A model generated the notes under the pieces. That model had not been told where the DNA came from and ran no database searches. It saw only the letters and a list, made by a program, of their open reading frames with translations. A program made the position numbers and the translations under genes. This document shows, piece after piece, positions 1 through 64,000 of a stretch of DNA of 64,000 nucleotides; within the stretch, counting starts at the first letter, position 1, and each line of letters opens with the position of its first letter. This DNA comes from Microbacterium sp. RU1D (GTDB lineage: Bacteria > Actinomycetota > Actinomycetes > Actinomycetales > Microbacteriaceae): the NCBI RefSeq assembly GCF_900156435.1, contig NZ_FTPQ01000001.1, forward strand, positions 992,001-1,056,000, given 5' to 3'.

Positions 1-113
1 CCGACCGGTCTCTGGCCGCGGCCGGGCGCCGCCGGGACACCCGCCGCGGCCGGAGCGCCGCCCGGCGACGACGTCCGGCATACCGGCCCCGGCCGCCGCG
101 CAGCGCCCAGGCT

Positions 114-184
114 CGGGGCACCGCCCAGCGTCCATGGCCGGGGCGCCGTCCAGCGTCCCCATCCCGGGGCACCGCCCGGGGCCC
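114..184. repeat. Degenerate 25-bp tandem repeat upstream of the MFS gene
   Basis: Three diverged copies of a unit close to CGGGGCACCGCCCAGCGTCC start at about 114, 139 and 165. The whole stretch 1-207 is extremely GC-rich and I see no convincing gene in it. It may be the remnant of a low-complexity intergenic region or the tail of something outside the window. Confidence 0.45.
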
Positions 185-207
185 TGGCCGATGTCGGAGG
201 TCGGGTC

Positions 208-213
208 TACCGT
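208..213 (+). promoter_or_regulatory. -10 hexamer TACCGT, leaderless start of the MFS gene
   Basis: TACCGT fits the actinobacterial TAnnnT -10 consensus and ends 6 bases before ATG 220. That spacing puts the transcription start on the start codon, so ATG 220 is preferred over GTG 214, which directly abuts the hexamer. No -35 of note is visible. Confidence 0.5.
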
Positions 214-219
214 GTGCCT

Positions 220-1806
220 ATGGCCGCTGATCCGCCTCCCGACTCACGCGGAGCAGCCGTGCCCGCGCGGGGGCATCGCACGTTCCTCGCGGTGCTCGTC
301 AACACGGCTGCGGCCAACGTCACGACGAGCTTCCTCTGGTTCGCGCTCACGTTCTGGGTCTACCTCGAGACGCGTTCGGTTCTGGCGACGGGCATCATCG
401 GCGGGGCGTACATGCTGCTGCTGGCGATCTTCGCCATGATGTTCGGCTCCCTGGTCGATCGGCACCGCAAGCACCGCGTCATGGTCTTGTCCGGCGTCGT
501 CACCCTCGGAGCGTTCCTGCTCGCCGGAGCGCTCTGGCTCGCTCTCCCCGAGGCGGCGCTGCTCGACCTCGGCGCGCCATGGTTCTGGCTGTTCTCCGGC
601 ATCATCCTCGGCGGCGCGGTCATCGAGAACCTCCGCAACATCGCGCTGTCGACGACCGTCACGCTCCTCGTGCCGGTGGACCGGCACGCGAACGCCAACG
701 GCCTCGTCGGCACGGTCCAGGGCCTCGCCTTTGTGGTCACGAGCGTCTTCAGCGGGCTCTCGGTCGGTCTCCTCGGCATGGGATGGACGCTGGCCATCGC
801 GGTGGCGCTCACCGTCGTGGCCCTGGTCCACCTCCTCACGATCCGCATCCCCGAGGAGCGTCCGGCAGCGGGATCCGAGGCGGGCCCGCTCGTCGACCTC
901 GGCGGCGCCGTGCGCGCGGTCCGAGCCGCACCCGGACTCTTCGCTCTCATCGTCTTCTCGACCTTCAACAACCTCATCGGCGGCGTCTACATGGCGCTGA
1001 TGGACCCCTACGGGCTCGAGCTGTTCCGCGTCGAGATCGACGGTCGGGTCTACGACGCGGAAGTCTGGGGGATCGTCCTCGCGGTCACCGCGACCGGCTT
1101 CATCGTCGGCGGCGGTCTCGTCGCGAAGTTCGGCCTCGGCACGAACCCGATCCGCACCATGCTGTGGATCGTCATCGCCATGGGCGCGCTCGGGGCGGTG
1201 TTCACCCTCCGCGATTGGTGGTGGCTCTACGCGGTCGGCATCTGGGTGTACATGGCGTTGATCCCGCCCGTCGAGGCGGCCGAGCAGACCGTCATCCAGA
1301 AGGTCGTGCCGTTCGCCACGCAAGGTCGCGTGTTCGGCTTCGCGGCGGCTTTCGAGTCGGCCGCCGCGCCGGTCACCTCGTTCCTCATCGCCCCGATCGC
1401 GCAGTTCCTGGTCATCCCGTACATGGAGGCCGAAAGCGGGCGCGCCACCTGGGGGTGGCTGCTCGGCGACGGGCAGTCGCGCGGCATCGCTCTGGTGTTC
1501 CTGATCGCCGGTCTCGTCATGGTCGTGGTCGGCGTGCTCGCGTTCTTCACACGGTCGTACCGCGTCCTGTCGGCTCAGTACCGATCGCCCTCGGCCCAGG
1601 TCGGAGAAGCGTCGGTGAGTCCCGCCCCAGACGCCAGCGGGGCCGAGGCCGTCGATACGCTCGCTGCGGGGGCGGCGTCCGCTGCGGCGGCGGCGATGTC
1701 GGCCCCGGGTGAGCACGCCCACCCGGACGATGCCGCGACACGGCGACCGTTGCCGAACGCGACCGCAGGCGCCGTGCCCGCGGCCCGCCCCGACGGGGAA
1801 CTCTAG
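220..1806 (+). CDS. MFS transporter (drug/macrolide-efflux-like)
   Basis: Integral membrane protein of 528 residues with about 12 hydrophobic segments. The motif A-like loop LVDRHRKHR sits between the second and third helices, as in proton-coupled major facilitator exporters; the overall look is that of the MefA/EntS-type MFS_3 group. Substrate cannot be read from sequence; efflux of a drug or metabolite is an inference. The last ~90 residues form an Ala/Pro-rich hydrophilic tail not needed for the fold. The ATG at 220 is chosen because the -10 hexamer at 208-213 suggests leaderless transcription. The gene meets the convergent SDR gene so closely that both TAG stops lie in one CTAG palindrome. 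Confidence 0.85.
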   Translation: MAADPPPDSRGAAVPARGHRTFLAVLVNTAAANVTTSFLWFALTFWVYLETRSVLATGIIGGAYMLLLAIFAMMFGSLVDRHRKHRVMVLSGVVTLGAFLLAGALWLALPEAALLDLGAPWFWLFSGIILGGAVIENLRNIALSTTVTLLVPVDRHANANGLVGTVQGLAFVVTSVFSGLSVGLLGMGWTLAIAVALTVVALVHLLTIRIPEERPAAGSEAGPLVDLGGAVRAVRAAPGLFALIVFSTFNNLIGGVYMALMDPYGLELFRVEIDGRVYDAEVWGIVLAVTATGFIVGGGLVAKFGLGTNPIRTMLWIVIAMGALGAVFTLRDWWWLYAVGIWVYMALIPPVEAAEQTVIQKVVPFATQGRVFGFAAAFESAAAPVTSFLIAPIAQFLVIPYMEAESGRATWGWLLGDGQSRGIALVFLIAGLVMVVVGVLAFFTRSYRVLSAQYRSPSAQVGEASVSPAPDASGAEAVDTLAAGAASAAAAAMSAPGEHAHPDDAATRRPLPNATAGAVPAARPDGEL

Positions 1807-2501
1807 GCTCCCGCTGCCACCTCGATGACGACGTCGTTGAAGGCATCCGCGTCGTCGTCCCAGAGCGCGACGAACGCGGCGGCCAAGGCGTCTTCCAGGC
1901 CGTCCAGGCTCCTCACCCGGAAGACGACCGCCGCCGCGGAGATCGGGCGGTCCGCGTCGCGGGCGCTCTTCGCGAATCCGTGAGCGACCGCCCGCGTCCA
2001 CGCCTCGCTCGCGGCCTTGACCGCCGCGTAGTTCGCGCCGCCCGCCAGCGGGCGGGTGACCGAGGTCGACGACACGATCGCGAGACGGCCGGCGGGCGAC
2101 GCCGTGAGATCACCGTCGAAGACGCGGCTGACGACCCGGAGAGCCGTCAACGAGCGGAGCAGGAACGCGAAGTCCTCGTCGCTCTGGCCGGCCAGCCCGC
2201 CGCCCCCGCGCCACCCGCCGACGAGGTGGAGGACGCCATCCACGTCACCGTGCACGGCGTGCACGCGCTCGCGCAGCGCGAGAACGGCATCCGCGTCGGT
2301 GAGGTCGCAGCGCTCCATGACCGCGCCGGGCGCCTCTGCGGCGGCCTCCGCGAGTCGCTTCGCATCGGACCCCACGATCACGACCCGCGCGCCCGCCTCG
2401 AGCAGTGCGCGTGCCGCCGCGCGGCCGACCGCGCTCGTTCCGCCGGCGAGGAGGACGAGCCGCCCCCGCACGAGTTCCTGTGCCTGCTGGGTGTCGCTCA
2501 T
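1803..2501 (-). CDS. Short-chain dehydrogenase/reductase family protein
   Basis: 232-residue Rossmann-fold protein. The N-terminal nucleotide-binding glycine motif is GGTSAVG (about residues 20-26), an acidic residue follows strand 4 in CDLTDAD, and the catalytic pair appears as YAAVK with an upstream SSTS serine. These are the SDR active-site positions (Ser-Tyr-Lys), so an NAD(P)-dependent oxidoreductase is likely. The HLVGG region stands where classical SDRs have NNAG, which is a mild departure. Substrate is unknown. The ATG at 2501 has a GGAG-type ribosome site a few bases upstream. Its stop overlaps the convergent MFS gene by 4 bases. Confidence 0.85.
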   Translation of the reverse strand: MSDTQQAQELVRGRLVLLAGGTSAVGRAAARALLEAGARVVIVGSDAKRLAEAAAEAPGAVMERCDLTDADAVLALRERVHAVHGDVDGVLHLVGGWRGGGGLAGQSDEDFAFLLRSLTALRVVSRVFDGDLTASPAGRLAIVSSTSVTRPLAGGANYAAVKAASEAWTRAVAHGFAKSARDADRPISAAAVVFRVRSLDGLEDALAAAFVALWDDDADAFNDVVIEVAAGA

Positions 2502-2600
2502 GCGGTCTCCGTCCTGGTCGAGCGGTGGGGGGTCATGCGGGTGTCCGGGAATTCAGGTGCCCGGGTCATCCGAGTGTCCCCCACGGGCCTTCCTCGCGCG

Positions 2601-2800
2601 ACGCCCCCCGCGTCTCCCGGCCGCCCGCGACGGCGTCGAGTGTCCAGAACACGCCATTGCTTCGGCGCTGCACGCAGCGTGTCTCGGGCACTCGTCGCGT
2701 GACGCCCGCGCGTCTCCCGGCCGCCCGCGACGGCGTCGAGTGTCCAGAACACGCCATTGCTTCGGCGCTGAGCGCGGCGTGTCTCGGACACTCGAGCAGG
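2601..2800. repeat. Two 100-bp tandem copies of a hairpin-forming element
   Basis: Bases 2610-2670 and 2710-2770 are identical and the rest of each 100-bp unit is similar. Each unit can fold: GAGTGTCC...ACACGC pairs with GCGTGT...GGACACTC across a GC-rich loop (2638-2693 and 2738-2793). In the left copy one pair becomes a G-U wobble rather than a mismatch. This fills most of the 337-base gap 2502-2838, where I see no gene; the rest of the gap holds shorter inverted words such as CCGGG/CCCGG near 2545-2567. It resembles a REP-like or terminator-like repeat. Confidence 0.7.
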
Positions 2801-2838
2801 GTTCTCGGGGGCGTCGGGGCGCGACCGGAGCCCGGGCG

Positions 2839-4236
2839 TCAGTCCGACCCGCGGATGCCCTCCGTCGAGGCGATCACCGGACGCATCTTCTTCTCCAGGG
2901 CCTCGAAGAACATCGACAGCGGGAACTCGTCGTCCAGCACGGCGTCGGTGTACCCCTTCGGCAGGCCCGCGAGCACGTCGTCGGGGAGGCCGCGCGCCCA
3001 CACCGACGCGGGGTGCGGGGTCACGACGCCGCGCACGAGGTCGTACGCCGCGAGCCAGTGCGCCGTCTTGGGGCGGTCGATCGAGCGCCAGTAGAGCTCG
3101 TCGATCGCGTCGGCCAGGGCCACGACCGCGGCCGGCACCTCGTCCCAGTCGAAAGCGAGGGAGGTGTCGGTCCAGTGCAGCACGCGGCGCTGGTGCAGCC
3201 AGGCGAACAGCAGCTGCCCGCCGAGTCCGTCGTAATTGCGCACGCGCGACCCGGTGATCGCGAACCGGAAGATGCGGTCGAAGATCACGGCGTACTGCAC
3301 GAGCTCGGCGTGCTCGAGCATCGCCCGCTCGGCGTCGTCGAGGTCGTCGCGGGCGGAGAGGCGCGCCTGCAGCGATACGCACTCGCGGAACGCGGTGAGG
3401 TCGCACCGCAGCTCTTCGAGCGAGTACAGGAAGAACGGCATCCGCTGCTTGATCATGAACGGGTCGAAGGGCAGGTCGCCGCGCATGTGCGTGCGGTCGT
3501 GGATGAGGTCCCACGTCACGAACGTCTGCTCGGTCAGCGACTGGTCGTCGAGCATGCGGGCGGCGGCCTCGGGCAGCTCGAGCTTGGTGATCTCGGCGGC
3601 CGCGCGGGTCACGCGACGGTAGCGCGCGGCCTCGCGGTCCTGGAAGATCGCACCCCACGTGAAGGTCGGGATCTCGCGCATCGCGACGGTCTCGGGGAAC
3701 AGCACGGCGGAGTTCGTGTCGTACCCCGAGGTGAAGTCGATGAGCCGCAACGAGACGAACAGGCGGTTGGTGTACTCCGTCTCCAGCCGCGCGATGAACT
3801 CGGGCCAGATCGCCTCCACCAGCACCGCTTCGACGTGCCGCTGACTCGAGCCGTTCTGCGTGTACATGGGGAACACGACCAGGTGACGGATGCCGTCGAC
3901 CCGGTGCTCCTGGGGCTGGAACGCCACCAGGGAGTCGAGGAAGTCGGGCGTCCCGAGACCCTCCGCGCTCCACCGACGGAAGTCGGCGACGGAGGCGGCG
4001 AGGTAGGCGGCGTCGTGGGGGAAGAGCGGGGCGAGGGCGTCGATCGCCTCGACGATGTCGTCGATGAGGGGCGCCGCGGCGGAGGTGTCGTCGATCGAGC
4101 CATCCTTCGCCTGCAGGGACTGCAGTGCGGTGGCTGCGGACTTCAGCTGCGCCCAGGCGGCGGTGTGCTCGACGACCTCGACGGTGCGACCGCCGAGCAG
4201 ATCCTGGTCAGCACGGATGGGTGTCGCGGTGGTCAT
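2839..4236 (-). CDS. DUF6421-type conserved protein
   Basis: 465-residue soluble protein that I match to the uncharacterised actinobacterial family DUF6421; no function is known to me. There is no signal peptide or membrane segment. The central part holds a His/Asp/Glu-rich stretch, WDLIHDRTHMRG followed about 25 residues later by LEELRCDL, a spacing that could bind a metal; this is inference. An in-frame extension to 4659 exists, but ATG 4236 is preceded by GGAGG at a proper distance and by a promoter-like region shared with the divergent Lrp/AsnC gene. That arrangement suggests the regulator controls this gene. Confidence 0.75.
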   Translation of the reverse strand: MTTATPIRADQDLLGGRTVEVVEHTAAWAQLKSAATALQSLQAKDGSIDDTSAAAPLIDDIVEAIDALAPLFPHDAAYLAASVADFRRWSAEGLGTPDFLDSLVAFQPQEHRVDGIRHLVVFPMYTQNGSSQRHVEAVLVEAIWPEFIARLETEYTNRLFVSLRLIDFTSGYDTNSAVLFPETVAMREIPTFTWGAIFQDREAARYRRVTRAAAEITKLELPEAAARMLDDQSLTEQTFVTWDLIHDRTHMRGDLPFDPFMIKQRMPFFLYSLEELRCDLTAFRECVSLQARLSARDDLDDAERAMLEHAELVQYAVIFDRIFRFAITGSRVRNYDGLGGQLLFAWLHQRRVLHWTDTSLAFDWDEVPAAVVALADAIDELYWRSIDRPKTAHWLAAYDLVRGVVTPHPASVWARGLPDDVLAGLPKGYTDAVLDDEFPLSMFFEALEKKMRPVIASTEGIRGSD

Positions 4237-4256
4237 GGCATCCTCCGATCGGGGCT

Positions 4257-4298
4257 GTAAATATTCCTGCCGAAACGCCATGCTAACGGAAAACTTAC
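4257..4298. promoter_or_regulatory. Likely Lrp/AsnC operator between divergent genes
   Basis: GTAAATATTCC (4257-4267) and GGAAAACTTAC (4288-4298) form an imperfect inverted repeat, 9 of 11 matching, with centres 31 bp apart, about three helical turns. The stretch is unusually AT-rich for this DNA. A minus-strand TAGCAT -10 candidate (4280-4285) for the DUF6421 gene lies between the arms, so binding could directly control it. Regulation by the adjacent Lrp-type protein is an inference from position. Confidence 0.6.
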
Positions 4299-4331
4299 GG
4301 CACGCGCCAGAGTCCCTCGCGACCCCACTGC

Positions 4332-4337
4332 TACTGT
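4332..4337 (+). promoter_or_regulatory. -10 hexamer TACTGT for the Lrp/AsnC gene
   Basis: TACTGT lies 7 bases before ATG 4345 and no Shine-Dalgarno sequence intervenes, consistent with leaderless transcription. Confidence 0.5.
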
Positions 4338-4344
4338 CGAGCGC

Positions 4345-4833
4345 ATGACCGAGGCCCCCGCTCGCGCCCCCCGACTGGACGATGCGGTCGACGCCGCGAT
4401 CGTCCGGGAGATCTCGATCGACGCGCGCGCGACGCTGTCGCACCTGTCGGAGCGCGTCGGTCTGTCGGTCTCCGCCGTGCAGTCGCGTTTGCGTCGTCTC
4501 GAGGCGCGGGGCATCGTGCAGGGCTACCGCCCGATCCTCGACGCCGAGGCCCTCGGCCGCCCGCTCGCGGCCTTCGTCGAGATCACCCCGCTCGACCCCG
4601 CTCAGCCCGACAACGCCCCCGAACTCCTCGCGCACCTGAGTGCGATCGAGGCCTGCCACTCGATCGCCGGAGAGGCCGCGTACATGCTGTTCGTGCGCGT
4701 GCCCACGCCGCGCGACCTCGAGGAGCTCATCCGCGACATCCGCGCCGCCGCGCAGGTCAACACCCGCACGACCGTCGTGCTGCAGACCTTCTTCGAGGCG
4801 CGCCCCATCGAGCCCGCCGACTTCCCCGGCTGA
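4345..4833 (+). CDS. Lrp/AsnC family transcriptional regulator
   Basis: 162-residue protein, the usual length of the family. Residues about 12-65 form the AsnC-type helix-turn-helix (LDDAVDAAIVREISIDA, then LSERVGLSVSAVQSRLRRLE), and residues about 75-155 form the RAM ligand-binding/oligomerisation domain (AFVEITPLD, EACHSIAGEAAYMLFVRVP). Such proteins bind small effectors, often amino acids, and regulate a neighbouring gene. It is divergent from the DUF6421 gene across an inverted-repeat operator, so that gene and itself are the likely targets. The start is supported by a leaderless-type -10 hexamer. Confidence 0.92.
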   Translation: MTEAPARAPRLDDAVDAAIVREISIDARATLSHLSERVGLSVSAVQSRLRRLEARGIVQGYRPILDAEALGRPLAAFVEITPLDPAQPDNAPELLAHLSAIEACHSIAGEAAYMLFVRVPTPRDLEELIRDIRAAAQVNTRTTVVLQTFFEARPIEPADFPG

Positions 4834-4924
4834 CGCTCCGCGTCACACGCCATCGACCGGACCATCCGACTCCGGTTTGGCCGCCTCGCCCACCCTGAGC
4901 ATGTCGGGCCCGTATCCGTCCCCG

Positions 4925-4938
4925 GTATCCCGGGATAC
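4925..4938. promoter_or_regulatory. Perfect 14-bp palindrome upstream of the histidine kinase
   Basis: GTATCCCGGGATAC is a perfect palindrome centred about 56 bp before the predicted leaderless transcription start at 4988, a usual place for an activator. It may bind the response regulator encoded just downstream; no second copy was noticed nearby. Confidence 0.45.
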
Positions 4939-4974
4939 ATCCACAGGCGGATGCCGCGGTCCCGCCGTCCGGCG

Positions 4975-4980
4975 TAGCGT
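4975..4980 (+). promoter_or_regulatory. -10 hexamer TAGCGT for the histidine kinase gene
   Basis: TAGCGT ends 7 bases before ATG 4988 and fits TAnnnT, implying a leaderless transcript and deciding this start over longer in-frame extensions that run back into the Lrp gene. Confidence 0.5.
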
Positions 4981-4987
4981 GGGGCCG

Positions 4988-6175
4988 ATGTTCCCCCTCC
5001 GTCCGCTCCAGCGCTACCAGCTGGTCGTCGATCTCTGCGTCGCCGGCGTCTTCGGGTTGCTCGCCCTGGCGGTCGAACTGGCCGGGACCACCAGTGGCGC
5101 GCTCGCGCCGCTCGCTGTCGTCGGCGAGAACGTCGGTGCGGTCCTCGTCGCACTTGCCCTGACCGCCGCGCTCGCGATGCGCCGCCTGCAGCCCGGCATC
5201 GCCCTCGTGCTGGCCTGGGTGGGGGCGTTCGTGCAGATGGGGTTCGGACGCCAACCGTCCCCCACCGATCTCGCCATCTTCGCCGTGCTCTACACGACGG
5301 CCGCGTACGGCAGCAGGCGCGTGTTCTGGTGGGGGTTCGCCTCCGGCATCGCGGGCGCCGCGATCGTCCCCCTGTATCTCGTCGGCCGGGGCCTGTCCGA
5401 ACCCCTCACGGTCAACGACTGGTTCGCGGCGGGTGCTCTGCTGCTGGCATCCGGGTTCGCGCTCATGCTCGCGTGGGTGTCGGGTGCGCTGGTCCGCACG
5501 GCCCTGCGCGCCGCCGCGAACTCCCGCGCGCAGCGTGCGGCCGAGGCGGAGACCATCGCCGAGCAGCAGCGCGTGCGCATCGCCCGCGACATGCACGACG
5601 TGGTGGCCCACTCCCTCGCGGTGGTGATCGCGCAGGCCGACGGGGCCCGGTACGCGGCCGGGGCCGATCCCGCGGTGGCCTCCGAGGCGCTCGCGACGAT
5701 CTCCACGACGGCGCGCGCGGCTCTGACCGATGTGCGTCTGCTCCTGGGTCAGCTGCGTCACAGTCAGGGCGAGGGACCGCAACCCACCCTCGCCGACCTT
5801 GATCAGCTCTTCGACCGCGTGCGCGCGGCCGGGGTCGACCTCGACGTGCGCATCGACCCGGCGCCTCCGGGCGAACCGCCCGCGGCGATCCAGATGGCGG
5901 TCTACCGCATCATGCAGGAGGCCCTCACCAACGCCCTTCGCCATGGCGTCGATCCGCGCGTGCGCGTCCGCCTCGGGTGGTTCGCCGAGCGGGTCGAGCT
6001 CTCCGTGCGCAACGCCCGCTCCACGTCGTCGTCCGGGTCCGCGGCGCCCGGCGGGGGACACGGCCTCATCGGCATGCGCGAGCGCGCGCAGCTGGTCGGC
6101 GGTCGACTGACCGCCGGACCCGAGTACGGCGAATTCGTCGTGCAAGCCACCCTGCCGATCGGCCCCCCGCGGTGA
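4988..6175 (+). CDS. Sensor histidine kinase, NarL/DesK type
   Basis: 395-residue membrane sensor kinase. The first ~170 residues form about five transmembrane helices with no large extracellular domain, so the signal is probably sensed within or near the membrane. The HisKA_3 dimerisation domain carries the phospho-acceptor His near residue 203 (ARDMHDVVAHSL). The HATPase domain has the N-box IMQEALTNALRHG and the G-box GHGLIGMRERA. It would phosphorylate the response regulator encoded 46 bases downstream. The ligand is unknown. A perfect palindrome upstream could be an autoregulatory site. Confidence 0.92.
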   Translation: MFPLRPLQRYQLVVDLCVAGVFGLLALAVELAGTTSGALAPLAVVGENVGAVLVALALTAALAMRRLQPGIALVLAWVGAFVQMGFGRQPSPTDLAIFAVLYTTAAYGSRRVFWWGFASGIAGAAIVPLYLVGRGLSEPLTVNDWFAAGALLLASGFALMLAWVSGALVRTALRAAANSRAQRAAEAETIAEQQRVRIARDMHDVVAHSLAVVIAQADGARYAAGADPAVASEALATISTTARAALTDVRLLLGQLRHSQGEGPQPTLADLDQLFDRVRAAGVDLDVRIDPAPPGEPPAAIQMAVYRIMQEALTNALRHGVDPRVRVRLGWFAERVELSVRNARSTSSSGSAAPGGGHGLIGMRERAQLVGGRLTAGPEYGEFVVQATLPIGPPR

Positions 6176-6221
6176 GCGCCGTGGATGCCGTTCACCCGTC
6201 CCCACCGAGAGGTTCCCTCGC

Positions 6222-6872
6222 ATGACCGCCCCCGTCCGCATCGTCCTCGTCGACGATCAGGCCCTCTTCCGCGCCGGCATCCGCATGGTCATCGACTCGC
6301 AACCCGATCTCGAGGTGGTGGGGGAGGCGTCCGACGGCAGGGAGGGGATCGAGGTCGTGCGCGCGACGCGTCCGGATCTCGTGCTGATGGACGTGCGCAT
6401 GCCCGTGATGGACGGGCTGACCGCGACGGCCGAGATCCTGCGCGAGTCCGACCCGCCCCGCGTCGTCGTGCTCACGACCTTCGACCTCGACGAAGCCGCG
6501 GCCCGGGCGATCCAGCGCGGGGCCAGCGGCTTCCTGCTCAAGGACGCCGAGCCGGAGTTCCTCCTCTCGGCCGTGCGCACCGTGCACGCCGGCTCCGCCG
6601 TCATCGCGGCGGAGGCCACCCGCGAGCTCTTCGCACACATCGCCGAAGGTGCCGGCGCCGAGCCGGTGCCCGCTGCCTTCGCGGCGTTGACCGAGCGCGA
6701 GCAGGAGATCTTCGCGCTGGCGGCGACCGGGCTCAGCAACGCCGAGATCGCCGAGCGCGAGTTCCTGTCGGAGGCGACGGTGAAGACGCACATCAGTCGC
6801 ATCCTCACGAAGCTGGCGTTGCGCGACCGCGTGCAGCTCGTCGTCTTCGCCTACCGGCACGGCCTGGTCTGA
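6222..6872 (+). CDS. LuxR/NarL family response regulator
   Basis: 216 residues. The receiver domain (about 1-120) has the acidic pocket in LVDDQ, the phospho-acceptor Asp in DLVLMDVRMP, a Thr in VVLTTFD and the conserved Lys in GFLLKDA. The C-terminal GerE helix-turn-helix (about 150-210) reads LTEREQEIFALAATGLSNAEIA with VKTHISRILTKL. It is the cognate partner of the upstream kinase, with GAGAGG as ribosome site. The genes next to it face the other way, so its targets are not evident apart from possible autoregulation. Confidence 0.93.
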   Translation: MTAPVRIVLVDDQALFRAGIRMVIDSQPDLEVVGEASDGREGIEVVRATRPDLVLMDVRMPVMDGLTATAEILRESDPPRVVVLTTFDLDEAAARAIQRGASGFLLKDAEPEFLLSAVRTVHAGSAVIAAEATRELFAHIAEGAGAEPVPAAFAALTEREQEIFALAATGLSNAEIAEREFLSEATVKTHISRILTKLALRDRVQLVVFAYRHGLV

Positions 6873-6881
6873 GGGTCCCGC

Positions 6882-7391
6882 TCACCTGGTCAGGCGGAGC
6901 TCCCGAAGCGGGGCGCCCCACCGGTCGTCGTCGCGCGCCGCCCCGTCAGGGGTGAACCCGTGCTTCGCGTAGAAAGCGATCGCCCGGCTGTTGGCGGTCA
7001 GAACCCACAGGCTGGCATGCCCCGTGCCGATCGCGGCGTGCAGCAGTGCCGTGCCCACCCCCGTGCCGTAGTGGCCGGCGAGGACGTACAGGGCGTACAG
7101 CTCAGCCTCCGTTCGCGGACGATCCGCGTCGCGTGTCATGCCCGCGGACGAGAAACCGACGACCCGCCCGTCGATCTCGGCCACCCATGCGTCGCCGAGG
7201 CGCTCGGCCCCGCGCGGCGTCTCTCCGCGCAATCGCACCGCCCACCGTCGCGCCGAGAGCTCGACATCCAGTCGTGCCGACAGGGCGGCGGGCACCTGAT
7301 CGGTGTGCGCTTCGCGCCAACTCTGCACGTGCACCTCGGCGATGCACCGGCTGTCGGCCGGTGTCGCCGCGCGCACGAGCAGCTCGCTCAT
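6882..7391 (-). CDS. GNAT family N-acetyltransferase
   Basis: 169-residue acetyl-CoA-dependent transferase. The N-terminal strand-helix VRAATPADSRCIAEVHVQSW is typical, and the acetyl-CoA loop is YVLAGHYGTGVGTALLHAA (motif A, Q/RxxGxG/A in degenerate form). The C-terminal motif B is NSRAIAFYAKHGF. Acceptor substrate is unknown. The start at 7391 is chosen because ATGA overlaps the stop of the SRPBCC gene, giving translational coupling; longer in-frame starts would bury themselves in that gene. Confidence 0.87.
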   Translation of the reverse strand: MSELLVRAATPADSRCIAEVHVQSWREAHTDQVPAALSARLDVELSARRWAVRLRGETPRGAERLGDAWVAEIDGRVVGFSSAGMTRDADRPRTEAELYALYVLAGHYGTGVGTALLHAAIGTGHASLWVLTANSRAIAFYAKHGFTPDGAARDDDRWGAPLRELRLTR

Positions 7392-7894
7392 CCTCGGGCG
7401 GCGTCGTCTTCGGGGTCGTGCGCCCACGTCGGGGCGAGGGCGCGGATGCGAGCGGCACGCCATTGCCACGTCGCCCACAGCCCCGGCCACAGCGCGGGGG
7501 CGGCCGCACCGCCGATGGTGAGGCGTTCGCGCCAGAGCGTCCGGCCCGGCTCGCCGGGGGCGGCGGAGACCGCCATCTGGTGATCCCACACGTCCAGCGC
7601 GGAGAGCGGACCCGTGAGCGGCACGCCCCAGTCGCGGAAGACGCGGACGCGACCGTTCGCATCGCGGGTCTCACGATCCGCCACCGAGATCAGCTGCCGC
7701 CCCACCGGCACGACGCCGGCGACGCTCATCTGCACGGGCACGTCGTCGCCCGACTCGAACGAGGTGGGCATCTCGCCCAGACCGTCCACCGCGAGGAGGG
7801 GGCCGTACAGCTCCGCGACCGCGCGCGGCGAGTGCAGGGCACGCCACGCGGCGTCGGGGTCGCAGTCGATCACGAACTTCAGCAGGATCCGCAT
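7388..7894 (-). CDS. SRPBCC (START/Bet v 1-like) domain protein
   Basis: 168 residues beginning with a typical first strand and helix, RILLKFVIDCDPDAAWRAL, followed by alternating strands and a C-terminal amphipathic helix (ALWPGLWATWQWRAARIRAL). The fold usually makes a hydrophobic cavity for lipid-like or aromatic ligands; there are no catalytic residues to point to a reaction. An alternative ATG six codons upstream (7912) is possible, with TACGCT upstream as a -10 candidate. The stop overlaps the GNAT start (ATGA), so the pair is probably one operon. Confidence 0.7.
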   Translation of the reverse strand: MRILLKFVIDCDPDAAWRALHSPRAVAELYGPLLAVDGLGEMPTSFESGDDVPVQMSVAGVVPVGRQLISVADRETRDANGRVRVFRDWGVPLTGPLSALDVWDHQMAVSAAPGEPGRTLWRERLTIGGAAAPALWPGLWATWQWRAARIRALAPTWAHDPEDDAARG

Positions 7895-8021
7895 GCTGAG
7901 ATGCTGCCCCATTCCCCTGGGGACCAGCGTAGGGTTGACGCCCGCGGCGTGGCGGATGGCCCGTCACGCCGCCCGGCGACGTCGCGAGCGGGCATCGACC
8001 GGTGCGGTGTCCACCGCGTTC

Positions 8022-8027
8022 TAGCAT
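8022..8027 (+). promoter_or_regulatory. -10 hexamer TAGCAT for the ComB-like gene
   Basis: TAGCAT ends 6 bases before ATG 8034, the leaderless spacing seen at several other genes in the window. Confidence 0.5.
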
Positions 8028-8033
8028 CGAAGG

Positions 8034-8654
8034 ATGCCGATCGACCCCGCCCTGACGCAGTCCGACTACCAGGTGCGCTTCGACTGGGGCCTCGCAGGTC
8101 TCCGCCGCCTCGCGCCCGCGCACGTCGTGGTCGTCGTTCAGACGCTCGGTCTGACCGCTCATGCGCTCAGCGCCGTCGAGAACACCGCCGGCCTGGACGT
8201 CTCCCTCGACGACGACGAGGCGGCCGCCCTCGCGCGCGCGGCGTACGAGACGGGCGCCCACGTCGTCGCGGGAAGCTTGCGCAACGCGGCCGCGGTCGCC
8301 GCGCATGTGCTCGACGTGCAGCGCTCCCGCGCGGAGCGCACCAGCATCTCCGTCATCGCGGCCGGCGACACCGACGAGGCCGGACTGCGTTTCGCGGTCG
8401 AGGACCTGCTGGGCGCGGGCGCGATCGTGGCCGCCCTGGGCGACCTCGGCATCGACCACGCCTCGCCCGACGCCGCCGTCGCGGGAGAAGGATTCCGCGC
8501 CTTGGGCGGGGCCGTTCGCCACCTCCTCACCGCGAGCGGCGGCGGACGCGCGCTCGCCGCGGACGGGCGCCGCGAGGCCGTCCTCGCCGCGGCCGCGCGC
8601 GACGCGGCATCCGTGGTCCCCGTCCTGCGCGACGGGGTCTTCATCGCCGCGTGA
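8034..8654 (+). CDS. 2-phosphosulfolactate phosphatase (ComB) family protein
   Basis: 206 residues resembling the ComB family, named after the archaeal phosphatase of coenzyme M synthesis but widespread in bacteria with unknown roles. The N-terminal VRFDWGLAGLRRLAPAHVVVVV block and the mid-protein ARAAYETGAHVVAGSLRNAAAVAAHV and RTSISVIAAGD blocks match the family pattern. Coenzyme M synthesis is not expected in this kind of organism, so the substrate is probably different. The position after VVVVV that is usually Asp (DVLS) reads QTLGLTAHAL here, so activity should not be assumed. The gene stands alone. Confidence 0.65.
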   Translation: MPIDPALTQSDYQVRFDWGLAGLRRLAPAHVVVVVQTLGLTAHALSAVENTAGLDVSLDDDEAAALARAAYETGAHVVAGSLRNAAAVAAHVLDVQRSRAERTSISVIAAGDTDEAGLRFAVEDLLGAGAIVAALGDLGIDHASPDAAVAGEGFRALGGAVRHLLTASGGGRALAADGRREAVLAAAARDAASVVPVLRDGVFIAA

Positions 8655-8668
8655 GGGCGCCGCGCGCG

Positions 8669-8748
8669 TGTCAGCGCGGCGTCGCGAACGACGGTGGCGG
8701 TGCGCCCACCCGCCGGCCGGGAACGCTCGTGTCAGCGCGGCGTCGCGG
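8669..8748. repeat. Short direct repeat duplicating the end of the SprT-like gene
   Basis: GTGTCAGCGCGGCGTCGCG occurs at 8669-8687 and again at 8730-8748, where it spans the stop codon and last codons of the SprT-like gene. The 77-base gap between this gene and the ComB-like gene therefore contains an extra copy of the gene end. Confidence 0.6.
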
Positions 8749-9220
8749 CGGCGAGCCGCTCGGCGCGGGTGATGTCGCGGCGCACCCACGACAGCGCGAA
8801 GCGCGGGTCGAACGACGGCGCGCATTTCGCGCACGAGGTGGGACGCGTCGCGCGGCGGTGGCGGTAGGCGACGTGTCCCGCGGGGCAGGTGCCCACCCAG
8901 GGGGCGAGTTCGTTCGCGGTCTCGCCGGCGTGGGTGGTGCCGCCGACGTACCCGAGCTCGAGCGCCGTGCGCTTCCAGCGGGGACCGTGGCCGGCCGACG
9001 GCCCCGCGAGCGCGTGTGCGACCTCGTGCAGCAGCGTCTGGTGGTTGGTGTCGTCGTCGTACCGCGCGGAGAGGTAGCGCGAGACGCTGATGCGCTTGCG
9101 GCCGTAGTCGCACAGGCCCGCGCGCCGCTTGGCGTTGTCGAACGCGAAGGTCCACGACGCGTCGAGGTGCAGGGCGATCAACGCCTCGGCCCACGTGCGT
9201 ACGCGCTGCAGATCGGACAT
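8732..9220 (-). CDS. SprT-like zinc metalloprotease domain protein
   Basis: 162 residues with the zinc-binding HEVAH motif (about residues 65-69) and a downstream His in GHGPRWKRTALELGY, as in SprT/Spartan-like proteases. The C-terminal half holds a zinc-ribbon-like CPAGHVAYR...CAKC pair. Eukaryotic Spartan digests DNA-protein crosslinks; bacterial SprT roles are poorly known. Start at ATG 9220 is supported by a minus-strand TAACCT hexamer (9228-9233) 7 bases upstream, suggesting a leaderless transcript. Confidence 0.85.
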   Translation of the reverse strand: MSDLQRVRTWAEALIALHLDASWTFAFDNAKRRAGLCDYGRKRISVSRYLSARYDDDTNHQTLLHEVAHALAGPSAGHGPRWKRTALELGYVGGTTHAGETANELAPWVGTCPAGHVAYRHRRATRPTSCAKCAPSFDPRFALSWVRRDITRAERLAAATPR

Positions 9221-9227
9221 GACCGGA

Positions 9228-9233
9228 AGGTTA
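9228..9233 (-). promoter_or_regulatory. -10 hexamer TAACCT for the SprT-like gene
   Basis: On the minus strand TAACCT lies 7 bases before ATG 9220, with no ribosome site between them. Confidence 0.45.
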
Positions 9234-9250
9234 GGCGGGGCCTACGACAT

Positions 9251-9778
9251 TCAGCTCGCGACGACCTCGCGCGTGCGTCGACGCTCGGCCGCGTCGATCG
9301 CCAGGAGCGTCGACTCGAGCTGCGCGTCGGTGGCGCCGGCGTTCTGACGCAGGAAGAGCGCCTGCTTGAAGTCGCGACGGGCGCCCTCGTAGTCGCCCCC
9401 GTCGTAGTGCACCTTGCCGCGGTGCTGCAGGGCGAAGGCGGCGATGCTCGCCCAGCCCTGTCCCTCGGCCTCCTCGGCGCACATGGTGAGCTCCTGCTCC
9501 GCGGCGGCGTACGCACCCCGGCACTGCATGATCGTGGCGTGCAGGATGCGCGCGCGCAGCAGGTCGCGGCGCGTTCCGGCCATGCGGGCGACCCGCACGG
9601 ACTGCTCCGAGATCGACAGCGCCTCGTCGAAACGGTCGAGCACCTTCAGCAGCCACACCCGCTCGAGGAGGGCGTGCAGGCTGCGCTGCGGCCCGATCTC
9701 GTCGAGACGCTCCTGGCACTCGCGGGAGTCGGTGATCTCGCGCAACGTGTCGGGGTCGTACCCGTGGATGTAGCTCAC
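9251..9778 (-). CDS. TPR-like helical repeat protein
   Basis: 175-residue all-helical protein. Its helix pairs contain TPR-like spacing: LERVWLLKVLDRFDEALSIS, then RARILHATIMQCRGAYAAAE, then AFALQHRGKVHYDGGDYEGA with the hallmark GDYEGARRDFKQAL. Such scaffolds bind partner proteins; nothing points to a specific partner. No signal peptide is seen. The GTG at 9778 is chosen because GAGGAG lies just upstream; the open frame continues to 9925 without a better start. It lies downstream of the spermidine-synthase-like gene with a 94-base gap and may be co-transcribed with it. Confidence 0.75.
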   Translation of the reverse strand: MSYIHGYDPDTLREITDSRECQERLDEIGPQRSLHALLERVWLLKVLDRFDEALSISEQSVRVARMAGTRRDLLRARILHATIMQCRGAYAAAEQELTMCAEEAEGQGWASIAAFALQHRGKVHYDGGDYEGARRDFKQALFLRQNAGATDAQLESTLLAIDAAERRRTREVVAS

Positions 9779-9872
9779 CGTCGCTCCTCTCGGTCGGGCA
9801 GGAGTTCCAGTCTGCGCCGACCTCGCGTCGACACCGCACGCGCCACGCGGTCGAGCGGAGAACGCGCTCCCC

Positions 9873-10739
9873 TCACCGTTCGAAGATGGATGCCGAGGGC
9901 TTCGGCGACGGCGTCGCATCGGCATCCGTGGCGGGCCGCGACCCGCGCGTGAATTCGACGATCTCGTCGCCCTGGGCGACCTTCGCGGGGTGGGGCCCGG
10001 CCGCCATGAGGCGCGGGAGCCACTCGACGGGGAGGGGGGCGGCGGAGGCGGCGACCACGAGGTTGCCGAAGCGGCGGCCCTTGAGCACCTGCACCTCGGC
10101 GAGAACGATCACCTCGGGCAGCACCTCGCGGATGGTGGCGACCTGTCGGCGGGCGAAGGCCAGGCCCGGCCCGTCGGAGACGTTCACCAGCAGCACGCCG
10201 TCGGGGGCGAGCAGGCGCGAGGCCGCGCGGTAGAACTCCACCGTGGTCAGGTGGGCGGGCGTCTGCGCGCCCGAGTACACGTCGCTGACCAGGAGGTCGA
10301 CGGCTCCGTTCAGGCCCGCGGGCAAGCGGCCGAGGCCCTCGCGGGCGTCTCCGATGCGCACGCGCACCGACGCGCCGCGGGGCAGGGGGAGGTTCTCGCG
10401 CACGAGGTCCCACAGGGCGGGCTCGAGCTCGATCACCTGCTGACGCGAACCCGGCCGCGTGGCCTCGACGTAGCGGGGGAGCGTGAGGGCGCCCGCTCCC
10501 AGGTGGACGGCGGTGAGGGGTTGTCCCGGCATCCGGAGGCGATCGATGACCGCCCCCATCCGCGCGACGTATTCGAAGTGCAGGTGGGTCGGGTCGTCGA
10601 GGTCGACGTGCGACTGGGGGGTGCCGTCCACGACGAGCTCCCAGCCCGCGACGAACCCCGAGGGCGAGACGCGCGCGATCGTCCCGTCCGACAGGCGCGC
10701 GGTGGGGGCGTCGTCGGGTTCGATGCGCATGCGGGCCAT
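9873..10739 (-). CDS. Spermidine synthase-like SAM-dependent methyltransferase fold protein
   Basis: 288 residues of the spermidine synthase/fused methyltransferase type. The nucleotide-binding strand and loop VHLGAGALTLPRYV, the acidic EL(E)P after strand 2 (QVIELEPAL), the RIGDAREGL block and the LVSDVYSG strand are recognisable. Polyamine synthases need further acidic residues in a decarboxy-SAM pocket; their presence cannot be judged by eye, so the true reaction is open. GTG 10750, three to four codons upstream, has a better placed GGAGGGG and is an alternative start. Confidence 0.8.
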   Translation of the reverse strand: MARMRIEPDDAPTARLSDGTIARVSPSGFVAGWELVVDGTPQSHVDLDDPTHLHFEYVARMGAVIDRLRMPGQPLTAVHLGAGALTLPRYVEATRPGSRQQVIELEPALWDLVRENLPLPRGASVRVRIGDAREGLGRLPAGLNGAVDLLVSDVYSGAQTPAHLTTVEFYRAASRLLAPDGVLLVNVSDGPGLAFARRQVATIREVLPEVIVLAEVQVLKGRRFGNLVVAASAAPLPVEWLPRLMAAGPHPAKVAQGDEIVEFTRGSRPATDADATPSPKPSASIFER

Positions 10740-10750
10740 GCGCTCCACGC

Positions 10751-11062
10751 TACCCGCCCCCCTCCCGCTCACCGGGTCGCGGACCGCGGCGGCGACGCGC
10801 CCGGGCGCGACCGCACCACGTGGCGACGGGGCGGTGGGCAGAGTGCGAAGGGCGGGAGTGCGGCCGAGGACGGATTGCACCGTGCGCGCGCCCCGGGCGG
10901 ATCAGGATGCCGGACCGGCGAAACACGATCGATACAAACGGGCAATGGGCACGACGCCGCCCGCCCTGTACGGTCGTCAGAACACAGCAAGCGGAGCGCG
11001 GCACGACGAGGTGACAGCGCCGTCGTCCTCCCTCCCTTTCCCCCCGGAAGGTGCAACGAAAA
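10751..11062. other. Intergenic region upstream of the ABC transporter operon
   Basis: About 310 bases with no convincing gene. It lies between divergent transcription units. Only the GGAAGG ribosome site just before ATG 11063 is clear. I found no strong promoter pair; TTGCAC near 10874 and GATACA near 10931 are weak candidates. Confidence 0.4.
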
Positions 11063-12733
11063 ATGCTCAGTACCCTACGACGCCGTCTGCTGGTCGGCGG
11101 GGCGGCGGTCGCCATCGGCGCCCTGGCCCTCTCCGGCTGCACGAGCCAGCGCGACGACAACGGCGGAGGCGGCGACGCCGGCGGCGATGTCGATTCGACC
11201 TTCGTCTTCGGCGCCTCGGGCGACCCCTCGAGCCTCGACCCGGCGTTCGCGAGCGACGGCGAATCGTTCCGCATCTCGCGTCAGATCTTCGAGGGCCTCG
11301 TGGGTGTCGAGCCCGGCACCGCCGACCCGGCCCCCATGCTCGCCGAGAGCTGGACGCAGTCCGACGACGGCCTGTCGTACACGTTCGAGCTCAAGCAGGG
11401 CGTGACATTCCACGACGGCAGCGAGTTCGACGCCGACGCGGTGTGCTTCAACTTCGACCGGCAGAACAACTTCACCGGCATCGCGCAGTCCGAGAGCCTG
11501 TCCTACTACTGGGGCAAGATCATGCGCGGCTACGCCGACACCGGCACCTCGATCTACGGCGGGTGCGAGGCCACGAGCGCCTCCGAGGTGACGATCACCC
11601 TCACCGAGCCGTTCGCCGGCTTCATCCCCGCGCTGTCGCTCCCGGCCTTCGCCATCCAGAGCCCGACGGCTCTGGAGGAGTACCAGGCCGACAACGTCGG
11701 CGGCACCTCCGAGGCCCCCACGCTGAGCGAGTACGCGCAGGCGCACCCGACCGGCACCGGCCCCTTCAAATTCGACTCCTGGGAGCCCGGCGCCGAGGCG
11801 ACCGTCAGCGCCTACGACGGCTACTGGGGCGAGCAGGGCCAGGTGCAGCAGGTCATCTTCCGCGTGATCGGCGACACCACGGCCCGTCGTCAGGCACTCG
11901 AGTCCGGATCGATCGACGGCTACGACCTCGTCGCCCCGGCCGACCTCGGCGCCCTCGAGAGCGCGGGCTACATGCTCACCAACCGCGACCCGTTCAACAT
12001 CCTCTACCTCGGCATGAACCAGGCCGACCCCGCGCTGAGCGACATCCGCGTGCGGCAGGCCATCGCGCAGTCGATCGACAAGCAGCAGCTGGTGTCGCAG
12101 GTGCTGCCCGAGGGCACCACCGTCGCCTCGCAGTTCATGCCGGACAGCGTGATCGGCTTCAACTCCGGCGTGACGACCTTCGATTACGACCCGGAAGCCG
12201 CCAAGGCTCTCCTCGCCGAGGCCGGCTACACCGACGCGAACCCGCTGACGATCACGTTCAACTACCCCGTCAACATCTCGCGTCCGTATATGCCCAACCC
12301 GGAGCAGATCTTCACGAACCTGCAGTCCCAGCTCCAGGCGGTCGGCATCGTGGTCAACCCCGTCTCGAACGAGTGGGGCGAGTACCTCGACCTCATCCAG
12401 GGCGGCAGCGAGCACGGCATCCACCTGCTCGGCTGGACCGGCGACTACAACGACCCCGACAACTTCGTGGGTACGTTCTTCGGCGGAAAGTCCAACGAGT
12501 GGGGCTTCGACAACGCCGAGCTGTTCTCGGCGCTGACCTCGGCCCGCGGTCTCGCGACCGAGTCCGAGCAGGATCCGGCCTACCAGGCGGTGAACGAGCA
12601 GATCGCGACGTTCCTGCCCGGCGTCCCGCTGGCCAACCCCGTGCCGACGCTCGCCTTCGCGCCGCGGGTGAAGTCGTACCCGGCCAGCCCCGTGCAGGAC
12701 GAGGTCTACAACGAGATCGAGCTCACCGAGTGA
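11063..12733 (+). CDS. ABC transporter substrate-binding lipoprotein, peptide/nickel type (SBP_bac_5)
   Basis: 556-residue extracytoplasmic solute receptor. The signal peptide LRRRLLVGGAAVAIGALALSGC ends in a lipobox, so Cys near residue 25 should be lipidated and anchor it to the membrane. The mature part has family 5 features: GDPSSLDPAFASDGES, LAESWTQSDDGLSYTFEL with GVTFHDG, and LYLGMNQADPALSDIRVRQA. It captures oligopeptides or similar ligands for the permeases downstream. ATG 11063 gives a standard lipoprotein signal and is preferred over GTG 11051. A strong hairpin follows the gene, which commonly allows higher expression of the receptor than of the permeases. Confidence 0.9.
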   Translation: MLSTLRRRLLVGGAAVAIGALALSGCTSQRDDNGGGGDAGGDVDSTFVFGASGDPSSLDPAFASDGESFRISRQIFEGLVGVEPGTADPAPMLAESWTQSDDGLSYTFELKQGVTFHDGSEFDADAVCFNFDRQNNFTGIAQSESLSYYWGKIMRGYADTGTSIYGGCEATSASEVTITLTEPFAGFIPALSLPAFAIQSPTALEEYQADNVGGTSEAPTLSEYAQAHPTGTGPFKFDSWEPGAEATVSAYDGYWGEQGQVQQVIFRVIGDTTARRQALESGSIDGYDLVAPADLGALESAGYMLTNRDPFNILYLGMNQADPALSDIRVRQAIAQSIDKQQLVSQVLPEGTTVASQFMPDSVIGFNSGVTTFDYDPEAAKALLAEAGYTDANPLTITFNYPVNISRPYMPNPEQIFTNLQSQLQAVGIVVNPVSNEWGEYLDLIQGGSEHGIHLLGWTGDYNDPDNFVGTFFGGKSNEWGFDNAELFSALTSARGLATESEQDPAYQAVNEQIATFLPGVPLANPVPTLAFAPRVKSYPASPVQDEVYNEIELTE

Positions 12734-12735
12734 TC

Positions 12736-12785
12736 CGGATGCCACGGGTGCCACGCCGTCGCATCGGCCGGGCCCGTGGCATCCG
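12736..12785. terminator. Intercistronic hairpin after the substrate-binding gene
   Basis: CGGATGCCACGGG (12736-12748) pairs perfectly with CCCGTGGCATCCG (12773-12785), a 13-bp stem with a 24-base loop and no T-run. It probably attenuates read-through into the permeases or protects the upstream message. Confidence 0.65.
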
Positions 12786-12867
12786 ACGGGTGCCGGTGTC
12801 CTTCGCCCTTGTGGCGGCGGGCTCCGGCATCCCGCGTCCCCCCGCTCCCCATCCCCTGTGAGAACCC

Positions 12868-13872
12868 GTGCTCCGCACCATCGGCAGGCGTCTGCTCCTG
12901 CTCATCCCGACCCTGTTCGGTCTGTCCGTCCTCCTCTTCGCCTGGGTGCGCGCCCTGCCCGGCGGCCCCGCCGTCGCCCTCCTCGGCGAGCGCGCGACCC
13001 CCGAGGCCGTCGCCCGCATCAACGAGCTCTACGGCTTCAACGAGCCGCTGTACGTGCAGTACTTCACCTGGCTCGGGCGCCTCGCCACCGGTGACTTCGG
13101 CTCCTCCATCCAGACCGGGCGCCCGGTGCTGGAGGAGTTCGTGCGCCGCTTCCCGGCGACCCTCGAGCTCTCGATCGGCGCGCTCATCGTGGCGGTGGGC
13201 ATCGGCATCCCGCTCGGGTATTGGGCCGCGCGCCGCCACGGGAAGATCTGGGATCACACCGCCGTCGTCCTGAGCCTCATCGGCATCACGATCCCCGTGT
13301 TCTTCCTCGCGTTCATCCTCAAGTACGTCTTCGCCGTGCAGCTGGGGTGGCTGCCCTCCGACGGGCGCCAGAACCCGCGGATCGACGCCACCCACTACAC
13401 GAACCTCTACGTGTTCGACGGCCTGATCACGGGCGAGTTCGACGCCTCGTGGGATGCCATCCTGCACCTGATCCTGCCGGCCATCGCGCTCGGCACGATC
13501 CCGCTCGCCATCATCGTGCGCATCACGCGCGCCTCGGTGCTGGAGGTGCAGAACGCCGACTACGTCCGCACCGGCCGCGCGAAGGGCATCGGGACGGGGA
13601 CCCTGCGCAACCGCTTCATCCTGCGCAACGCGATGCTCCCCGTCGTCACGACGGTGGGTCTGCAGGCGGGCCTGCTCATCTCGGGGGCGGTGCTCACCGA
13701 GACGGTGTTCGCCTTCCCGGGGATCGGTCAGTTCCTCGCCCGGGCGATCTTCACGCGCGACTTCCCGGTGCTGCAGGGCTTCATCATCTTCATCGCCATC
13801 GCGTACGCCCTCATCAACCTGCTGGTCGACCTGTCGTACAGCCTCATCGACCCGAGAGTGAGAGTCCAGTGA
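12868..13872 (+). CDS. ABC transporter permease, DppB/OppB type
   Basis: 334-residue membrane subunit. The N-terminal helix (RLLLLIPTLFGLSVLLFAWV) and the downstream RALPGGPAVALLG are typical of the DppB group. About six helices follow, with the EAA-type coupling loop YVRTGRAKGIGTGTLRNRF contacting the ATPase and the conserved ETVFAFPGIGQFL near the C-terminus. GTG 12868 is used, with little Shine-Dalgarno signal. It overlaps the next permease by GTGA and works with the lipoprotein receptor upstream. Confidence 0.9.
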   Translation: MLRTIGRRLLLLIPTLFGLSVLLFAWVRALPGGPAVALLGERATPEAVARINELYGFNEPLYVQYFTWLGRLATGDFGSSIQTGRPVLEEFVRRFPATLELSIGALIVAVGIGIPLGYWAARRHGKIWDHTAVVLSLIGITIPVFFLAFILKYVFAVQLGWLPSDGRQNPRIDATHYTNLYVFDGLITGEFDASWDAILHLILPAIALGTIPLAIIVRITRASVLEVQNADYVRTGRAKGIGTGTLRNRFILRNAMLPVVTTVGLQAGLLISGAVLTETVFAFPGIGQFLARAIFTRDFPVLQGFIIFIAIAYALINLLVDLSYSLIDPRVRVQ

Positions 13873-14828
13873 GCTCCGGCATCCTCCCTCCCGCCCCCAG
13901 CGGCGGGCCCGTCGACGACAATGCGGTGGTCGATTCGCAGCTGATGGCCGCGCAGGCCCGCGGCGGGTTCTGGCACGACGTGTTCCAGCGGCTGCGCCGC
14001 AGCCCGGTGGCGTGGATCGGCGCGATCATCGTGCTGGCGTTCCTCCTCGTCGCCGCTCTCGCGCCGCTGCTCGCGCCGTACCCGGCCGAATCGCTGCCCG
14101 GTCAGCGTTTCATCACGCCGACCGACATCCCCGGCCCCGGCGACATGGCGGAGTTCCCCCTCGGGCTCGACCGGTTCGGCGGCGACGTGCTGTCGAAGCT
14201 CATCTGGGGCGCGCAGGCGTCGCTGCAGATCGGCGTGATCTCCACCGCCCTGGGCCTGCTCGGGGGAATGGCGCTCGGGTTGCTGGCGGGCATGTTCGGC
14301 GGGTGGGTCGATGCGCTCGTCATGCGCTTCGTCGACATCCTCCTCTCGGTACCGAACCTGCTGCTGGCCGTGTCGATCGCCGCGATCCTCGGGCAGAGCC
14401 AGCTCGCGATCATGATCGCCATCGGCGCATCGCAGGTGCCCGTCTTCGCGCGACTGCTCCGCGCCTCGATGCTGCAGCAACGCGGCGCCGACTACGTGCT
14501 GTCCGCGCAGACCCTCGGGCTGAGCCGCCGCACGATCACGATGACGCACGTGCTGCCCAACAGCGTCGGGCCGGTCATCGTGCAGGGCACGCTCACGCTC
14601 GCGACCGCGGTCATCGACGCGGCGGCCCTGTCGTTCCTCGGTCTCGGCGGCGGGCTGCCGCAGACCGCCGAGTGGGGCCGCATGCTCACCTACGCGCAGG
14701 CCGAACTGGCGATCGCCCCCTGGCTCGCGTTCCTACCGGGTATCTGCATCGCCGTGACGGCGCTGGGCTTCACGCTGCTGGGCGAGTCGCTCCGCGAGGC
14801 GATGGACCCGCGCACACGGGCGCGGTAG
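13869..14828 (+). CDS. ABC transporter permease, DppC/OppC type
   Basis: 319 residues, second permease of the importer. A cytoplasmic N-terminal stretch of about 45 residues precedes RLRRSPVAWIGAIIVLAFLL, the OppC N-terminal helix. FPLGLDRFGGDVLSKLIWGA is the family signature in the first outside loop, and the coupling loop is YVLSAQTLGLSRRTITMTHV. GTG 13869 overlaps the stop of the DppB-like gene (GTGA). The gene ends at a large inverted repeat facing the ATPase gene. Confidence 0.9.
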   Translation: MSSGILPPAPSGGPVDDNAVVDSQLMAAQARGGFWHDVFQRLRRSPVAWIGAIIVLAFLLVAALAPLLAPYPAESLPGQRFITPTDIPGPGDMAEFPLGLDRFGGDVLSKLIWGAQASLQIGVISTALGLLGGMALGLLAGMFGGWVDALVMRFVDILLSVPNLLLAVSIAAILGQSQLAIMIAIGASQVPVFARLLRASMLQQRGADYVLSAQTLGLSRRTITMTHVLPNSVGPVIVQGTLTLATAVIDAAALSFLGLGGGLPQTAEWGRMLTYAQAELAIAPWLAFLPGICIAVTALGFTLLGESLREAMDPRTRAR

Positions 14829-14842
14829 CGCCTCGCTTCGCT

Positions 14843-14888
14843 GCTCCGGCCCCGGCCCCGGCCCGCTCGCGCGGGCCGGGGCCGGAGC
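14843..14888. terminator. Bidirectional terminator between permease and ATPase genes
   Basis: GCTCCGGCCCCGG... (from 14843) pairs with ...CCGGGGCCGGAGC (ending 14888), an 18-bp almost purely G/C stem, with an extra GGCCCC unit in the left arm and a CTCG loop region. It lies between convergent genes; there is no clear T-run on either side. Confidence 0.65.
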
Positions 14889-15014
14889 GTCGGTGCCCCG
14901 GCATCCATGTCTCACTTATGGCCGGCCGGCGCCCGCCGGAGCGACCGTTTTCGCCACATGCACCGCGAGAAGGGGGACATGCGCCGTCGGGCGGAGTCGC
15001 ACCCCGGCCTGCGC

Positions 15015-16682
15015 TCAGCCCGCGAGGCCCAGCTCGTTGCCCGGGATCGACGACAGCAGGCGCCGCGTGTACGGGTCGCGGGGGTTGGTGAAGACCTCTT
15101 CGCTGGATGCCGCCTCGACCAGGCGCCCGTCCTTCATGACGCAGACGTAGTCGCTGATCAGGCGCACCACCGCGAGGTCGTGCGAGATGAAGAGGTAGCT
15201 CAGGCCGTATTCGCGCTGCAGGTCGCCCAGCAGGTCGAGGATCTGCGCCTGCACGAGCACGTCGAGCGCCGACACCGGCTCGTCGCACACGATGAGCTCG
15301 GGCGACAGGGCGAGTGCCCGCGCGATCGCGACGCGCTGCCGCTGTCCGCCGGAAAGTTCCGAGGGGTATCGGCGCAGCATGGATGCCGGCAGCGCCACGT
15401 CGTCCATCAGCTGACGCACCCGCTTCGCGCGGTCGGCCTTCGACCCGCGCTTGTAGACGTTGAGGGGCTCTTCGACGATGCGCTCGACGGTGAACATGGG
15501 GTTCAGGCTCGAGTACGGATCCTGGAAGATCGGCTGCACCTTCTGCCGGAACTCCCGGAGCGCGTTGCCCTTCAGCGCCGACACGTCCTGACCGTCGAAG
15601 CGGATCGAGCCGCTGGTGGGGTCGACGACCTTGAGCAGCATGCGCGCGGTCGTGGTCTTGCCCGAGCCCGACTCGCCCACGATTGCGACGGTCTGGCCGC
15701 GCGGGATCGCCAGTGACACGTCGTCGACGGCGCGGAAGTCCTCGCCGCGGCCGCGCACGGGGTACACCTTGGTGAGTCCCTCGATCTCGACGATGTTGTC
15801 GCGCGCCGCCTCAACCGGGCGGTCGCTGCGGAAGTCCCCGGGACGCAGGCGCACCGCCGCCACCGACGGCGCCGCCGCCACGAGCGACTTCGTGTACGCG
15901 TGCTGCGGGTCCTCCAGGATCTGCCGCGCGGGCCCCTGCTCGACGACGCGCCCGCGGTGCATCACGACGACCTTCGATGCGCGCTCCGCGGCCAGGCCGA
16001 GGTCGTGGGTGATGAGCAGGACGGCTGCGCCCAGCTCGTTCGTCTGCTTGTCGATCTGGTCGAGGATCGTCTGCTGCACGGTCACGTCGAGCGCGCTGGT
16101 GGGCTCGTCGGCGATGAGCAGGCGCGGCCGGCAGGCGAGGCCGATCGCGATGAGCGCGCGCTGACGCATACCGCCGGAGAACTCGTGGGGGTACTGCGTC
16201 GCGCGCTTCTCGGCATCCGGGAGTCCGGCCGCCTCGAGCGCCTCGACCACCTTGCCCTTCACGCTCGAGCGGTCGGCGAGGCCGTGCGCGAGGAGGGTCT
16301 CGGCGACCTGCGTACCGACCTTGGCGACCGGGTTGAGGTTCGACATGGGGTCCTGCGGGACGAGACCGATCTGGCGCCCGCGCACCTGGCGCATGCGGGC
16401 CTCACCGAAGGTGGTGAGGTCGTCACCGTCGAGCAGGATCTGTCCGCGCGCGACGCGACCACCGGATGCCAGCAGGCCGATGATCGCCATGGCGGTCGTC
16501 GATTTGCCGGAGCCGGACTCGCCGACGATCGCGATCGTTTCGCCCGCGTGGATGTCGAGGTTCACCCCGTCGACGGCGCGCACGGGGCCGTCCATGGTGG
16601 CGAAGTCGACGGCCAGGTCGCGGACGGAGAGCAGGGGCTGGGGGGATGCCGGAGCGGGGGGACCGGCGACATCGGAGGTCAT
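15015..16682 (-). CDS. Fused double ATP-binding subunit of peptide/nickel ABC importer (DppD-DppF fusion)
   Basis: 555 residues containing two complete ABC cassettes. First half: Walker [12 protein letters not shown], signature [12 protein letters not shown], Walker [13 protein letters not shown], switch His in ITHDLG. Second half: Walker [12 protein letters not shown], signature [12 protein letters not shown], Walker [13 protein letters not shown], switch ISHDLA. The oligopeptide-transporter C-terminal extension (QHAYTKSL and DPYTRRLL) follows each. It should energise the receptor and permeases encoded at 11.1-14.8 kb, although it is on the opposite strand. ATG 16682 has GAGGAT/GGGGG upstream; longer starts are unsupported. 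Confidence 0.9.
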
Positions 16683-16854
16683 CCCCCCATCCTCACGTGC
16701 GGCGCGGCCGTTGCACAGCCCCGCGGCCGGATCGTCATGCGGCCGTAACGCGCCCGCGTCGCGCACGACTCCTGCCGATCCGGCCTTCCCGAGGCACGGC
16801 GGACCGTCCGGGGGCAGCGGTGCCGGAGTCCTGCGCGCCGCCCCGCGACGGGAT

Positions 16855-16860
16855 TACCGT
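16855..16860 (+). promoter_or_regulatory. -10 hexamer TACCGT for pxpA
   Basis: TACCGT ends 6 bases before ATG 16867 and no ribosome site lies between, so pxpA is probably leaderless. Confidence 0.5.
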
Positions 16861-16866
16861 GGCAGC

Positions 16867-17619
16867 ATGCGCGTGGACCTCAACGCCGACCTGGGCGAGA
16901 CCGTCGACGGGATGCCGACCGCCGACGACGAAGCCCTGTTCGCCGTCGTCTCGAGCGCCAACGTCGCGTGCGGCGCGCACGCGGGCGACATTGCCTCGAT
17001 GCGGGCCGCGGTCGAGCGCGCCCGCCGCTTCGGCGTGGCCGTCGGCGCCCACCCCTCGTACGAGGATCGGGAGAACTTCGGCCGCGTCCGTCGCGATCCC
17101 GCACCCGACGATCTGCGGGCGAGCATCTCCGCGCAGCTCGACGCGCTCGCCGCGGCGGGCGCCGACCTCCGGTACGTCAAACCCCACGGCGCGCTGTACC
17201 ACGCCGTGATCGACGACGCCGGGCAGGCGGCCGTGGTCGTCGCCGCCGTCGCCGACCACTCCGCCCGCCTCGGCCGCCCCCTCCCGGTGCTCGGTTTGTC
17301 GGGCGCGATCGCCGCCGCTGCGGCATCCGCGGGACTGCCCTTCGTGCAAGAGGCCTTCCTCGACCGCGGCTACACGCGCGACGGCGTGCTCGTGCCCCGC
17401 GGAGCCCCGGGCGCCGTCCTCGACGACCCGGCCCGCGTGGCGGAGCGAGCGCTCCGGCTCGTCCGCGATGGCGTGGTCGACGCCGTCGACGGCACCGAGG
17501 TCCCCGTCGACGCGGCCTCCCTCTGCCTGCACGGAGACAGCCCCGCCGCGGTCGCGATGGCCAGGGCGGTGCGCGCCGCGCTCGACGACGCGGGCGTCGA
17601 GGTGCGCGCCCCGTGGTGA
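16867..17619 (+). CDS. pxpA: 5-oxoprolinase subunit PxpA (LamB/YcsF family)
   Basis: 250 residues. The N-terminus VDLNADLGET and the NVACGAHAGD and GAHPSYEDRENFGR blocks are diagnostic for YcsF/PxpA. With PxpB and PxpC it forms the bacterial ATP-dependent 5-oxoprolinase that opens pyroglutamate to glutamate, clearing a spontaneous damage product of glutamine and glutamate. RYVKPHGALYH and EAFLDRGYTRDG are further conserved blocks. The gene overlaps the fused pxpBC gene (GTGA), so the subunits are made together. Confidence 0.93.
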   Translation: MRVDLNADLGETVDGMPTADDEALFAVVSSANVACGAHAGDIASMRAAVERARRFGVAVGAHPSYEDRENFGRVRRDPAPDDLRASISAQLDALAAAGADLRYVKPHGALYHAVIDDAGQAAVVVAAVADHSARLGRPLPVLGLSGAIAAAAASAGLPFVQEAFLDRGYTRDGVLVPRGAPGAVLDDPARVAERALRLVRDGVVDAVDGTEVPVDAASLCLHGDSPAAVAMARAVRAALDDAGVEVRAPW

Positions 17620-19343
17620 CGACCCCGGTGGATGCCGGCACCCCGACGCCCGAGGGCGGCACGGGGTCTCGCGTCGTCCTGCGGCCGATGGGGGAGCGGG
17701 CCGTGCTCGCCGAGGTCGCCGACCTCGACGGTGTCGTGGCGCTGCACGCCGCGCTCGCCGCGGAACCGGCCGCGGGCGTGGAGGAGCTGGTGCCCGCCGC
17801 GCGCACCGTCCTCGTCGCCTTCGACCCTCGGCGCATCGGCCGCGCGGCGGTGCGGGAGTGGATCCACCGCGCCGCCGTCGCGCCCGCCGACATCGCCCGG
17901 CCCGGACCCCTCGTCGAGGTGCCCGTGCGCTACGACGGCGCCGATCTCGACGAGACCGCGGCGATCCTCGGCATCCGCGCCGTCGACCTCGCGGCTCGAC
18001 ACGCGGGGGTGGAGTGGACGGTCGCCTTCACCGGGTTCGCCCCGGGGTTCGCCTACCTCGTGAGCGCGGAGTGGCCGTTCGACGTGCCGCGTCTGGCGCA
18101 GCCGCGTACGCGCGTGCCGGCCGGGGCCGTCGGGCTCGCCGGCACGTTCAGCGGCGCCTATCCCCGCGAGACCCCGGGCGGCTGGCGGCTGATCGGCACG
18201 GCCGACGCTGTGCTCTTCGATCCGGATGCCGCCGCCCCGGTGCTGCTGCCCCCGCGGGCGCGCGTCCGCTTCACCCCGCAGCGCGAGCGCGTCATCTCCG
18301 CCGCATCATCCGCCGCCGGGCTCCCCACGTCGACCGAGGTTCCCGCGTCCGCCGACGCCCCCGCGCCCACGGAGGTCGCTGTCCCCGCGGAGGTTTCTCA
18401 GCCCGTCGAAGGGACCGGAAGCCTCGCCCCACCGCCGTTCCCGGACGCGTCGACGGGCTCGGCCTCCTCCGTCGCCCCCGCCCGTCCCCGCGCGGCCCTC
18501 CGCGTCCTCGACCCCGGCGCCTTCACCACCGTGCAGGACCTCGGCCGCCCGGCCCGCGCGGACCTCGGCGTCGCGCGATCGGGAGCCCTCGACCGTGCGG
18601 CGCTGCGCGTCGCCAACCGCCTGGTGGGCAACGACGAGCGGGCGGCGGGTCTGGAGATCGCCCTCGGCGGCGTCGTCGTCCGCGCCGAGGCGGCCATCTG
18701 GGTCTGCGTGACCGGAGCCTTCGTCGACGTGGTGATCGACGACCGCGCGGTCGACGCCTATGCGCCCCAGCTCGTTCCCGCGGGGGCGGTGCTGCGCATC
18801 GGGTCCGCTCGCGCGGGACTCCGCGTCTACCTGGCCACGCGCGGCGGGATCATCGCCCCGTCCGCCCTGGGGTCGCGGTCGCGCGACGTGCTCGCCGGTC
18901 TCGGGCCCGCCCCCGTGCGCGCCGGCGACGTCCTCGAGGCGGGGGTCGCGGCATCCGCGATCCCGGTGGTCGACGCCTTCCCCTGGACGGTTCCTCCGGC
19001 CCTCCACGACGTGGCGATCACCGAGGGTCCTCGCGCGGACTGGTTCGCCGCCGACGCGTGGACCACCCTCCTCGACGCGCACTGGACCGCCTCGGGCGAC
19101 GTCGATCGCGTGGGGGCCCGTCTCGACGGACCCGCCCTCGACCGCATCCGGAACGACGAGCTCCCGAGCGAGGGCATGCGGCCGGGGGCGATCCAGGTCC
19201 CTCCCCATGGGCGCCCCGTCGTCCTGCTCGCCGACGGTCCGGTCACCGGCGGTTATCCCGTGATCGCCGTGGTGACGGATGCCGCGCTCGACGCGCTGGC
19301 GCAGGTACGACCCGGTGATCGCGTGCGTTTCCGGCGCGTCTGA
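17616..19343 (+). CDS. Fused 5-oxoprolinase subunits PxpB-PxpC
   Basis: 575 residues. Residues about 15-230 are PxpB (KipI-like): MGERAVLAEV at the start, TGFAPGFAYL and PRTRVPAGAVGLAG in the core. Residues about 288-575 are PxpC (KipA-like, biotin-dependent carboxylase-related): LDPGAFTTVQDLGRPARADLG, SGALDRAALRVANRLVGND and VTGGYPVIAVV. They are separate genes in many bacteria. The ~60-residue linker is Ala/Pro/Thr-rich and its DNA contains CTCAGCCCGTCGAAGGGACC, a repeat-like word. GTG 17616 overlaps the pxpA stop. Confidence in both halves is high; the exact start is less sure because GTG 17613 is adjacent. Confidence 0.9.
   Translation: MTTPVDAGTPTPEGGTGSRVVLRPMGERAVLAEVADLDGVVALHAALAAEPAAGVEELVPAARTVLVAFDPRRIGRAAVREWIHRAAVAPADIARPGPLVEVPVRYDGADLDETAAILGIRAVDLAARHAGVEWTVAFTGFAPGFAYLVSAEWPFDVPRLAQPRTRVPAGAVGLAGTFSGAYPRETPGGWRLIGTADAVLFDPDAAAPVLLPPRARVRFTPQRERVISAASSAAGLPTSTEVPASADAPAPTEVAVPAEVSQPVEGTGSLAPPPFPDASTGSASSVAPARPRAALRVLDPGAFTTVQDLGRPARADLGVARSGALDRAALRVANRLVGNDERAAGLEIALGGVVVRAEAAIWVCVTGAFVDVVIDDRAVDAYAPQLVPAGAVLRIGSARAGLRVYLATRGGIIAPSALGSRSRDVLAGLGPAPVRAGDVLEAGVAASAIPVVDAFPWTVPPALHDVAITEGPRADWFAADAWTTLLDAHWTASGDVDRVGARLDGPALDRIRNDELPSEGMRPGAIQVPPHGRPVVLLADGPVTGGYPVIAVVTDAALDALAQVRPGDRVRFRRV
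18401..18460. repeat. Repeat-like insert within the PxpB-PxpC linker
   Basis: CTCAGCCCGTCGAAGGG near 18401-18417 and the inverse-like word CGTCGACGGGCTCGG near 18446-18460 flank the linker code. The pair forms an imperfect inverted repeat (CAGCCCGTCGA against TCGACGGGCTC). It looks like a small palindromic element carried in frame. Confidence 0.45.
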
Positions 19344-19418
19344 TCCAGGCCCCGAGGGGAATGGGCGACGGGCGCACGCGGTTATACCGCAGGTCCGCAA
19401 ACGCGTCAAGAATTGGAC

Positions 19419-19447
19419 TGGACACGGCGAGTCCTCCCGCGTATGCT
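19419..19447 (+). promoter_or_regulatory. rpoB promoter
   Basis: TGGACA (19419-19424) and TATGCT (19442-19447) are separated by exactly 17 bp, the best sigma-70-type pair in the window. The implied leader to the TTG start is about 160 nt. Confidence 0.65.
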
Positions 19448-19615
19448 TGGACTTTGCGCTCCTCGATTCCCCCTGCCCTCATATGGTGGTCGGCTGAGCC
19501 TGTCCGTCCCCGCTTCACCGCGGTGTGCGACGAGCAGGTTATCGGGGCAGGAACGCACTCCACCTGACGACAAGGAATCACGAGCCCCTCGCCCGGGCTT
19601 CTGGAGGTTATTCCC

Positions 19616-23113
<3,498 letters not shown>

Positions 23114-23169
23114 GCTTCCAGCTCAGCGACCCAGCTCAGATTTCAGAGAATTCCGACACAGGAGAACCA

Positions 23170-26100
23170 GTGCTCGAATCAACCACTTTCGATCAGATCC
23201 GTATCGGTCTGGCCACCGCCGACGACATCCGTCGTTGGTCCTTCGGTGAGGTCAAGAAGCCCGAGACGATCAACTACCGCACGCTGAAGCCCGAGAAGGA
23301 CGGCCTCTTCGGCGAGCAGATCTTCGGACCCTCCCGCGACTGGGAGTGCGCCTGCGGCAAGTACAAGCGCGTGCGCTTCAAGGGCATCGTCTGCGAGCGC
23401 TGCGGCGTCGAGGTCACCAAGTCGTCGGTCCGCCGCGAGCGCATGGGTCACATCGAGCTCGCCGCGCCCGTCACGCACATCTGGTACTTCAAGGGCGTGC
23501 CCTCGCGCCTGGGCTACCTGCTCGACATGGCGCCGAAGGACCTCGAGAAGGTCATCTACTTCGCCGCCTACATGGTCATCTCGGTCGACGAGGATGCTCG
23601 TCACCGCGACCTGGCCACGCAGGAGAACAACATCCGTCTCGAGCTGAAGACGCTCGGCGACCGCCGCGATGCCCGCATCGCCGCGCGCCTGGCCAAGCTC
23701 GAGGAGGAGCTCGCCGCCCTCGAGGCGGAGGGCGCCAAGGCCGACCAGAAGAAGAAGGTCAAGGACGCCGCCGAGAAGGACATGACGGCGGCCCGCAAGA
23801 ACGCGGACGAGCAGATCGCCAAGCTCGAGCGCGTGTGGGAGGACTTCCGCACGCTCGAGGTCGGCGCCCTGAAGCCCGAAGACGACGTCTTCCACGAGCT
23901 CCAGGACCGCTTCGGTCAGTACTTCGAGGCCCACATGGGCGCGGAGTCGATCAAGCGCCGCCTCGAGACCTTCGACCTGCAGGCCGAGGCCGACAGCCTC
24001 CACCTGCAGATCTCCGAGGGCAAGGGTCAGCGCAAGATCCGCGCGATCAAGCGCCTGAAGGTCGTCAACTCGTTCCTGCAGACCGGTATGTCGCCGGCCT
24101 CGATGGTGCTCGACGTCGTTCCGGTGATCCCGCCGGAGCTTCGTCCCATGGTTCAGCTCGACGGTGGCCGTTTCGCCACCAGTGACCTGAACGACCTCTA
24201 CCGTCGCGTGATCAACCGCAACAACCGCCTCCGTCGCCTGATCGACCTCGGTGCCCCCGAGATCATCGTCAACAACGAGAAGCGCATGCTGCAGGAGGCC
24301 GTCGACGCGCTGTTCGACAACGGTCGCCGTGGTCGCCCCGTCACCGGTACCGGCAACCGCGCCCTGAAGTCCCTGAGCGACATGCTCAAGGGAAAGCAGG
24401 GTCGCTTCCGCCAGAACCTGCTCGGAAAGCGCGTGGACTACTCGGGCCGTTCCGTCATCATCGTCGGACCCCAGCTCAAGCTCCACCAGTGCGGTCTGCC
24501 CAAGCAGATGGCCCTCGAGCTGTTCAAGCCGTTCGTCATCAAGCGCCTGATCGACCTCGGTCACTCGCAGAACATCAAGGCCGCCAAGCGCGCCGTCGAG
24601 CGCTACCGTCCCGAGGTCTGGGACGTTCTCGAGGAGATCATCCGCGAGCGCCCCGTGCTGCTGAACCGTGCACCCACCCTGCACCGTCTCGGCATCCAGG
24701 CGTTCGAGCCCCAGCTCGTCGAGGGCAAGGCGATCCAGCTGCACCCGCTCGTGTGCGCGGCGTTCAACGCCGACTTCGACGGTGACCAGATGGCCGTCCA
24801 CCTGCCCCTGTCGGTCGAGGCCCAGGCCGAGGCGCGCGTGCTCATGCTCGCCTCGAACAACATCCTCAAGCCGTCGGACGGCCGTCCGGTGACCCTGCCC
24901 TCGCAGGACATGATCATCGGTCTGCACCACCTCACCACCCTCAAGGAGGGTGCCGTGGGCGAGGGCCGTGCATTCGGCTCCGTGGGCGAGGCGATCCTGG
25001 CCAAGGACGAGGGCACCCTCGACCTGCAGGCGAAGGCGCGCATCCGCATCCCCGGCCTGACCTTCCTCGAGGGCCAGGCACCGGAGGGCTACGAGACCCA
25101 CGGTCTCGTCGACGCCTCGCTCGGCCAGGCGATCTTCAACGACACGCTCCCCAAGGGCTACCCGTTCGTCCGCGAACAGGCCGACAAGGGCAAGCTGTCG
25201 CAGATCGTCAACAAGCTCGCCGAGGAGTACCCCAAGGTGGAGGTCGCGGCGTCGCTCGACCGCATCAAGGACGCCGGCTTCTACTGGGCCACCCGTTCGG
25301 GTGTCACGGTGGCGCTGAGCGACATCCTCACCCCGCCGAACAAGGCGGAGATCGTCGCAGGCTACGAGAAGCAGGCCGCGAAGGTCCAGGGCCAGTACGA
25401 GAAGGGTCTCACCACCGACGCCGAGCGTCGTCAGGAGCTCATCAAGATCTGGACCGAGGCCACCGACGAGGTCCAGAAGGCGATGCGGGACAACTTCCCC
25501 GCCGACAACACCATCAACCGCATGGTCTCGTCGGGCGCCCGTGGTAACTGGCTGCAGATCCGCAACATCGCGGGTATGCGAGGCCTGGTGAACAACCCCA
25601 AGGGTGAGATCATCCCGCGTCCGATCATCTCCTCGTACCGCGAGGGTCTGTCGGTCGCCGAGTACTTCATCGCGACGCACGGTGCCCGTAAGGGTCTGGC
25701 CGACACGGCCCTCCGTACGGCCGACTCGGGGTACCTGACGCGTCGTCTCGTCGACGTCTCGCAGGATGTCATCATCCGCGAGGAGGACTGCGGCACGTCG
25801 AAGGGCCTCGAGCTCCCGATCGCCGCGGCCGACTCGACCGGCACCCTGGTCAAGGACGCCAACGTCGAGAACTCGGTGTTCGCCCGCACGCTCGCCACGG
25901 CCGTCGTCGACGCCCAGGGCACCGTGCTGGCCGAGGCCGGCGACGACGTGGGCGACGTGCTCATCGACAAGCTGGTCGCCGGTGGCGTCGAGACGATCAA
26001 GGTCCGCTCCGTGCTGACCTGCGACTCGGCCGTCGGTGTCTGCGCGAAGTGCTACGGCCGTTCGCTCGCGACCGGGAAGATCGTCGACATCGGCGAGGCC

Positions 26101-27045
26101 GTCGGCATCATCGCGGCCCAGTCGATCGGTGAGCCCGGTACCCAGCTGACGATGCGTACCTTCCACACCGGTGGTTCCGCGTCGGCCGACGACATCACGC
26201 AGGGTCTGCCCCGCGTGCAGGAGCTGTTCGAGGCGCGTACCCCCAAGGGCGCGTCCCCGATCGCCGAGGCCGACGGTCGCATCACGATCGACGAGACCGA
26301 CAAGGCCAAGAAGGTCATCCTCACGCCCGACAACGGCGACGAGCCGGTGGTCTACCCCGTCCTGAAGCGCGCGACGCTCCTGGTCGAGGACGGCCAGCAC
26401 GTCTCGGTCGGCGAGCCCCTCCAGGTCGGAACGCTCGACCCCAAGGAGGTCATGCGCGTGCAGGGTGCCCGCGAGGTGCAGAAGTACCTCGTCAACGGCG
26501 TCCAGGGCGTGTACCGCTCGCAGGGTGTGCCGATCCACGACAAGCACATCGAGGTCATCGTCCGACAGATGCTCCGCAAGGTCACCGTCGTCGACCACGG
26601 CGACACCGACCTGCTGCCCGGTGAGATGGTGGACTTCAAGCGCTACCAGAACATCAACCGCGAGACGGTCGGCGAGGGCAAGCGTCCCGCGTCGGGTCGT
26701 CCCGAGCTGATGGGTATCACCAAGGCGTCGCTCGCGACCGAGTCGTGGCTGTCGGCCGCGTCGTTCCAGGAGACCACCCGCGTCCTGACGCAGGCGGCCA
26801 TGGAGGGCAAGAGCGACCCGCTGGTCGGCCTCAAGGAGAACGTCATCATCGGAAAGCTCATCCCCGCCGGAACCGGACTTGCGAAGTACCGCAACGTCAC
26901 GGTCGAGGCGACGGAGGAGGCCAAGAGCGAGCGGTACCCCAACCGCATCTTCGCCTCGGACGGCGCGTACAGCGACGCCGACCTGAGCTACGTCGACTTC
27001 GACAGCTTCTCCACGGACGACTTCACGCCCGGCACCTACAACTGA
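23170..27045 (+). CDS. rpoC: RNA polymerase beta' subunit
   Basis: 1291 residues, complete. The N-terminal zinc site is CACGKYKR...CERCGVEV. The catalytic magnesium loop is [13 protein letters not shown], unmistakable. The second zinc cluster appears as [17 protein letters not shown] charged helical segment rich in Lys, Ala and Glu (about residues 170-230) is the actinobacterial-type insertion region. GTG 23170 is preceded by AGGAGAA. It is co-transcribed with rpoB and followed by two strong hairpins. Confidence 0.99.
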
Positions 27046-27056
27046 TTGAGGCGAGA

Positions 27057-27080
27057 GGAGAGCGAGCTCGCTCGCTCTCC
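27057..27080 (+). terminator. Inverted repeat directly after rpoC
   Basis: GGAGAGCGAGC (27057-27067) and GCTCGCTCTCC (27070-27080) pair perfectly with almost no loop, so the apex must open. It could pause or process the message ahead of the real terminators. Confidence 0.5.
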
Positions 27081-27142
27081 CGCGCCGATTGAAGTTGCTG
27101 AGCGACGCAGTCGCGAAGACAACTGATTCACCCCTGATCGAC

Positions 27143-27207
27143 GGATGCCGCACCCCGGTGCGGCATCCTGATCGCCTCGAAGGCCCCCGGTTCGCGCCGG
27201 GGGCCTT
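27143..27207 (+). terminator. Double-hairpin terminator of the rpoBC operon
   Basis: First hairpin: GGATGCCGCAC / GTGCGGCATCC with a CCCG loop (27143-27168). Second: AAGGCCCCCGG / CCGGGGGCCTT (27180-27207). The second has the AAGGCC...GGCCTT form typical of actinobacterial intrinsic terminators with little or no T-run. Confidence 0.8.
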
Positions 27208-27308
27208 CGTCGTGTCGGCCGTGTGTCGCGCGGGTGCTGAGGACGGGACGGCGTGTCGGGGAAAGGGTGCGCCGGGGGTATGCGCCTACCGTGGATGCGG
27301 AGGAACGC

Positions 27309-27908
27309 ATGGCCCGAATCGGTGGACGCAGCCTGTGGTTGGCATGGCCGGCGGGGATCTTCTGCGCCGCGGCGGTGGTGGCGTTGGGAGTCCTGGCGGC
27401 ACCCGGCATCCCGACCGCCGTGAGCTTCGTCGGCGACACGCTGCGCGCGAGCACCGATACGCCGACGGCCGCCGCCGGCACTCCTGCCGAGCCCGCGGGG
27501 GACTGTCGGCACCTCTACTCGCAGCCGCTGTGGTCGACGATGGTGTGGTCCCCCGAGGCCCTGCTGTGGCAACGCCGCACCGTCCCGCTGTCGACGCCCG
27601 AGGCGGTGGCTGCCGCCGCACCGACCGTCGTCGTCACGTGCCACTGGCGCGGCGTCAACGGGCGTTTCGTCGAGACGACCGTGTCGACGGTCGCGCCCGA
27701 GGGCGCCGCCGCGGCCCGGACGACTCTCGCGTCCCAGGGATTCGCGTGCACCGACGACGGCGGCGTCGTGCATTGCGAGCGCTCGTCCGGTGACGTGCTC
27801 GAGGTCCACGACCTCCGCGGCGACCGGTGGGTGTCGTCGACCCTCACGGGCTGGATGCCGGACGACTACGCCGCGACGGTGGCATCCCACGCGTTCTTCG
27901 GGGAGTGA
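27309..27908 (+). CDS. Secreted or membrane-anchored protein, unknown function
   Basis: 199 residues. A short basic N-terminus is followed by one hydrophobic segment (about residues 9-30, LWLAWPAGIFCAAAVVALGV), so the rest is outside the membrane. The outside domain has four Cys, including DCRHLY, TCHWR, FACTDDG and HCERS. Its C-terminal 60 residues align with the protein encoded on the opposite strand just downstream (GF-C, -CE-, Y-A---FG), so the two are paralogues. ATG 27309 has GGAGG 5 bases upstream and TACCGT at 27287-27292. No function is recognised. Confidence 0.7.
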   Translation: MARIGGRSLWLAWPAGIFCAAAVVALGVLAAPGIPTAVSFVGDTLRASTDTPTAAAGTPAEPAGDCRHLYSQPLWSTMVWSPEALLWQRRTVPLSTPEAVAAAAPTVVVTCHWRGVNGRFVETTVSTVAPEGAAAARTTLASQGFACTDDGGVVHCERSSGDVLEVHDLRGDRWVSSTLTGWMPDDYAATVASHAFFGE

Positions 27909-27922
27909 ACGCGGGGAGCCGT

Positions 27923-28507
27923 TCAGCCGAAGATCGAGGAGATGATGCTCGCGGTGTAGCCGGTGGGCGCGAGGTTGGAGTACTGGGTGTCGACCAGGAC
28001 GTCATCGCGCCAGAACAGCGTCCGCCCGTCGTTGACGGGGTAGGTGTCGTTGATCCAGGTCTTCTCGCAGCGGGTGCCCTCGTCGGGGGTGTAGCAGCTG
28101 AAGCCCTGCGTGGAGACGAGGTCGTTGAGCATGTCGAGCGCGGGCCCGCGGTCCACGCGCGAGATCGTCGTCGTCAGGCTCGTCGTGTCGGCGGCCGGGT
28201 CGCGCCAGATGCAGATCAGCGAGCCGTCGGACTGCACCCCCGACGGGCCGAGGGCGGGATCGTTCAGGGGCACCGTGCCGAGTTGCGCGAGCACATCGGG
28301 TGTCAGCATCGCGCGGCAGTCCGCGGGGATGCGCACCGCGGTCGCCGTCTGCGTGATCGTGGGGATCGGGGTGGGACTGCTCGAGACGACCGGAGCGGTC
28401 TCCTGCGGCGCCGACTCGTCAGCGGAGGGGGCGCACGCCGCCAGCGCGAGAGCGGCCGCACCGACGACAGCGGCGACGAGGGCCGTGCGAGTCGGGCGAC
28501 CGGACAT
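27923..28507 (-). CDS. Putative lipoprotein, paralogue of the convergent neighbour
   Basis: 194 residues. The signal peptide ends in the lipobox ALAAC (Cys about residue 25), so it should be a membrane-anchored lipoprotein. A Ser/Pro/Thr linker precedes a Cys-containing domain (DCRAML, LICIWRD, GFSCYTPDEGTRCE). The C-terminal half is related to the gene at 27309-27908. The start is supported by a minus-strand TAGGCT at 28514-28519, 6 bases before ATG, i.e. leaderless. Role unknown. Confidence 0.78.
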   Translation of the reverse strand: MSGRPTRTALVAAVVGAAALALAACAPSADESAPQETAPVVSSSPTPIPTITQTATAVRIPADCRAMLTPDVLAQLGTVPLNDPALGPSGVQSDGSLICIWRDPAADTTSLTTTISRVDRGPALDMLNDLVSTQGFSCYTPDEGTRCEKTWINDTYPVNDGRTLFWRDDVLVDTQYSNLAPTGYTASIISSIFG

Positions 28508-28513
28508 GTGTTC

Positions 28514-28519
28514 AGCCTA
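28514..28519 (-). promoter_or_regulatory. -10 hexamer TAGGCT for the lipoprotein gene
   Basis: On the minus strand TAGGCT ends 6 bases before ATG 28507, the leaderless arrangement. Confidence 0.45.
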
Positions 28520-28589
28520 TGTGTCTCTTCGGGTCCAGGCGAGACGCACATCCGCGGCACGCCTCCCGACCGACACGCCGGACTCGGGT

Positions 28590-28595
28590 TAGCCT
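28590..28595 (+). promoter_or_regulatory. -10 hexamer TAGCCT for the repeat-bearing membrane protein
   Basis: TAGCCT lies about 30 bases before ATG 28626, and the ribosome site GAGGAG (about 28615-28620) sits in the short leader. Confidence 0.4.
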
Positions 28596-28625
28596 GTGGC
28601 CGCAAGTACCGCGTGAGGAGACCCC

Positions 28626-29762
28626 ATGAGCGACCACAAGCCGCACGGCGACCCCGTCGCTGAGCCCACGAACACCCACGGCGACCCCGTCGTCGAGCCG
28701 ACGAACACATACGGCGATCCCGTCGCCGAGCCGCGGGACGACGCCCACGACGTCGTCGGCCGCGCGCACGAGGGCCTCGCCGACGCCGAGGCCGCCCGCC
28801 GCGACGCCGTCGACACCGAGGCGGCGCAGGCCGCGTGGGACGAGCACGAAGCCGGGGAGCACGACGCCGCGGCTGCGGCGAACGCCCGCACCGAGCACAC
28901 GGCTCCGATCGTGCACGACGCGTCGCCGGTCGCCCCCCAGACGGCATCCACCTCCTCGGTCGACCTCGACGACGAAGACGCCCGCTGGGCCGCCTACGCC
29001 GCCTCGGCCGAGCCCGAGCACGACACCTCCACCGCGCGGTACGCGACCGCCGACACCGAGGCGCCCCGTCACCACGACACGGCGACCGCGGCCGCACCGG
29101 CTGCCGCCGCAGGGGCCGCCGGTGCCGGCGCCGCCGCCGCGACCCCACCTCACGCCCCCGTCGCCGAGGAGCCGACGCGCGCCGTCGGAGGACCGCAGCC
29201 CATCTTCGTGCAGGCCCCCGAGGCGCCCCGCCCTCGCGGCAACCGCGGCGCCGCCGGTGCGATCGGCCTGCTCGCGGCCGTCGTCTTCGCGGTGCTGTAC
29301 CTCGCCGCGACCCTGGGTCTCGGTCTGCTCACCGGGGGCTTCGGCGTCTCCGACCTCGGGCGCGAGGCTCTCGCCGCCCTCACGACCGCGGGCCTGTGGG
29401 TGCCGACGGTGGCCTTCTTCCTCGGCTTCTGGTTCCTCGGCGCCCTCATCAACCGGGGCCGGTGGGGGCACTGGGTCGTGTGGGGTCTGGTCGTCGGCAT
29501 CATCGCCTGGCTGGGGCACCTGCTGGGCGTGCTCTTCGCCGCTCCCTTCTGGCGCATCACCTCGAGCGAGTCGCTCGACCTCCTGCAGAACAACGTCCTC
29601 GCCCCGCTGGCGATCGTGGCGTTCGTGCTCGGCCGCGAGCTGACCATCTGGTTCGGCGCCTGGGTCGCGGCGCGCGGTCGCCGCGTCACGGAGATCAACG
29701 CCGAGGCGCAGCGCGAGTACGAGCGAACGCTCGAGGCCGGTCCCCAGCTGTCGCAGCGCTGA
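28626..29762 (+). CDS. Membrane protein with long acidic N-terminal tail and GDPVAEP repeats
   Basis: 378 residues. The first ~200 are hydrophilic and probably disordered, beginning with three near-copies of GDPVAEPTNTHGDPVVEP-type units and continuing with Asp/Glu/Ala/His-rich sequence and an Ala/Gly run. The C-terminal ~170 residues contain four hydrophobic helices (IGLLAAVVFAVLYLAATLGLG, LWVPTVAFFLGFWFLGALI, WVVWGLVVGIIAWLGHLLGVL, LAPLAIVAFVLGRELTIWFG) and end in a short basic cytoplasmic tail. It looks like a conserved membrane protein of the family; I know no function. Possibly co-transcribed with the next small membrane gene 22 bases on. Confidence 0.75.
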   Translation: MSDHKPHGDPVAEPTNTHGDPVVEPTNTYGDPVAEPRDDAHDVVGRAHEGLADAEAARRDAVDTEAAQAAWDEHEAGEHDAAAAANARTEHTAPIVHDASPVAPQTASTSSVDLDDEDARWAAYAASAEPEHDTSTARYATADTEAPRHHDTATAAAPAAAAGAAGAGAAAATPPHAPVAEEPTRAVGGPQPIFVQAPEAPRPRGNRGAAGAIGLLAAVVFAVLYLAATLGLGLLTGGFGVSDLGREALAALTTAGLWVPTVAFFLGFWFLGALINRGRWGHWVVWGLVVGIIAWLGHLLGVLFAAPFWRITSSESLDLLQNNVLAPLAIVAFVLGRELTIWFGAWVAARGRRVTEINAEAQREYERTLEAGPQLSQR

Positions 29763-29784
29763 GCCGGATGCGAATCCGGTCGCT

Positions 29785-30267
29785 ATGACGAATGAGCCGC
29801 GACCGGCGGGGGTCACCCCGCCGGTCGCGGTCGTCTTCGCCTCCGTCACCTTCATCGCCCTGTCCATCGGCGGCCTCGGGGTGGCCAGCCTCGTGCTGAA
29901 CGCCGATGTCATCCCCGTACGCGGTCTCGGTGCGATCCCCGGCGTCATCGGCCAGGTGGCCGCTCTCGCCCTTTTCGCCGGCGTGCTGATGTGGGGCCTC
30001 AAGGCGGACCCGCCGAGCTACCTCACGGCGATCCCCTGCGCCATCGCGGCGTTCGTGGGCGAGGCCGCCGGCATCGTGGTCGGCGCGCTCGTGAGCGGAG
30101 CCGATCCGGCGCGGGGCGTCGCCGCCGCGGGGAGCGTCGCGCTGGGCTTCCCCGGACCCGTCGTCGCCGCGGCGGGACTGCTCGCGGGATTCCTCGGCGT
30201 GTTCCTGTGCCGCACGGGGGCGGAAGGGCCGCGGTGGCGCTGGGAGGACGACGAAGATGCCCCGTGA
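29785..30267 (+). CDS. Small four-helix membrane protein, unknown function
   Basis: 160 residues with four hydrophobic segments (about 14-38, 50-70, 80-105, 118-145) and a short acidic tail WRWEDDEDAP. Nothing identifies a function. ATG 29785 follows the preceding gene by 22 bases, so the two may be co-expressed. Confidence 0.7.
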   Translation: MTNEPRPAGVTPPVAVVFASVTFIALSIGGLGVASLVLNADVIPVRGLGAIPGVIGQVAALALFAGVLMWGLKADPPSYLTAIPCAIAAFVGEAAGIVVGALVSGADPARGVAAAGSVALGFPGPVVAAAGLLAGFLGVFLCRTGAEGPRWRWEDDEDAP

Positions 30268-30409
30268 CGGCGGGCGTCGGCGCCGTCGTGCGTCCCTGTC
30301 GCCCAAGCATTCCGGTCCGGGCGCGGCCGTGACCGCCGCCCCGGCGCACTCACCGCCCCGTCCTGGCGCGTTCGCGCCGTGGCATCCGCACCTCTCGGGC
30401 GTGTCGCAC

Positions 30410-30415
30410 TAGCGT
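30410..30415 (+). promoter_or_regulatory. -10 hexamer TAGCGT for the gene at 30423
   Basis: TAGCGT ends 7 bases before GTG 30423 without a ribosome site, suggesting leaderless transcription and supporting this GTG. Confidence 0.45.
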
Positions 30416-30422
30416 AGGGGCC

Positions 30423-31085
30423 GTGGAGCGGTCGCTCGAAAGCCAGGTCAGCCAGGCGGTGGATGCCTGGCTGCGGTGGTTGCCGCGCTGGGAGCCCGCC
30501 AACCACCGCGGTCGCGTCGCCCCGTGTCGTCGCTGCTTCGGGTCGCCGGTGCTCTCCGCCGCGGGTCTGGGCTCCGACGTGCCGCACGGGGTGCAGCACG
30601 GACTTTCGACGCGCGTGAAGGGGATCGTCGACCACGCCGTCGCCGACTACACCTCCCGCAACCTCCCAATGCTGCAGGCCGAGCTCGACCAGCAGGCCGA
30701 GCGCAACCGCCGTCGTTCGTACCGCCCCGCCGAGGGTCTCGAGCCGGAGTTCGACGGGATGCCGCTCGACCCCGACCCCGAACCCGGGTCACCGTTCCTC
30801 TTCACCCTCTCGGGTCTGGCGGCGCAGGAGGATGCCGAGATCCCGGCCCTGCCGCCCCTCTCCGACGAGGCGAAGGCGGCGCTGCGGCAAGAGGTCGGGT
30901 TGGCCGACGATTACGCCAACATGATCGGGCGCGAGGTGTGCACGATCCTGCTGCACCATCGCCTGCGCATCCAGGCGGCAGTGGCCGAGTACGTCGAGCC
31001 GCAGATCGCGGCCCTGCTCGACGACCTCACGCGTTCCCTCGACGCACCGTTCGATCCGCGCGAGCCCGACACTCCAGCATCCTGA
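30423..31085 (+). CDS. Conserved cytoplasmic protein of unknown function
   Basis: 220 residues, no signal peptide or membrane segment. A CRRCF motif near residue 35 may be part of a metal site, though only this one Cys pair and a later VCTILL Cys are present. The middle is acidic (PEFDGMPLDPDPEPG) and the C-terminal third is helical, with MIGREVCTILLHHRLRIQAAVAEYVEPQI. I do not recognise a named family. It lies just upstream of the kinase gene, but a separate -10 hexamer precedes that gene. Confidence 0.65.
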   Translation: MERSLESQVSQAVDAWLRWLPRWEPANHRGRVAPCRRCFGSPVLSAAGLGSDVPHGVQHGLSTRVKGIVDHAVADYTSRNLPMLQAELDQQAERNRRRSYRPAEGLEPEFDGMPLDPDPEPGSPFLFTLSGLAAQEDAEIPALPPLSDEAKAALRQEVGLADDYANMIGREVCTILLHHRLRIQAAVAEYVEPQIAALLDDLTRSLDAPFDPREPDTPAS

Positions 31086-31149
31086 GCGGCCGCGCCCTCA
31101 CCGGTGGTGACCTGTGCACAACGCGCAGGGCCAGGGGAGGCTGCTTTGT

Positions 31150-31155
31150 TAGCAT
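31150..31155 (+). promoter_or_regulatory. -10 candidate TAGCAT for the kinase/envelope operon
   Basis: TAGCAT within TTTGTTAGCATCG lies about 55 bases before ATG 31211, in the 125-base gap after the preceding gene. No good -35 is seen. It is the most likely start of the long operon that runs to 45711. Confidence 0.45.
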
Positions 31156-31210
31156 CGACGGGTTGTGCGCACGCGGGGTCGCGAGCGCGTCGTTCGGGGG
31201 AGGGGGCTCG

Positions 31211-32347
31211 ATGCCGCAGCGACTGCCGTCATCGCCGCCCATCCTGCCCGGGCTGGCGTACATCCGTCCTTTGGGGTCGGGCGGCTTCGCCGACGTCTTC
31301 CTCTACGGGCAGAACATGCCGCGCCGCGACGTCGCGGTGAAGGTCCTGCCGAGCGACGTGCGCGACACCGACCTGCTGCGCATGTTCAACGCCGAGGCCG
31401 ACGTGCTGGCGCACCTGTCGGCACACCCCTCGATCGTCACCGTCTATCAGGCCGGGATCTCGGCCGACGGTCGCCCGTACATCGTGATGGAGTTCTGCCC
31501 GGGGTCGCTCGCGCAGCGCTACCGCGTCGAGCGCATCCCGGTGGACGAGGTGCTGTCGATCGGCGTGCGCATGGCGGGCGCCCTCGAATCCGCGCACCAC
31601 GCGGGCCTGATCCACCGCGACGTGAAACCGAGCAACATCCTCGTCACGACCTTCGGCGCCCCGGTGCTCGCCGACTTCGGCATCTCGTCGTCTCTCGTGC
31701 GACAGGGCGCCGACGAGATGCTCGCGATGAGCGTGCCGTGGAGCGCCCCCGAAGTGGTCGCGGAGCAGACGGCGGGCACGGTCGCGAGCGAGGTGTGGAG
31801 CCTGGGGGCCACCGTGTATTCGCTGCTCGCGGGACACAGCCCGTTCGAGCGGCGTGAGAAGGGGCAGAATTCGCGCGAGCACCTGCGTCGGCGCATCGCG
31901 CGCGCCTCGTACACGGCCATCGCGCGCTCCGACGTGCCGGAGGCCGTGCAGGACGTCCTGGCGAAGTCCATGGCGCGCGACCCCGCCCAGCGGTACCCGA
32001 GCGCTCGTGCTTTCGGGGAGGCGCTGCAGGCGGTCCAGGCCGAGATGGGCGTGCCCGCGACCCCGCTCGAGGTGCCCGCCGCCGAGTGGAGTCCCGCCGC
32101 CCGCTCGATCGACTTCGCCGACAGCACCGTCCGCGGCCCCGCCCGCTCCCGCATCGAGCGCGAGACCTCCCGCAAGACGCGCGATTCCTCGGGCATCACC
32201 GGGTACGTGCGCGACGAAGACACCGACATCGCGGCGCCGGTCTCGACCGCGTCCCGGGCGCTGCCCTGGGTGCTCGCCTCGGCGACCTTGGTCACCGCCG
32301 GCGCCGTGGTGGTCGCCGCGCTCTACGCCACGGGGGTGCTGCGGTGA
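31211..32347 (+). CDS. Membrane-anchored eukaryotic-type Ser/Thr protein kinase
   Basis: 378 residues. The kinase domain (about 10-275) is complete: glycine loop LGSGGFADVFLYG, ATP-binding Lys in VAVKVLP, catalytic loop HRDVKPSN, DFGIS, and APE in WSAPEVV, so it should be active. A ~75-residue Arg/Ser/Thr-rich juxtamembrane stretch follows. The only transmembrane helix is at the very C-terminus (LPWVLASATLVTAGAVVVAALY), leaving a handful of residues outside. Unlike PknB it has no sensor domain of its own; the next gene, overlapping by GTGA, encodes a giant ectodomain protein. A GGGGGAGGGGG ribosome site precedes ATG 31211. FHA-domain partners are encoded in the same operon. Confidence 0.93.
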   Translation: MPQRLPSSPPILPGLAYIRPLGSGGFADVFLYGQNMPRRDVAVKVLPSDVRDTDLLRMFNAEADVLAHLSAHPSIVTVYQAGISADGRPYIVMEFCPGSLAQRYRVERIPVDEVLSIGVRMAGALESAHHAGLIHRDVKPSNILVTTFGAPVLADFGISSSLVRQGADEMLAMSVPWSAPEVVAEQTAGTVASEVWSLGATVYSLLAGHSPFERREKGQNSREHLRRRIARASYTAIARSDVPEAVQDVLAKSMARDPAQRYPSARAFGEALQAVQAEMGVPATPLEVPAAEWSPAARSIDFADSTVRGPARSRIERETSRKTRDSSGITGYVRDEDTDIAAPVSTASRALPWVLASATLVTAGAVVVAALYATGVLR

Positions 32348-35300
32348 AGCGCCGAACCCTGGTCGGGCTCGCCTCCACCCTGGTGGCCGCGACGCTCGTC
32401 GTGACAGCGAGCATCGTGTGGCCGGGGCTCGATGCGCAGCAGACCCCCGAGGTCGACACCTCGGTCTGGGCGCTGCAGACCGGCGAGGGGCAGCGCTACG
32501 CCCGCGTCAACACCACGGTGGGCGAGCTCGACACCGTGCGCACCGCGGGCAACCCCAGCCAGGTGGCGCAAGCGGGCGACGGCGCCTATCTCTTCACCGA
32601 CAGCTATAGCAAAATCACCCGCATCGACGAGGCGAGACCCGTCGACCTCGAGCAGGACCAGCTCGAGGCCGCTCCCGACACTCCGCCCGGAACCACCTCC
32701 GTCGCGACCGCCGGCGACTACGTCGTCTACCGCACCGACACGGGGGCGCTCTTCGCGGGGCGGTTGAGCCAGGCCGGGCAGCGCGCCGCCGAACTCGACC
32801 CCTTCGGCACGGCCGGCGACGACGAGGCCGTGTCCTACACGGCGGATGCCATCGCCCTCGACGACCGCGGGATGCTCTTCGCGTACTCGTCCGTCGACCA
32901 GTCCGTCATCCGGTACGACATCGACGCCGACGAGGTGCGCGCGCGCGATGTGCTCGATGTCACCGCGACCGCTCCGGTGCTCTCGGCGGCCGGCGACACC
33001 TGGGTGCTCGTCGACCCCGAGGCGGGCCGCGTGTGGGCGCGGGGCGCCGACCCGGTCGACATCGAGATGGGGGAGCAGGTCTCGGTCGGCGACGCCGACG
33101 CCACGGCCGACGCCGTCTTCCTCGCCGACGACCAGTCGCTGTGGACGATCCCCACCGACGGCTCCGGCCCCCGTCGCGAGGTCGGCGGGGGTGGCAACGT
33201 CCTGGGGCAGCCGGCCCGCCCCCTCACCCATCAGGGCGTGACGTACGCCGCGTGGCTCCTCCCGGGCGAGAGCCGCGGCGCGCTCTGGCGGTCAGACCAG
33301 GGCGAGACCGACCTCGACTACGGCGGCGCGACCATGCCCGACCAGCGTCGCCCGGTCTTCGTCGCGACCGACCACGCCGTCATCCTGAACGAGACGCGCA
33401 CCGGGTGGGTGTGGACCGTCCCCGACGGTGCGCTCGTGGCATCCAGTCAGAACTGGTCGCTCGACGACCGCACCGAGGAAGCCGCGGTCCAGAGCCAGGA
33501 GCAGCTGAGTGTCGTCCTCGACCCGAAGCCCCCCATCGCCGAGCCTGACGCCTTCGGCGTGCGGGCGGGGCGTCTCACCACGCTCCCGGTGCTGCTGAAC
33601 GACCATGACCCCAACGAAGACGTGCTGAGCATCGTCGCCGACAGCGTCACCGGTCTCGACCCCGGCTTCGGCACGCTGTCGCTGACCGACTCCGGACAGC
33701 GTCTGGCGGTCCGCGTGCAACCCGGAGCCACCGGCACCGCCACCTTCTCCTACGCGGTGACCGACGGCACGACGGCCGACGGACTCACCTCGGCGCCGGC
33801 GACGGTCACCCTGACCGTGTCGCCGGCCGAGTCCAATGCGGCCCCCGTGTGGTGCGGCACGGACACGTGCCTGCAGCCGTGGCCGACGCCCGAGGTGGCG
33901 CGCGGGGGCACCATCACGGTTCCCGTGCTGCCCGGGTGGGTCGATCCCGACGGCGACCCGCTCCTGCTGCTCTCGGTCGACAACCCCGGCGGCGTCGGTT
34001 CGGTCGCCTCGACCCCCGGCGGCGACGTCGTCTACCAGCACGCCGACGACGGGTCGGGCGGCGAGCAGAGCATCCAGCTCGACGTCACCGTCGCCGACAC
34101 CGGCGGGGCCACCACGACCAAGCCCCTCGTCATCCGGGTCGCGCCGGATCCCACGCTCTCGGTGCAGTCGTTCGCCACCATCGACACCGTCGGCACCTCG
34201 CTCGCCGTCGACGTCGGCCCGCACGTGACGGGGACCGCGGGAGAGGTGACCCTGGGCTCCGTGCGGGTGCTCGACGACGCGGCGGCGACAGCGACGGTGG
34301 TCGGCGGCAGCACCGTGTTCGACTTCGCGGCGTCGGAGCCCGGCGTCTACCGGGTCGACTTCACCGTCAACGCGGGGGGCCGCGACGCGACCGGCACCGC
34401 GCGCATCACGCTGCTGCCCGGCGACGCACCGGCGCAGCTGTCGACGTCGCCGGTCGTGGCCTTCGTGCGTCCCCAGGAAGACGCGACCCTCGACGTGTTC
34501 ACCGCGGTCTCGAACCCCACCGGACGCGTGCTCCTGCTGAGCGACGTGACGCCCGCCGCCGAGGACGGGGCTTCGCTCACCGTCGACACCGTGGGCCAGA
34601 ACGACCTGCGCGTATCGGGGTCGACCGCCGACGGCGGAGCCGGCCTGCTCGGAACCGTCGGCTACGCCGTGAGCGACGGAACCGACGACGAGGGTTCCCG
34701 TGTCTCCGGCGAGGCGACCGTCTACCTTCTCCCGCCGGCACCCGAGATCGCACCGATCGCCGTCGACGACACGGTGACGGTGCGCGCGGGTGCGCAGATC
34801 GACATCCCGGTGCTCGACAACGACATCTCCCCGGCCGGTGGCCGTCCCACCCTCGACCCCTCGAGCGTGCAGGCCCAGCCCGCGAGCGACGCGCTGGCCT
34901 TCGCCTCGGGCGGCGTGCTGCGCTACCTCGCGCCCACCACGCCGGGGGCCTACGAGGTCACCTACCGCGTCTACACCACCGGGACGCCGGCGCTGTGGGA
35001 CGAGGCGACCGTGCGGATCACGGTCCTCGGCAGCGAGGCGAACCGCGCGCCCCTGCCCGAGACCCTGCAGGGCCGTGTGTTGAGCGGGGGCACGACGACC
35101 GTCGACTTCCGGGCCTTCGGCGTCGACCCCGACGGCGACGCCGTTTCGCTCGACCGCATCGTCGCGCAACCCGACCGGGGGACGGCATCCATCTCTCCGG
35201 ACGGGTCGTCGATCGTGTATTCGTCGGTGCCCGGCGATCGGGGCCAGGTCTCGTTCCGGTACCGGGTCTCCGACTCGGACGGCGCCACGGGCGAGGGCAC

Positions 35301-38295
35301 GGTGCGCATCGGCATCCTGGATGCCGAGACCAACCCGAGCCCCATCACCTTCACCGACTACGTGCAGGTGCAGGCCGGCGGTGAACGCACGATCCGCGTC
35401 AGTCCGCTCGCGAACGACATCGACCCCACGCAGGGACGCCTGACCCTCACGGGTGTGCGGCCCGACCTGCCCGAGACCCTCGTCGACGGCAGCGCGAACC
35501 CCGAGTACGCGCGCCTCGACGGGTTCGTCGAAACCGTGACCGACACGGGCGTCGTGCTGCGCGCCGGCGACGAGCCCGGCACGATGTCGTTCCTGTACGA
35601 CGTCGAATCCGACTCGGGCAACACCGGGCGCGGACTCATCGTCGTCAAGGTCGTGCGGGAGAGCGTCCCCGATTACCCGGTCGTCACCGACACGGTGCTC
35701 ACCGTCGAGAACCGCGACGATTTCACCACCGGGGTCGACGTCGTCGCGGGGCGCGCGACCTGGTCCGGGGGAGAGGTCGCCGACCTCGACGTCTCGCTCT
35801 GGGGCCAGCCGACCGATGTGCGCCTCGATGGACGGCGCATCTCGGGCGAGCTGCCGGCGACACGTCGCGTCATCCCGTTCGCGGTGTCCGGACGAGTGGG
35901 CGACACAGACGTGACCACGTACGCGTTCCTCCGCGTCCCCGGCGACGACGACCTGAGCCTCGCGCTGCGGCCCGGTTCGGCGCAGCGGGTCGATGAGCTG
36001 TCGTCCGTGCAGTTCGACATGGCATCCCTCGTCGCCCTCCCCCGTCGCGCTACGCTCGAGGTCGGTACCGACGTCTCCACCACCGGCGTCCGCGCCGAGG
36101 GCCGCTGCTCCGTAACCGGGTCCGTGGTGCAGTACGACGCCGGCGCGGGCTCGCCGTGGACCGATGCGTGCCAGGTGCCGGTGCGCGTGGCGGGGACGCA
36201 GGACTGGACCGTGCTCTCGGTGCCCATCGGTGTCGTCGCGCGCGACCCGCAGCCCGAGCTGCGGCCCGGTTCGCTGACGGTCGGTCCCGGCGAGACGGCG
36301 ACGTTCGACCTGCGCAACATGACCTCGTGGCAGCTCGGGCGTGAGGACTGGGCCGGCATCCGCTACGCGCTCGACTACAGCGGATCCGCCTTCCAGGTCT
36401 CCCTCGACGGGTCGATCGTGACGGTGGTCGGTGGCGACCGCGCCGTTCCCGGAACCGACAACGCCGCGGTCATCGCGGTCACCAGCCACAATGCGGTGGC
36501 ACCGGCGCGACTGGTGCTCCGCGTGGGAGCCGCCCCCTCGACCCTGCCCCAGGGCGGCACGACCTCGTCGCAGTGCTCGCAGGCGCAGGGCTCGAGCTGC
36601 TCTATCGACGTGATCGGCATCAGCGGCGAGGTCAACCCGCTGCCGCGCACCCCGCTGGAAGTCGTGGGCGTGCGGCCCACGGCCGCCTGCACCGGCGTGT
36701 CGTTCGCGGTCGGGTCGACCTCGAGCGTCGTCGCCTCGTGGACGGCCGACGCCCCCGGCGCCACGTGCAGCGCCAGCGTGACCCTCCGCGACGCCCAGGG
36801 CCGCTCGACCGCGTCGACGCGCGACGCCCGCGTCGTGCTCGACCTCCTCGGCTACCCGCGCGCCCCCGCGAGCGTGCGCCAGACGGCCTTCGCCGACGGG
36901 TCGCTGACGCTCCGCGTCGACCCGGGCGAGGCCCGCCGCGCGTACCCCGCGCTGGCCGGGTTCACGGTCCGCTCTCGCGGGGAGGTCGTCGCCCAGTGCG
37001 GACCCGACGGCGGGTGCCCCGTGATCTCCGCCCCGAACGGCGAGCAGCGCGAGTACGTCGTGACCGCCGTGAACAGCGTCGGCGAATCCCGCGGCGCCGT
37101 CCGCACGACGGCGTGGGCCTACGCCTCGCCCGACAAGCCGAAGTCCGGCGACTTCGCGCCCGTGGACAACGGCGGCGACGGGGGCGTGGCCGACCTGACC
37201 ATCCGCGGCATCGACGCGGCCGAGACCGGCAGCCTCGAGATCGTCAGCGCCGCGGGACAGAAGCGCACCGTCGACATCGGCCGCAACCAGGAGAACGTCT
37301 CGATCGACGCGTTCCCGGTGGGCAGCAACTCCTCCACCCAGATCACGGTGACCCCGATCTCGCGCTTCACCGTGCCGCCGGGGCTCGGCGGCTCGCAGAG
37401 CGGTCAGGCGCTCGTCTTCACGGCGCACGGCGTCGGCAAGCCGCAGCAGCTCTCCCTCACGCTCACCTCCGAGCGCGAGGGCGGCGGCAAGGTCACGATC
37501 GTCGCCGAGGGCTCGGCGTCGAAGAACGGCGACGGCTCCGAGGTGCGCTACGGCTTCGCCATCGACGGCTCGTGCCGCGTCGGCGACGACGGGCCGCGCC
37601 GCGAGTTCCCGGGCAAGGACGACGGCGTCACCTACACGGTCCGCATGTGCGTCGATTCGGTCTACGCCGGCTCGAGCTTCGGTTCCGACCAGACCGAGAA
37701 GAGCATCGACGCCGCGCAAGACACCACCGCTCCGCAGGGATACACGTTCCGCGTCGGGTCGAAGCCCGACGTGAGCGGCGACACGGCCCGATGGAGGATC
37801 AGCGGCATCCAGGAGGGGACCAAGCCCCCGCGCAACAACAGAGTCGTCTACGACAACTGGAACGACGGCACGTCGGTCTACGACAGCGACCCGGACATCG
37901 GCGTCTACTTCCAGCACAACGTCTGGCAGACGCGTTCCGAGCGCGGCCAGGTGAAGCCGGCATCCGGCAGCGCGCCGTACCAGGTGCAGGCGACGGCTCG
38001 CATCGACTCCTGCGTCGCGGGCAGCGAGCTGAAGCTCGGCTGGAAGACCAGCAACGGCGAGGCGCGCACCTCCACCGACCGCTCCGGGGTCGTGTACTAC
38101 GACAAGAGCGGCAAGAAGCTCGACGCGAGCGACCCGACCGTCGTCCCGAAGGGCGCGGTGCGCGTCGAGAACGCGAAGCTCCTGGTCAGCTGGTCCGCGA
38201 AGGGCTGGGGTCTCGACGACGCCACCCTCGTCACCGGCGGCGCCTGCGACCCCGGCAAGGCCGACCCCTCGCAGCCGCCCCAGGGCGACGACTGA
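32344..38295 (+). CDS. Giant surface protein with Ig-like/cadherin-like and FN3-like repeats
   Basis: 1983 residues. A basic N-terminus and one hydrophobic helix (RTLVGLASTLVAATLVVTASIVWPG) anchor it with the rest outside; no sortase motif or C-terminal helix exists. Residues about 35-390 may form a beta-propeller-like region. From about 400 come Ig/cadherin-like tandem domains of the Big_9 type, recognisable by PVLLNDHDPNEDVLSI, VLPGWVDPDGDPLLLLSV, PVLDNDISPAGGRPTL, RAFGVDPDGDAVSLDRI and SPLANDIDPTQGRLTL. Asp-rich turns suggest calcium binding. From about 1498 FN3-like domains follow (YPRAPASVRQTAFADGSLTL). GTG 32344 overlaps the kinase stop. It is probably an adhesin, wall-spanning scaffold or sensor of the kinase. 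Confidence 0.85.
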   Translation: MKRRTLVGLASTLVAATLVVTASIVWPGLDAQQTPEVDTSVWALQTGEGQRYARVNTTVGELDTVRTAGNPSQVAQAGDGAYLFTDSYSKITRIDEARPVDLEQDQLEAAPDTPPGTTSVATAGDYVVYRTDTGALFAGRLSQAGQRAAELDPFGTAGDDEAVSYTADAIALDDRGMLFAYSSVDQSVIRYDIDADEVRARDVLDVTATAPVLSAAGDTWVLVDPEAGRVWARGADPVDIEMGEQVSVGDADATADAVFLADDQSLWTIPTDGSGPRREVGGGGNVLGQPARPLTHQGVTYAAWLLPGESRGALWRSDQGETDLDYGGATMPDQRRPVFVATDHAVILNETRTGWVWTVPDGALVASSQNWSLDDRTEEAAVQSQEQLSVVLDPKPPIAEPDAFGVRAGRLTTLPVLLNDHDPNEDVLSIVADSVTGLDPGFGTLSLTDSGQRLAVRVQPGATGTATFSYAVTDGTTADGLTSAPATVTLTVSPAESNAAPVWCGTDTCLQPWPTPEVARGGTITVPVLPGWVDPDGDPLLLLSVDNPGGVGSVASTPGGDVVYQHADDGSGGEQSIQLDVTVADTGGATTTKPLVIRVAPDPTLSVQSFATIDTVGTSLAVDVGPHVTGTAGEVTLGSVRVLDDAAATATVVGGSTVFDFAASEPGVYRVDFTVNAGGRDATGTARITLLPGDAPAQLSTSPVVAFVRPQEDATLDVFTAVSNPTGRVLLLSDVTPAAEDGASLTVDTVGQNDLRVSGSTADGGAGLLGTVGYAVSDGTDDEGSRVSGEATVYLLPPAPEIAPIAVDDTVTVRAGAQIDIPVLDNDISPAGGRPTLDPSSVQAQPASDALAFASGGVLRYLAPTTPGAYEVTYRVYTTGTPALWDEATVRITVLGSEANRAPLPETLQGRVLSGGTTTVDFRAFGVDPDGDAVSLDRIVAQPDRGTASISPDGSSIVYSSVPGDRGQVSFRYRVSDSDGATGEGTVRIGILDAETNPSPITFTDYVQVQAGGERTIRVSPLANDIDPTQGRLTLTGVRPDLPETLVDGSANPEYARLDGFVETVTDTGVVLRAGDEPGTMSFLYDVESDSGNTGRGLIVVKVVRESVPDYPVVTDTVLTVENRDDFTTGVDVVAGRATWSGGEVADLDVSLWGQPTDVRLDGRRISGELPATRRVIPFAVSGRVGDTDVTTYAFLRVPGDDDLSLALRPGSAQRVDELSSVQFDMASLVALPRRATLEVGTDVSTTGVRAEGRCSVTGSVVQYDAGAGSPWTDACQVPVRVAGTQDWTVLSVPIGVVARDPQPELRPGSLTVGPGETATFDLRNMTSWQLGREDWAGIRYALDYSGSAFQVSLDGSIVTVVGGDRAVPGTDNAAVIAVTSHNAVAPARLVLRVGAAPSTLPQGGTTSSQCSQAQGSSCSIDVIGISGEVNPLPRTPLEVVGVRPTAACTGVSFAVGSTSSVVASWTADAPGATCSASVTLRDAQGRSTASTRDARVVLDLLGYPRAPASVRQTAFADGSLTLRVDPGEARRAYPALAGFTVRSRGEVVAQCGPDGGCPVISAPNGEQREYVVTAVNSVGESRGAVRTTAWAYASPDKPKSGDFAPVDNGGDGGVADLTIRGIDAAETGSLEIVSAAGQKRTVDIGRNQENVSIDAFPVGSNSSTQITVTPISRFTVPPGLGGSQSGQALVFTAHGVGKPQQLSLTLTSEREGGGKVTIVAEGSASKNGDGSEVRYGFAIDGSCRVGDDGPRREFPGKDDGVTYTVRMCVDSVYAGSSFGSDQTEKSIDAAQDTTAPQGYTFRVGSKPDVSGDTARWRISGIQEGTKPPRNNRVVYDNWNDGTSVYDSDPDIGVYFQHNVWQTRSERGQVKPASGSAPYQVQATARIDSCVAGSELKLGWKTSNGEARTSTDRSGVVYYDKSGKKLDASDPTVVPKGAVRVENAKLLVSWSAKGWGLDDATLVTGGACDPGKADPSQPPQGDD

Positions 38296-38337
38296 CCCCC
38301 GGCATCCATCCATCCCCCACAGGAAGAACGCACCGAC

Positions 38338-39303
38338 ATGACGATCACCCAGGAGCAGGCCACCTGGTTCTCCCAGACCTTCTCGCAGATCGCCGACAAC
38401 GTCGAGCGCGCCGTGCTCGGCAAGCGCCACGTCGTCGAGCTGGTGCTGACCGCCATGCTGAGCGACGGGCACGTGCTGCTCGAGGACGTCCCCGGAACGG
38501 GCAAGACCTCGCTCGCCCGAGCTGTCGCGCAGTCGGTCCAGGGCACGAACACCCGCATCCAGTTCACGCCCGACCTCCTTCCCGGCGACATCACGGGCAT
38601 CACCGTGTACGACCAGAAGAGCGGCGCCTTCGAGTTCCACAGCGGGCCCATCTTCGCCAACATCGTGCTCGCCGACGAGATCAACCGCGCGAGCCCCAAG
38701 ACCCAGTCCGCCCTGCTCGAGGTCATGGAAGAGGGCAAGGTCACCATCGACGGCGTCTCGCGCGAGGTGGGGGTGCCCTTCCTCGTCCTCGCCACGCAGA
38801 ACCCGGTCGAGCAGGCCGGCACCTACCGGCTGCCCGAAGCGCAGCTCGACCGCTTCCTCTTGCGCACCTCACTCGGGTACCCCGATCACGCGGCGACGGT
38901 GCGCATCCTCGACGGCGCGTCCGTGGCGACCGGCGACCTGCGTCCGATCATCACGCCCCAGGCCCTGGTCGGAATGGCCGACCTCGCGGCATCCGTCTAC
39001 GTCGACGCTCTCGTGCTCGACTACATCGCGCGTCTCGTGGATGCCACCCGCACGGCCGACGAGGTCCGCCTCGGCGTGAGCATCCGCGGCGCGCTCGCCC
39101 TCACCCGCGCCACGCGGGCGCGGGCCGCGTCGCAGGGCCGCACCTACGCGACGCCCGACGACGTCAAGGCGCTCGCCGTTCCCGTGCTGTCGCACCGGCT
39201 CATCCTGCATCCCGAGGCCGAGTTCGACGGGGTCACGCAGGAGGCCGTCGTCGGCCAGGTGCTGCTCGACACGCTTCCGCCCACGCAGCGCGAGAGCGCG
39301 TGA
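38338..39303 (+). CDS. MoxR family AAA+ ATPase
   Basis: 321 residues. Walker A is LEDVPGTGKTSLARA, Walker B is IVLADEINRASPKTQSALLE, sensor 1 is VLATQNPVEQAGTYRLPEAQLDRF, and the C-terminal lid carries SIRGALALTRATRA. MoxR proteins are chaperone-like ATPases that act with DUF58/VWA partner proteins to mature or insert cofactors or assemble complexes. A DUF58 gene follows directly, the standard pairing. AGGAAG lies upstream of ATG 38338. Confidence 0.95.
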   Translation: MTITQEQATWFSQTFSQIADNVERAVLGKRHVVELVLTAMLSDGHVLLEDVPGTGKTSLARAVAQSVQGTNTRIQFTPDLLPGDITGITVYDQKSGAFEFHSGPIFANIVLADEINRASPKTQSALLEVMEEGKVTIDGVSREVGVPFLVLATQNPVEQAGTYRLPEAQLDRFLLRTSLGYPDHAATVRILDGASVATGDLRPIITPQALVGMADLAASVYVDALVLDYIARLVDATRTADEVRLGVSIRGALALTRATRARAASQGRTYATPDDVKALAVPVLSHRLILHPEAEFDGVTQEAVVGQVLLDTLPPTQRESA

Positions 39304-39342
39304 CGCCCGTGCTCCGTGTCCGCAGCGGTCGGGGGGTGAGCC

Positions 39343-40719
39343 GTGCCTGATCCGCACCTCACCGAGTCGCGGCTCACGCGCGCCTCGGCGGCGACCATGG
39401 CTACGGGCTCGCGCACCTCCATCACCTCCACTGCGACCCGCCGCCAGCGCCGGATCGTGCGCGCTGTGGTGCAGATGGCGGAGTGGTGGCGCGTCGTCAC
39501 CGAGGCGGTCGCGGCGGCCGTGTCGTGGGCCGGTCGCACCGTCCGTCCCGCCGGCGCGGTCGTCGCGATCACCGCGACACTCGGCCTCGGGATCGGCATC
39601 CTCTTCGGCTGGGTCGAGTGGATGGTGGCGGGGTCGATCGCCCTGCTGCTGCTGCTCATGAGCATCCCCTTCCTTTTCGGCGCGCGCGCCTACGAGGTCG
39701 ACCTGGCCCTCGAGCACGAGCGGGTCACCGCCGGACACGGCGTGACCGGCGAGATCGTCGTGCGCAACGACAGTGCGCGACCCGCACTGCCGGGCCGCCT
39801 CGACATCCCCGTCGGTCGCGGTCTCGTGGAGTTCGGCGTGCCGTTCCTCCGGCCCGGGCAGAGCAGCACCGAGCCGCTCGAGATCCCCCCGCTCCCGCGC
39901 GGTGTCGTGAGGGTCGGTCCGGTCACCACGGTGCGCAGCGACCCGGTGGGTCTACTGCGCCGCGAGCACGCGTTCGACGACGTGCACGACCTCTTCGTCC
40001 ACCCACGCACGGTCGCTCTGCCGTCCACGAGCGCCGGGCTCGTCCGCGACCTCGAGGGCAACGCGACCCGGCGTCTCGTCGACGCCGACATGTCGTTCCA
40101 CGCGATCCGCGAGTACGCCCCCGGCGACTCGCAGCGACAGGTGCACTGGAAGTCCACGGCCAAGACCGGGCGGCTGATGGTCCGCCAGTACGAGGAGTCC
40201 CGCCGCTCGCGCATGGCGGTCGTCCTCGGCGCCGCCACGCAGGAGTACACGGATGCCGACGAGTACGAGCTCGCGGTGTCGGCCGCCGCCTCGCTGGGCC
40301 TGCGCGCCGTGCGCGACGCACGCGACATCGACATCGTCACGGGGTCGGAGATCCCCCGGGTGGTGAAGGGCCGGCTGCGCGCGATCCGCCACATCCCGGT
40401 GATCTCGTCGCGCGCGATGCTCGACGGATTCAGTGCCATCGATCGCCACGAGAACACCATGCCGGTCGAAGACGTCTGCCGGCTGGCATCCGAGGCGAAC
40501 GAGCGTCTCTCGATCGCCTTCGTCGTCGTCGGCTCCGTCGTGCCGCTCTCGCGCCTGCGGCAGGCGGCCCTCGCGTTCCCCGCCGACACCGCGGTCGCCG
40601 CCGTCGTCTGCGACGAGCGTGCGCACCCCCGCATGCAGAACGTGGCGGGGCTCACCGTGCTCACAATTGGCACGCTCGACGACCTCTCCGGTCTGCTCGT
40701 GCGGGGAGCCACCTCGTGA
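39343..40719 (+). CDS. DUF58 domain membrane protein, MoxR partner
   Basis: 458 residues. After ~55 basic residues come two transmembrane helices (VVAITATLGLGIGILFGWVEW and MVAGSIALLLLLMSIPFLFG), then a beta-rich domain. The DUF58 signature is IREYAPGDSQRQVHWKSTAK followed by RLMVRQYEES, and a VWA-like fold carries on (RMAVVLG). DUF58 proteins pair with MoxR ATPases. GTG 39343 has a G-rich ribosome site. The gene overlaps the transglutaminase-like gene by GTGA. Confidence 0.93.
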   Translation: MPDPHLTESRLTRASAATMATGSRTSITSTATRRQRRIVRAVVQMAEWWRVVTEAVAAAVSWAGRTVRPAGAVVAITATLGLGIGILFGWVEWMVAGSIALLLLLMSIPFLFGARAYEVDLALEHERVTAGHGVTGEIVVRNDSARPALPGRLDIPVGRGLVEFGVPFLRPGQSSTEPLEIPPLPRGVVRVGPVTTVRSDPVGLLRREHAFDDVHDLFVHPRTVALPSTSAGLVRDLEGNATRRLVDADMSFHAIREYAPGDSQRQVHWKSTAKTGRLMVRQYEESRRSRMAVVLGAATQEYTDADEYELAVSAAASLGLRAVRDARDIDIVTGSEIPRVVKGRLRAIRHIPVISSRAMLDGFSAIDRHENTMPVEDVCRLASEANERLSIAFVVVGSVVPLSRLRQAALAFPADTAVAAVVCDERAHPRMQNVAGLTVLTIGTLDDLSGLLVRGATS

Positions 40720-43226
40720 GTGGCCCCCGCGAGCGCGCGTCGCGGCGCCGTCGAGAGGCGTCGTCGGCGCCGCGCTGGATCGCCGCCGTCGTCTACACCG
40801 CCGTGTCCGTGGCGCTCGCCGCGGTGGCGGCGTGGCCGATCTACGCGGCTGCGTCGTTCATCGTGCTCGTCGTCGCGGCATCCGTCACGGGAGCGGGTTT
40901 GGTGGCGCTCGTCGCGTGGCGCCGGGGGAGCGGGTGGGCGCTGGCGGCCGGACTCGTCGCCGCGTTCACGCTGCTGGCCGTTCCGCTCGCGGTGCCGTCG
41001 CGCCTGACCTCGCCGCTGGATGTGCTCCGAGGGCTCGGGGAGTCGTACGGCGGCGTGGTCGTCGCCTGGAAAGACCTGGTCACCGTCGACCTTCCGGTCG
41101 GCGCCTACCGCAACCTTCTGATCCCCGCGCTCGTGGTGTTCCTCGTCGGCACCGCTCTCGCCCTCTCGCTCGCCGCCCGGAGCGACCGCCAGGCGACCGC
41201 GGCCGTCGTCGCGGGCCTCGGGATGACCGGCTTCGGCCTCTTCTTCGGGCGCACGTCCACGAGCGCCCCGCTCCCCGTCGGCCCCCTCGTCCTGTCCGCG
41301 CCCGTGGAGACGCTCGTGGGTATCTCCGCGCTGCTCTCGGCAGTGCTGTGGCTGGCGTGGCGTGCGCACGACGAGCGCGCCCGCGCCCTCCGGCGTGCGA
41401 GCGACGTCTCCGCGGTGCAGGTCGGACCGGGACGCTCCCGCACCGATCGCCGCCGCGGCGCGCTCGGCGTGGCGATGATCGCGACCGCCGTTCTCGCCAC
41501 GGTCGCGGTCGTGCCGTGGGTCGCCCGCGGCGCGGACCGCGAGGTCCTCCGCTCCGCCGCCGGTCCCGACAGGCAGATCGCCGAGGCCGTGAGTCCGCTC
41601 GCGCAGTACCGCGCCATGTTCTCCGACGCGCGCGCCGACGAGGTGCTGTTCCGGGTGAGCGGCGAGGGGACCCTGCCCGAGCGCATCCGCCTCGCCACCC
41701 TCGACGCGTACGACGGCGAGATCTTCCGCGCCTCGGGCGACGAGGGGTCGGGCTTCGTCCGGCTCCCGTCCACGCGCGACGCGGGGGAGGGCCGGAGCAT
41801 CTCCGCCGACATCGAGATCGCCGATCTCGAGGGCATCTGGATGCCGACCGCCGGCCGTCTCGCCTCGGCGCGCTTCGAGGGCGACCGACGCGGCGCCATG
41901 GCCGACCGTTTCTACTACAGCGCCGACGCTGAAGCCGGGGTGCAGACGGCTGACGGGGGCCTGCGTGCGGGAGACCGCTACGAGCTCGCGGGCGTCGAGC
42001 CCGCCCCCGTCGATCTCGCCTCGCTGACGCCCCCGGGTGCGCCGCAGGGCGTCTCGGGCGGCGACAACCTGCAGAGGTGGGTCGAGGAGCACGCCACCGG
42101 CTCCGACGGCGTGGCCCTGCAGGCCCTCGTGCAGCTGCTGCGCGAGCGCGGATACCTCAGCCACAGCCTCGCCCCCGCGGGTGCCGCCGTTCCGGCGTGG
42201 GCGGCGGATCTCCCCGGTTACCAGCTGCAGCCGAGCGCCTCGGGGCATTCCCTGGCGCGCATCGACCGCATGTTCGAGCGGCTGCTCGACCGCGAGGACG
42301 ATCCCCGTGCGGCGTCGACGGGCAACTACGTCGCCGCCGTCGGCGACGACGAGCAGTTCGCCGTCGCCACCGCCCTCATAGCGCGCGAGCTGGGCTTCCC
42401 TGCCCGGGTGGTCGTCGGAACGCGTCTGGTGGCCGCCGACCCGACCCTGTCGGCGTGCGACGCGGGGGAGTGCCGACCGCGCGACCTGACGGCCTGGACC
42501 GAGGTCCAGGGCACCGACGGCCGGTGGGCGACGATCGACGTCACGCCCCAGTGGGAGCAGTCGCCCAGCCTCGAGGTCACGCAGCAGCGCGATCCCGAGA
42601 ACGTCACCGAGGTGCGTCCCGACACGGTAGAAGAGGTCGTCCCGCCCGAGCCCGTGCAGGAGGACGACTCGCAGAACGACGGCACGCGCTCCGACGACGG
42701 GCTCGACCTCGCCTGGCTCTGGCCCGTGCTGCGCATCGCCGGCATCGGCCTGCTCGTGGTCCTGGTGCTCTTCGGGCCCTTCCTCGCCGTCGTCATCGCG
42801 AAGGCCGTCCGTCGACGCGGTCGTCGACGCGACCCCGACGCCCGCAGCGCCATCGCCGGCGGGTGGGACGAGTACGTCGACGCCGGACTCGACGCGGGCC
42901 GTTCCGTGCCGCGTGCCCCGACCCGCCGCGAGGTGGCCGAGGCGTTCGCGACACCCTCCGGCATCCGCCTGGCCGCCGACGCCGACCGCGCCGTGTTCGC
43001 CGCCGATGACGTCACCGCCGACGAGGTCGCCGCGTTCTGGCGCATCGTCGACGATGAGCGGCGCGTCCTCACCCGTCAGCGCGGCTTCTGGCGCCGGGTG
43101 CGCGCGGCCGTATCGTTGAGATCGTTCCTGCGGTTCCTCGCGCCTCGGCCTCCTCGGCGGGGGTCGCCGCATCGCGACGAGAGGGGGAAGCGTCCCGCCA
43201 CGACGGCCCGACGCGATACGACATGA
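40716..43226 (+). CDS. TgpA-like membrane protein with degenerate transglutaminase domain
   Basis: 836 residues. The N-terminal ~210 form about six transmembrane helices, then an extracellular part, a further helix near 670-695 (LRIAGIGLLVVLVLFGPFLAV) and a cytoplasmic tail. The transglutaminase-like fold is clear in EQFAVATALIARELGFPARVVVG and DLTAWTEVQGTDGRWATIDVTP. The catalytic Cys position (usually G-x-C-E-x-F-A) is Asp in GDDEQFA, and the His position (usually HAWVEV) is Thr in TAWTEV; only the final Asp is kept. It is therefore predicted to be a pseudoenzyme, perhaps a substrate- or peptidoglycan-binding scaffold. It overlaps both neighbours by 4 bases. Confidence 0.88.
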   Translation: MSGPRERASRRRREASSAPRWIAAVVYTAVSVALAAVAAWPIYAAASFIVLVVAASVTGAGLVALVAWRRGSGWALAAGLVAAFTLLAVPLAVPSRLTSPLDVLRGLGESYGGVVVAWKDLVTVDLPVGAYRNLLIPALVVFLVGTALALSLAARSDRQATAAVVAGLGMTGFGLFFGRTSTSAPLPVGPLVLSAPVETLVGISALLSAVLWLAWRAHDERARALRRASDVSAVQVGPGRSRTDRRRGALGVAMIATAVLATVAVVPWVARGADREVLRSAAGPDRQIAEAVSPLAQYRAMFSDARADEVLFRVSGEGTLPERIRLATLDAYDGEIFRASGDEGSGFVRLPSTRDAGEGRSISADIEIADLEGIWMPTAGRLASARFEGDRRGAMADRFYYSADAEAGVQTADGGLRAGDRYELAGVEPAPVDLASLTPPGAPQGVSGGDNLQRWVEEHATGSDGVALQALVQLLRERGYLSHSLAPAGAAVPAWAADLPGYQLQPSASGHSLARIDRMFERLLDREDDPRAASTGNYVAAVGDDEQFAVATALIARELGFPARVVVGTRLVAADPTLSACDAGECRPRDLTAWTEVQGTDGRWATIDVTPQWEQSPSLEVTQQRDPENVTEVRPDTVEEVVPPEPVQEDDSQNDGTRSDDGLDLAWLWPVLRIAGIGLLVVLVLFGPFLAVVIAKAVRRRGRRRDPDARSAIAGGWDEYVDAGLDAGRSVPRAPTRREVAEAFATPSGIRLAADADRAVFAADDVTADEVAAFWRIVDDERRVLTRQRGFWRRVRAAVSLRSFLRFLAPRPPRRGSPHRDERGKRPATTARRDTT

Positions 43227-44905
43227 CCGATTCGACGACGCTGGTGTTGGGAGCGAGTTCGCTCGCTCTGGTCGTGGTGCTCTACGTCTGGTTCGCCCTC
43301 GCCTTGGCCGCGATTTTCCGCAAGATCGGCGAGCCGGTCTGGAAGGCGTGGGTGCCCGTCGTCAACGTCGCCACCGTGCTGAAACTCGGCGGGTTCTCCC
43401 CGTGGCTCGTGCTGATCAACCTCGTGCCCCTCTTCGGCTTCATCGCCTTCGCCGTCGTCTTCATCGTGTCGGTCCACCGCATCAACGTCGGGTTCGGCGC
43501 CGGCGGCGGGCTCACGGTGGTGGGCGCCCTCATCCCGGTCGTCTGGGCCAGCATCCTCGGCTTCGGGTCCGCCCGCTGGAAGGGCGAGACCTCCCGCGGT
43601 GTCGACGAGGATTCCGCGCCCGTCCGCCGCGGACGCGACTTCGACGGACCGTACGTGCCGCTCATCGGCGGGTGGACGCCCGAGCCCGAGCCCGACGCCC
43701 AGCCCGCGGCCGACGACCGCCCCGCCGCCGCGGCGCCGCCGGCGTCCGAGCCGGTCGTGCAGCCGTTCGCCGCCCCGACGGGGTCTTTGGCCGACGCCGT
43801 CCCGTCGCGGAGCGGGTGGGCGCCTCCGGCGGACCTTCGGCCTGCTCGCCCCGACGACCGCCGCTCGAGTGCCCGGCCCGCACCCGCGGAGACGCCCGCC
43901 CCCGCGGCCTCCGCATCGGTCTTCGACGTGCTCGACGCCCTCCGTGACGGCAGCCCCGCCCCGGTCGATGTCGCCCCCTCGTCGCCGGCCTCACGGGACG
44001 CGCCCCCCACCCCCGTCGTTCAGACTCCGGATGCCGAGGACTCGCCGTCCGGCTGGGTCCCCCGTCCCGCGGAGGAGCCGTCGGACCCCGCACCGCACGC
44101 GGATGCCCTCGCCACGCGGGCGCTGCTGCTGCCCGGGACGCCGAGCCGCGGCGGCCCCTCGCGGGCCGGCGCGGCGGACGGGGATGCGGCGTCCGCCCCC
44201 GGGCACGTCGACGATCACGCGCCTATGCCGCAGGATCGACCGGTCGACGGTCCCCTCGGCGAAGCGCCGTCCCCCTGGGCCGGCCCCTCCCGCCGCGGCA
44301 CGGACGCGCCGGATGACGCGCGAGAGAATAGCGCCGAGGCGCCTCTCACGCGCCCTGCCGCCGGGCCTGTTCCAGCCCCGCGCGTCTCCCGCGCCTCCGC
44401 CGACGAATTCCCCGAGCTGTCCGAAGCGGTCTCGGCGGTTCCCGACGCCCCCGACGCGGGCGCTCCGCGCTCCGCGCGCACGTCGGTGTCGGCGCTCTAC
44501 ACGCGGCCCGAGGTGCCGTCCGACGACGACTTCGACGCGCTCGATCGCACGGTCGTGACACGGCGCAAGCGCATCCCGTGGGCGCTGATCGCCCCCAACG
44601 GCGAGACCGTCGATCTGACCTCGTCGGTCGTGATCCTCGGTCGTCGTCCCGGCGCGGATGCCGCGCACCCCGACGCGCAGCTCGTCGGCATCGTCGACGA
44701 GACGCGGACGGTGTCGAAGACGCACGCGCGCCTCGAGCTGCGCGGTGACACCTGGTACGTCACCGACCTGGGCTCGACCAACGGCGTCCTGTTCGCCACG
44801 CTCATGGGCACGGAGGTGGAGGCTCCCCCCGGCGAGGAGATCGAGGCGGGCGAGAGGTTCTTCCTCGGCGACGCGGAGGTGCGCCTGACGCGGAGGAACG
44901 CGTGA
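43223..44905 (+). CDS. DUF5684 membrane domain fused to FHA phosphothreonine-binding domain
   Basis: 560 residues. Residues about 8-120 hold three or four helices with the DUF5684 pattern (IGEPVWKAWVPVVNVATVLKL, VLINLVPLFGFIAF). A 320-residue Pro/Ala/Asp-rich disordered linker follows. Residues about 450-560 are an FHA domain: VVILGRRPG, VSKTHARLEL and VTDLGSTNGVLF give the Arg, Ser-x-x-His and Asn residues that bind phosphothreonine. Just before it is ALDRTVVTRRKR, a likely kinase target loop of the kind that lets FHA proteins bind themselves or partners. The kinase in this operon is the natural regulator. ATG 43223 overlaps the upstream stop. Confidence 0.88.
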   Translation: MTDSTTLVLGASSLALVVVLYVWFALALAAIFRKIGEPVWKAWVPVVNVATVLKLGGFSPWLVLINLVPLFGFIAFAVVFIVSVHRINVGFGAGGGLTVVGALIPVVWASILGFGSARWKGETSRGVDEDSAPVRRGRDFDGPYVPLIGGWTPEPEPDAQPAADDRPAAAAPPASEPVVQPFAAPTGSLADAVPSRSGWAPPADLRPARPDDRRSSARPAPAETPAPAASASVFDVLDALRDGSPAPVDVAPSSPASRDAPPTPVVQTPDAEDSPSGWVPRPAEEPSDPAPHADALATRALLLPGTPSRGGPSRAGAADGDAASAPGHVDDHAPMPQDRPVDGPLGEAPSPWAGPSRRGTDAPDDARENSAEAPLTRPAAGPVPAPRVSRASADEFPELSEAVSAVPDAPDAGAPRSARTSVSALYTRPEVPSDDDFDALDRTVVTRRKRIPWALIAPNGETVDLTSSVVILGRRPGADAAHPDAQLVGIVDETRTVSKTHARLELRGDTWYVTDLGSTNGVLFATLMGTEVEAPPGEEIEAGERFFLGDAEVRLTRRNA

Positions 44906-45711
44906 GCGGCCCGGACGACCGGCCCGACGACCCCGACGAGGTCACACTGTGGGCCGGACGACTGCGCGCGTGGCCGGCCAATCCTCCCGCCGACGCGGAC
45001 GAAGCCGACGTCGACGACTCCGCCGTCCGGTCGGGGGACGACGAGCCGGATGACGCGACGGCGATCGCCCACCCCGCAACGCCCGTCGATGAGCCCGATG
45101 ACGCGACGGTGATCGCCCGCCGCGCCGCACCTGCGGACGAGCCGGATGACGCGACCGTGGTCGCCCACCGCGCGGTCCCCGCCGCCGAGCTCGACGACGA
45201 CACCGTCCGCCGCGCACCCGCGGACGAGCCGACCCGACGCCGCGGCGAGGTCGCCACGCCTCCCATCGACGACGACACCGAACCCGGATCGCGCACGCGG
45301 CGCCCTTCGGCTCTCGTCGAGCCCGACGACAGCACGCGTCCCCGCACCGCCCCCGGTGACACCGACGACACCCGTGCCGGCTCCCGTCGTGCGCGCCGAG
45401 CCGCGTCGGGCGAAGCCTCGTCCGGCGGCGAAGAACCGGCGACCGTTGCTCTCGGACCGGCCGTTCCGGGTGCGCTGCGCGAGGCACGCGTCCCCAGCGC
45501 CCTTCAGCGCGAGAGCTACGACCCGCGGGTCGACGCGCCCATCCGCGTGGAGCGTTCGGTACGCCCCACACTGTCCGCGCCGCGGCGCGACGCGGCGCTC
45601 GTGCGACCGCGGGCGACGCGGGGCAGCGCCTGGCGGGCCCTCCTCATCGGAGCCGCGGTGGTCCTGCTGCTCGCGGCTGCCGCCGGGGCGGCGGTGCTGT
45701 TGCCGGGCTGA
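44902..45711 (+). CDS. Membrane-anchored protein with DEPDDAT(V/A) repeats, unknown function
   Basis: 269 residues. Acidic N-terminal half with at least three tandem ~16-residue units centred on DEPDDATAIAHPA, DEPDDATVIARRA and DEPDDATVVAHRA (residues about 50-95), and a degenerate fourth, AELDDDTVRRAPA. A long basic Pro/Arg/Ser stretch follows, and one helix at the C-terminus (WRALLIGAAVVLLLAAAAGAAVLL) anchors it with the repeats inside the cell. The Thr units resemble the Thr motif before the FHA domain of the preceding gene, so they are probable kinase substrates and FHA ligands (inference). GTG 44902 overlaps that gene (GTGA). It is the last gene of the series. Confidence 0.75.
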   Translation: MSGPDDRPDDPDEVTLWAGRLRAWPANPPADADEADVDDSAVRSGDDEPDDATAIAHPATPVDEPDDATVIARRAAPADEPDDATVVAHRAVPAAELDDDTVRRAPADEPTRRRGEVATPPIDDDTEPGSRTRRPSALVEPDDSTRPRTAPGDTDDTRAGSRRARRAASGEASSGGEEPATVALGPAVPGALREARVPSALQRESYDPRVDAPIRVERSVRPTLSAPRRDAALVRPRATRGSAWRALLIGAAVVLLLAAAAGAAVLLPG

Positions 45712-45756
45712 GCGGGCGGCATCCTGATCGCTCTGCGCGGACGGACCCGTGCACGT

Positions 45757-45785
45757 TTGCCCGACCTCTTCGGAACGCGTATCAT
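45757..45785 (+). promoter_or_regulatory. str operon promoter
   Basis: TTGCCC (45757-45762) and TATCAT (45780-45785) are spaced by 17 bp. The implied start near 45793 leaves a leader of about 270 nt before rpsL. The 353-base gap 45712-46064 otherwise shows no gene. Confidence 0.6.
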
Positions 45786-46020
45786 TGACCGGGTGTGCGT
45801 TCACGCGCGCCGTGCGTCGTGCCTTCGGGCGTGTCGTCGGATCAACGCTCGCACCATCTCAGGGATCGGCCTGCGAACAGGTCGCCCCCACGGCATATCC
45901 ACCACACATCGCGTCCGATCATTCTGACGCGCGGTGGATCACACGTGAGCCCGACACGTCACGAATCGCAAGATGAGCGGCATGGCGGGGGAGACACGAC
46001 CGCTGTCACCGTGCAGCACC

Positions 46021-46047
46021 CCGGGCGGACCGAGAGGAACCGCCCGG
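46021..46047 (+). promoter_or_regulatory. Leader hairpin just before the rpsL ribosome site
   Basis: CCGGGCGG (46021-46028) pairs with CCGCCCGG (46040-46047), loop of 11 bases, ending eight bases before AAGGAGAG. It could control access to the rpsL ribosome site, perhaps as a ribosomal-protein feedback site. Confidence 0.45.
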
Positions 46048-46064
46048 CCAATCAAGGAGAGAAC

Positions 46065-46433
46065 GTGCCAACCATTCAGCAGTTGGTTCGCAAGGGCCGC
46101 TCGCCGAAGGTCTCGAAGACCAAGGCTCCCGCGCTGAAGTCGAACCCCCAGCAGGCCGGCGTGTGCACCCGCGTGTACACGACGACCCCCAAGAAGCCGA
46201 ACTCGGCCATGCGCAAGGTCGCCCGCGTCAAGCTGCGCAACGGCACCGAGGTCACCGCGTACATCCCCGGTGAGGGCCACAACCTCCAGGAGCACTCGCT
46301 GGTGCTCGTCCGTGGTGGTCGTGTGAAGGACCTCCCCGGTGTCCGCTACAAGATCGTCCGCGGTGCGCTCGACACCCAGGCTGTCAAGAACCGTAAGCAG
46401 GCTCGTAGCCGCTACGGCGCGAAGAAGGGCTGA
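46065..46433 (+). CDS. rpsL: 30S ribosomal protein S12
   Basis: 122 residues, complete. [14 protein letters not shown] at the start and [19 protein letters not shown] around the decoding loop are diagnostic; S12 sits at the decoding centre. The two Lys residues whose change gives streptomycin resistance (in TPKKPNS and [12 protein letters not shown]) are wild-type. GTG 46065 has AAGGAGAG upstream. First gene of the str operon. Confidence 0.98.
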
Positions 46434-46438
46434 GAACC

Positions 46439-46909
46439 ATGCCTCGTAAGGGTCCCGCCCCGAAGCGTCCCGTCGTCAACGACCCGGTGTACGGCGCTCC
46501 CGTCGTCACCCAGCTGGTCAACAAGATCCTCGTCGACGGCAAGAAGTCCATCGCCGAGTCGATCGTCTACGACGCCCTCAAGGGTGTCGAGGCGAAGAAC
46601 AGCCAGGACGCCGTCGCCACGCTGAAGAAGGCGCTCGACAACGTCCGTCCCACCCTCGAGGTCAAGAGCCGCCGCGTCGGTGGCTCGACCTACCAGGTTC
46701 CCGTCGAGGTCAAGCCGCACCGCGCCAACACGCTCGCGCTGCGCTGGCTCGTGAGCTACGCCAAGGGTCGTCGTGAGAAGACGATGACCGAGCGTCTGCA
46801 GAACGAGATCCTCGACGCCTCGAACGGCCTCGGTGCCGCGGTCAAGCGCCGCGAAGACACCCACAAGATGGCCGAGTCGAACCGCGCCTTCGCGCACTAC
46901 CGCTGGTAA
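46439..46909 (+). CDS. rpsG: 30S ribosomal protein S7
   Basis: 156 residues, the normal bacterial length. [18 protein letters not shown] starts it and [21 protein letters not shown] is the conserved core. S7 nucleates assembly of the 30S head and in many bacteria represses the str operon. It begins 5 bases after rpsL. Confidence 0.98.
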
Positions 46910-46916
46910 AACCCGC

Positions 46917-46953
46917 GGAGGGTCCGTGATCGAACCCCGGTCACGGACCCTCC
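46917..46953 (+). terminator. Hairpin between rpsG and fusA
   Basis: GGAGGGTCCGTGA (46917-46929) pairs perfectly with TCACGGACCCTCC (46941-46953), 13 bp with an 11-base loop and no T-run. Attenuation, processing or message stability are possible roles. Confidence 0.65.
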
Positions 46954-46996
46954 GATGGGCCCGGCATCAACCTCCCAACAGGTAAGGAAGACACCC

Positions 46997-49111
46997 GTGG
47001 CACAAGACGTGCTCACCGACCTCCACAAGGTCCGCAACATCGGCATCATGGCGCACATCGATGCCGGCAAGACGACGACGACCGAGCGCATCCTGTTCTA
47101 CACGGGCGTCAACCACAAGATCGGCGAGACGCACGACGGTGCGGCGACCACCGACTGGATGGAGCAGGAGCAGGAGCGTGGCATCACGATCACCTCCGCT
47201 GCTGTGACCTGCTTCTGGGAAAAGAACCAGATCAACATCATCGACACCCCCGGTCACGTCGACTTCACCGTCGAGGTGGAGCGCTCGCTCCGCGTGCTCG
47301 ACGGTGCCGTCGCCGTCTTCGACGGCAAGGAGGGCGTCGAGCCCCAGTCCGAGACCGTGTGGCGTCAGGCTGACAAGTACGACGTCCCCCGCATCTGCTT
47401 CGTCAACAAGATGGACAAGCTGGGCGCCGACTTCTACTTCACGGTCGACACCATCGTCAACCGCCTGAAGGCCAAGCCCCTCGTGCTCCAGATCCCGATC
47501 GGCGCCGAGAACGACTTCGTCGGCGTCGTCGACCTCGTCTACATGCGCGCTCTGGTCTGGCCCGGCGACGCCAAGGGTGATGTCACCATGGGCGCCAAGT
47601 ACGAGATCCAGGAGATCCCGGCCGACCTCGTCGAGAAGGCGCAGGAGTACCGCGAGAAGCTCCTCGAGACCGTCGCCGAGTCCGACGACGCGCTGCTCGA
47701 GAAGTACTTCGGTGGCGAAGAGCTCACCCACGAGGAGATCAAGGGCGCCATCCGCAAGATGACGATCGCCAGCGAGGTCTACCCCGTGCTGTGCGGTTCG
47801 GCGTTCAAGAACCGCGGCGTGCAGCCCATGCTCGACGCCGTGGTCGACTACCTCCCCTCGCCCCTGGACGTGCCCGCCATCGAGGCGCACGACCCCAAGG
47901 ACGAAGAGGTCGTCATCGAGCGCCACGCCGACCGTGAGGAGCCCTTCGCGGCCCTCGCGTTCAAGATCGTGACGCACCCGTTCTTCGGTCGCCTCACCTA
48001 CATCCGCGTGTACTCGGGTCACCTCGACTCCGGTGCCCAGGTCGTCAACGCGACCAAGGGCAAGAAGGAGCGCATCGGGAAGATCTTCCAGATGCACGCC
48101 AACAAGGAGATGCCGGTCGACTCGGTCACCGCCGGTCACATCTACGCCGTCATCGGTCTGAAGGACACCACCACCGGTGACACCCTCTGCGACCCGCAGA
48201 ACCAGGTCGTCCTCGAGTCGATGACCTTCCCCGAGCCGGTCATCGAGGTCGCCATCGAGCCGAAGACCAAGGCCGACCAGGAGAAGCTGGGTGTCGCCAT
48301 CCAGAAGCTCGCCGAAGAAGACCCGACGTTCCGCGTCGAGCAGAACGCCGAGACCGGCCAGACCGTCATCAAGGGCATGGGCGAGCTCCACCTCGACATC
48401 CTGGTCGACCGCATGAAGCGCGAGTTCAAGGTCGAGGCCAACGTCGGAAAGCCCCAGGTGGCGTACCGCGAGACCATCCGCAAGGCGGTCGAGCGTCACG
48501 ACTACACCCACAAGAAGCAGACCGGTGGTTCGGGTCAGTTCGCGAAGATCCAGTTCGCGATCGAGCCCCTCGAGGTCACGGCCGACAAGACCTACGAGTT
48601 CGAGAACAAGGTCACCGGTGGTCGTATCCCGCGCGAGTACATCTCGCCGACCGACCAGGGCTTCCAGGACGCCATGAACGTCGGCGTGCTCGCCGGCTAC
48701 CCCATGGTGGGTGTCAAGGCGATCCTCCTCGACGGTGCCTCGCACGACGTCGACTCGTCGGAGATGGCGTTCAAGATCGCCGGTTCGATGGGCTTCAAGG
48801 AGGCCGTCCGCAAGGCGAACCCCACCATCCTCGAGCCGATCATGGCCGTCGAGGTGCGTACTCCCGAGGAGTACATGGGCGACGTCATCGGCGACCTGAA
48901 CTCGCGTCGTGGCCAGATCCAGTCGATGGAAGACGCCGCCGGCGTCAAGGTCGTCCGGGCCAACGTGCCGCTGTCCGAGATGTTCGGCTACATCGGCGAC
49001 CTGCGCTCGAAGACCTCGGGCCGTGCCGTCTACTCGATGGAGTTCGACAGCTACGCCGACGTCCCGAAGGCCGTGGCCGACGAGATCGTCCAGAAGAACA
49101 AGGGCGAGTAA
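46997..49111 (+). CDS. fusA: Elongation factor G
   Basis: 704 residues. The GTPase domain has P-loop [15 protein letters not shown], switch [22 protein letters not shown] and NKMDKLGAD; domains II-V follow with [17 protein letters not shown] and [12 protein letters not shown]-like blocks ([15 protein letters not shown]). It drives translocation on the ribosome. GTG 46997 is chosen from AAGGAAG upstream and from the usual N-terminus ([16 protein letters not shown]). Confidence 0.98.
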
Positions 49112-49122
49112 CACCGCTCTCA

Positions 49123-49166
49123 CGGATGCCGGGAACCCCGGGTTCTGCTCAGGTTCCCGGCATCCG
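49123..49166 (+). terminator. Hairpin between fusA and tuf
   Basis: CGGATGCCGGGAACC (49123-49137) pairs perfectly with GGTTCCCGGCATCCG (49152-49166), 15 bp. There is no T-run. It may partly terminate transcription ahead of a separate tuf promoter. Confidence 0.7.
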
Positions 49167-49188
49167 CACAAACTGAATACCGACTCTC

Positions 49189-49194
49189 TAGTAA
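49189..49194 (+). promoter_or_regulatory. Possible tuf promoter -10
   Basis: TAGTAA within CTCTAGTAATCTG is the most promoter-like hexamer in the fusA-tuf gap, about 80 bases before the tuf GTG; no good -35 is seen. A separate tuf promoter is common in actinobacteria. Confidence 0.35.
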
Positions 49195-49272
49195 TCTGAG
49201 AACCATCCCCGCGAAGAATCGGTCGCAATCCAGCGCCCGAGACCTCGCAACCAACGTCCTGAGGAGGACCCA

Positions 49273-50466
49273 GTGGCTAAGGCCAAGTTCGAGCGGACCA
49301 AGCCGCACGTGAACATCGGAACGATCGGTCACGTCGACCACGGCAAGACCACGCTCACCGCTGCCATCTCGAAGGTGCTCGCCGACAAGTTCCCGTCGGC
49401 CACCAACGTTCAGCGTGACTTCGCGTCGATCGACTCCGCGCCCGAAGAGCGTCAGCGCGGTATCACGATCAACATCTCGCACGTCGAGTACGAGACCCCC
49501 AAGCGTCACTACGCTCACGTCGACGCCCCCGGTCACGCCGACTACATCAAGAACATGATCACCGGTGCCGCTCAGATGGACGGCGCGATCCTCGTGGTCG
49601 CCGCCACCGACGGCCCGATGGCTCAGACCCGCGAGCACGTCCTGCTCGCCAAGCAGGTCGGCGTGCCCTACCTGCTCGTCGCGCTGAACAAGAGCGACAT
49701 GGTCGACGACGAGGAGATCCTGGAGCTCGTCGAGCTCGAGGTCCGCGAGCTTCTCTCGTCGCAGGACTTCGACGGCGACAACGCCCCCGTCGTGCGCGTC
49801 TCGGGCCTCAAGGCTCTCGAGGGTGACGAGCAGTGGGTCAACTCGATCGTCGAGCTCATGGAGGCCGTCGACTCCTCCATCCCCGACCCGGTGCGTGACA
49901 AGGACAAGCCGTTCCTCATGCCCATCGAGGACGTCTTCACCATCACCGGTCGTGGAACGGTCGTCACGGGTCGCGCCGAGCGCGGTACCCTCGCGATCAA
50001 CTCCGAGGTCGAGATCGTCGGCATCCGCCCGACGCAGAAGACCACGGTCACGGGTATCGAGATGTTCCACAAGCAGCTCGACGAGGCCTGGGCCGGCGAG
50101 AACTGTGGTCTGCTCCTCCGCGGCACCAAGCGTGACGACGTCGAGCGCGGCCAGGTCGTCGTGAAGCCCGGTTCGGTCACCCCGCACACCAACTTCGAGG
50201 GCACGGCGTACATCCTGTCCAAGGAAGAGGGCGGCCGCCACAACCCGTTCTTCACGAACTACCGCCCGCAGTTCTACTTCCGCACCACCGACGTGACCGG
50301 CGTCATCACGCTGCCCGAGGGCACCGAGATGGTCATGCCCGGTGACACCACGGAGATGTCGGTCGAGCTCATCCAGCCGATCGCCATGGAAGAGGGCCTC
50401 GGCTACGCGATCCGTGAGGGTGGCCGCACCGTCGGTGCCGGTACCGTCACCAAGATCCTCAAGTAA
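49273..50466 (+). CDS. tuf: Elongation factor Tu
   Basis: 397 residues, complete. P-loop [14 protein letters not shown], effector region [32 protein letters not shown] and [16 protein letters not shown] are diagnostic. It brings aminoacyl-tRNA to the ribosome. GTG 49273 has GAGGAGG upstream. Last gene of the str operon, followed by a UUCG-loop terminator. Confidence 0.99.
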
Positions 50467-50490
50467 GTCCTTCCAGACTTCACTCGGCAC

Positions 50491-50520
50491 AGGCCGGGCC
50501 TTCGGGCCCGGCCTTTGTCG
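50491..50520 (+). terminator. Intrinsic terminator of tuf
   Basis: GGCCGGGCC and GGCCCGGCC pair across a TTCG tetraloop, followed by TTTGTCGTTT. It is the most classical terminator in the window. Confidence 0.85.
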
Positions 50521-50680
50521 TTTCCGGATGCCGGCGCACGGCGCCGCCGTTCCGTCGATGTCGGTCTGCCCGGCGATCCGCGTCCATGCCGGGGCGTCGG
50601 GCCCGGCCCGTGTTGTTCGCGGATGCCGGCCCGCGGCGTCGCCGTTCCGTCGAGGTCGCGCCGCCCAACGGTCCGCGTCC
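50502..50680. repeat. Diverged 84-bp direct repeat after tuf
   Basis: 50502-50585 and 50597-50680 align over 84 bases with no gaps. Both begin TCGGGCCCGGCC and share CCGTTCCGTCGA and TCCGCGTCC. The second copy repeats only the 3' arm of the terminator, so it cannot form the same hairpin alone. Confidence 0.65.
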
Positions 50681-50721
50681 GCGCCGGTGCCGGGCGGAAG
50701 GGGCCGGGAGGGTGAAGCCCG

Positions 50722-50727
50722 TAAGCT
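50722..50727 (+). promoter_or_regulatory. -10 hexamer TAAGCT for the gene at 50734
   Basis: TAAGCT ends 6 bases before GTG 50734, supporting a leaderless start at this GTG. Confidence 0.45.
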
Positions 50728-50733
50728 GATCGG

Positions 50734-51627
50734 GTGAGTGACGCCCCCGCCGAGCCCAATCGCCGCTCTCGCCGCGAGGCGCGAGCGACCTCCGAGAGCT
50801 CCACCGCCCCCGACGTGTTCGCCGAGTTCGACGACCGCAGCGGCGATGCCGCGACCCGGCCGTTCGACGCGTCGGACCGCCGTGCCGGCGGTGTCGAGGC
50901 CGCGGCCGACCGACCGCGCACGCCTGCCCCGGCTCGGTCCGGACCCGCCGTGCCGCGTGAGCGTACCGCTTCCGGCTTCGTCGGCACGTGGAAGCCCCTC
51001 GCGGCAGCCGTCGGTGCTCTCGCCGTGGCGGTCACCGTCGGTCTGCTGGCATCCGTCGCTTTCGACGGTGCGACCGGACGCAGCGTGGGCAGCGTGCTCG
51101 CCGCGCTTCTCCTGGGCGCGACGGGGATGTCGCTGATGGCGCGCACGCGACTCGTCGGTTTCTTCTCGCTGCGCGGGCTCGACGTGCTCTGGGCGCTCGT
51201 CGCCGGGGCGGTCCTGCCGTTCGTCACCGGTGTGTTCGCGAGCAACCTCGGCTTCCCGGCCCTCGCCGCCCTGTCTCCGCGCTGGCTGCTGCTGGGCGTC
51301 GTCGCGCCCTTCGTCGTCGTGCTGGGGCTGACGTTCTTCGCCATCGCCTTCGTCTACCCGGCAGCGGAGTCGTTCGCAGCCACCTTCCTGTCCCCGGTGT
51401 GGTCGCGGGTGGTGGCCGGCGCCGTTTCGGCGGTCGCCTTCGCGATCGTCCCGCTGGTGTTCTCCGTGACGGTGTCCGGCATGCCCCGCGCGCTGCTCAT
51501 CGGTCTGGGGATCGCGGCATCCGTCTTCGTGGCGCTATCTCGGCGCGTGTGGGGTCCCGTGCTGATGGGCATGGTGTTCACGGGCGTGTGGGTGGCCATG
51601 TCGGTCGCGGGTTACGTCCTCGCCTGA
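50734..51627 (+). CDS. Multi-pass membrane protein, unknown function
   Basis: 297 residues. The first ~80 are hydrophilic, rich in Arg, Glu, Asp and Ala. Then come about seven or eight transmembrane helices from AAAVGALAVAVTVGLLASV to the C-terminus. There is no CAAX-protease Glu-Glu-x-x-x-Arg motif or other catalytic signature. It ends 16 bases from the convergent flippase gene. Role unknown. Confidence 0.72.
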   Translation: MSDAPAEPNRRSRREARATSESSTAPDVFAEFDDRSGDAATRPFDASDRRAGGVEAAADRPRTPAPARSGPAVPRERTASGFVGTWKPLAAAVGALAVAVTVGLLASVAFDGATGRSVGSVLAALLLGATGMSLMARTRLVGFFSLRGLDVLWALVAGAVLPFVTGVFASNLGFPALAALSPRWLLLGVVAPFVVVLGLTFFAIAFVYPAAESFAATFLSPVWSRVVAGAVSAVAFAIVPLVFSVTVSGMPRALLIGLGIAASVFVALSRRVWGPVLMGMVFTGVWVAMSVAGYVLA

Positions 51628-51643
51628 CGACGTCTGAGGGGCG

Positions 51644-52873
51644 TCAGCGGCCGCGCAGCACCGGCGCCGCGGCGACGGACAGCGCAGCGAGAGCGGCGAG
51701 CTGGACGACGGCGACCCCCGCGGCGGCCCCGACCACTCCCGCAGCCCCCGCTCCGACGAGCACCGCCGGCACGATCAACACCGCTCCCACGCACACCGAC
51801 GCGAGGTACGCGCCGTCGCGTCCGCTCGGGAGCACGACGCACATTCCGAGTGCCGTCGCGAGGGTCATCGCGGCGAGAGCGACGCCGCCGAACAGTGCGG
51901 TGAGGGCGCCGAGCTCGAATCCGGGGCCGAGCGCGATCGGGGTCGCCCAGGGGACGATGAGCGCGAAAGCGGCCCCGAGCCCCAGAGCGAGCACCGCGTG
52001 GATGCCGACGGCGCGGCGCATGCGGCGCAGCCCTGCCTCTCCGTCCGCCGACGCCACCCAGCCCTGGAACGACCCGGTGATCATGTAGACGCCGATGTAC
52101 CCGTACTTGAGCACCCGGTCGAAGGGTGCGAAGCCGATGGCGGCGGGCGAGGTGGCGACGCCGAGGGCCGACAGGGGCGCTGTCTCGGAGAAGGTCAGGA
52201 GTCCCGCGGAGAGGGCGGTACGCCATCCGCGGCGGTATGCGGTCCCGGCATCCATCAGGGCGGCGCGGGCGGAGAAGTGCTCGCGCAGCCCGATGAGCCA
52301 CGTCGCGGTGAGGAAGGCGACGAGCGTGCCGACGAGCAGCACGACGGGGTAGACGAGAGGGATGCCGGTGAGCAGCGCCGCGATAGCCCCGGCGAGGTTC
52401 AGCACGATACGGGGGAGCGCGTCGAAGACGAGCGACAGCAGGGGGCGGCCCACTCCGACGGCGTACCAGCTGAGCGACAGTCCCTGCAGCGAGAACGCGA
52501 GGGCCGAGACGATCGCGAGCGCGTGATCATCCGTGTGGCTCGCGAGGGCGGCGACGATGGCGACGAGGGGGAGGATGACGACGCTGTTCGCGCCACGGAC
52601 GACGATGCTGGCGCGGAACACGCGGGAGGGGTGAGAGGACCTTGCCGCCTCAACGGGACCGCGAACGGCCCACCCGAAGGTGATGAGCGTGGCGGCGAGA
52701 GTGCCGAGCGCCTGCCCGATGGCGATCTCCGCGAAGCCTGCGGGACCCGCGGCGCGAGTGATGAGCGGCAGCGCGATGAGCGGGGAGATGGCCGAGAGGG
52801 CCGACACCCCGGTCAGCAGGGCGACGCTGCGGGCGCGATGCGGTCGGGGCGCTTCAGGCGAGGTCGAGGTCAC
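51644..52873 (-). CDS. Wzx-like polysaccharide flippase (oligosaccharide transporter family)
   Basis: 409 residues with about 12 transmembrane helices and the start LTGVSALSAISPLIALPLITRAAGPAGFAEIAIGQ, typical of Wzx/MATE-like repeat-unit flippases. It would carry lipid-linked sugar repeat units across the membrane. GTG 52873 lies 20 bases inside the preceding polymerase-like gene, so translation is coupled. Last gene of the leftward exopolysaccharide operon. Family level is firm, substrate unknown. Confidence 0.85.
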   Translation of the reverse strand: MTSTSPEAPRPHRARSVALLTGVSALSAISPLIALPLITRAAGPAGFAEIAIGQALGTLAATLITFGWAVRGPVEAARSSHPSRVFRASIVVRGANSVVILPLVAIVAALASHTDDHALAIVSALAFSLQGLSLSWYAVGVGRPLLSLVFDALPRIVLNLAGAIAALLTGIPLVYPVVLLVGTLVAFLTATWLIGLREHFSARAALMDAGTAYRRGWRTALSAGLLTFSETAPLSALGVATSPAAIGFAPFDRVLKYGYIGVYMITGSFQGWVASADGEAGLRRMRRAVGIHAVLALGLGAAFALIVPWATPIALGPGFELGALTALFGGVALAAMTLATALGMCVVLPSGRDGAYLASVCVGAVLIVPAVLVGAGAAGVVGAAAGVAVVQLAALAALSVAAAPVLRGR

Positions 52874-54233
52874 GCTCGTCCTCGGTGAGGGGTCTCAGCA
52901 GCACGGCGAGGAGGATCCACGTGATGGCGAACCAGAACATGCTCGTGAGGGTGGCCGACAGCAGATACGAGGCGAGCAGGCCCGCCGCGACCGGCTTGCG
53001 CGGTCGGGGCACGCACACGAAGACCGCGACGAACAGGGCGATCAGCAGGCCGAGGCCCACGATGCCGCCGTCGTAGAGCACCTGCACGGGGAGCATGATG
53101 ATGTGCCCGCTGACGCCGGGGGTGCCGGGCTGCTCGTGACGGAGTCCGAAGGTGTTGGTCCCGTTGCCGAACCACAGGTTGACGCCCTTCATCTCCTGCG
53201 CGGCGAGACCGGCGACCTCGAGGCGGAAGCCGATCGTGCCGCCCTGGAAGTCGACGTCACCGATCTTGTTCTGCTGCTCGGGGTTGGTGGGATCGGGTTC
53301 GCGGGTCGGGGATGGTGACGGCGTGGTCCCCGTCGGCGGCGCGGAGACGGATGCCGAGGGGCTCGCTGTCGCGGGCAGCGTGCGGTCCGCGGGCTCGGTG
53401 CCCCCGAGCGCAGCGACGATGCCGTAGGTGATCACGAGCGTCCCGATGAGCACGAGTGCAGGGGCGATGCGCCGCACGCGTTCCCGCCAGCTCGAGCGCA
53501 GCGAGAACACGGTGAACAGCCCGAAAACGGCCAGACCGAGCACGAGACTGAAGACGGCCGTGCGTGTCTGGGATGCCACGAGACCGATGGGGACCGAGAC
53601 GGCGATCGCCGCGATCTCCCAGCGCCCGATTCCGCGGCGCGTGATCGCGAGCAGGGTCCAGAAGATGAGGATCGAGGCGTAGATGTTCGCCTCGATCGCC
53701 GTGACACGGGCGACGTAGACCTCGTAGAGATAGTCGAAGTCGGTGCCGAACGCGATCTGGCCGCGAGTCAGGTTGGCGACGACGTACGCGGCGAACCCGA
53801 CGAGCGCCCAGGGCGCCACCGACAACCGCCCGATCCGGCCGGCGAGCTCGGCTCCGTCGGCGAGGGTCATCATCGACACCAGCAGCAGCAGATCGATCAC
53901 GAGCCAGACGAGGATCGACGCGCTCCAGGTCAGACTGGGGGAGAAGACGAGCGTCGTCACGACGTTCCACGCCACGAAGGTCAAATAGACGAGCGGCACG
54001 GGATGCCGCAGCGCGCGCACGAACGCCGGTCGAAGCGCGGGGTGGATCAGCATCCACCCGGCGAGCACGAGCGGCACGACCTGCTCGACGCGGACGCGGA
54101 ATCCGACGATCTCCGCGTCGTACCGCCCCAGGAATGAACTCACCACGACCGCGGCGATGAGGACGAGTGTGATCAGGCGCGTCCGGCCCGTCAGCGACGG
54201 GCGCGCGAAAGCGTCGACGGGAGAGAACCTCAC
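52854..54233 (-). CDS. O-antigen ligase/Wzy-like polymerase family membrane protein
   Basis: About 459 residues and about 11-12 transmembrane helices. The large outside loop near residues 290-375 begins with a Ser/Pro/Thr-rich stretch and contains LWFGNGTNTFGLRHEQPG, the kind of loop that carries the active Arg/His in Wzy and WaaL proteins. It probably polymerises repeat units exported by the adjacent flippase. GTG 54233 overlaps the upstream stop (GTGA); GTG 54251 is an alternative with GGAGGAG very near. Confidence 0.8.
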   Translation of the reverse strand: MRFSPVDAFARPSLTGRTRLITLVLIAAVVVSSFLGRYDAEIVGFRVRVEQVVPLVLAGWMLIHPALRPAFVRALRHPVPLVYLTFVAWNVVTTLVFSPSLTWSASILVWLVIDLLLLVSMMTLADGAELAGRIGRLSVAPWALVGFAAYVVANLTRGQIAFGTDFDYLYEVYVARVTAIEANIYASILIFWTLLAITRRGIGRWEIAAIAVSVPIGLVASQTRTAVFSLVLGLAVFGLFTVFSLRSSWRERVRRIAPALVLIGTLVITYGIVAALGGTEPADRTLPATASPSASVSAPPTGTTPSPSPTREPDPTNPEQQNKIGDVDFQGGTIGFRLEVAGLAAQEMKGVNLWFGNGTNTFGLRHEQPGTPGVSGHIIMLPVQVLYDGGIVGLGLLIALFVAVFVCVPRPRKPVAAGLLASYLLSATLTSMFWFAITWILLAVLLRPLTEDERDLDLA

Positions 54234-55324
54234 CGTGACACCTCGCTCCACAACTCCTCCTGGATGCGCGTGTCGAAGGTTTCACGCGAGAACAGCTGCT
54301 CGAAGCGACCGCGGGCGGCCCCCGCGGCCGCGCGGACGGCGTCCTCGTCGAGCTGTTCGAGGGCGCGGGTCCAGGCGGCCTCGTCACCCGGGGTGACGAG
54401 CAGGGGGCTGTCTCCCGCGATCTCCCGCAGCCCGCCTCCGTCGCTGGCGAGCAGCGCTCGCCCGGCGCCGAGGGCCTCGATTGCGATCGTGGGGAGGGGA
54501 TCGGGGAGGATGCTCGGCACGACCACGACGTGCGCAGCGTCGAGGTGGGCCCGCACGTCGGACGTCGGCCCGACGATGGTGATGGTGCTCGGCCGAGGTG
54601 AGGCGGCGGCCAGGGCGGGCACGTCGATCGCCTCCCCGCTCGGGGGCTTGTCACCCAAGACGGTCAGATGCAGGTCGTCGCGCCGCATCTCGTTCCAGGC
54701 GGCGAGCAGCACGCCATGGCCCTTCCAGGCGTTCCAGCGGCTCGCGACGACCAGACGGATGCCGTCGGCGAAGCCGGGCAGGTCGCGAGGCGCCGCCGCG
54801 GAGAAGCCGTTGTTCACCACACGGGTCCGTGCCCGCAACGGTGCGGGGAGCACATCGGCGACGGCCCGGCTCACCGCGATGATGCGGTGGGCGAAGCGGA
54901 GGAAGGGTACGACGGCGCGCGAGCGCTCGTCGATGTGTTCATGCAGATGCAGCACCACGCGCGCGCGCGAAGCCCGCGCGGCAGGCGCGGCGAGGGCGGC
55001 AGCGGCGGTGTTGAGGTAGACGAGGTGGGGTCGCGCCGCCAGCAGGCGGAGGCTCGTGGTCACCGTCCTCCATCCCAGGCCCGGCAGCCGCGCGGGGCGG
55101 AGGTAGGCCCTGCGCATGATGGGAAGGGCGAGATGACGCACTCGAATGCCGGCATCCTGAAGCGCTCGCGACAGCTCGCGCTCGGGGTAGTCCACGTCGG
55201 TAGGGAGCCAGACCTCGACGTCGAGGTCGGCGGGGGCCGTCCGCAGCACCTCGAGGAGCACACGGTCGGCTCCGTACATCTCGTCGGAGGGGTGGATGAC
55301 GATGCAGCGGCGACGCACGCTCAC
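54230..55324 (-). CDS. Glycosyltransferase family 4 protein
   Basis: 364 residues, GT-B fold. The N-terminal domain starts CIVIHPSDEMYGADRVLLEV, where MYGADRV is the substrate loop. The C-terminal domain has the nucleotide-sugar site: VVASRWNAWKGHGVLLAAW, VVPSILPDPLPTIAIEALGAGRALLA with the E-x-x-x-E-A-like pair, and GLREIAGDSPLLV. Retaining sugar transfer for exopolysaccharide assembly is likely; donor unknown. GTG 55324 overlaps the acyltransferase stop by GTGA. Confidence 0.88.
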   Translation of the reverse strand: MSVRRRCIVIHPSDEMYGADRVLLEVLRTAPADLDVEVWLPTDVDYPERELSRALQDAGIRVRHLALPIMRRAYLRPARLPGLGWRTVTTSLRLLAARPHLVYLNTAAAALAAPAARASRARVVLHLHEHIDERSRAVVPFLRFAHRIIAVSRAVADVLPAPLRARTRVVNNGFSAAAPRDLPGFADGIRLVVASRWNAWKGHGVLLAAWNEMRRDDLHLTVLGDKPPSGEAIDVPALAAASPRPSTITIVGPTSDVRAHLDAAHVVVVPSILPDPLPTIAIEALGAGRALLASDGGGLREIAGDSPLLVTPGDEAAWTRALEQLDEDAVRAAAGAARGRFEQLFSRETFDTRIQEELWSEVSR

Positions 55325-56022
55325 TCGACGCCCCGCGACTTCAGCTCTCTCGCGGGGATGCCGCCGTAGACGGCCCCCGCCGGCACATCCCGCGTCACGA
55401 CCGCGCCGGCGGCCACCACGGCGCCATCGCCGATCGTCACGCCGGAAGTGATGGTCACGCCGCTGGCGATCCAGCATCCCGATCCGATGGCGATCGGCGA
55501 CCACTCGACGCCCTGGGACTTCACGTCGAGCGAGGGATCGCTCATCACGTGGTCTTCTGCGAAGACGCGCACGCCGGGGCCGAGCATGGTCTTCTCGCCG
55601 ATGGTCACCCCGCCGGAACATCCGATGTAGCACCCGGGTGAGAGGCTGCTGCCGTCGCCCATTACGAGCCCGACGCCGATGGCGCGCGAGTAGTAGCTGC
55701 TGGGGCGAATGAGCGTCCCCGTCCCGATGGACACGCCGTTCCCGAATCGGATGCCATCGCGGCTGAGGCCCTGGATCTCGGCGAAGTCCTCAACGACGAG
55801 ATCGCGACCGGCGTGCACGAGGTGCGGGTTGCGGACGCGGACTCCCCGTCCGATCAGGGGGAGACCGTGCGAGGTCCCGAGGCGGGGGGCGAGGAGCGCA
55901 CCGCGCACGGCCATGGGACCGACTTTCCCCGCCAGCTGTGCGCTGACGATGCGCCACCGCTCACTACCGGCCTCGCGCAGGCGTTCGCGCTGCTCGTGGA
56001 TGATCTTGCCGGCGATGCCCAT
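55321..56022 (-). CDS. Hexapeptide-repeat acyltransferase (LbetaH, colanic-acid/serine acetyltransferase-like)
   Basis: 233 residues. The left-handed beta-helix is built from repeats such as IRFGNGVSIGTGTLI, VGLVMGDGSSLSPGCYIG, VTIGEKTMLGPGVRV and VTIGDGAVVAAGAVVTRDVP. A His in FAEDHVMSD is the candidate catalytic base. It would acetylate a sugar of the repeat unit. ATG 56022 lies 4 bases after the preceding stop. Fifth-to-first order in the operon fits an exopolysaccharide modifier. Confidence 0.9.
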   Translation of the reverse strand: MGIAGKIIHEQRERLREAGSERWRIVSAQLAGKVGPMAVRGALLAPRLGTSHGLPLIGRGVRVRNPHLVHAGRDLVVEDFAEIQGLSRDGIRFGNGVSIGTGTLIRPSSYYSRAIGVGLVMGDGSSLSPGCYIGCSGGVTIGEKTMLGPGVRVFAEDHVMSDPSLDVKSQGVEWSPIAIGSGCWIASGVTITSGVTIGDGAVVAAGAVVTRDVPAGAVYGGIPARELKSRGVE

Positions 56023-56026
56023 GGCG

Positions 56027-57181
56027 TCAGCGTTCCCGTTCCTGCGCTTCGTTCATGCGGTCGCCCGCGGAGGACAGATGCGAGCGCAGCAGTCGCTCGT
56101 AGGCGGCGTTGACGCTCTCCCACGAGTAGGCCGCGCGGGCGCGCTGCACGGCCGCCGCACTGAGCTGCTGCTGTCGCTGGGGGTCGTCGAGCAGACGACG
56201 GAGCGCGCTCTCAATGTCCGTGGGAGCCGGCCCGGTGAAGTCACCGGCGTCGGTTCCCAGCACCTCGCGGCTGTGGACGGTGTCGCGCGCCAGGATAGGA
56301 GCTCCCGCGGCCATCGCCTGCACGAGAGCGGGGTTGGTTCCACCCACGCTGTGTCCGTGGAAGTAGGCGCCCGCGTGCTGCCACAGGCTGTTGAGGCGGT
56401 TGTCGTCGTGCACGTGGCCGAACCAGTGGAGGCGCGGGAGCCGCGCGGCGAGGGCTGCCGCCCGATCGTCGAGCTCCCCGCCGTAGCCGGCGGAGCCCAC
56501 GACGATGACGTCGTGCGTCTCGGCGAGACGTTCAGCGGCGTCGAAGAAGGGGCCGACGGTGTTCTCCGGGACGAAGCGCGCCACGAGCAAGGCGTAACCG
56601 CGGTGTGTGAAGCCGGGCTCGACGGGCAGGGGAGCCGGTACATCGGCGCCGTAGGGGATGAATTCCCCTCCGACACCGAAACGCGTCTGCCACGCGTCAC
56701 CGATGGTGCGCGCGTCGACGACCCGTTCGGTCGACCACTTCGCCGTGACGTGCGCGCCCGCTTTGAAGACGGCCTTGCCCAGTGCGCTCCACTTCTCCCG
56801 CTCCCATTCGAGACCGTCGACATTGACGATCGTCGGGATTCCGCGCGCGCGCAGCATCGGCAGCCAGAAGCCGTTCGCGACATTCATAATGAGGGCGACG
56901 TCCGGCCGGCGACGGACGGCGTCGAAGGTCGAGGTGAAGCCGTACGACAGAGTGCTCAAGGCACGGGAATCGACGCCCTTTGTCTGCCGCGAGAGGACGC
57001 GCTGATCGCGCTCCGGATCGTCGAGTTCGATCGCCCCGGGCCGCCCGTAGACCGTCACGTCCCACCCGTGGTCGACGAGATACGGCGAGAGCCGCCGAAC
57101 CGCGGTTTCAAATCCGCCGTAATAGCTCGGATATCCCCGAGTGCCGATGATGGCGACGGATGGCGTGCGGTCGGATCCCAC
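56027..57181 (-). CDS. DUF1972-type glycosyltransferase (rhamnosyltransferase-like)
   Basis: 384 residues, GT-B fold. The N-terminus SVAIIGTRGYPSYYGGFETAV is the DUF1972 signature, followed by NVANGFWLPMLRARGIPTIV and NVDGLEWEREKWS, all seen in family members that transfer rhamnose or similar sugars. The C-terminal donor site has LLVARFVPENTVGPFFDA and HSVGGTNPALVQAMAAGAPILA. It is the first gene of the leftward operon, started at GTG 57181 with GAGGAG upstream. Confidence 0.9.
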   Translation of the reverse strand: MGSDRTPSVAIIGTRGYPSYYGGFETAVRRLSPYLVDHGWDVTVYGRPGAIELDDPERDQRVLSRQTKGVDSRALSTLSYGFTSTFDAVRRRPDVALIMNVANGFWLPMLRARGIPTIVNVDGLEWEREKWSALGKAVFKAGAHVTAKWSTERVVDARTIGDAWQTRFGVGGEFIPYGADVPAPLPVEPGFTHRGYALLVARFVPENTVGPFFDAAERLAETHDVIVVGSAGYGGELDDRAAALAARLPRLHWFGHVHDDNRLNSLWQHAGAYFHGHSVGGTNPALVQAMAAGAPILARDTVHSREVLGTDAGDFTGPAPTDIESALRRLLDDPQRQQQLSAAAVQRARAAYSWESVNAAYERLLRSHLSSAGDRMNEAQERER

Positions 57182-57270
57182 GCGGCTCCTCGTCTGTCGG
57201 CGGGCAGGAATCGAATGAAGCCCCCAGGGTGAGCGCTTTGCGCATCAACCGTCTTTCCATCCGACTCCGC

Positions 57271-57277
57271 TAGCATA
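57271..57277. promoter_or_regulatory. Overlapping divergent -10 hexamers of the exopolysaccharide region
   Basis: TAGCATA reads TAGCAT on the plus strand (57271-57276, toward the DUF4012 gene) and TATGCT on the minus strand (57272-57277, toward the glycosyltransferase operon). Both fit TAnnnT, with leaders of about 65 and 85 nt. No clear -35 on either side. Confidence 0.45.
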
Positions 57278-57346
57278 CCGATTTGCGCGGCGAGCCCTTG
57301 TCGCGAACGACGCCGGACACCCGACTCGCGGCGGGAACGGAATGTC

Positions 57347-59110
57347 ATGTCGCGAATCTCCCTCAGCCGGATGAGCCCGACGCGAATCGCGTGGATCGCG
57401 CTCGGTGTCGTGGCCGCTGTTCTCGTCGTCCTCGCCGCGGCGGTCGGAATCGGCGCCTTCATCGCGCAGAAGGAATTGCGCGCGGCTGTACCGGTCGTCT
57501 CACAATTGCAAGACGAATTCGGCGGCGAAGACCCCGCGGCCGTCCAGGCGTCCGTGCAAAAGCTCCAGGGGCACGCCGCCGCGGCGCGCGGTGCGGCCGA
57601 CACCCCCCTGTGGTGGGTGGCGGAGCAGGCTCCCTTCGTCGGTCCCACCCTCCACGCGGTCCGGGAGTCCACCGTCGCGATCGACGAGCTGGCGCAGGGC
57701 GTCCTCCCCGCGCTGTCCGACGTCGACCCGAGCCTGTTGCGCCCGACCGGGGGAGTGTTCGACGTCGCGGCCCTGTCCTCGCTCGCCGGACCGGTGTCGA
57801 CGGCAGCGGATGCCGGGGAGCGGGCTGCAGATGCCCTCTCGGAAGTCGACCTCGCCGACACGCCGGGAATGCTGCGTGGGCCGCTCTCACAGCTCACGGG
57901 CGCCGTTGATGCGTTGCAGCCAGCGTTGTCGCGCGCGAATGCCGTGATGCCGCACCTGTCGACGATGATGGGCGCTGACGGTCCGAAGAACTATCTCCTC
58001 CTCGTGCAGAACAATGCCGAGGCCCGCGGAACCGGCGGCATCCCGGCATCCGTGGTCATGCTCCGTTTCGACGGCGGCAAGCTCGAGATCGCCGCACAGG
58101 CGACGAGCCGCGATTTCACGAACAAACGCGAGTCGCCCATCATCCCGCTCGACCCCGGAGTCGTGAAGCTTTACGACGACAAGGTCGGCCGCTATTCGCA
58201 GGACATCACGTCGACGCCCGATTTCACCCTGTCGGCGGAATTGGCGAAGGCGTATTGGACGGAATCCTTCGACACGCAGGTCGACGGGGTTATCTCCATC
58301 GACCCCGTGGTGTTGTCGTACATCCTGCGAGCGACCGGTCCGATCACGCTGGCCACCGGCGACAAGCTGACCTCGAACGACGCGGTGAAGATCCTGCTGA
58401 GCGATGTGTACGCCAGGTACCCGAATAACGACGACCAGGACGCTTTCTTCGCCTCCGCGGCGGTGGAGGTGTTCGACGCCGTCTCCTCGGGCGACTTCAA
58501 ACCCGTCCCGTTCGCGACGGCCATCGTGCAGGCGGTCGACGAGAATCGCGTCTACTTCCATTCCTTCGACGAGGGCATCAAGTCCGCCTTCGACGGGTCG
58601 CGCCTGTCGGGACCGCTGCCCGAGAGCGACGGACCCGATCAAACGACGCTCGGTGTGTTCGTCAACGACCTCACCGAGGGCAAGCTGAGCTTCTACACGT
58701 GGATGTCGGCCGACGTCGTTGCCGACCGTTGCTCCGCGGTGCCCACGTACACGACGACGGTGACCTTCGTGAATGCGCTCGATCAGGCGACATCAGACGG
58801 CCTCGTGAAGTACGTCGACGGCGCGCGGCACTACCCCAAGGGCACCATCGGGACCGATATCCAGTTCTACGGCCCCAGCGGTTCGCGCTTCGTCAAGGCG
58901 ACGATCGACGGAACCGACGTCGAGATCACCAATGGTGAACACCTCGGCCGCCCCGTGGGTCGCATGTGGGTCGTCAATGGGCTGCAGCAGGCGCACACGC
59001 TGACGATGACCTTCGAGGGCGCGCCCGAAGACGGCGGCGAGGTGTCGCTCGTGCACACCCCCATGGTCAACCCGGTGCGCACCAGTGTGACCGAGACGGC
59101 ATGCGGCTGA
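57347..59110 (+). CDS. DUF4012 domain protein, membrane-anchored
   Basis: 587 residues. One N-terminal helix (IAWIALGVVAAVLVVLAAAVGIGAF) anchors a large extracellular part. The DUF4012 core has YLLLVQNNAEARGTGGIPASVVML, then FTNKRESPIIPLDPGVV and VDGVISIDPVVLSYILRATGPI. The family often sits in capsule and wall-polymer loci of Gram-positive bacteria; its activity is not established, although attachment of polymers to the wall has been suggested by analogy with LytR-CpsA-Psr proteins. It is divergent from the leftward operon and probably shares control. GGAACGGA precedes ATG 57347. Confidence 0.87.
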   Translation: MSRISLSRMSPTRIAWIALGVVAAVLVVLAAAVGIGAFIAQKELRAAVPVVSQLQDEFGGEDPAAVQASVQKLQGHAAAARGAADTPLWWVAEQAPFVGPTLHAVRESTVAIDELAQGVLPALSDVDPSLLRPTGGVFDVAALSSLAGPVSTAADAGERAADALSEVDLADTPGMLRGPLSQLTGAVDALQPALSRANAVMPHLSTMMGADGPKNYLLLVQNNAEARGTGGIPASVVMLRFDGGKLEIAAQATSRDFTNKRESPIIPLDPGVVKLYDDKVGRYSQDITSTPDFTLSAELAKAYWTESFDTQVDGVISIDPVVLSYILRATGPITLATGDKLTSNDAVKILLSDVYARYPNNDDQDAFFASAAVEVFDAVSSGDFKPVPFATAIVQAVDENRVYFHSFDEGIKSAFDGSRLSGPLPESDGPDQTTLGVFVNDLTEGKLSFYTWMSADVVADRCSAVPTYTTTVTFVNALDQATSDGLVKYVDGARHYPKGTIGTDIQFYGPSGSRFVKATIDGTDVEITNGEHLGRPVGRMWVVNGLQQAHTLTMTFEGAPEDGGEVSLVHTPMVNPVRTSVTETACG

Positions 59111-59161
59111 TCGGCTACAGCGGCTTGTCAGGAGCCTGGCGACGCCGGTCCGCGGGGTGAC

Positions 59162-59446
59162 TCAGAGCACCGCGAAGAGGTAGGCGTATGCCGCGAGAAG
59201 GCCGAGGTTGATCAGTCCCGCAATCAGGGCGAGCACGCCCACCGAGCCGCGTCGCAGGATCACCGCGACGACGGCGAGGGCCAGGCCGAGCACCGCACCC
59301 GCGGCGCTCAAGGCGAGGGTGCCCATGAGCGACAGTGTCTCGACAAAGGCCGCCCACAGGCGCGCGACGACCGCGAGCTGCACCCCGATGGAGGCGAGCG
59401 CGGCGAGCAGAGACAAGGTGCCGAGCACGCGGGGGGCGGTTTTCAC
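59162..59446 (-). CDS. Small three-helix membrane protein, unknown function
   Basis: 94 residues with three hydrophobic helices (about 8-30, 38-63, 68-92) and almost no loops. It overlaps the GtrA gene by GTGA and is probably co-translated with it. Function unknown; a role beside a GtrA flippase is a guess. Confidence 0.7.
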   Translation of the reverse strand: MKTAPRVLGTLSLLAALASIGVQLAVVARLWAAFVETLSLMGTLALSAAGAVLGLALAVVAVILRRGSVGVLALIAGLINLGLLAAYAYLFAVL

Positions 59447-59925
59447 GGGGCGAGCCTACCCGAGGGGCTTTCGGCGGCTGGAATCGCCCGCGTGGGTGGG
59501 AACACGACGAAGTGATAGAGCACGAACCGGATGACGGTCACCCCGCCGATCGCGAACAGGTTGACGACATTGAGACCCACGGGGTCAGCCGCTCCGAACA
59601 CGGTCTCGAGCGCGCGTGCTCCGAGCCAGACGGCAGCCGCACCGAGACCCGTGCAGGCGGCGTTGACGAGGAGAAACTTCACCATCTGCCGCCCGGCACC
59701 CGTTCGTGCGCGCGAGCGGAAAGCCCATTCGCGGTTGCCGATGTAAGCGTTGACGAGGGCGATGAGCGACGCGACGATCTTTGCCGCGACGGGACCCATC
59801 CCCGTCAGAAGCAGCAGATTGAAGGCGGCGATCTCGATCGCGGTGCTGATCGCGCCCACGATGAGGAAGCGGGCAGACAGAGCGCCCGCACGACGAAGAT
59901 TCCGGCTGCGCCCCACGAGTGTCAT
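59443..59925 (-). CDS. GtrA family membrane protein
   Basis: 160 residues, four helices. FLIVGAISTAIEIAAFNLLL, ALVNAYIGNREWAFRS and the last helix ending RFVLYHFVVFPPT are the GtrA pattern. GtrA-like proteins move polyprenyl-phosphate sugars across the membrane for glycosylation of surface polymers. A GT2 gene of the matching GtrB type is divergent next to it. Start at ATG 59925 or at GTG three codons later; TAGCGT directly abuts the ATG. Confidence 0.88.
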   Translation of the reverse strand: MTLVGRSRNLRRAGALSARFLIVGAISTAIEIAAFNLLLLTGMGPVAAKIVASLIALVNAYIGNREWAFRSRARTGAGRQMVKFLLVNAACTGLGAAAVWLGARALETVFGAADPVGLNVVNLFAIGGVTVIRFVLYHFVVFPPTRAIPAAESPSGRLAP

Positions 59926-59987
59926 ACGCTACATGTTCGGGGGAATTGCCGGGTGAATCCGTCCCGGCTGAGAGCGGGGATGCCAGG

Positions 59988-60770
59988 GTGCAGGCGCAAG
60001 ACCATGTTGCGGTCGTGATACCGGCCTTCAACGAGGCCGAGGCCCTGCCGTCCTTCCTCGCGGAGATCCACGCCTCGTTCGAGAGCATCGGTGTCTCCGT
60101 TTCCGTGATCGTGGTCGACGATGCGTCCACGGATGCCACCAGCGACGCGGCCGCTCCCCTCGCCGACGTCATCCGCTCCCCGCGCAATCAGGGTCACGGC
60201 CCCACGGCGCTCGCCGCGTACGAACAGGGCCTCCGCAGCGGAGCCGGGATCATCGTGCACGTCGACGGCGACGGGCAGTTCTACGGAGACGACATCGCCC
60301 GCGTGGCGTCGGCTCTCGACCACGCCGAGGCCGATGTCGTGCACGGCGTGCGACGCGGGCGCACCGATCCCTGGTTCCGGCGCGCCTTGAGTGGGCTGGT
60401 GCGGTTCGCGGTGTTCCTGTTGTGCGGGAGGTCCGTCCCCGACGTCAATACGCCTCTCCGCGCCTACGGGCAGGCGGCTTTGCGCCGCCTCGTCGACGGT
60501 GTCCCGGCGGACGCCCTCGTCCCTCACGTGCATTTCTCCATCTCCGAAGCACGCGAACGGCTGCGGGTGCGGTACGTCTCCGTCGCCAGCATCCCCCGTC
60601 GCGGCGCGGTCGCTCAGGGCACGATGTGGGGTGGCGGGCGTGCGCGTGCCGTACTGCCTCCCCGTCGTCTCGTGCGATTCGCCGCCCGAGCGCTCGGTGA
60701 ACTGTGGCGGGTCGACATCCTCGGCTCCGTTCGGCGCGGGGTTCCGCACGACGCGACCGTGCGCGGCTGA
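59988..60770 (+). CDS. Glycosyltransferase family 2 (polyprenyl-phosphate sugar synthase-like)
   Basis: About 260 residues, GT-A fold. VAVVIPAFNEAEALPSFLAE, VIVVDDASTDAT and the DxD-like HVDGDGQF are diagnostic. The pattern RSPRNQGHGPTALAAY resembles dolichol/polyprenyl-phosphate mannose synthases, which would feed a GtrA flippase. There is no C-terminal membrane pair. The GTG at 59988 is chosen over the start at 59919, which lies within the divergent GtrA gene; the ribosome site is weak. Confidence 0.85.
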   Translation: MQAQDHVAVVIPAFNEAEALPSFLAEIHASFESIGVSVSVIVVDDASTDATSDAAAPLADVIRSPRNQGHGPTALAAYEQGLRSGAGIIVHVDGDGQFYGDDIARVASALDHAEADVVHGVRRGRTDPWFRRALSGLVRFAVFLLCGRSVPDVNTPLRAYGQAALRRLVDGVPADALVPHVHFSISEARERLRVRYVSVASIPRRGAVAQGTMWGGGRARAVLPPRRLVRFAARALGELWRVDILGSVRRGVPHDATVRG

Positions 60771-60772
60771 TC

Positions 60773-61249
60773 GTGCGTCACCTGTTCGCCTGGACGGGTC
60801 TGGGGCTCTGCCTCGCCGTCGTGCTGGCGGCCACGTTGTCGCCGACACCCATCGACCAGGGATACGAGAGCGCCATCGAGCGCGTCCTGTCGATCCTGCA
60901 TCGCAACGGTGTTCCGGAGTGGTTCGGCTACCGCTGGCTCGAGTTCTCGGCGAATATTGCCATGTTCGTCCCCCTGGCGTATTTCCTCTCCCTCGTCTTC
61001 CCGACGCGATTCTTGTGGCTGGCGCTGCCCCTCGTGCCCGCCCTGTCGGTCGCGCTCGAAACGCTGCAGTTCTTCGTGCTGCCGGCGCGCTTCGCAACCG
61101 TCAACGACGTGATCGCGAACACCGTGGGGGGCTGGGTGGGAGTCGCCGCGGCGGCGCTGACGGTGGCTGCCGTTCATGCGCGGGACCGGCGCGTGCTGCA
61201 GAAGTGGCGTCAGCGAAACGTCGTCGGTGTTTGCGAGTCCGTCGGATGA
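60773..61249 (+). CDS. VanZ-like family membrane protein
   Basis: 158 residues, four helices. ATLSPTPID near the N-terminus, the FSANIAMFVPLAYFLSLVF block and ALETLQFFVLPARFATVNDVIANTVGGWVG are the VanZ-like signature. VanZ-type proteins are linked to cell-envelope glycan functions; the mechanism is unknown. GTG 60773 follows the GT2 stop by 2 bases, so it is translationally coupled. Confidence 0.88.
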   Translation: MRHLFAWTGLGLCLAVVLAATLSPTPIDQGYESAIERVLSILHRNGVPEWFGYRWLEFSANIAMFVPLAYFLSLVFPTRFLWLALPLVPALSVALETLQFFVLPARFATVNDVIANTVGGWVGVAAAALTVAAVHARDRRVLQKWRQRNVVGVCESVG

Positions 61250-62805
61250 CGCGCCTGACCGTGCGCCTCGCGCTGCTCACGGCGGCGTCCGCCCTCATCG
61301 TGAGCCTGGCTGCCTACGTGCCGATGATCGTCAGCGGTCACATCACGCGTGACTCCGGAGTCTTCCTTTACACGGGAATGGCCGTCTCGCGCGGGGGAAT
61401 GCCCTATGTCGACTCGTGGGATCACAAGGGTCCGCTTCTCGCGGTGATCGAGACCCTCGCGTGGCGTCTCGGGGGCGGCATCGTCGGTGCTCCGATCCTG
61501 GAGGCGCTCGTTCTGTTCTCGGGGCTCACCGTCGCGGGACTGATGTGGTCGCGGTGGATCCGCGCGTGGGCGCCCGTTCTCGTCCTCTTCGTCGGCGTGA
61601 CCTATCTCGGCGTGTTCGAGGGCGGCAACTTCACGGAGACGTGGTTGTTCCCGTTCCAGCTCGTCGCTTACAGCTTCATCGCCGACACAGCGCTTCGCTC
61701 GGGCCGGGAAGCCCCCACCCGAATCGTCGTCGGAGCGGGCCTAACGATCGGTCTCGCCGTGTCCGTCGGGCTGTTCACCCGCATGAACAATGTCGCGGGC
61801 CTGCTGGTGCTGGCGGGTATCTGCGTCGTCTTCTTCCGGCGGCGCCTCGTCTTCTCCGCCTCCGTCGTCGGCGTCATCGCGGTCGTCGGGATCGCGCTCA
61901 CCCTGTGGCTGTGGACGGGCGACGCTTTGCGCGCGGCAGTGGACCAGTACGTACGGTACAACCTCTTCTACTCCGAGGGCACGGCCCTGGGCGAACGCGT
62001 CGCCTCGTTCGCGATGCTGGCCCAGCTGCTCGTCGCGGGCGCGATTGTCGGCGTGGCACTCGTCATGTTCAGCGCCGCCTTCATGACGCGAACGGTCGCG
62101 ACGGGCACGTGGTCTCCGGCCATGTCCGTCCTGGTCGTCTTCTTCGCGGTCGGAGCGATTGACGCGCTCTCGCAGATGGCGTCTGGCCGGCCATATCCGC
62201 ATTACCTCGTCGTGGCGGTCGCCGGCTTCACGGTCGCGGCTGCGGCAGCCGGAGCCGAGGTGCAGCCGGCGGTCGGGGAGTGGTGGCGACGCGAGAGGCG
62301 TGCTCGACGCCGTACGATTCGGGTCGTCGGGATCGCTGCTCTCGCCGCGTTCGTGCTGTCGAGCTCTGGCGCGACCGCCCTGCAAGGACTCCGCACCACG
62401 CTCGGCGCCGGAGTCTTCATCGCAGGCTCCTATCAGGCGCAGATCGTCGACCGTGTCCTCGCGGAGACGAGCCCCGACGACCGTGTGCTAGTGCACGGAG
62501 CCGAGACGTGGATCCTTGCGGCCTCGCAGCGGCTGTCGCCCACCGCGATCACCTATTCTCTGCCCGTCGAGCAAGGCTACGGAGGTCTCCCGGCGCAGTA
62601 CCTGGCAGACGTGATGGCCTTCCCCCCGGCGCTGATAGTGGAGTCTCCGCTGTCCTGCGGGATTTCGATCGCATGTCCGGTAGAGAAGGCTTACTTCGCG
62701 GGCTTGGCGCCGTGGGTGGTTTCGTCTTACGAATTAGATGGGGAGGCGGTGGGGTTTCGGTTCTGGCGTAGTCTCAATCACACAACGTCCCGCCCCTTGG
62801 GTTGA
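61246..62805 (+). CDS. ArnT/PMT-like multi-spanning glycosyltransferase
   Basis: 519 residues and about 11-12 helices. The first outside loop HITRDSGVFLYTGMAV and the following DSWDHKGPLL are GT-C hallmarks, with the acidic residue in the first loop expected to be catalytic. Such enzymes use polyprenyl-phosphate sugars as donors outside the membrane, which fits the neighbouring GT2 and GtrA genes. ATG 61246 overlaps the VanZ-like stop (ATGA). The last 32 bases overlap the convergent GH26 gene. Confidence 0.85.
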   Translation: MTRLTVRLALLTAASALIVSLAAYVPMIVSGHITRDSGVFLYTGMAVSRGGMPYVDSWDHKGPLLAVIETLAWRLGGGIVGAPILEALVLFSGLTVAGLMWSRWIRAWAPVLVLFVGVTYLGVFEGGNFTETWLFPFQLVAYSFIADTALRSGREAPTRIVVGAGLTIGLAVSVGLFTRMNNVAGLLVLAGICVVFFRRRLVFSASVVGVIAVVGIALTLWLWTGDALRAAVDQYVRYNLFYSEGTALGERVASFAMLAQLLVAGAIVGVALVMFSAAFMTRTVATGTWSPAMSVLVVFFAVGAIDALSQMASGRPYPHYLVVAVAGFTVAAAAAGAEVQPAVGEWWRRERRARRRTIRVVGIAALAAFVLSSSGATALQGLRTTLGAGVFIAGSYQAQIVDRVLAETSPDDRVLVHGAETWILAASQRLSPTAITYSLPVEQGYGGLPAQYLADVMAFPPALIVESPLSCGISIACPVEKAYFAGLAPWVVSSYELDGEAVGFRFWRSLNHTTSRPLG

Positions 62806-64000
62806 CGGACGTCCATTCCATTATCTTCTCTGCTCGCCTCCGCACCATGGGGATGAATGAGGCGACCGCGAGGAGTATGAGGAAACCCACCGCCGCAAGA
62901 GCGCTGGTTCCCACTAGTCTTGCGATCTCCGCGGCGGGGTCCCGATAGGTGAAGGTCTGGGAGGCGACCACAGCCTCGCCGGAGGAATTCGTCACCGTCA
63001 CTCGAACGACGCCTTCCGGGTGAGGTGGGGTCAGGACGGAAATCGCGTCCTCGTGCCTCAGTGGCTCGATCTTCGCATCGACGATATTTGCCAGATGCGG
63101 GCCCGCGTAGTAACCGCCCGAGACTGCCTGCGCAAGCGCCTTGGAGGATTTTACATCGCGAGACAGATCAACGTCCTTGGTATTCATGAAATAGAGAATT
63201 GCCCTGATTTGCGGAAACTTCTTGGGTAAATCGATGGCGTAGGTTTTGGTTAGAAAGTTGCTTCTGGTCGTGCTGGATCGAAAACTCGCGGTTCCTAGTT
63301 CAGCGATCATAATGGGCTTTTTTGAGAAGGAGGAAACCTGCTTCAGGCTCGTCTCGAATATCGCCGAGAAGGACATGTTCGTACCTCGATTGTACCCGTC
63401 CAGACCAATCCAGTCGACATAGTCGTCTCCCGGATAGAAAGACGAAAGAGGCACGTTCGCGGTTGCGCCCGACGTGCGCTTTACATTCGGGCACCACACC
63501 CACGTGACATTATTCGCGCCTGTCTCCCGGAAGATGTCGTGTATGTGCCTCCATGCGGCGATATAGGAAGAGCGCGACGACCCTTTCTGCACATTCCATG
63601 GGTACCAGTCCCCGTTCGCCTCGTGCATCGTTCGAAGAAAGATAGGTATCCCCGCCGCTTTAACTTCTCCGGCAAACTTTTTGATGTAGTCGTCGTACGA
63701 CCCCTCGGCGATCTTTTTAAGGTCGTACCCGCAAAGGGATCGATAACGCGCGCAACTTTCTTTGTCGATGTAGGTGGGGTTCCAGGTGAGCATCGGGATG
63801 ACACCCTGAGCGTCCACCGACTCCACCCATGATCGCGGAAAATCTAAGAAGTCAGCGGCCGAGTCGCCTGACCATCGCGAGAATTTGTTCATTACAGAAA
63901 CCTGCCGTCCAGCGATCTTCTGGAAGTGAGGATTCCCAGACCCATCGGTCGCCCCGAAGTAGACGGCTGGGCTATTCTCGACAGGCCCGACGTCGGTCGA
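62774..64000 (-). CDS. Membrane-anchored GH26-type glycosidase, 5' end outside the window
   Basis: Partial: at least 408 residues, reading open to the right edge (the first visible residues are STDVGPVENSP). The (beta/alpha)8 GH26-like core has GATDGSGNPHF, VIPMLTWNPTY, the acid/base Glu in RTMHEANGDWYPW (near 63620) and the nucleophile Glu in PIMIAELGTA (near 63300). One C-terminal helix (LVGTSALAAVGFLILLAVAS) and a basic tail anchor it. GH26 enzymes cut beta-mannans or similar glycans; here it may trim or release the polymer made by this locus. Its DNA is clearly richer in A/T codons than the rest of the window, a sign of transfer. Confidence 0.85.
   Translation of the reverse strand, partial: STDVGPVENSPAVYFGATDGSGNPHFQKIAGRQVSVMNKFSRWSGDSAADFLDFPRSWVESVDAQGVIPMLTWNPTYIDKESCARYRSLCGYDLKKIAEGSYDDYIKKFAGEVKAAGIPIFLRTMHEANGDWYPWNVQKGSSRSSYIAAWRHIHDIFRETGANNVTWVWCPNVKRTSGATANVPLSSFYPGDDYVDWIGLDGYNRGTNMSFSAIFETSLKQVSSFSKKPIMIAELGTASFRSSTTRSNFLTKTYAIDLPKKFPQIRAILYFMNTKDVDLSRDVKSSKALAQAVSGGYYAGPHLANIVDAKIEPLRHEDAISVLTPPHPEGVVRVTVTNSSGEAVVASQTFTYRDPAAEIARLVGTSALAAVGFLILLAVASFIPMVRRRAEKIMEWTSVNPRGGTLCD

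Follow-up and report, generated by a model that had tools for sequence, protein, structure and literature searches.

A TgpA-type protein lacking the catalytic Cys and His in a PFNA-type gene cluster of Microbacterium is probably a retained pseudo-transglutaminase

The window analysed here, 64,000 nucleotides of Microbacterium sp. RU1D, carries a gene for a TgpA-type protein in which the catalytic Cys and His of the transglutaminase domain are replaced. We put at roughly 0.65 the probability that selection maintains this protein, within a PFNA-type cluster, as a membrane-anchored pseudo-transglutaminase that serves as a binder or scaffold; we think it very probable indeed that the protein is no classical transglutaminase. 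Such a Tgm-like protein would perform no transglutaminase or protease chemistry, and its former substrate groove may instead bind a partner outside the membrane, with a wall peptide or the cluster's giant secreted protein as candidates. Binding would then be relayed by the cytosolic C-terminal part to the MoxR/DUF58 proteins and to the kinase and FHA proteins, and the chemistry itself would probably be left to an intact TgpA paralogue of the same genome.

Triad residues are replaced within a predicted transglutaminase fold

The gene and the parts of its product that matter here are as follows.

40716..43226, + strand: putative pseudo-transglutaminase gene (TgpA-type, PFNA Tgm-like); GTG start, 836 aa; TgpA_N + Transglut_core
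40767..41534, + strand: N-terminal helical membrane region, residues 18-273, from model secondary structure; membrane location presumed from TgpA_N
41562..42569, + strand: predicted extracytoplasmic domain, residues 283-618; fold of the TgpA periplasmic domain; pLDDT 85.6, pTM 0.87
42243..42248, + strand: G510-H511, residue pair marking the Cys-less group in the row comparison
42342..42362, + strand: GDDEQFA, residues 543-549, start of the active-site helix; D545 (42348-42350) replaces the nucleophile Cys
42456..42473, + strand: C581 and C586, probable disulfide; pair invariant in close relatives of the window protein
42489..42491, + strand: T592, replaces the catalytic His; TAWTEV at 42489-42506, residues 592-597
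42537..42539, + strand: D608, third triad position, kept; IDVTP at 42534-42548, residues 607-611

Pfam assigned only two families to the protein at E 0.001. For Transglut_core (PF01841; 34.7 bits, cut-off 23; E 2.4e-8), residues 540-608 aligned to positions 49-107 of the 108-position profile, which places GDDEQFA, TAWTEV and IDVTP on the triad stretch; the TgpA_N match (PF11992) scored 30.2 bits, barely above its cut-off of 30. AlphaFold2 models of the full-length protein (pLDDT 77.7, pTM 0.56) and of the extracytoplasmic domain both kept the transglutaminase fold, with D545 opening helix 545-558, T592 within strand 591-598 and D608 directly after strand 604-607. Confidence dropped below pLDDT 50 over residues 484-510, adjoining H511. 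The best solved-structure match of the predicted domain was P. aeruginosa TgpA (6g4h; Foldseek E 5.9e-12), on which the model superposed with Z 19.6 and an rmsd of 3.5 Å over 243 aligned residues; beyond TgpA, only 3isr_C and 3kd4_A reached Z of at least 8 among the matches listed. Sequence searches of the PDB gave no match at E 0.01, and one further search gave a single chance hit (E 1.6), so that for the residue correspondence with TgpA we rely on Pfam and on fold similarity, not on direct alignment. Profile match, model secondary structure and family alignment were concordant, and misalignment of the triad was ruled out. The initial annotation, made from the sequence alone, had read Cys and His as replaced, the Asp of IDVTP as kept and the surrounding fold as intact, and these analyses bear it out on all three points.

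The substitutions are shared by close relatives of a gene under purifying selection

We aligned 111 rows of close relatives, made up of 110 loci and the query P0001 (95 distinct sequences; the window's own gene appears as loci L005 and L006). Position 545 was D in 107 rows and E in 4, never Cys; position 592 was S in 48, T in 32, A in 28 and V in 3, never His; and position 608 was D in 108 and E in 3. E546, Q547, C581 and C586 were present in 111/111 rows. The 79 named loci taken alone gave the same picture (D 76 and E 3 at 545; S 34, T 22, A 21 and V 2 at 592). Since every row has D or E at 545, the substitutions in the window gene are not a base error. Orthologues that keep the Cys-His pair, which would have spoken against a pseudoenzyme, did not appear among the 111 rows, and of the suggestion that Asp and Thr might both be invariant, the Asp proved conserved but the Thr did not. 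The pseudoenzyme assignment itself gains from triad loss in all 111 rows and, as described below, across many genera.

The nearest named matches to the window gene came from an uncultured Microbacterium (89%), M. hydrothermale (87%) and M. testaceum (78%), and the named records of close relatives were mostly Microbacterium; Cryobacterium, Demequina and MAGs also occurred, two of these under the title Propionibacteriaceae. One record among those of Microbacterium, titled Planococcus sp. APC 4015 (L087; gene 57% identical to the window's), is probably a mislabelled or mixed assembly. A search of the window's genome with P0001 returned a single match, the gene itself.

The gene is under purifying selection. 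Whole-gene dN/dS for close pairs was 0.134 (with L036), 0.151 (L037), 0.174 (L040), 0.190 (L038) and 0.188 (L043), and for the transglutaminase (TG) domain 0.088, 0.195, 0.147, 0.063 and 0.102, respectively; a sixth pair, with L062, was set aside as too diverged (0.47 for the whole gene, 0.22 for the TG domain). Among the five regions compared, the TG domain gave the lowest dN/dS in every pair but that with L037, where it ranked second highest. The word "selected" in the initial annotation is thus well founded, the domain that has lost its triad residues being the most constrained region in 4/5 close pairs.

An old Cys-less group among TgpA-like proteins

To place these proteins in the wider family, we gathered 305 proteins from searches with P0001 (matches in 22/148 class genomes and 132/238 order genomes) and with PF11992 (79/98 class genomes), and dereplicated them below 62% identity to 152. 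The Cys was absent in 98, with D (64), S (13), A (8), E (5), G (5) and T, Q or V (one each) at position 545, and the 54 proteins that keep it all retain His and Asp/Glu as well; the sample was largely drawn with a Cys-less query, and 98 and 54 are not frequencies. H511 was found in 94/98 Cys-less proteins (L263 included) and 2/54 Cys-type proteins, the exceptions being L203, L263, L272 and L275 on the Cys-less side and L234 and L250 on the other.

In a tree of 99 rows below 50% identity, of the "quick" kind, with the trait columns left out and no outgroup, 56/57 Cys-less rows fell to the same side of a single branch (SH-aLRT 95). The tree required 2 changes for the Cys, 4 for the GH pair and 9 for the His; L272 forms a long branch of unsure placement. 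The Cys is present in TgpA and in transglutaminases generally, and we take it as the ancestral state for this reason, not from the tree. As judged from these sequences, loss of the Cys is old and common to many genera.

Among the tree rows, His at 511 occurred in 53/56 Cys-less rows (L263 left out) against 1/42 Cys-type rows, Q at 547 in 56/56 against 76%, and E at 546 in 96% against 60%. An independent-pairs test of Cys loss against H511 yielded just 2 pairs: Cys loss looks like one old event, so H511 is to be read as a mark of the group and not as a repeated correlation. Members retain the fold, E546-Q547, W594 and E596, with His and the third residue missing in parts of the group. In sequence terms the constraint has moved: the old nucleophile position varies, and a neighbouring residue has become fixed.

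The remaining Cys-less row, L263, sits among the Cys-type rows of the tree. It carries a lone Cys-to-Ser change (GYSEQAA), groups with Cys-type TgpA, has neither H511 nor a kinase or giant nearby, and is probably a separate, younger loss of the Cys. Two further observations concern the third triad position and the class level. L139, L141-L143, L145, L207 and L208 are Cys-less (GNDEQY/F or GDDEQY) and, as aligned, lack an acidic residue (D/E) at the third position of the triad too. L146, L154 and L264-L278 are class-level Cys-less proteins with G-[TY]-[STAV]-E-Q motifs, several of which adjoin Ser/Thr kinases and none an Ig-type giant.

The gene lies in a PFNA-type cluster

The neighbours of the gene in the window are listed here.

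31208..32347, + strand: Ser/Thr protein kinase, at the pkb2 position of the PFNA order; HRD, DFG and APE motifs; C-terminal hydrophobic stretch; start chosen by eye
32344..38295, + strand: giant protein with Big_9 Ig-like domains, at the fn3 position of the PFNA order; start chosen by eye
38338..39303, + strand: MoxR-type AAA ATPase; GTGKT and DEINRA present
39343..40719, + strand: DUF58 protein; ORF limits
43223..44905, + strand: DUF5684 + FHA domain protein (Pfam)
44902..45711, + strand: 269-aa ORF without a Pfam family; overlaps the FHA gene by 4 bases

Kinase, Ig-type giant, MoxR and DUF58 genes thus precede the Tgm gene, and the DUF5684-FHA gene follows it. The initial annotation had placed the protein in a MoxR/DUF58 system: both genes are adjacent, but the context is larger and, with its kinase, Ig-type giant and FHA genes, amounts to a PFNA-type cluster. 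Further upstream lies rpoC (23170-27045), and rpsL and rpsG, read from frame translations, lie downstream. The scanned frames between rpoC and the kinase (27046-31207) had no Pfam match, and no PrpC-type phosphatase was found there. The product of the 269-aa ORF is acidic and repetitive, with similar frames in 25/79 named loci (flanks up to 3 kb). Within the same flanks, the counts among the 79 named loci were 79 for DUF58, 78 for MoxR, 76 for FHA and 57 for the giant.

We compared context between Cys-less and Cys-type loci of at least 11 kb, leaving out L281 (no TG hit) and L272 (motif unparsed; Cys-less elsewhere) and counting L263 as Cys-less. With kinase and giant detected by likeness to the window's own proteins, such that distant ones can be missed, a kinase was nearby in 22/41 Cys-less and 0/25 Cys-type loci (Fisher p 1.6e-6) and an Ig-type giant in 30/41 and 0/25 (Fisher p 5.9e-10), both p values ignoring relatedness in a set where many loci come from few genera. 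MoxR (40/41 and 25/25) and DUF58 (41/41 and 23/25) accompanied both kinds. All 30 giants came from loci of the window's order; the 11 class-level Cys-less loci had a kinase in 8 and a giant in none, and the group in its entirety therefore cannot be accounted for by a partnership with the giant. No kinase was seen in eight class I loci (L324-L331), which stop in or near the giant, on whose far side the window's kinase lies.

The genome also holds a paralogue in a separate TgpA operon that keeps Cys, His and Glu (GYCVHYA, HSWPEV, FEPT). This intact gene adjoins MoxR and DUF58 genes, with no kinase or giant within 19.5 kb.

Bifidobacterial Tgm probably falls in the same group

Passages of PMC6803598 and PMC8430577 describe a bifidobacterial PFNA operon of pkb2, fn3, aaa-atp, duf58 and tgm, treat Tgm as an enzyme and propose that the operon serves host signalling; phosphorylation of the ATPase by Pkb2 is reported for bifidobacteria in a passage of PMC8430577. 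A Bifidobacterium genus primer sequence occurred in 11/14 genomes of our group f41 and in 0/10 genomes of other groups. Four loci of f41, three from genomes with the primer (L191, L194 and L195) and one from a genome with no exact match to it (L192), read GDSEQY, TAWVEI and FYPTP, retaining none of the triad residues; in the 99-row tree, L191 is placed within the Cys-less group. We regard L191, L194 and L195 as probable bifidobacterial Tgm, the taxon being assigned by primer match and gene order rather than by name. Their products pass the Pfam Transglut_core cut-off and have no TgpA_N match at E 0.001.

The two clusters have in common the order kinase, Ig/Fn3 giant, MoxR ATPase, DUF58 and Tgm, and in both the Tgm is a polytopic membrane protein with a TG domain. 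They differ at the triad, which reads S-T-Y in the probable bifidobacterial proteins and D-T-D in that of the window. The giants of L191 and L194 combine fn3 and Big_9 domains; that of the window has no fn3 match at E 0.001, only Big_9 and cadherin-like families, and for this reason we call the cluster "PFNA-type" and not a member of PFNA.

Passages of PMC6803598, PMC8430577, PMC3507681, PMC10318531, PMC12067865, PMC12239564, PMC3482391 and PMC12096838 make no mention of triad loss in Tgm, and the word "cysteine" does not occur in the main text of PMC6803598. In the published literature searched we did not find the Cys-less group, its marker His or the inclusion of bifidobacterial Tgm in it.

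Alternative readings of the Cys-less proteins

If catalysis was lost, a new chemistry might have taken its place: H511 together with D545/E546 could form a new active or metal site. H511 does separate the Cys-less rows from the Cys-type rows (53/56 against 1/42), and D is the commonest residue at 545 (64/98). That position, however, also accommodates S, A, E, G, T, Q and V, and 592 and 608 vary widely in the Cys-less group; with all three variable, the group cannot depend on one particular acid or nucleophile at these positions. The place of H511 in the fold is itself unsure, as it borders the model stretch 484-510 of pLDDT below 50, and we consider such a repurposed enzyme unlikely. A thiol relocated to C581 or C586 in the window's type is a good deal less probable still. 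The initial annotation had pointed to the cysteines of SACDAGECRP as possible replacements, and they are indeed invariant in 111/111 rows and lie in the loop preceding the former His strand. Across 256 distinct sequences, however, the cysteines of this loop came as a pair or not at all, never singly or in threes (2 of the 305 proteins could not be parsed for this count), which fits a disulfide outside the membrane and made us judge a new thiol unlikely. The spacing was 4 in 124 rows, 3 in 15 and none in 3 (rows not dereplicated), and the pair was missing from 79/81 Cys-less rows outside the window's type.

That the enzyme has been lost and the gene is decaying is a reading to which we give almost no credence. 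It could appeal to the two missing triad residues and to the variation of the His and third positions among relatives, but dN/dS of 0.13-0.19 rules out recent decay, and frame and cluster are retained in the 79 named loci (DUF58 79, MoxR 78, FHA 76). The protein could also act on the intact TgpA, as a regulator or decoy that competes for its substrate instead of serving the PFNA-type cluster. Pseudo-Tgm and intact TgpA do occur together in the window's genome; the neighbours of the former, however, are kinase, giant, MoxR, DUF58 and FHA genes and not the intact TgpA, and we hold this role to be improbable. The preferred reading, a selected pseudo-transglutaminase kept as binder or scaffold, can be carried further, to a proposal that we find doubtful: throughout the Cys-less TgpA group, bifidobacterial Tgm included, catalysis may have been exchanged for a new conserved site (G510-H511, E546-Q547) that reads an extracellular ligand, possibly the giant Ig/Fn3 protein in PFNA-type clusters, and signals through MoxR/DUF58, kinase and FHA proteins. 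A receptor would thereby have arisen from a transglutaminase.

Relation to known transglutaminase folds

In P. aeruginosa, we take PA2875 and PA2874 to be MoxR and DUF58 proteins, and MoxR/DUF58 presumably lies directly upstream of TgpA there also. Passages of PMC3507681, whose text uses neither the name MoxR nor DUF58, report that tgpA is co-transcribed with PA2875 and PA2874, and that TgpA, which keeps its triad, has transglutaminase activity (structures, PDB 6G49/6G4H). The window protein has in common with it the fold, the DUF3488/TgpA_N and Transglut_core regions and MoxR and DUF58 genes directly upstream; it differs in lacking the Cys and His and in neighbours that include a kinase and an Ig-type giant.

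Bacterial inactive transglutaminases are already known from RloB and polymorphic toxins, so the kind is not new. Pfam presumably holds models for the RloB-type inactive group. RloB itself is described, in a passage of PMC12239564, as an inactive transglutaminase fused to seven TM helices, encoded in an operon and with mutant effects. Like RloB, the window protein would be a membrane-anchored bacterial transglutaminase fold without activity, but RloB shares its operon with genes for an ATP-grasp protein and a protease of the retropepsin-like kind, whereas TgpA_N and MoxR/DUF58 accompany the window protein; ATP-grasp or retropepsin-like genes were not among the window neighbours with Pfam matches (kinase, Ig giant, MoxR, DUF58, FHA). 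Inactive transglutaminase domains with at least one triad residue lost also occur in polymorphic toxins, sometimes beside bacterial Ig domains, and peptide binding has been proposed for them (passages of PMC3482391). These are N-terminal in secreted RHS toxins, in contrast to the separate membrane protein of the window, in which the Pfam scan found no toxin domain. EPB42, Rad4, menin and FBXO21 are described as inactive transglutaminase/papain-like folds that, having lost catalytic residues, serve in scaffolding or binding, in unrelated contexts and with no TgpA_N membrane part described in those passages of PMC10318531. USP53/54 illustrate that an annotated pseudoenzyme can prove active (abstract of PMC12037411).

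Automatic annotation calls the Cys-less proteins transglutaminases because the Pfam cut-off can be met without the triad. If Tgm is a dead enzyme across the group, it is a ligand and partners that should be looked for and not a substrate. H511 and E546-Q547 are named residues to mutate, and the TgpA of the same genome, with its Cys, His and Glu, is a natural control.

A second PFNA-type cluster in Microbacterium

A second cluster of the PFNA type (L115-L134, L316-L322) is present in many Microbacterium genomes, and its Tgm is without the Cys. In the 20 loci of this class that were fetched (L115-L134), Asp occupied position 545 in 20/20, His was kept at 592 in 20/20, and position 608 was D in 12, N in 7 and W in 1.
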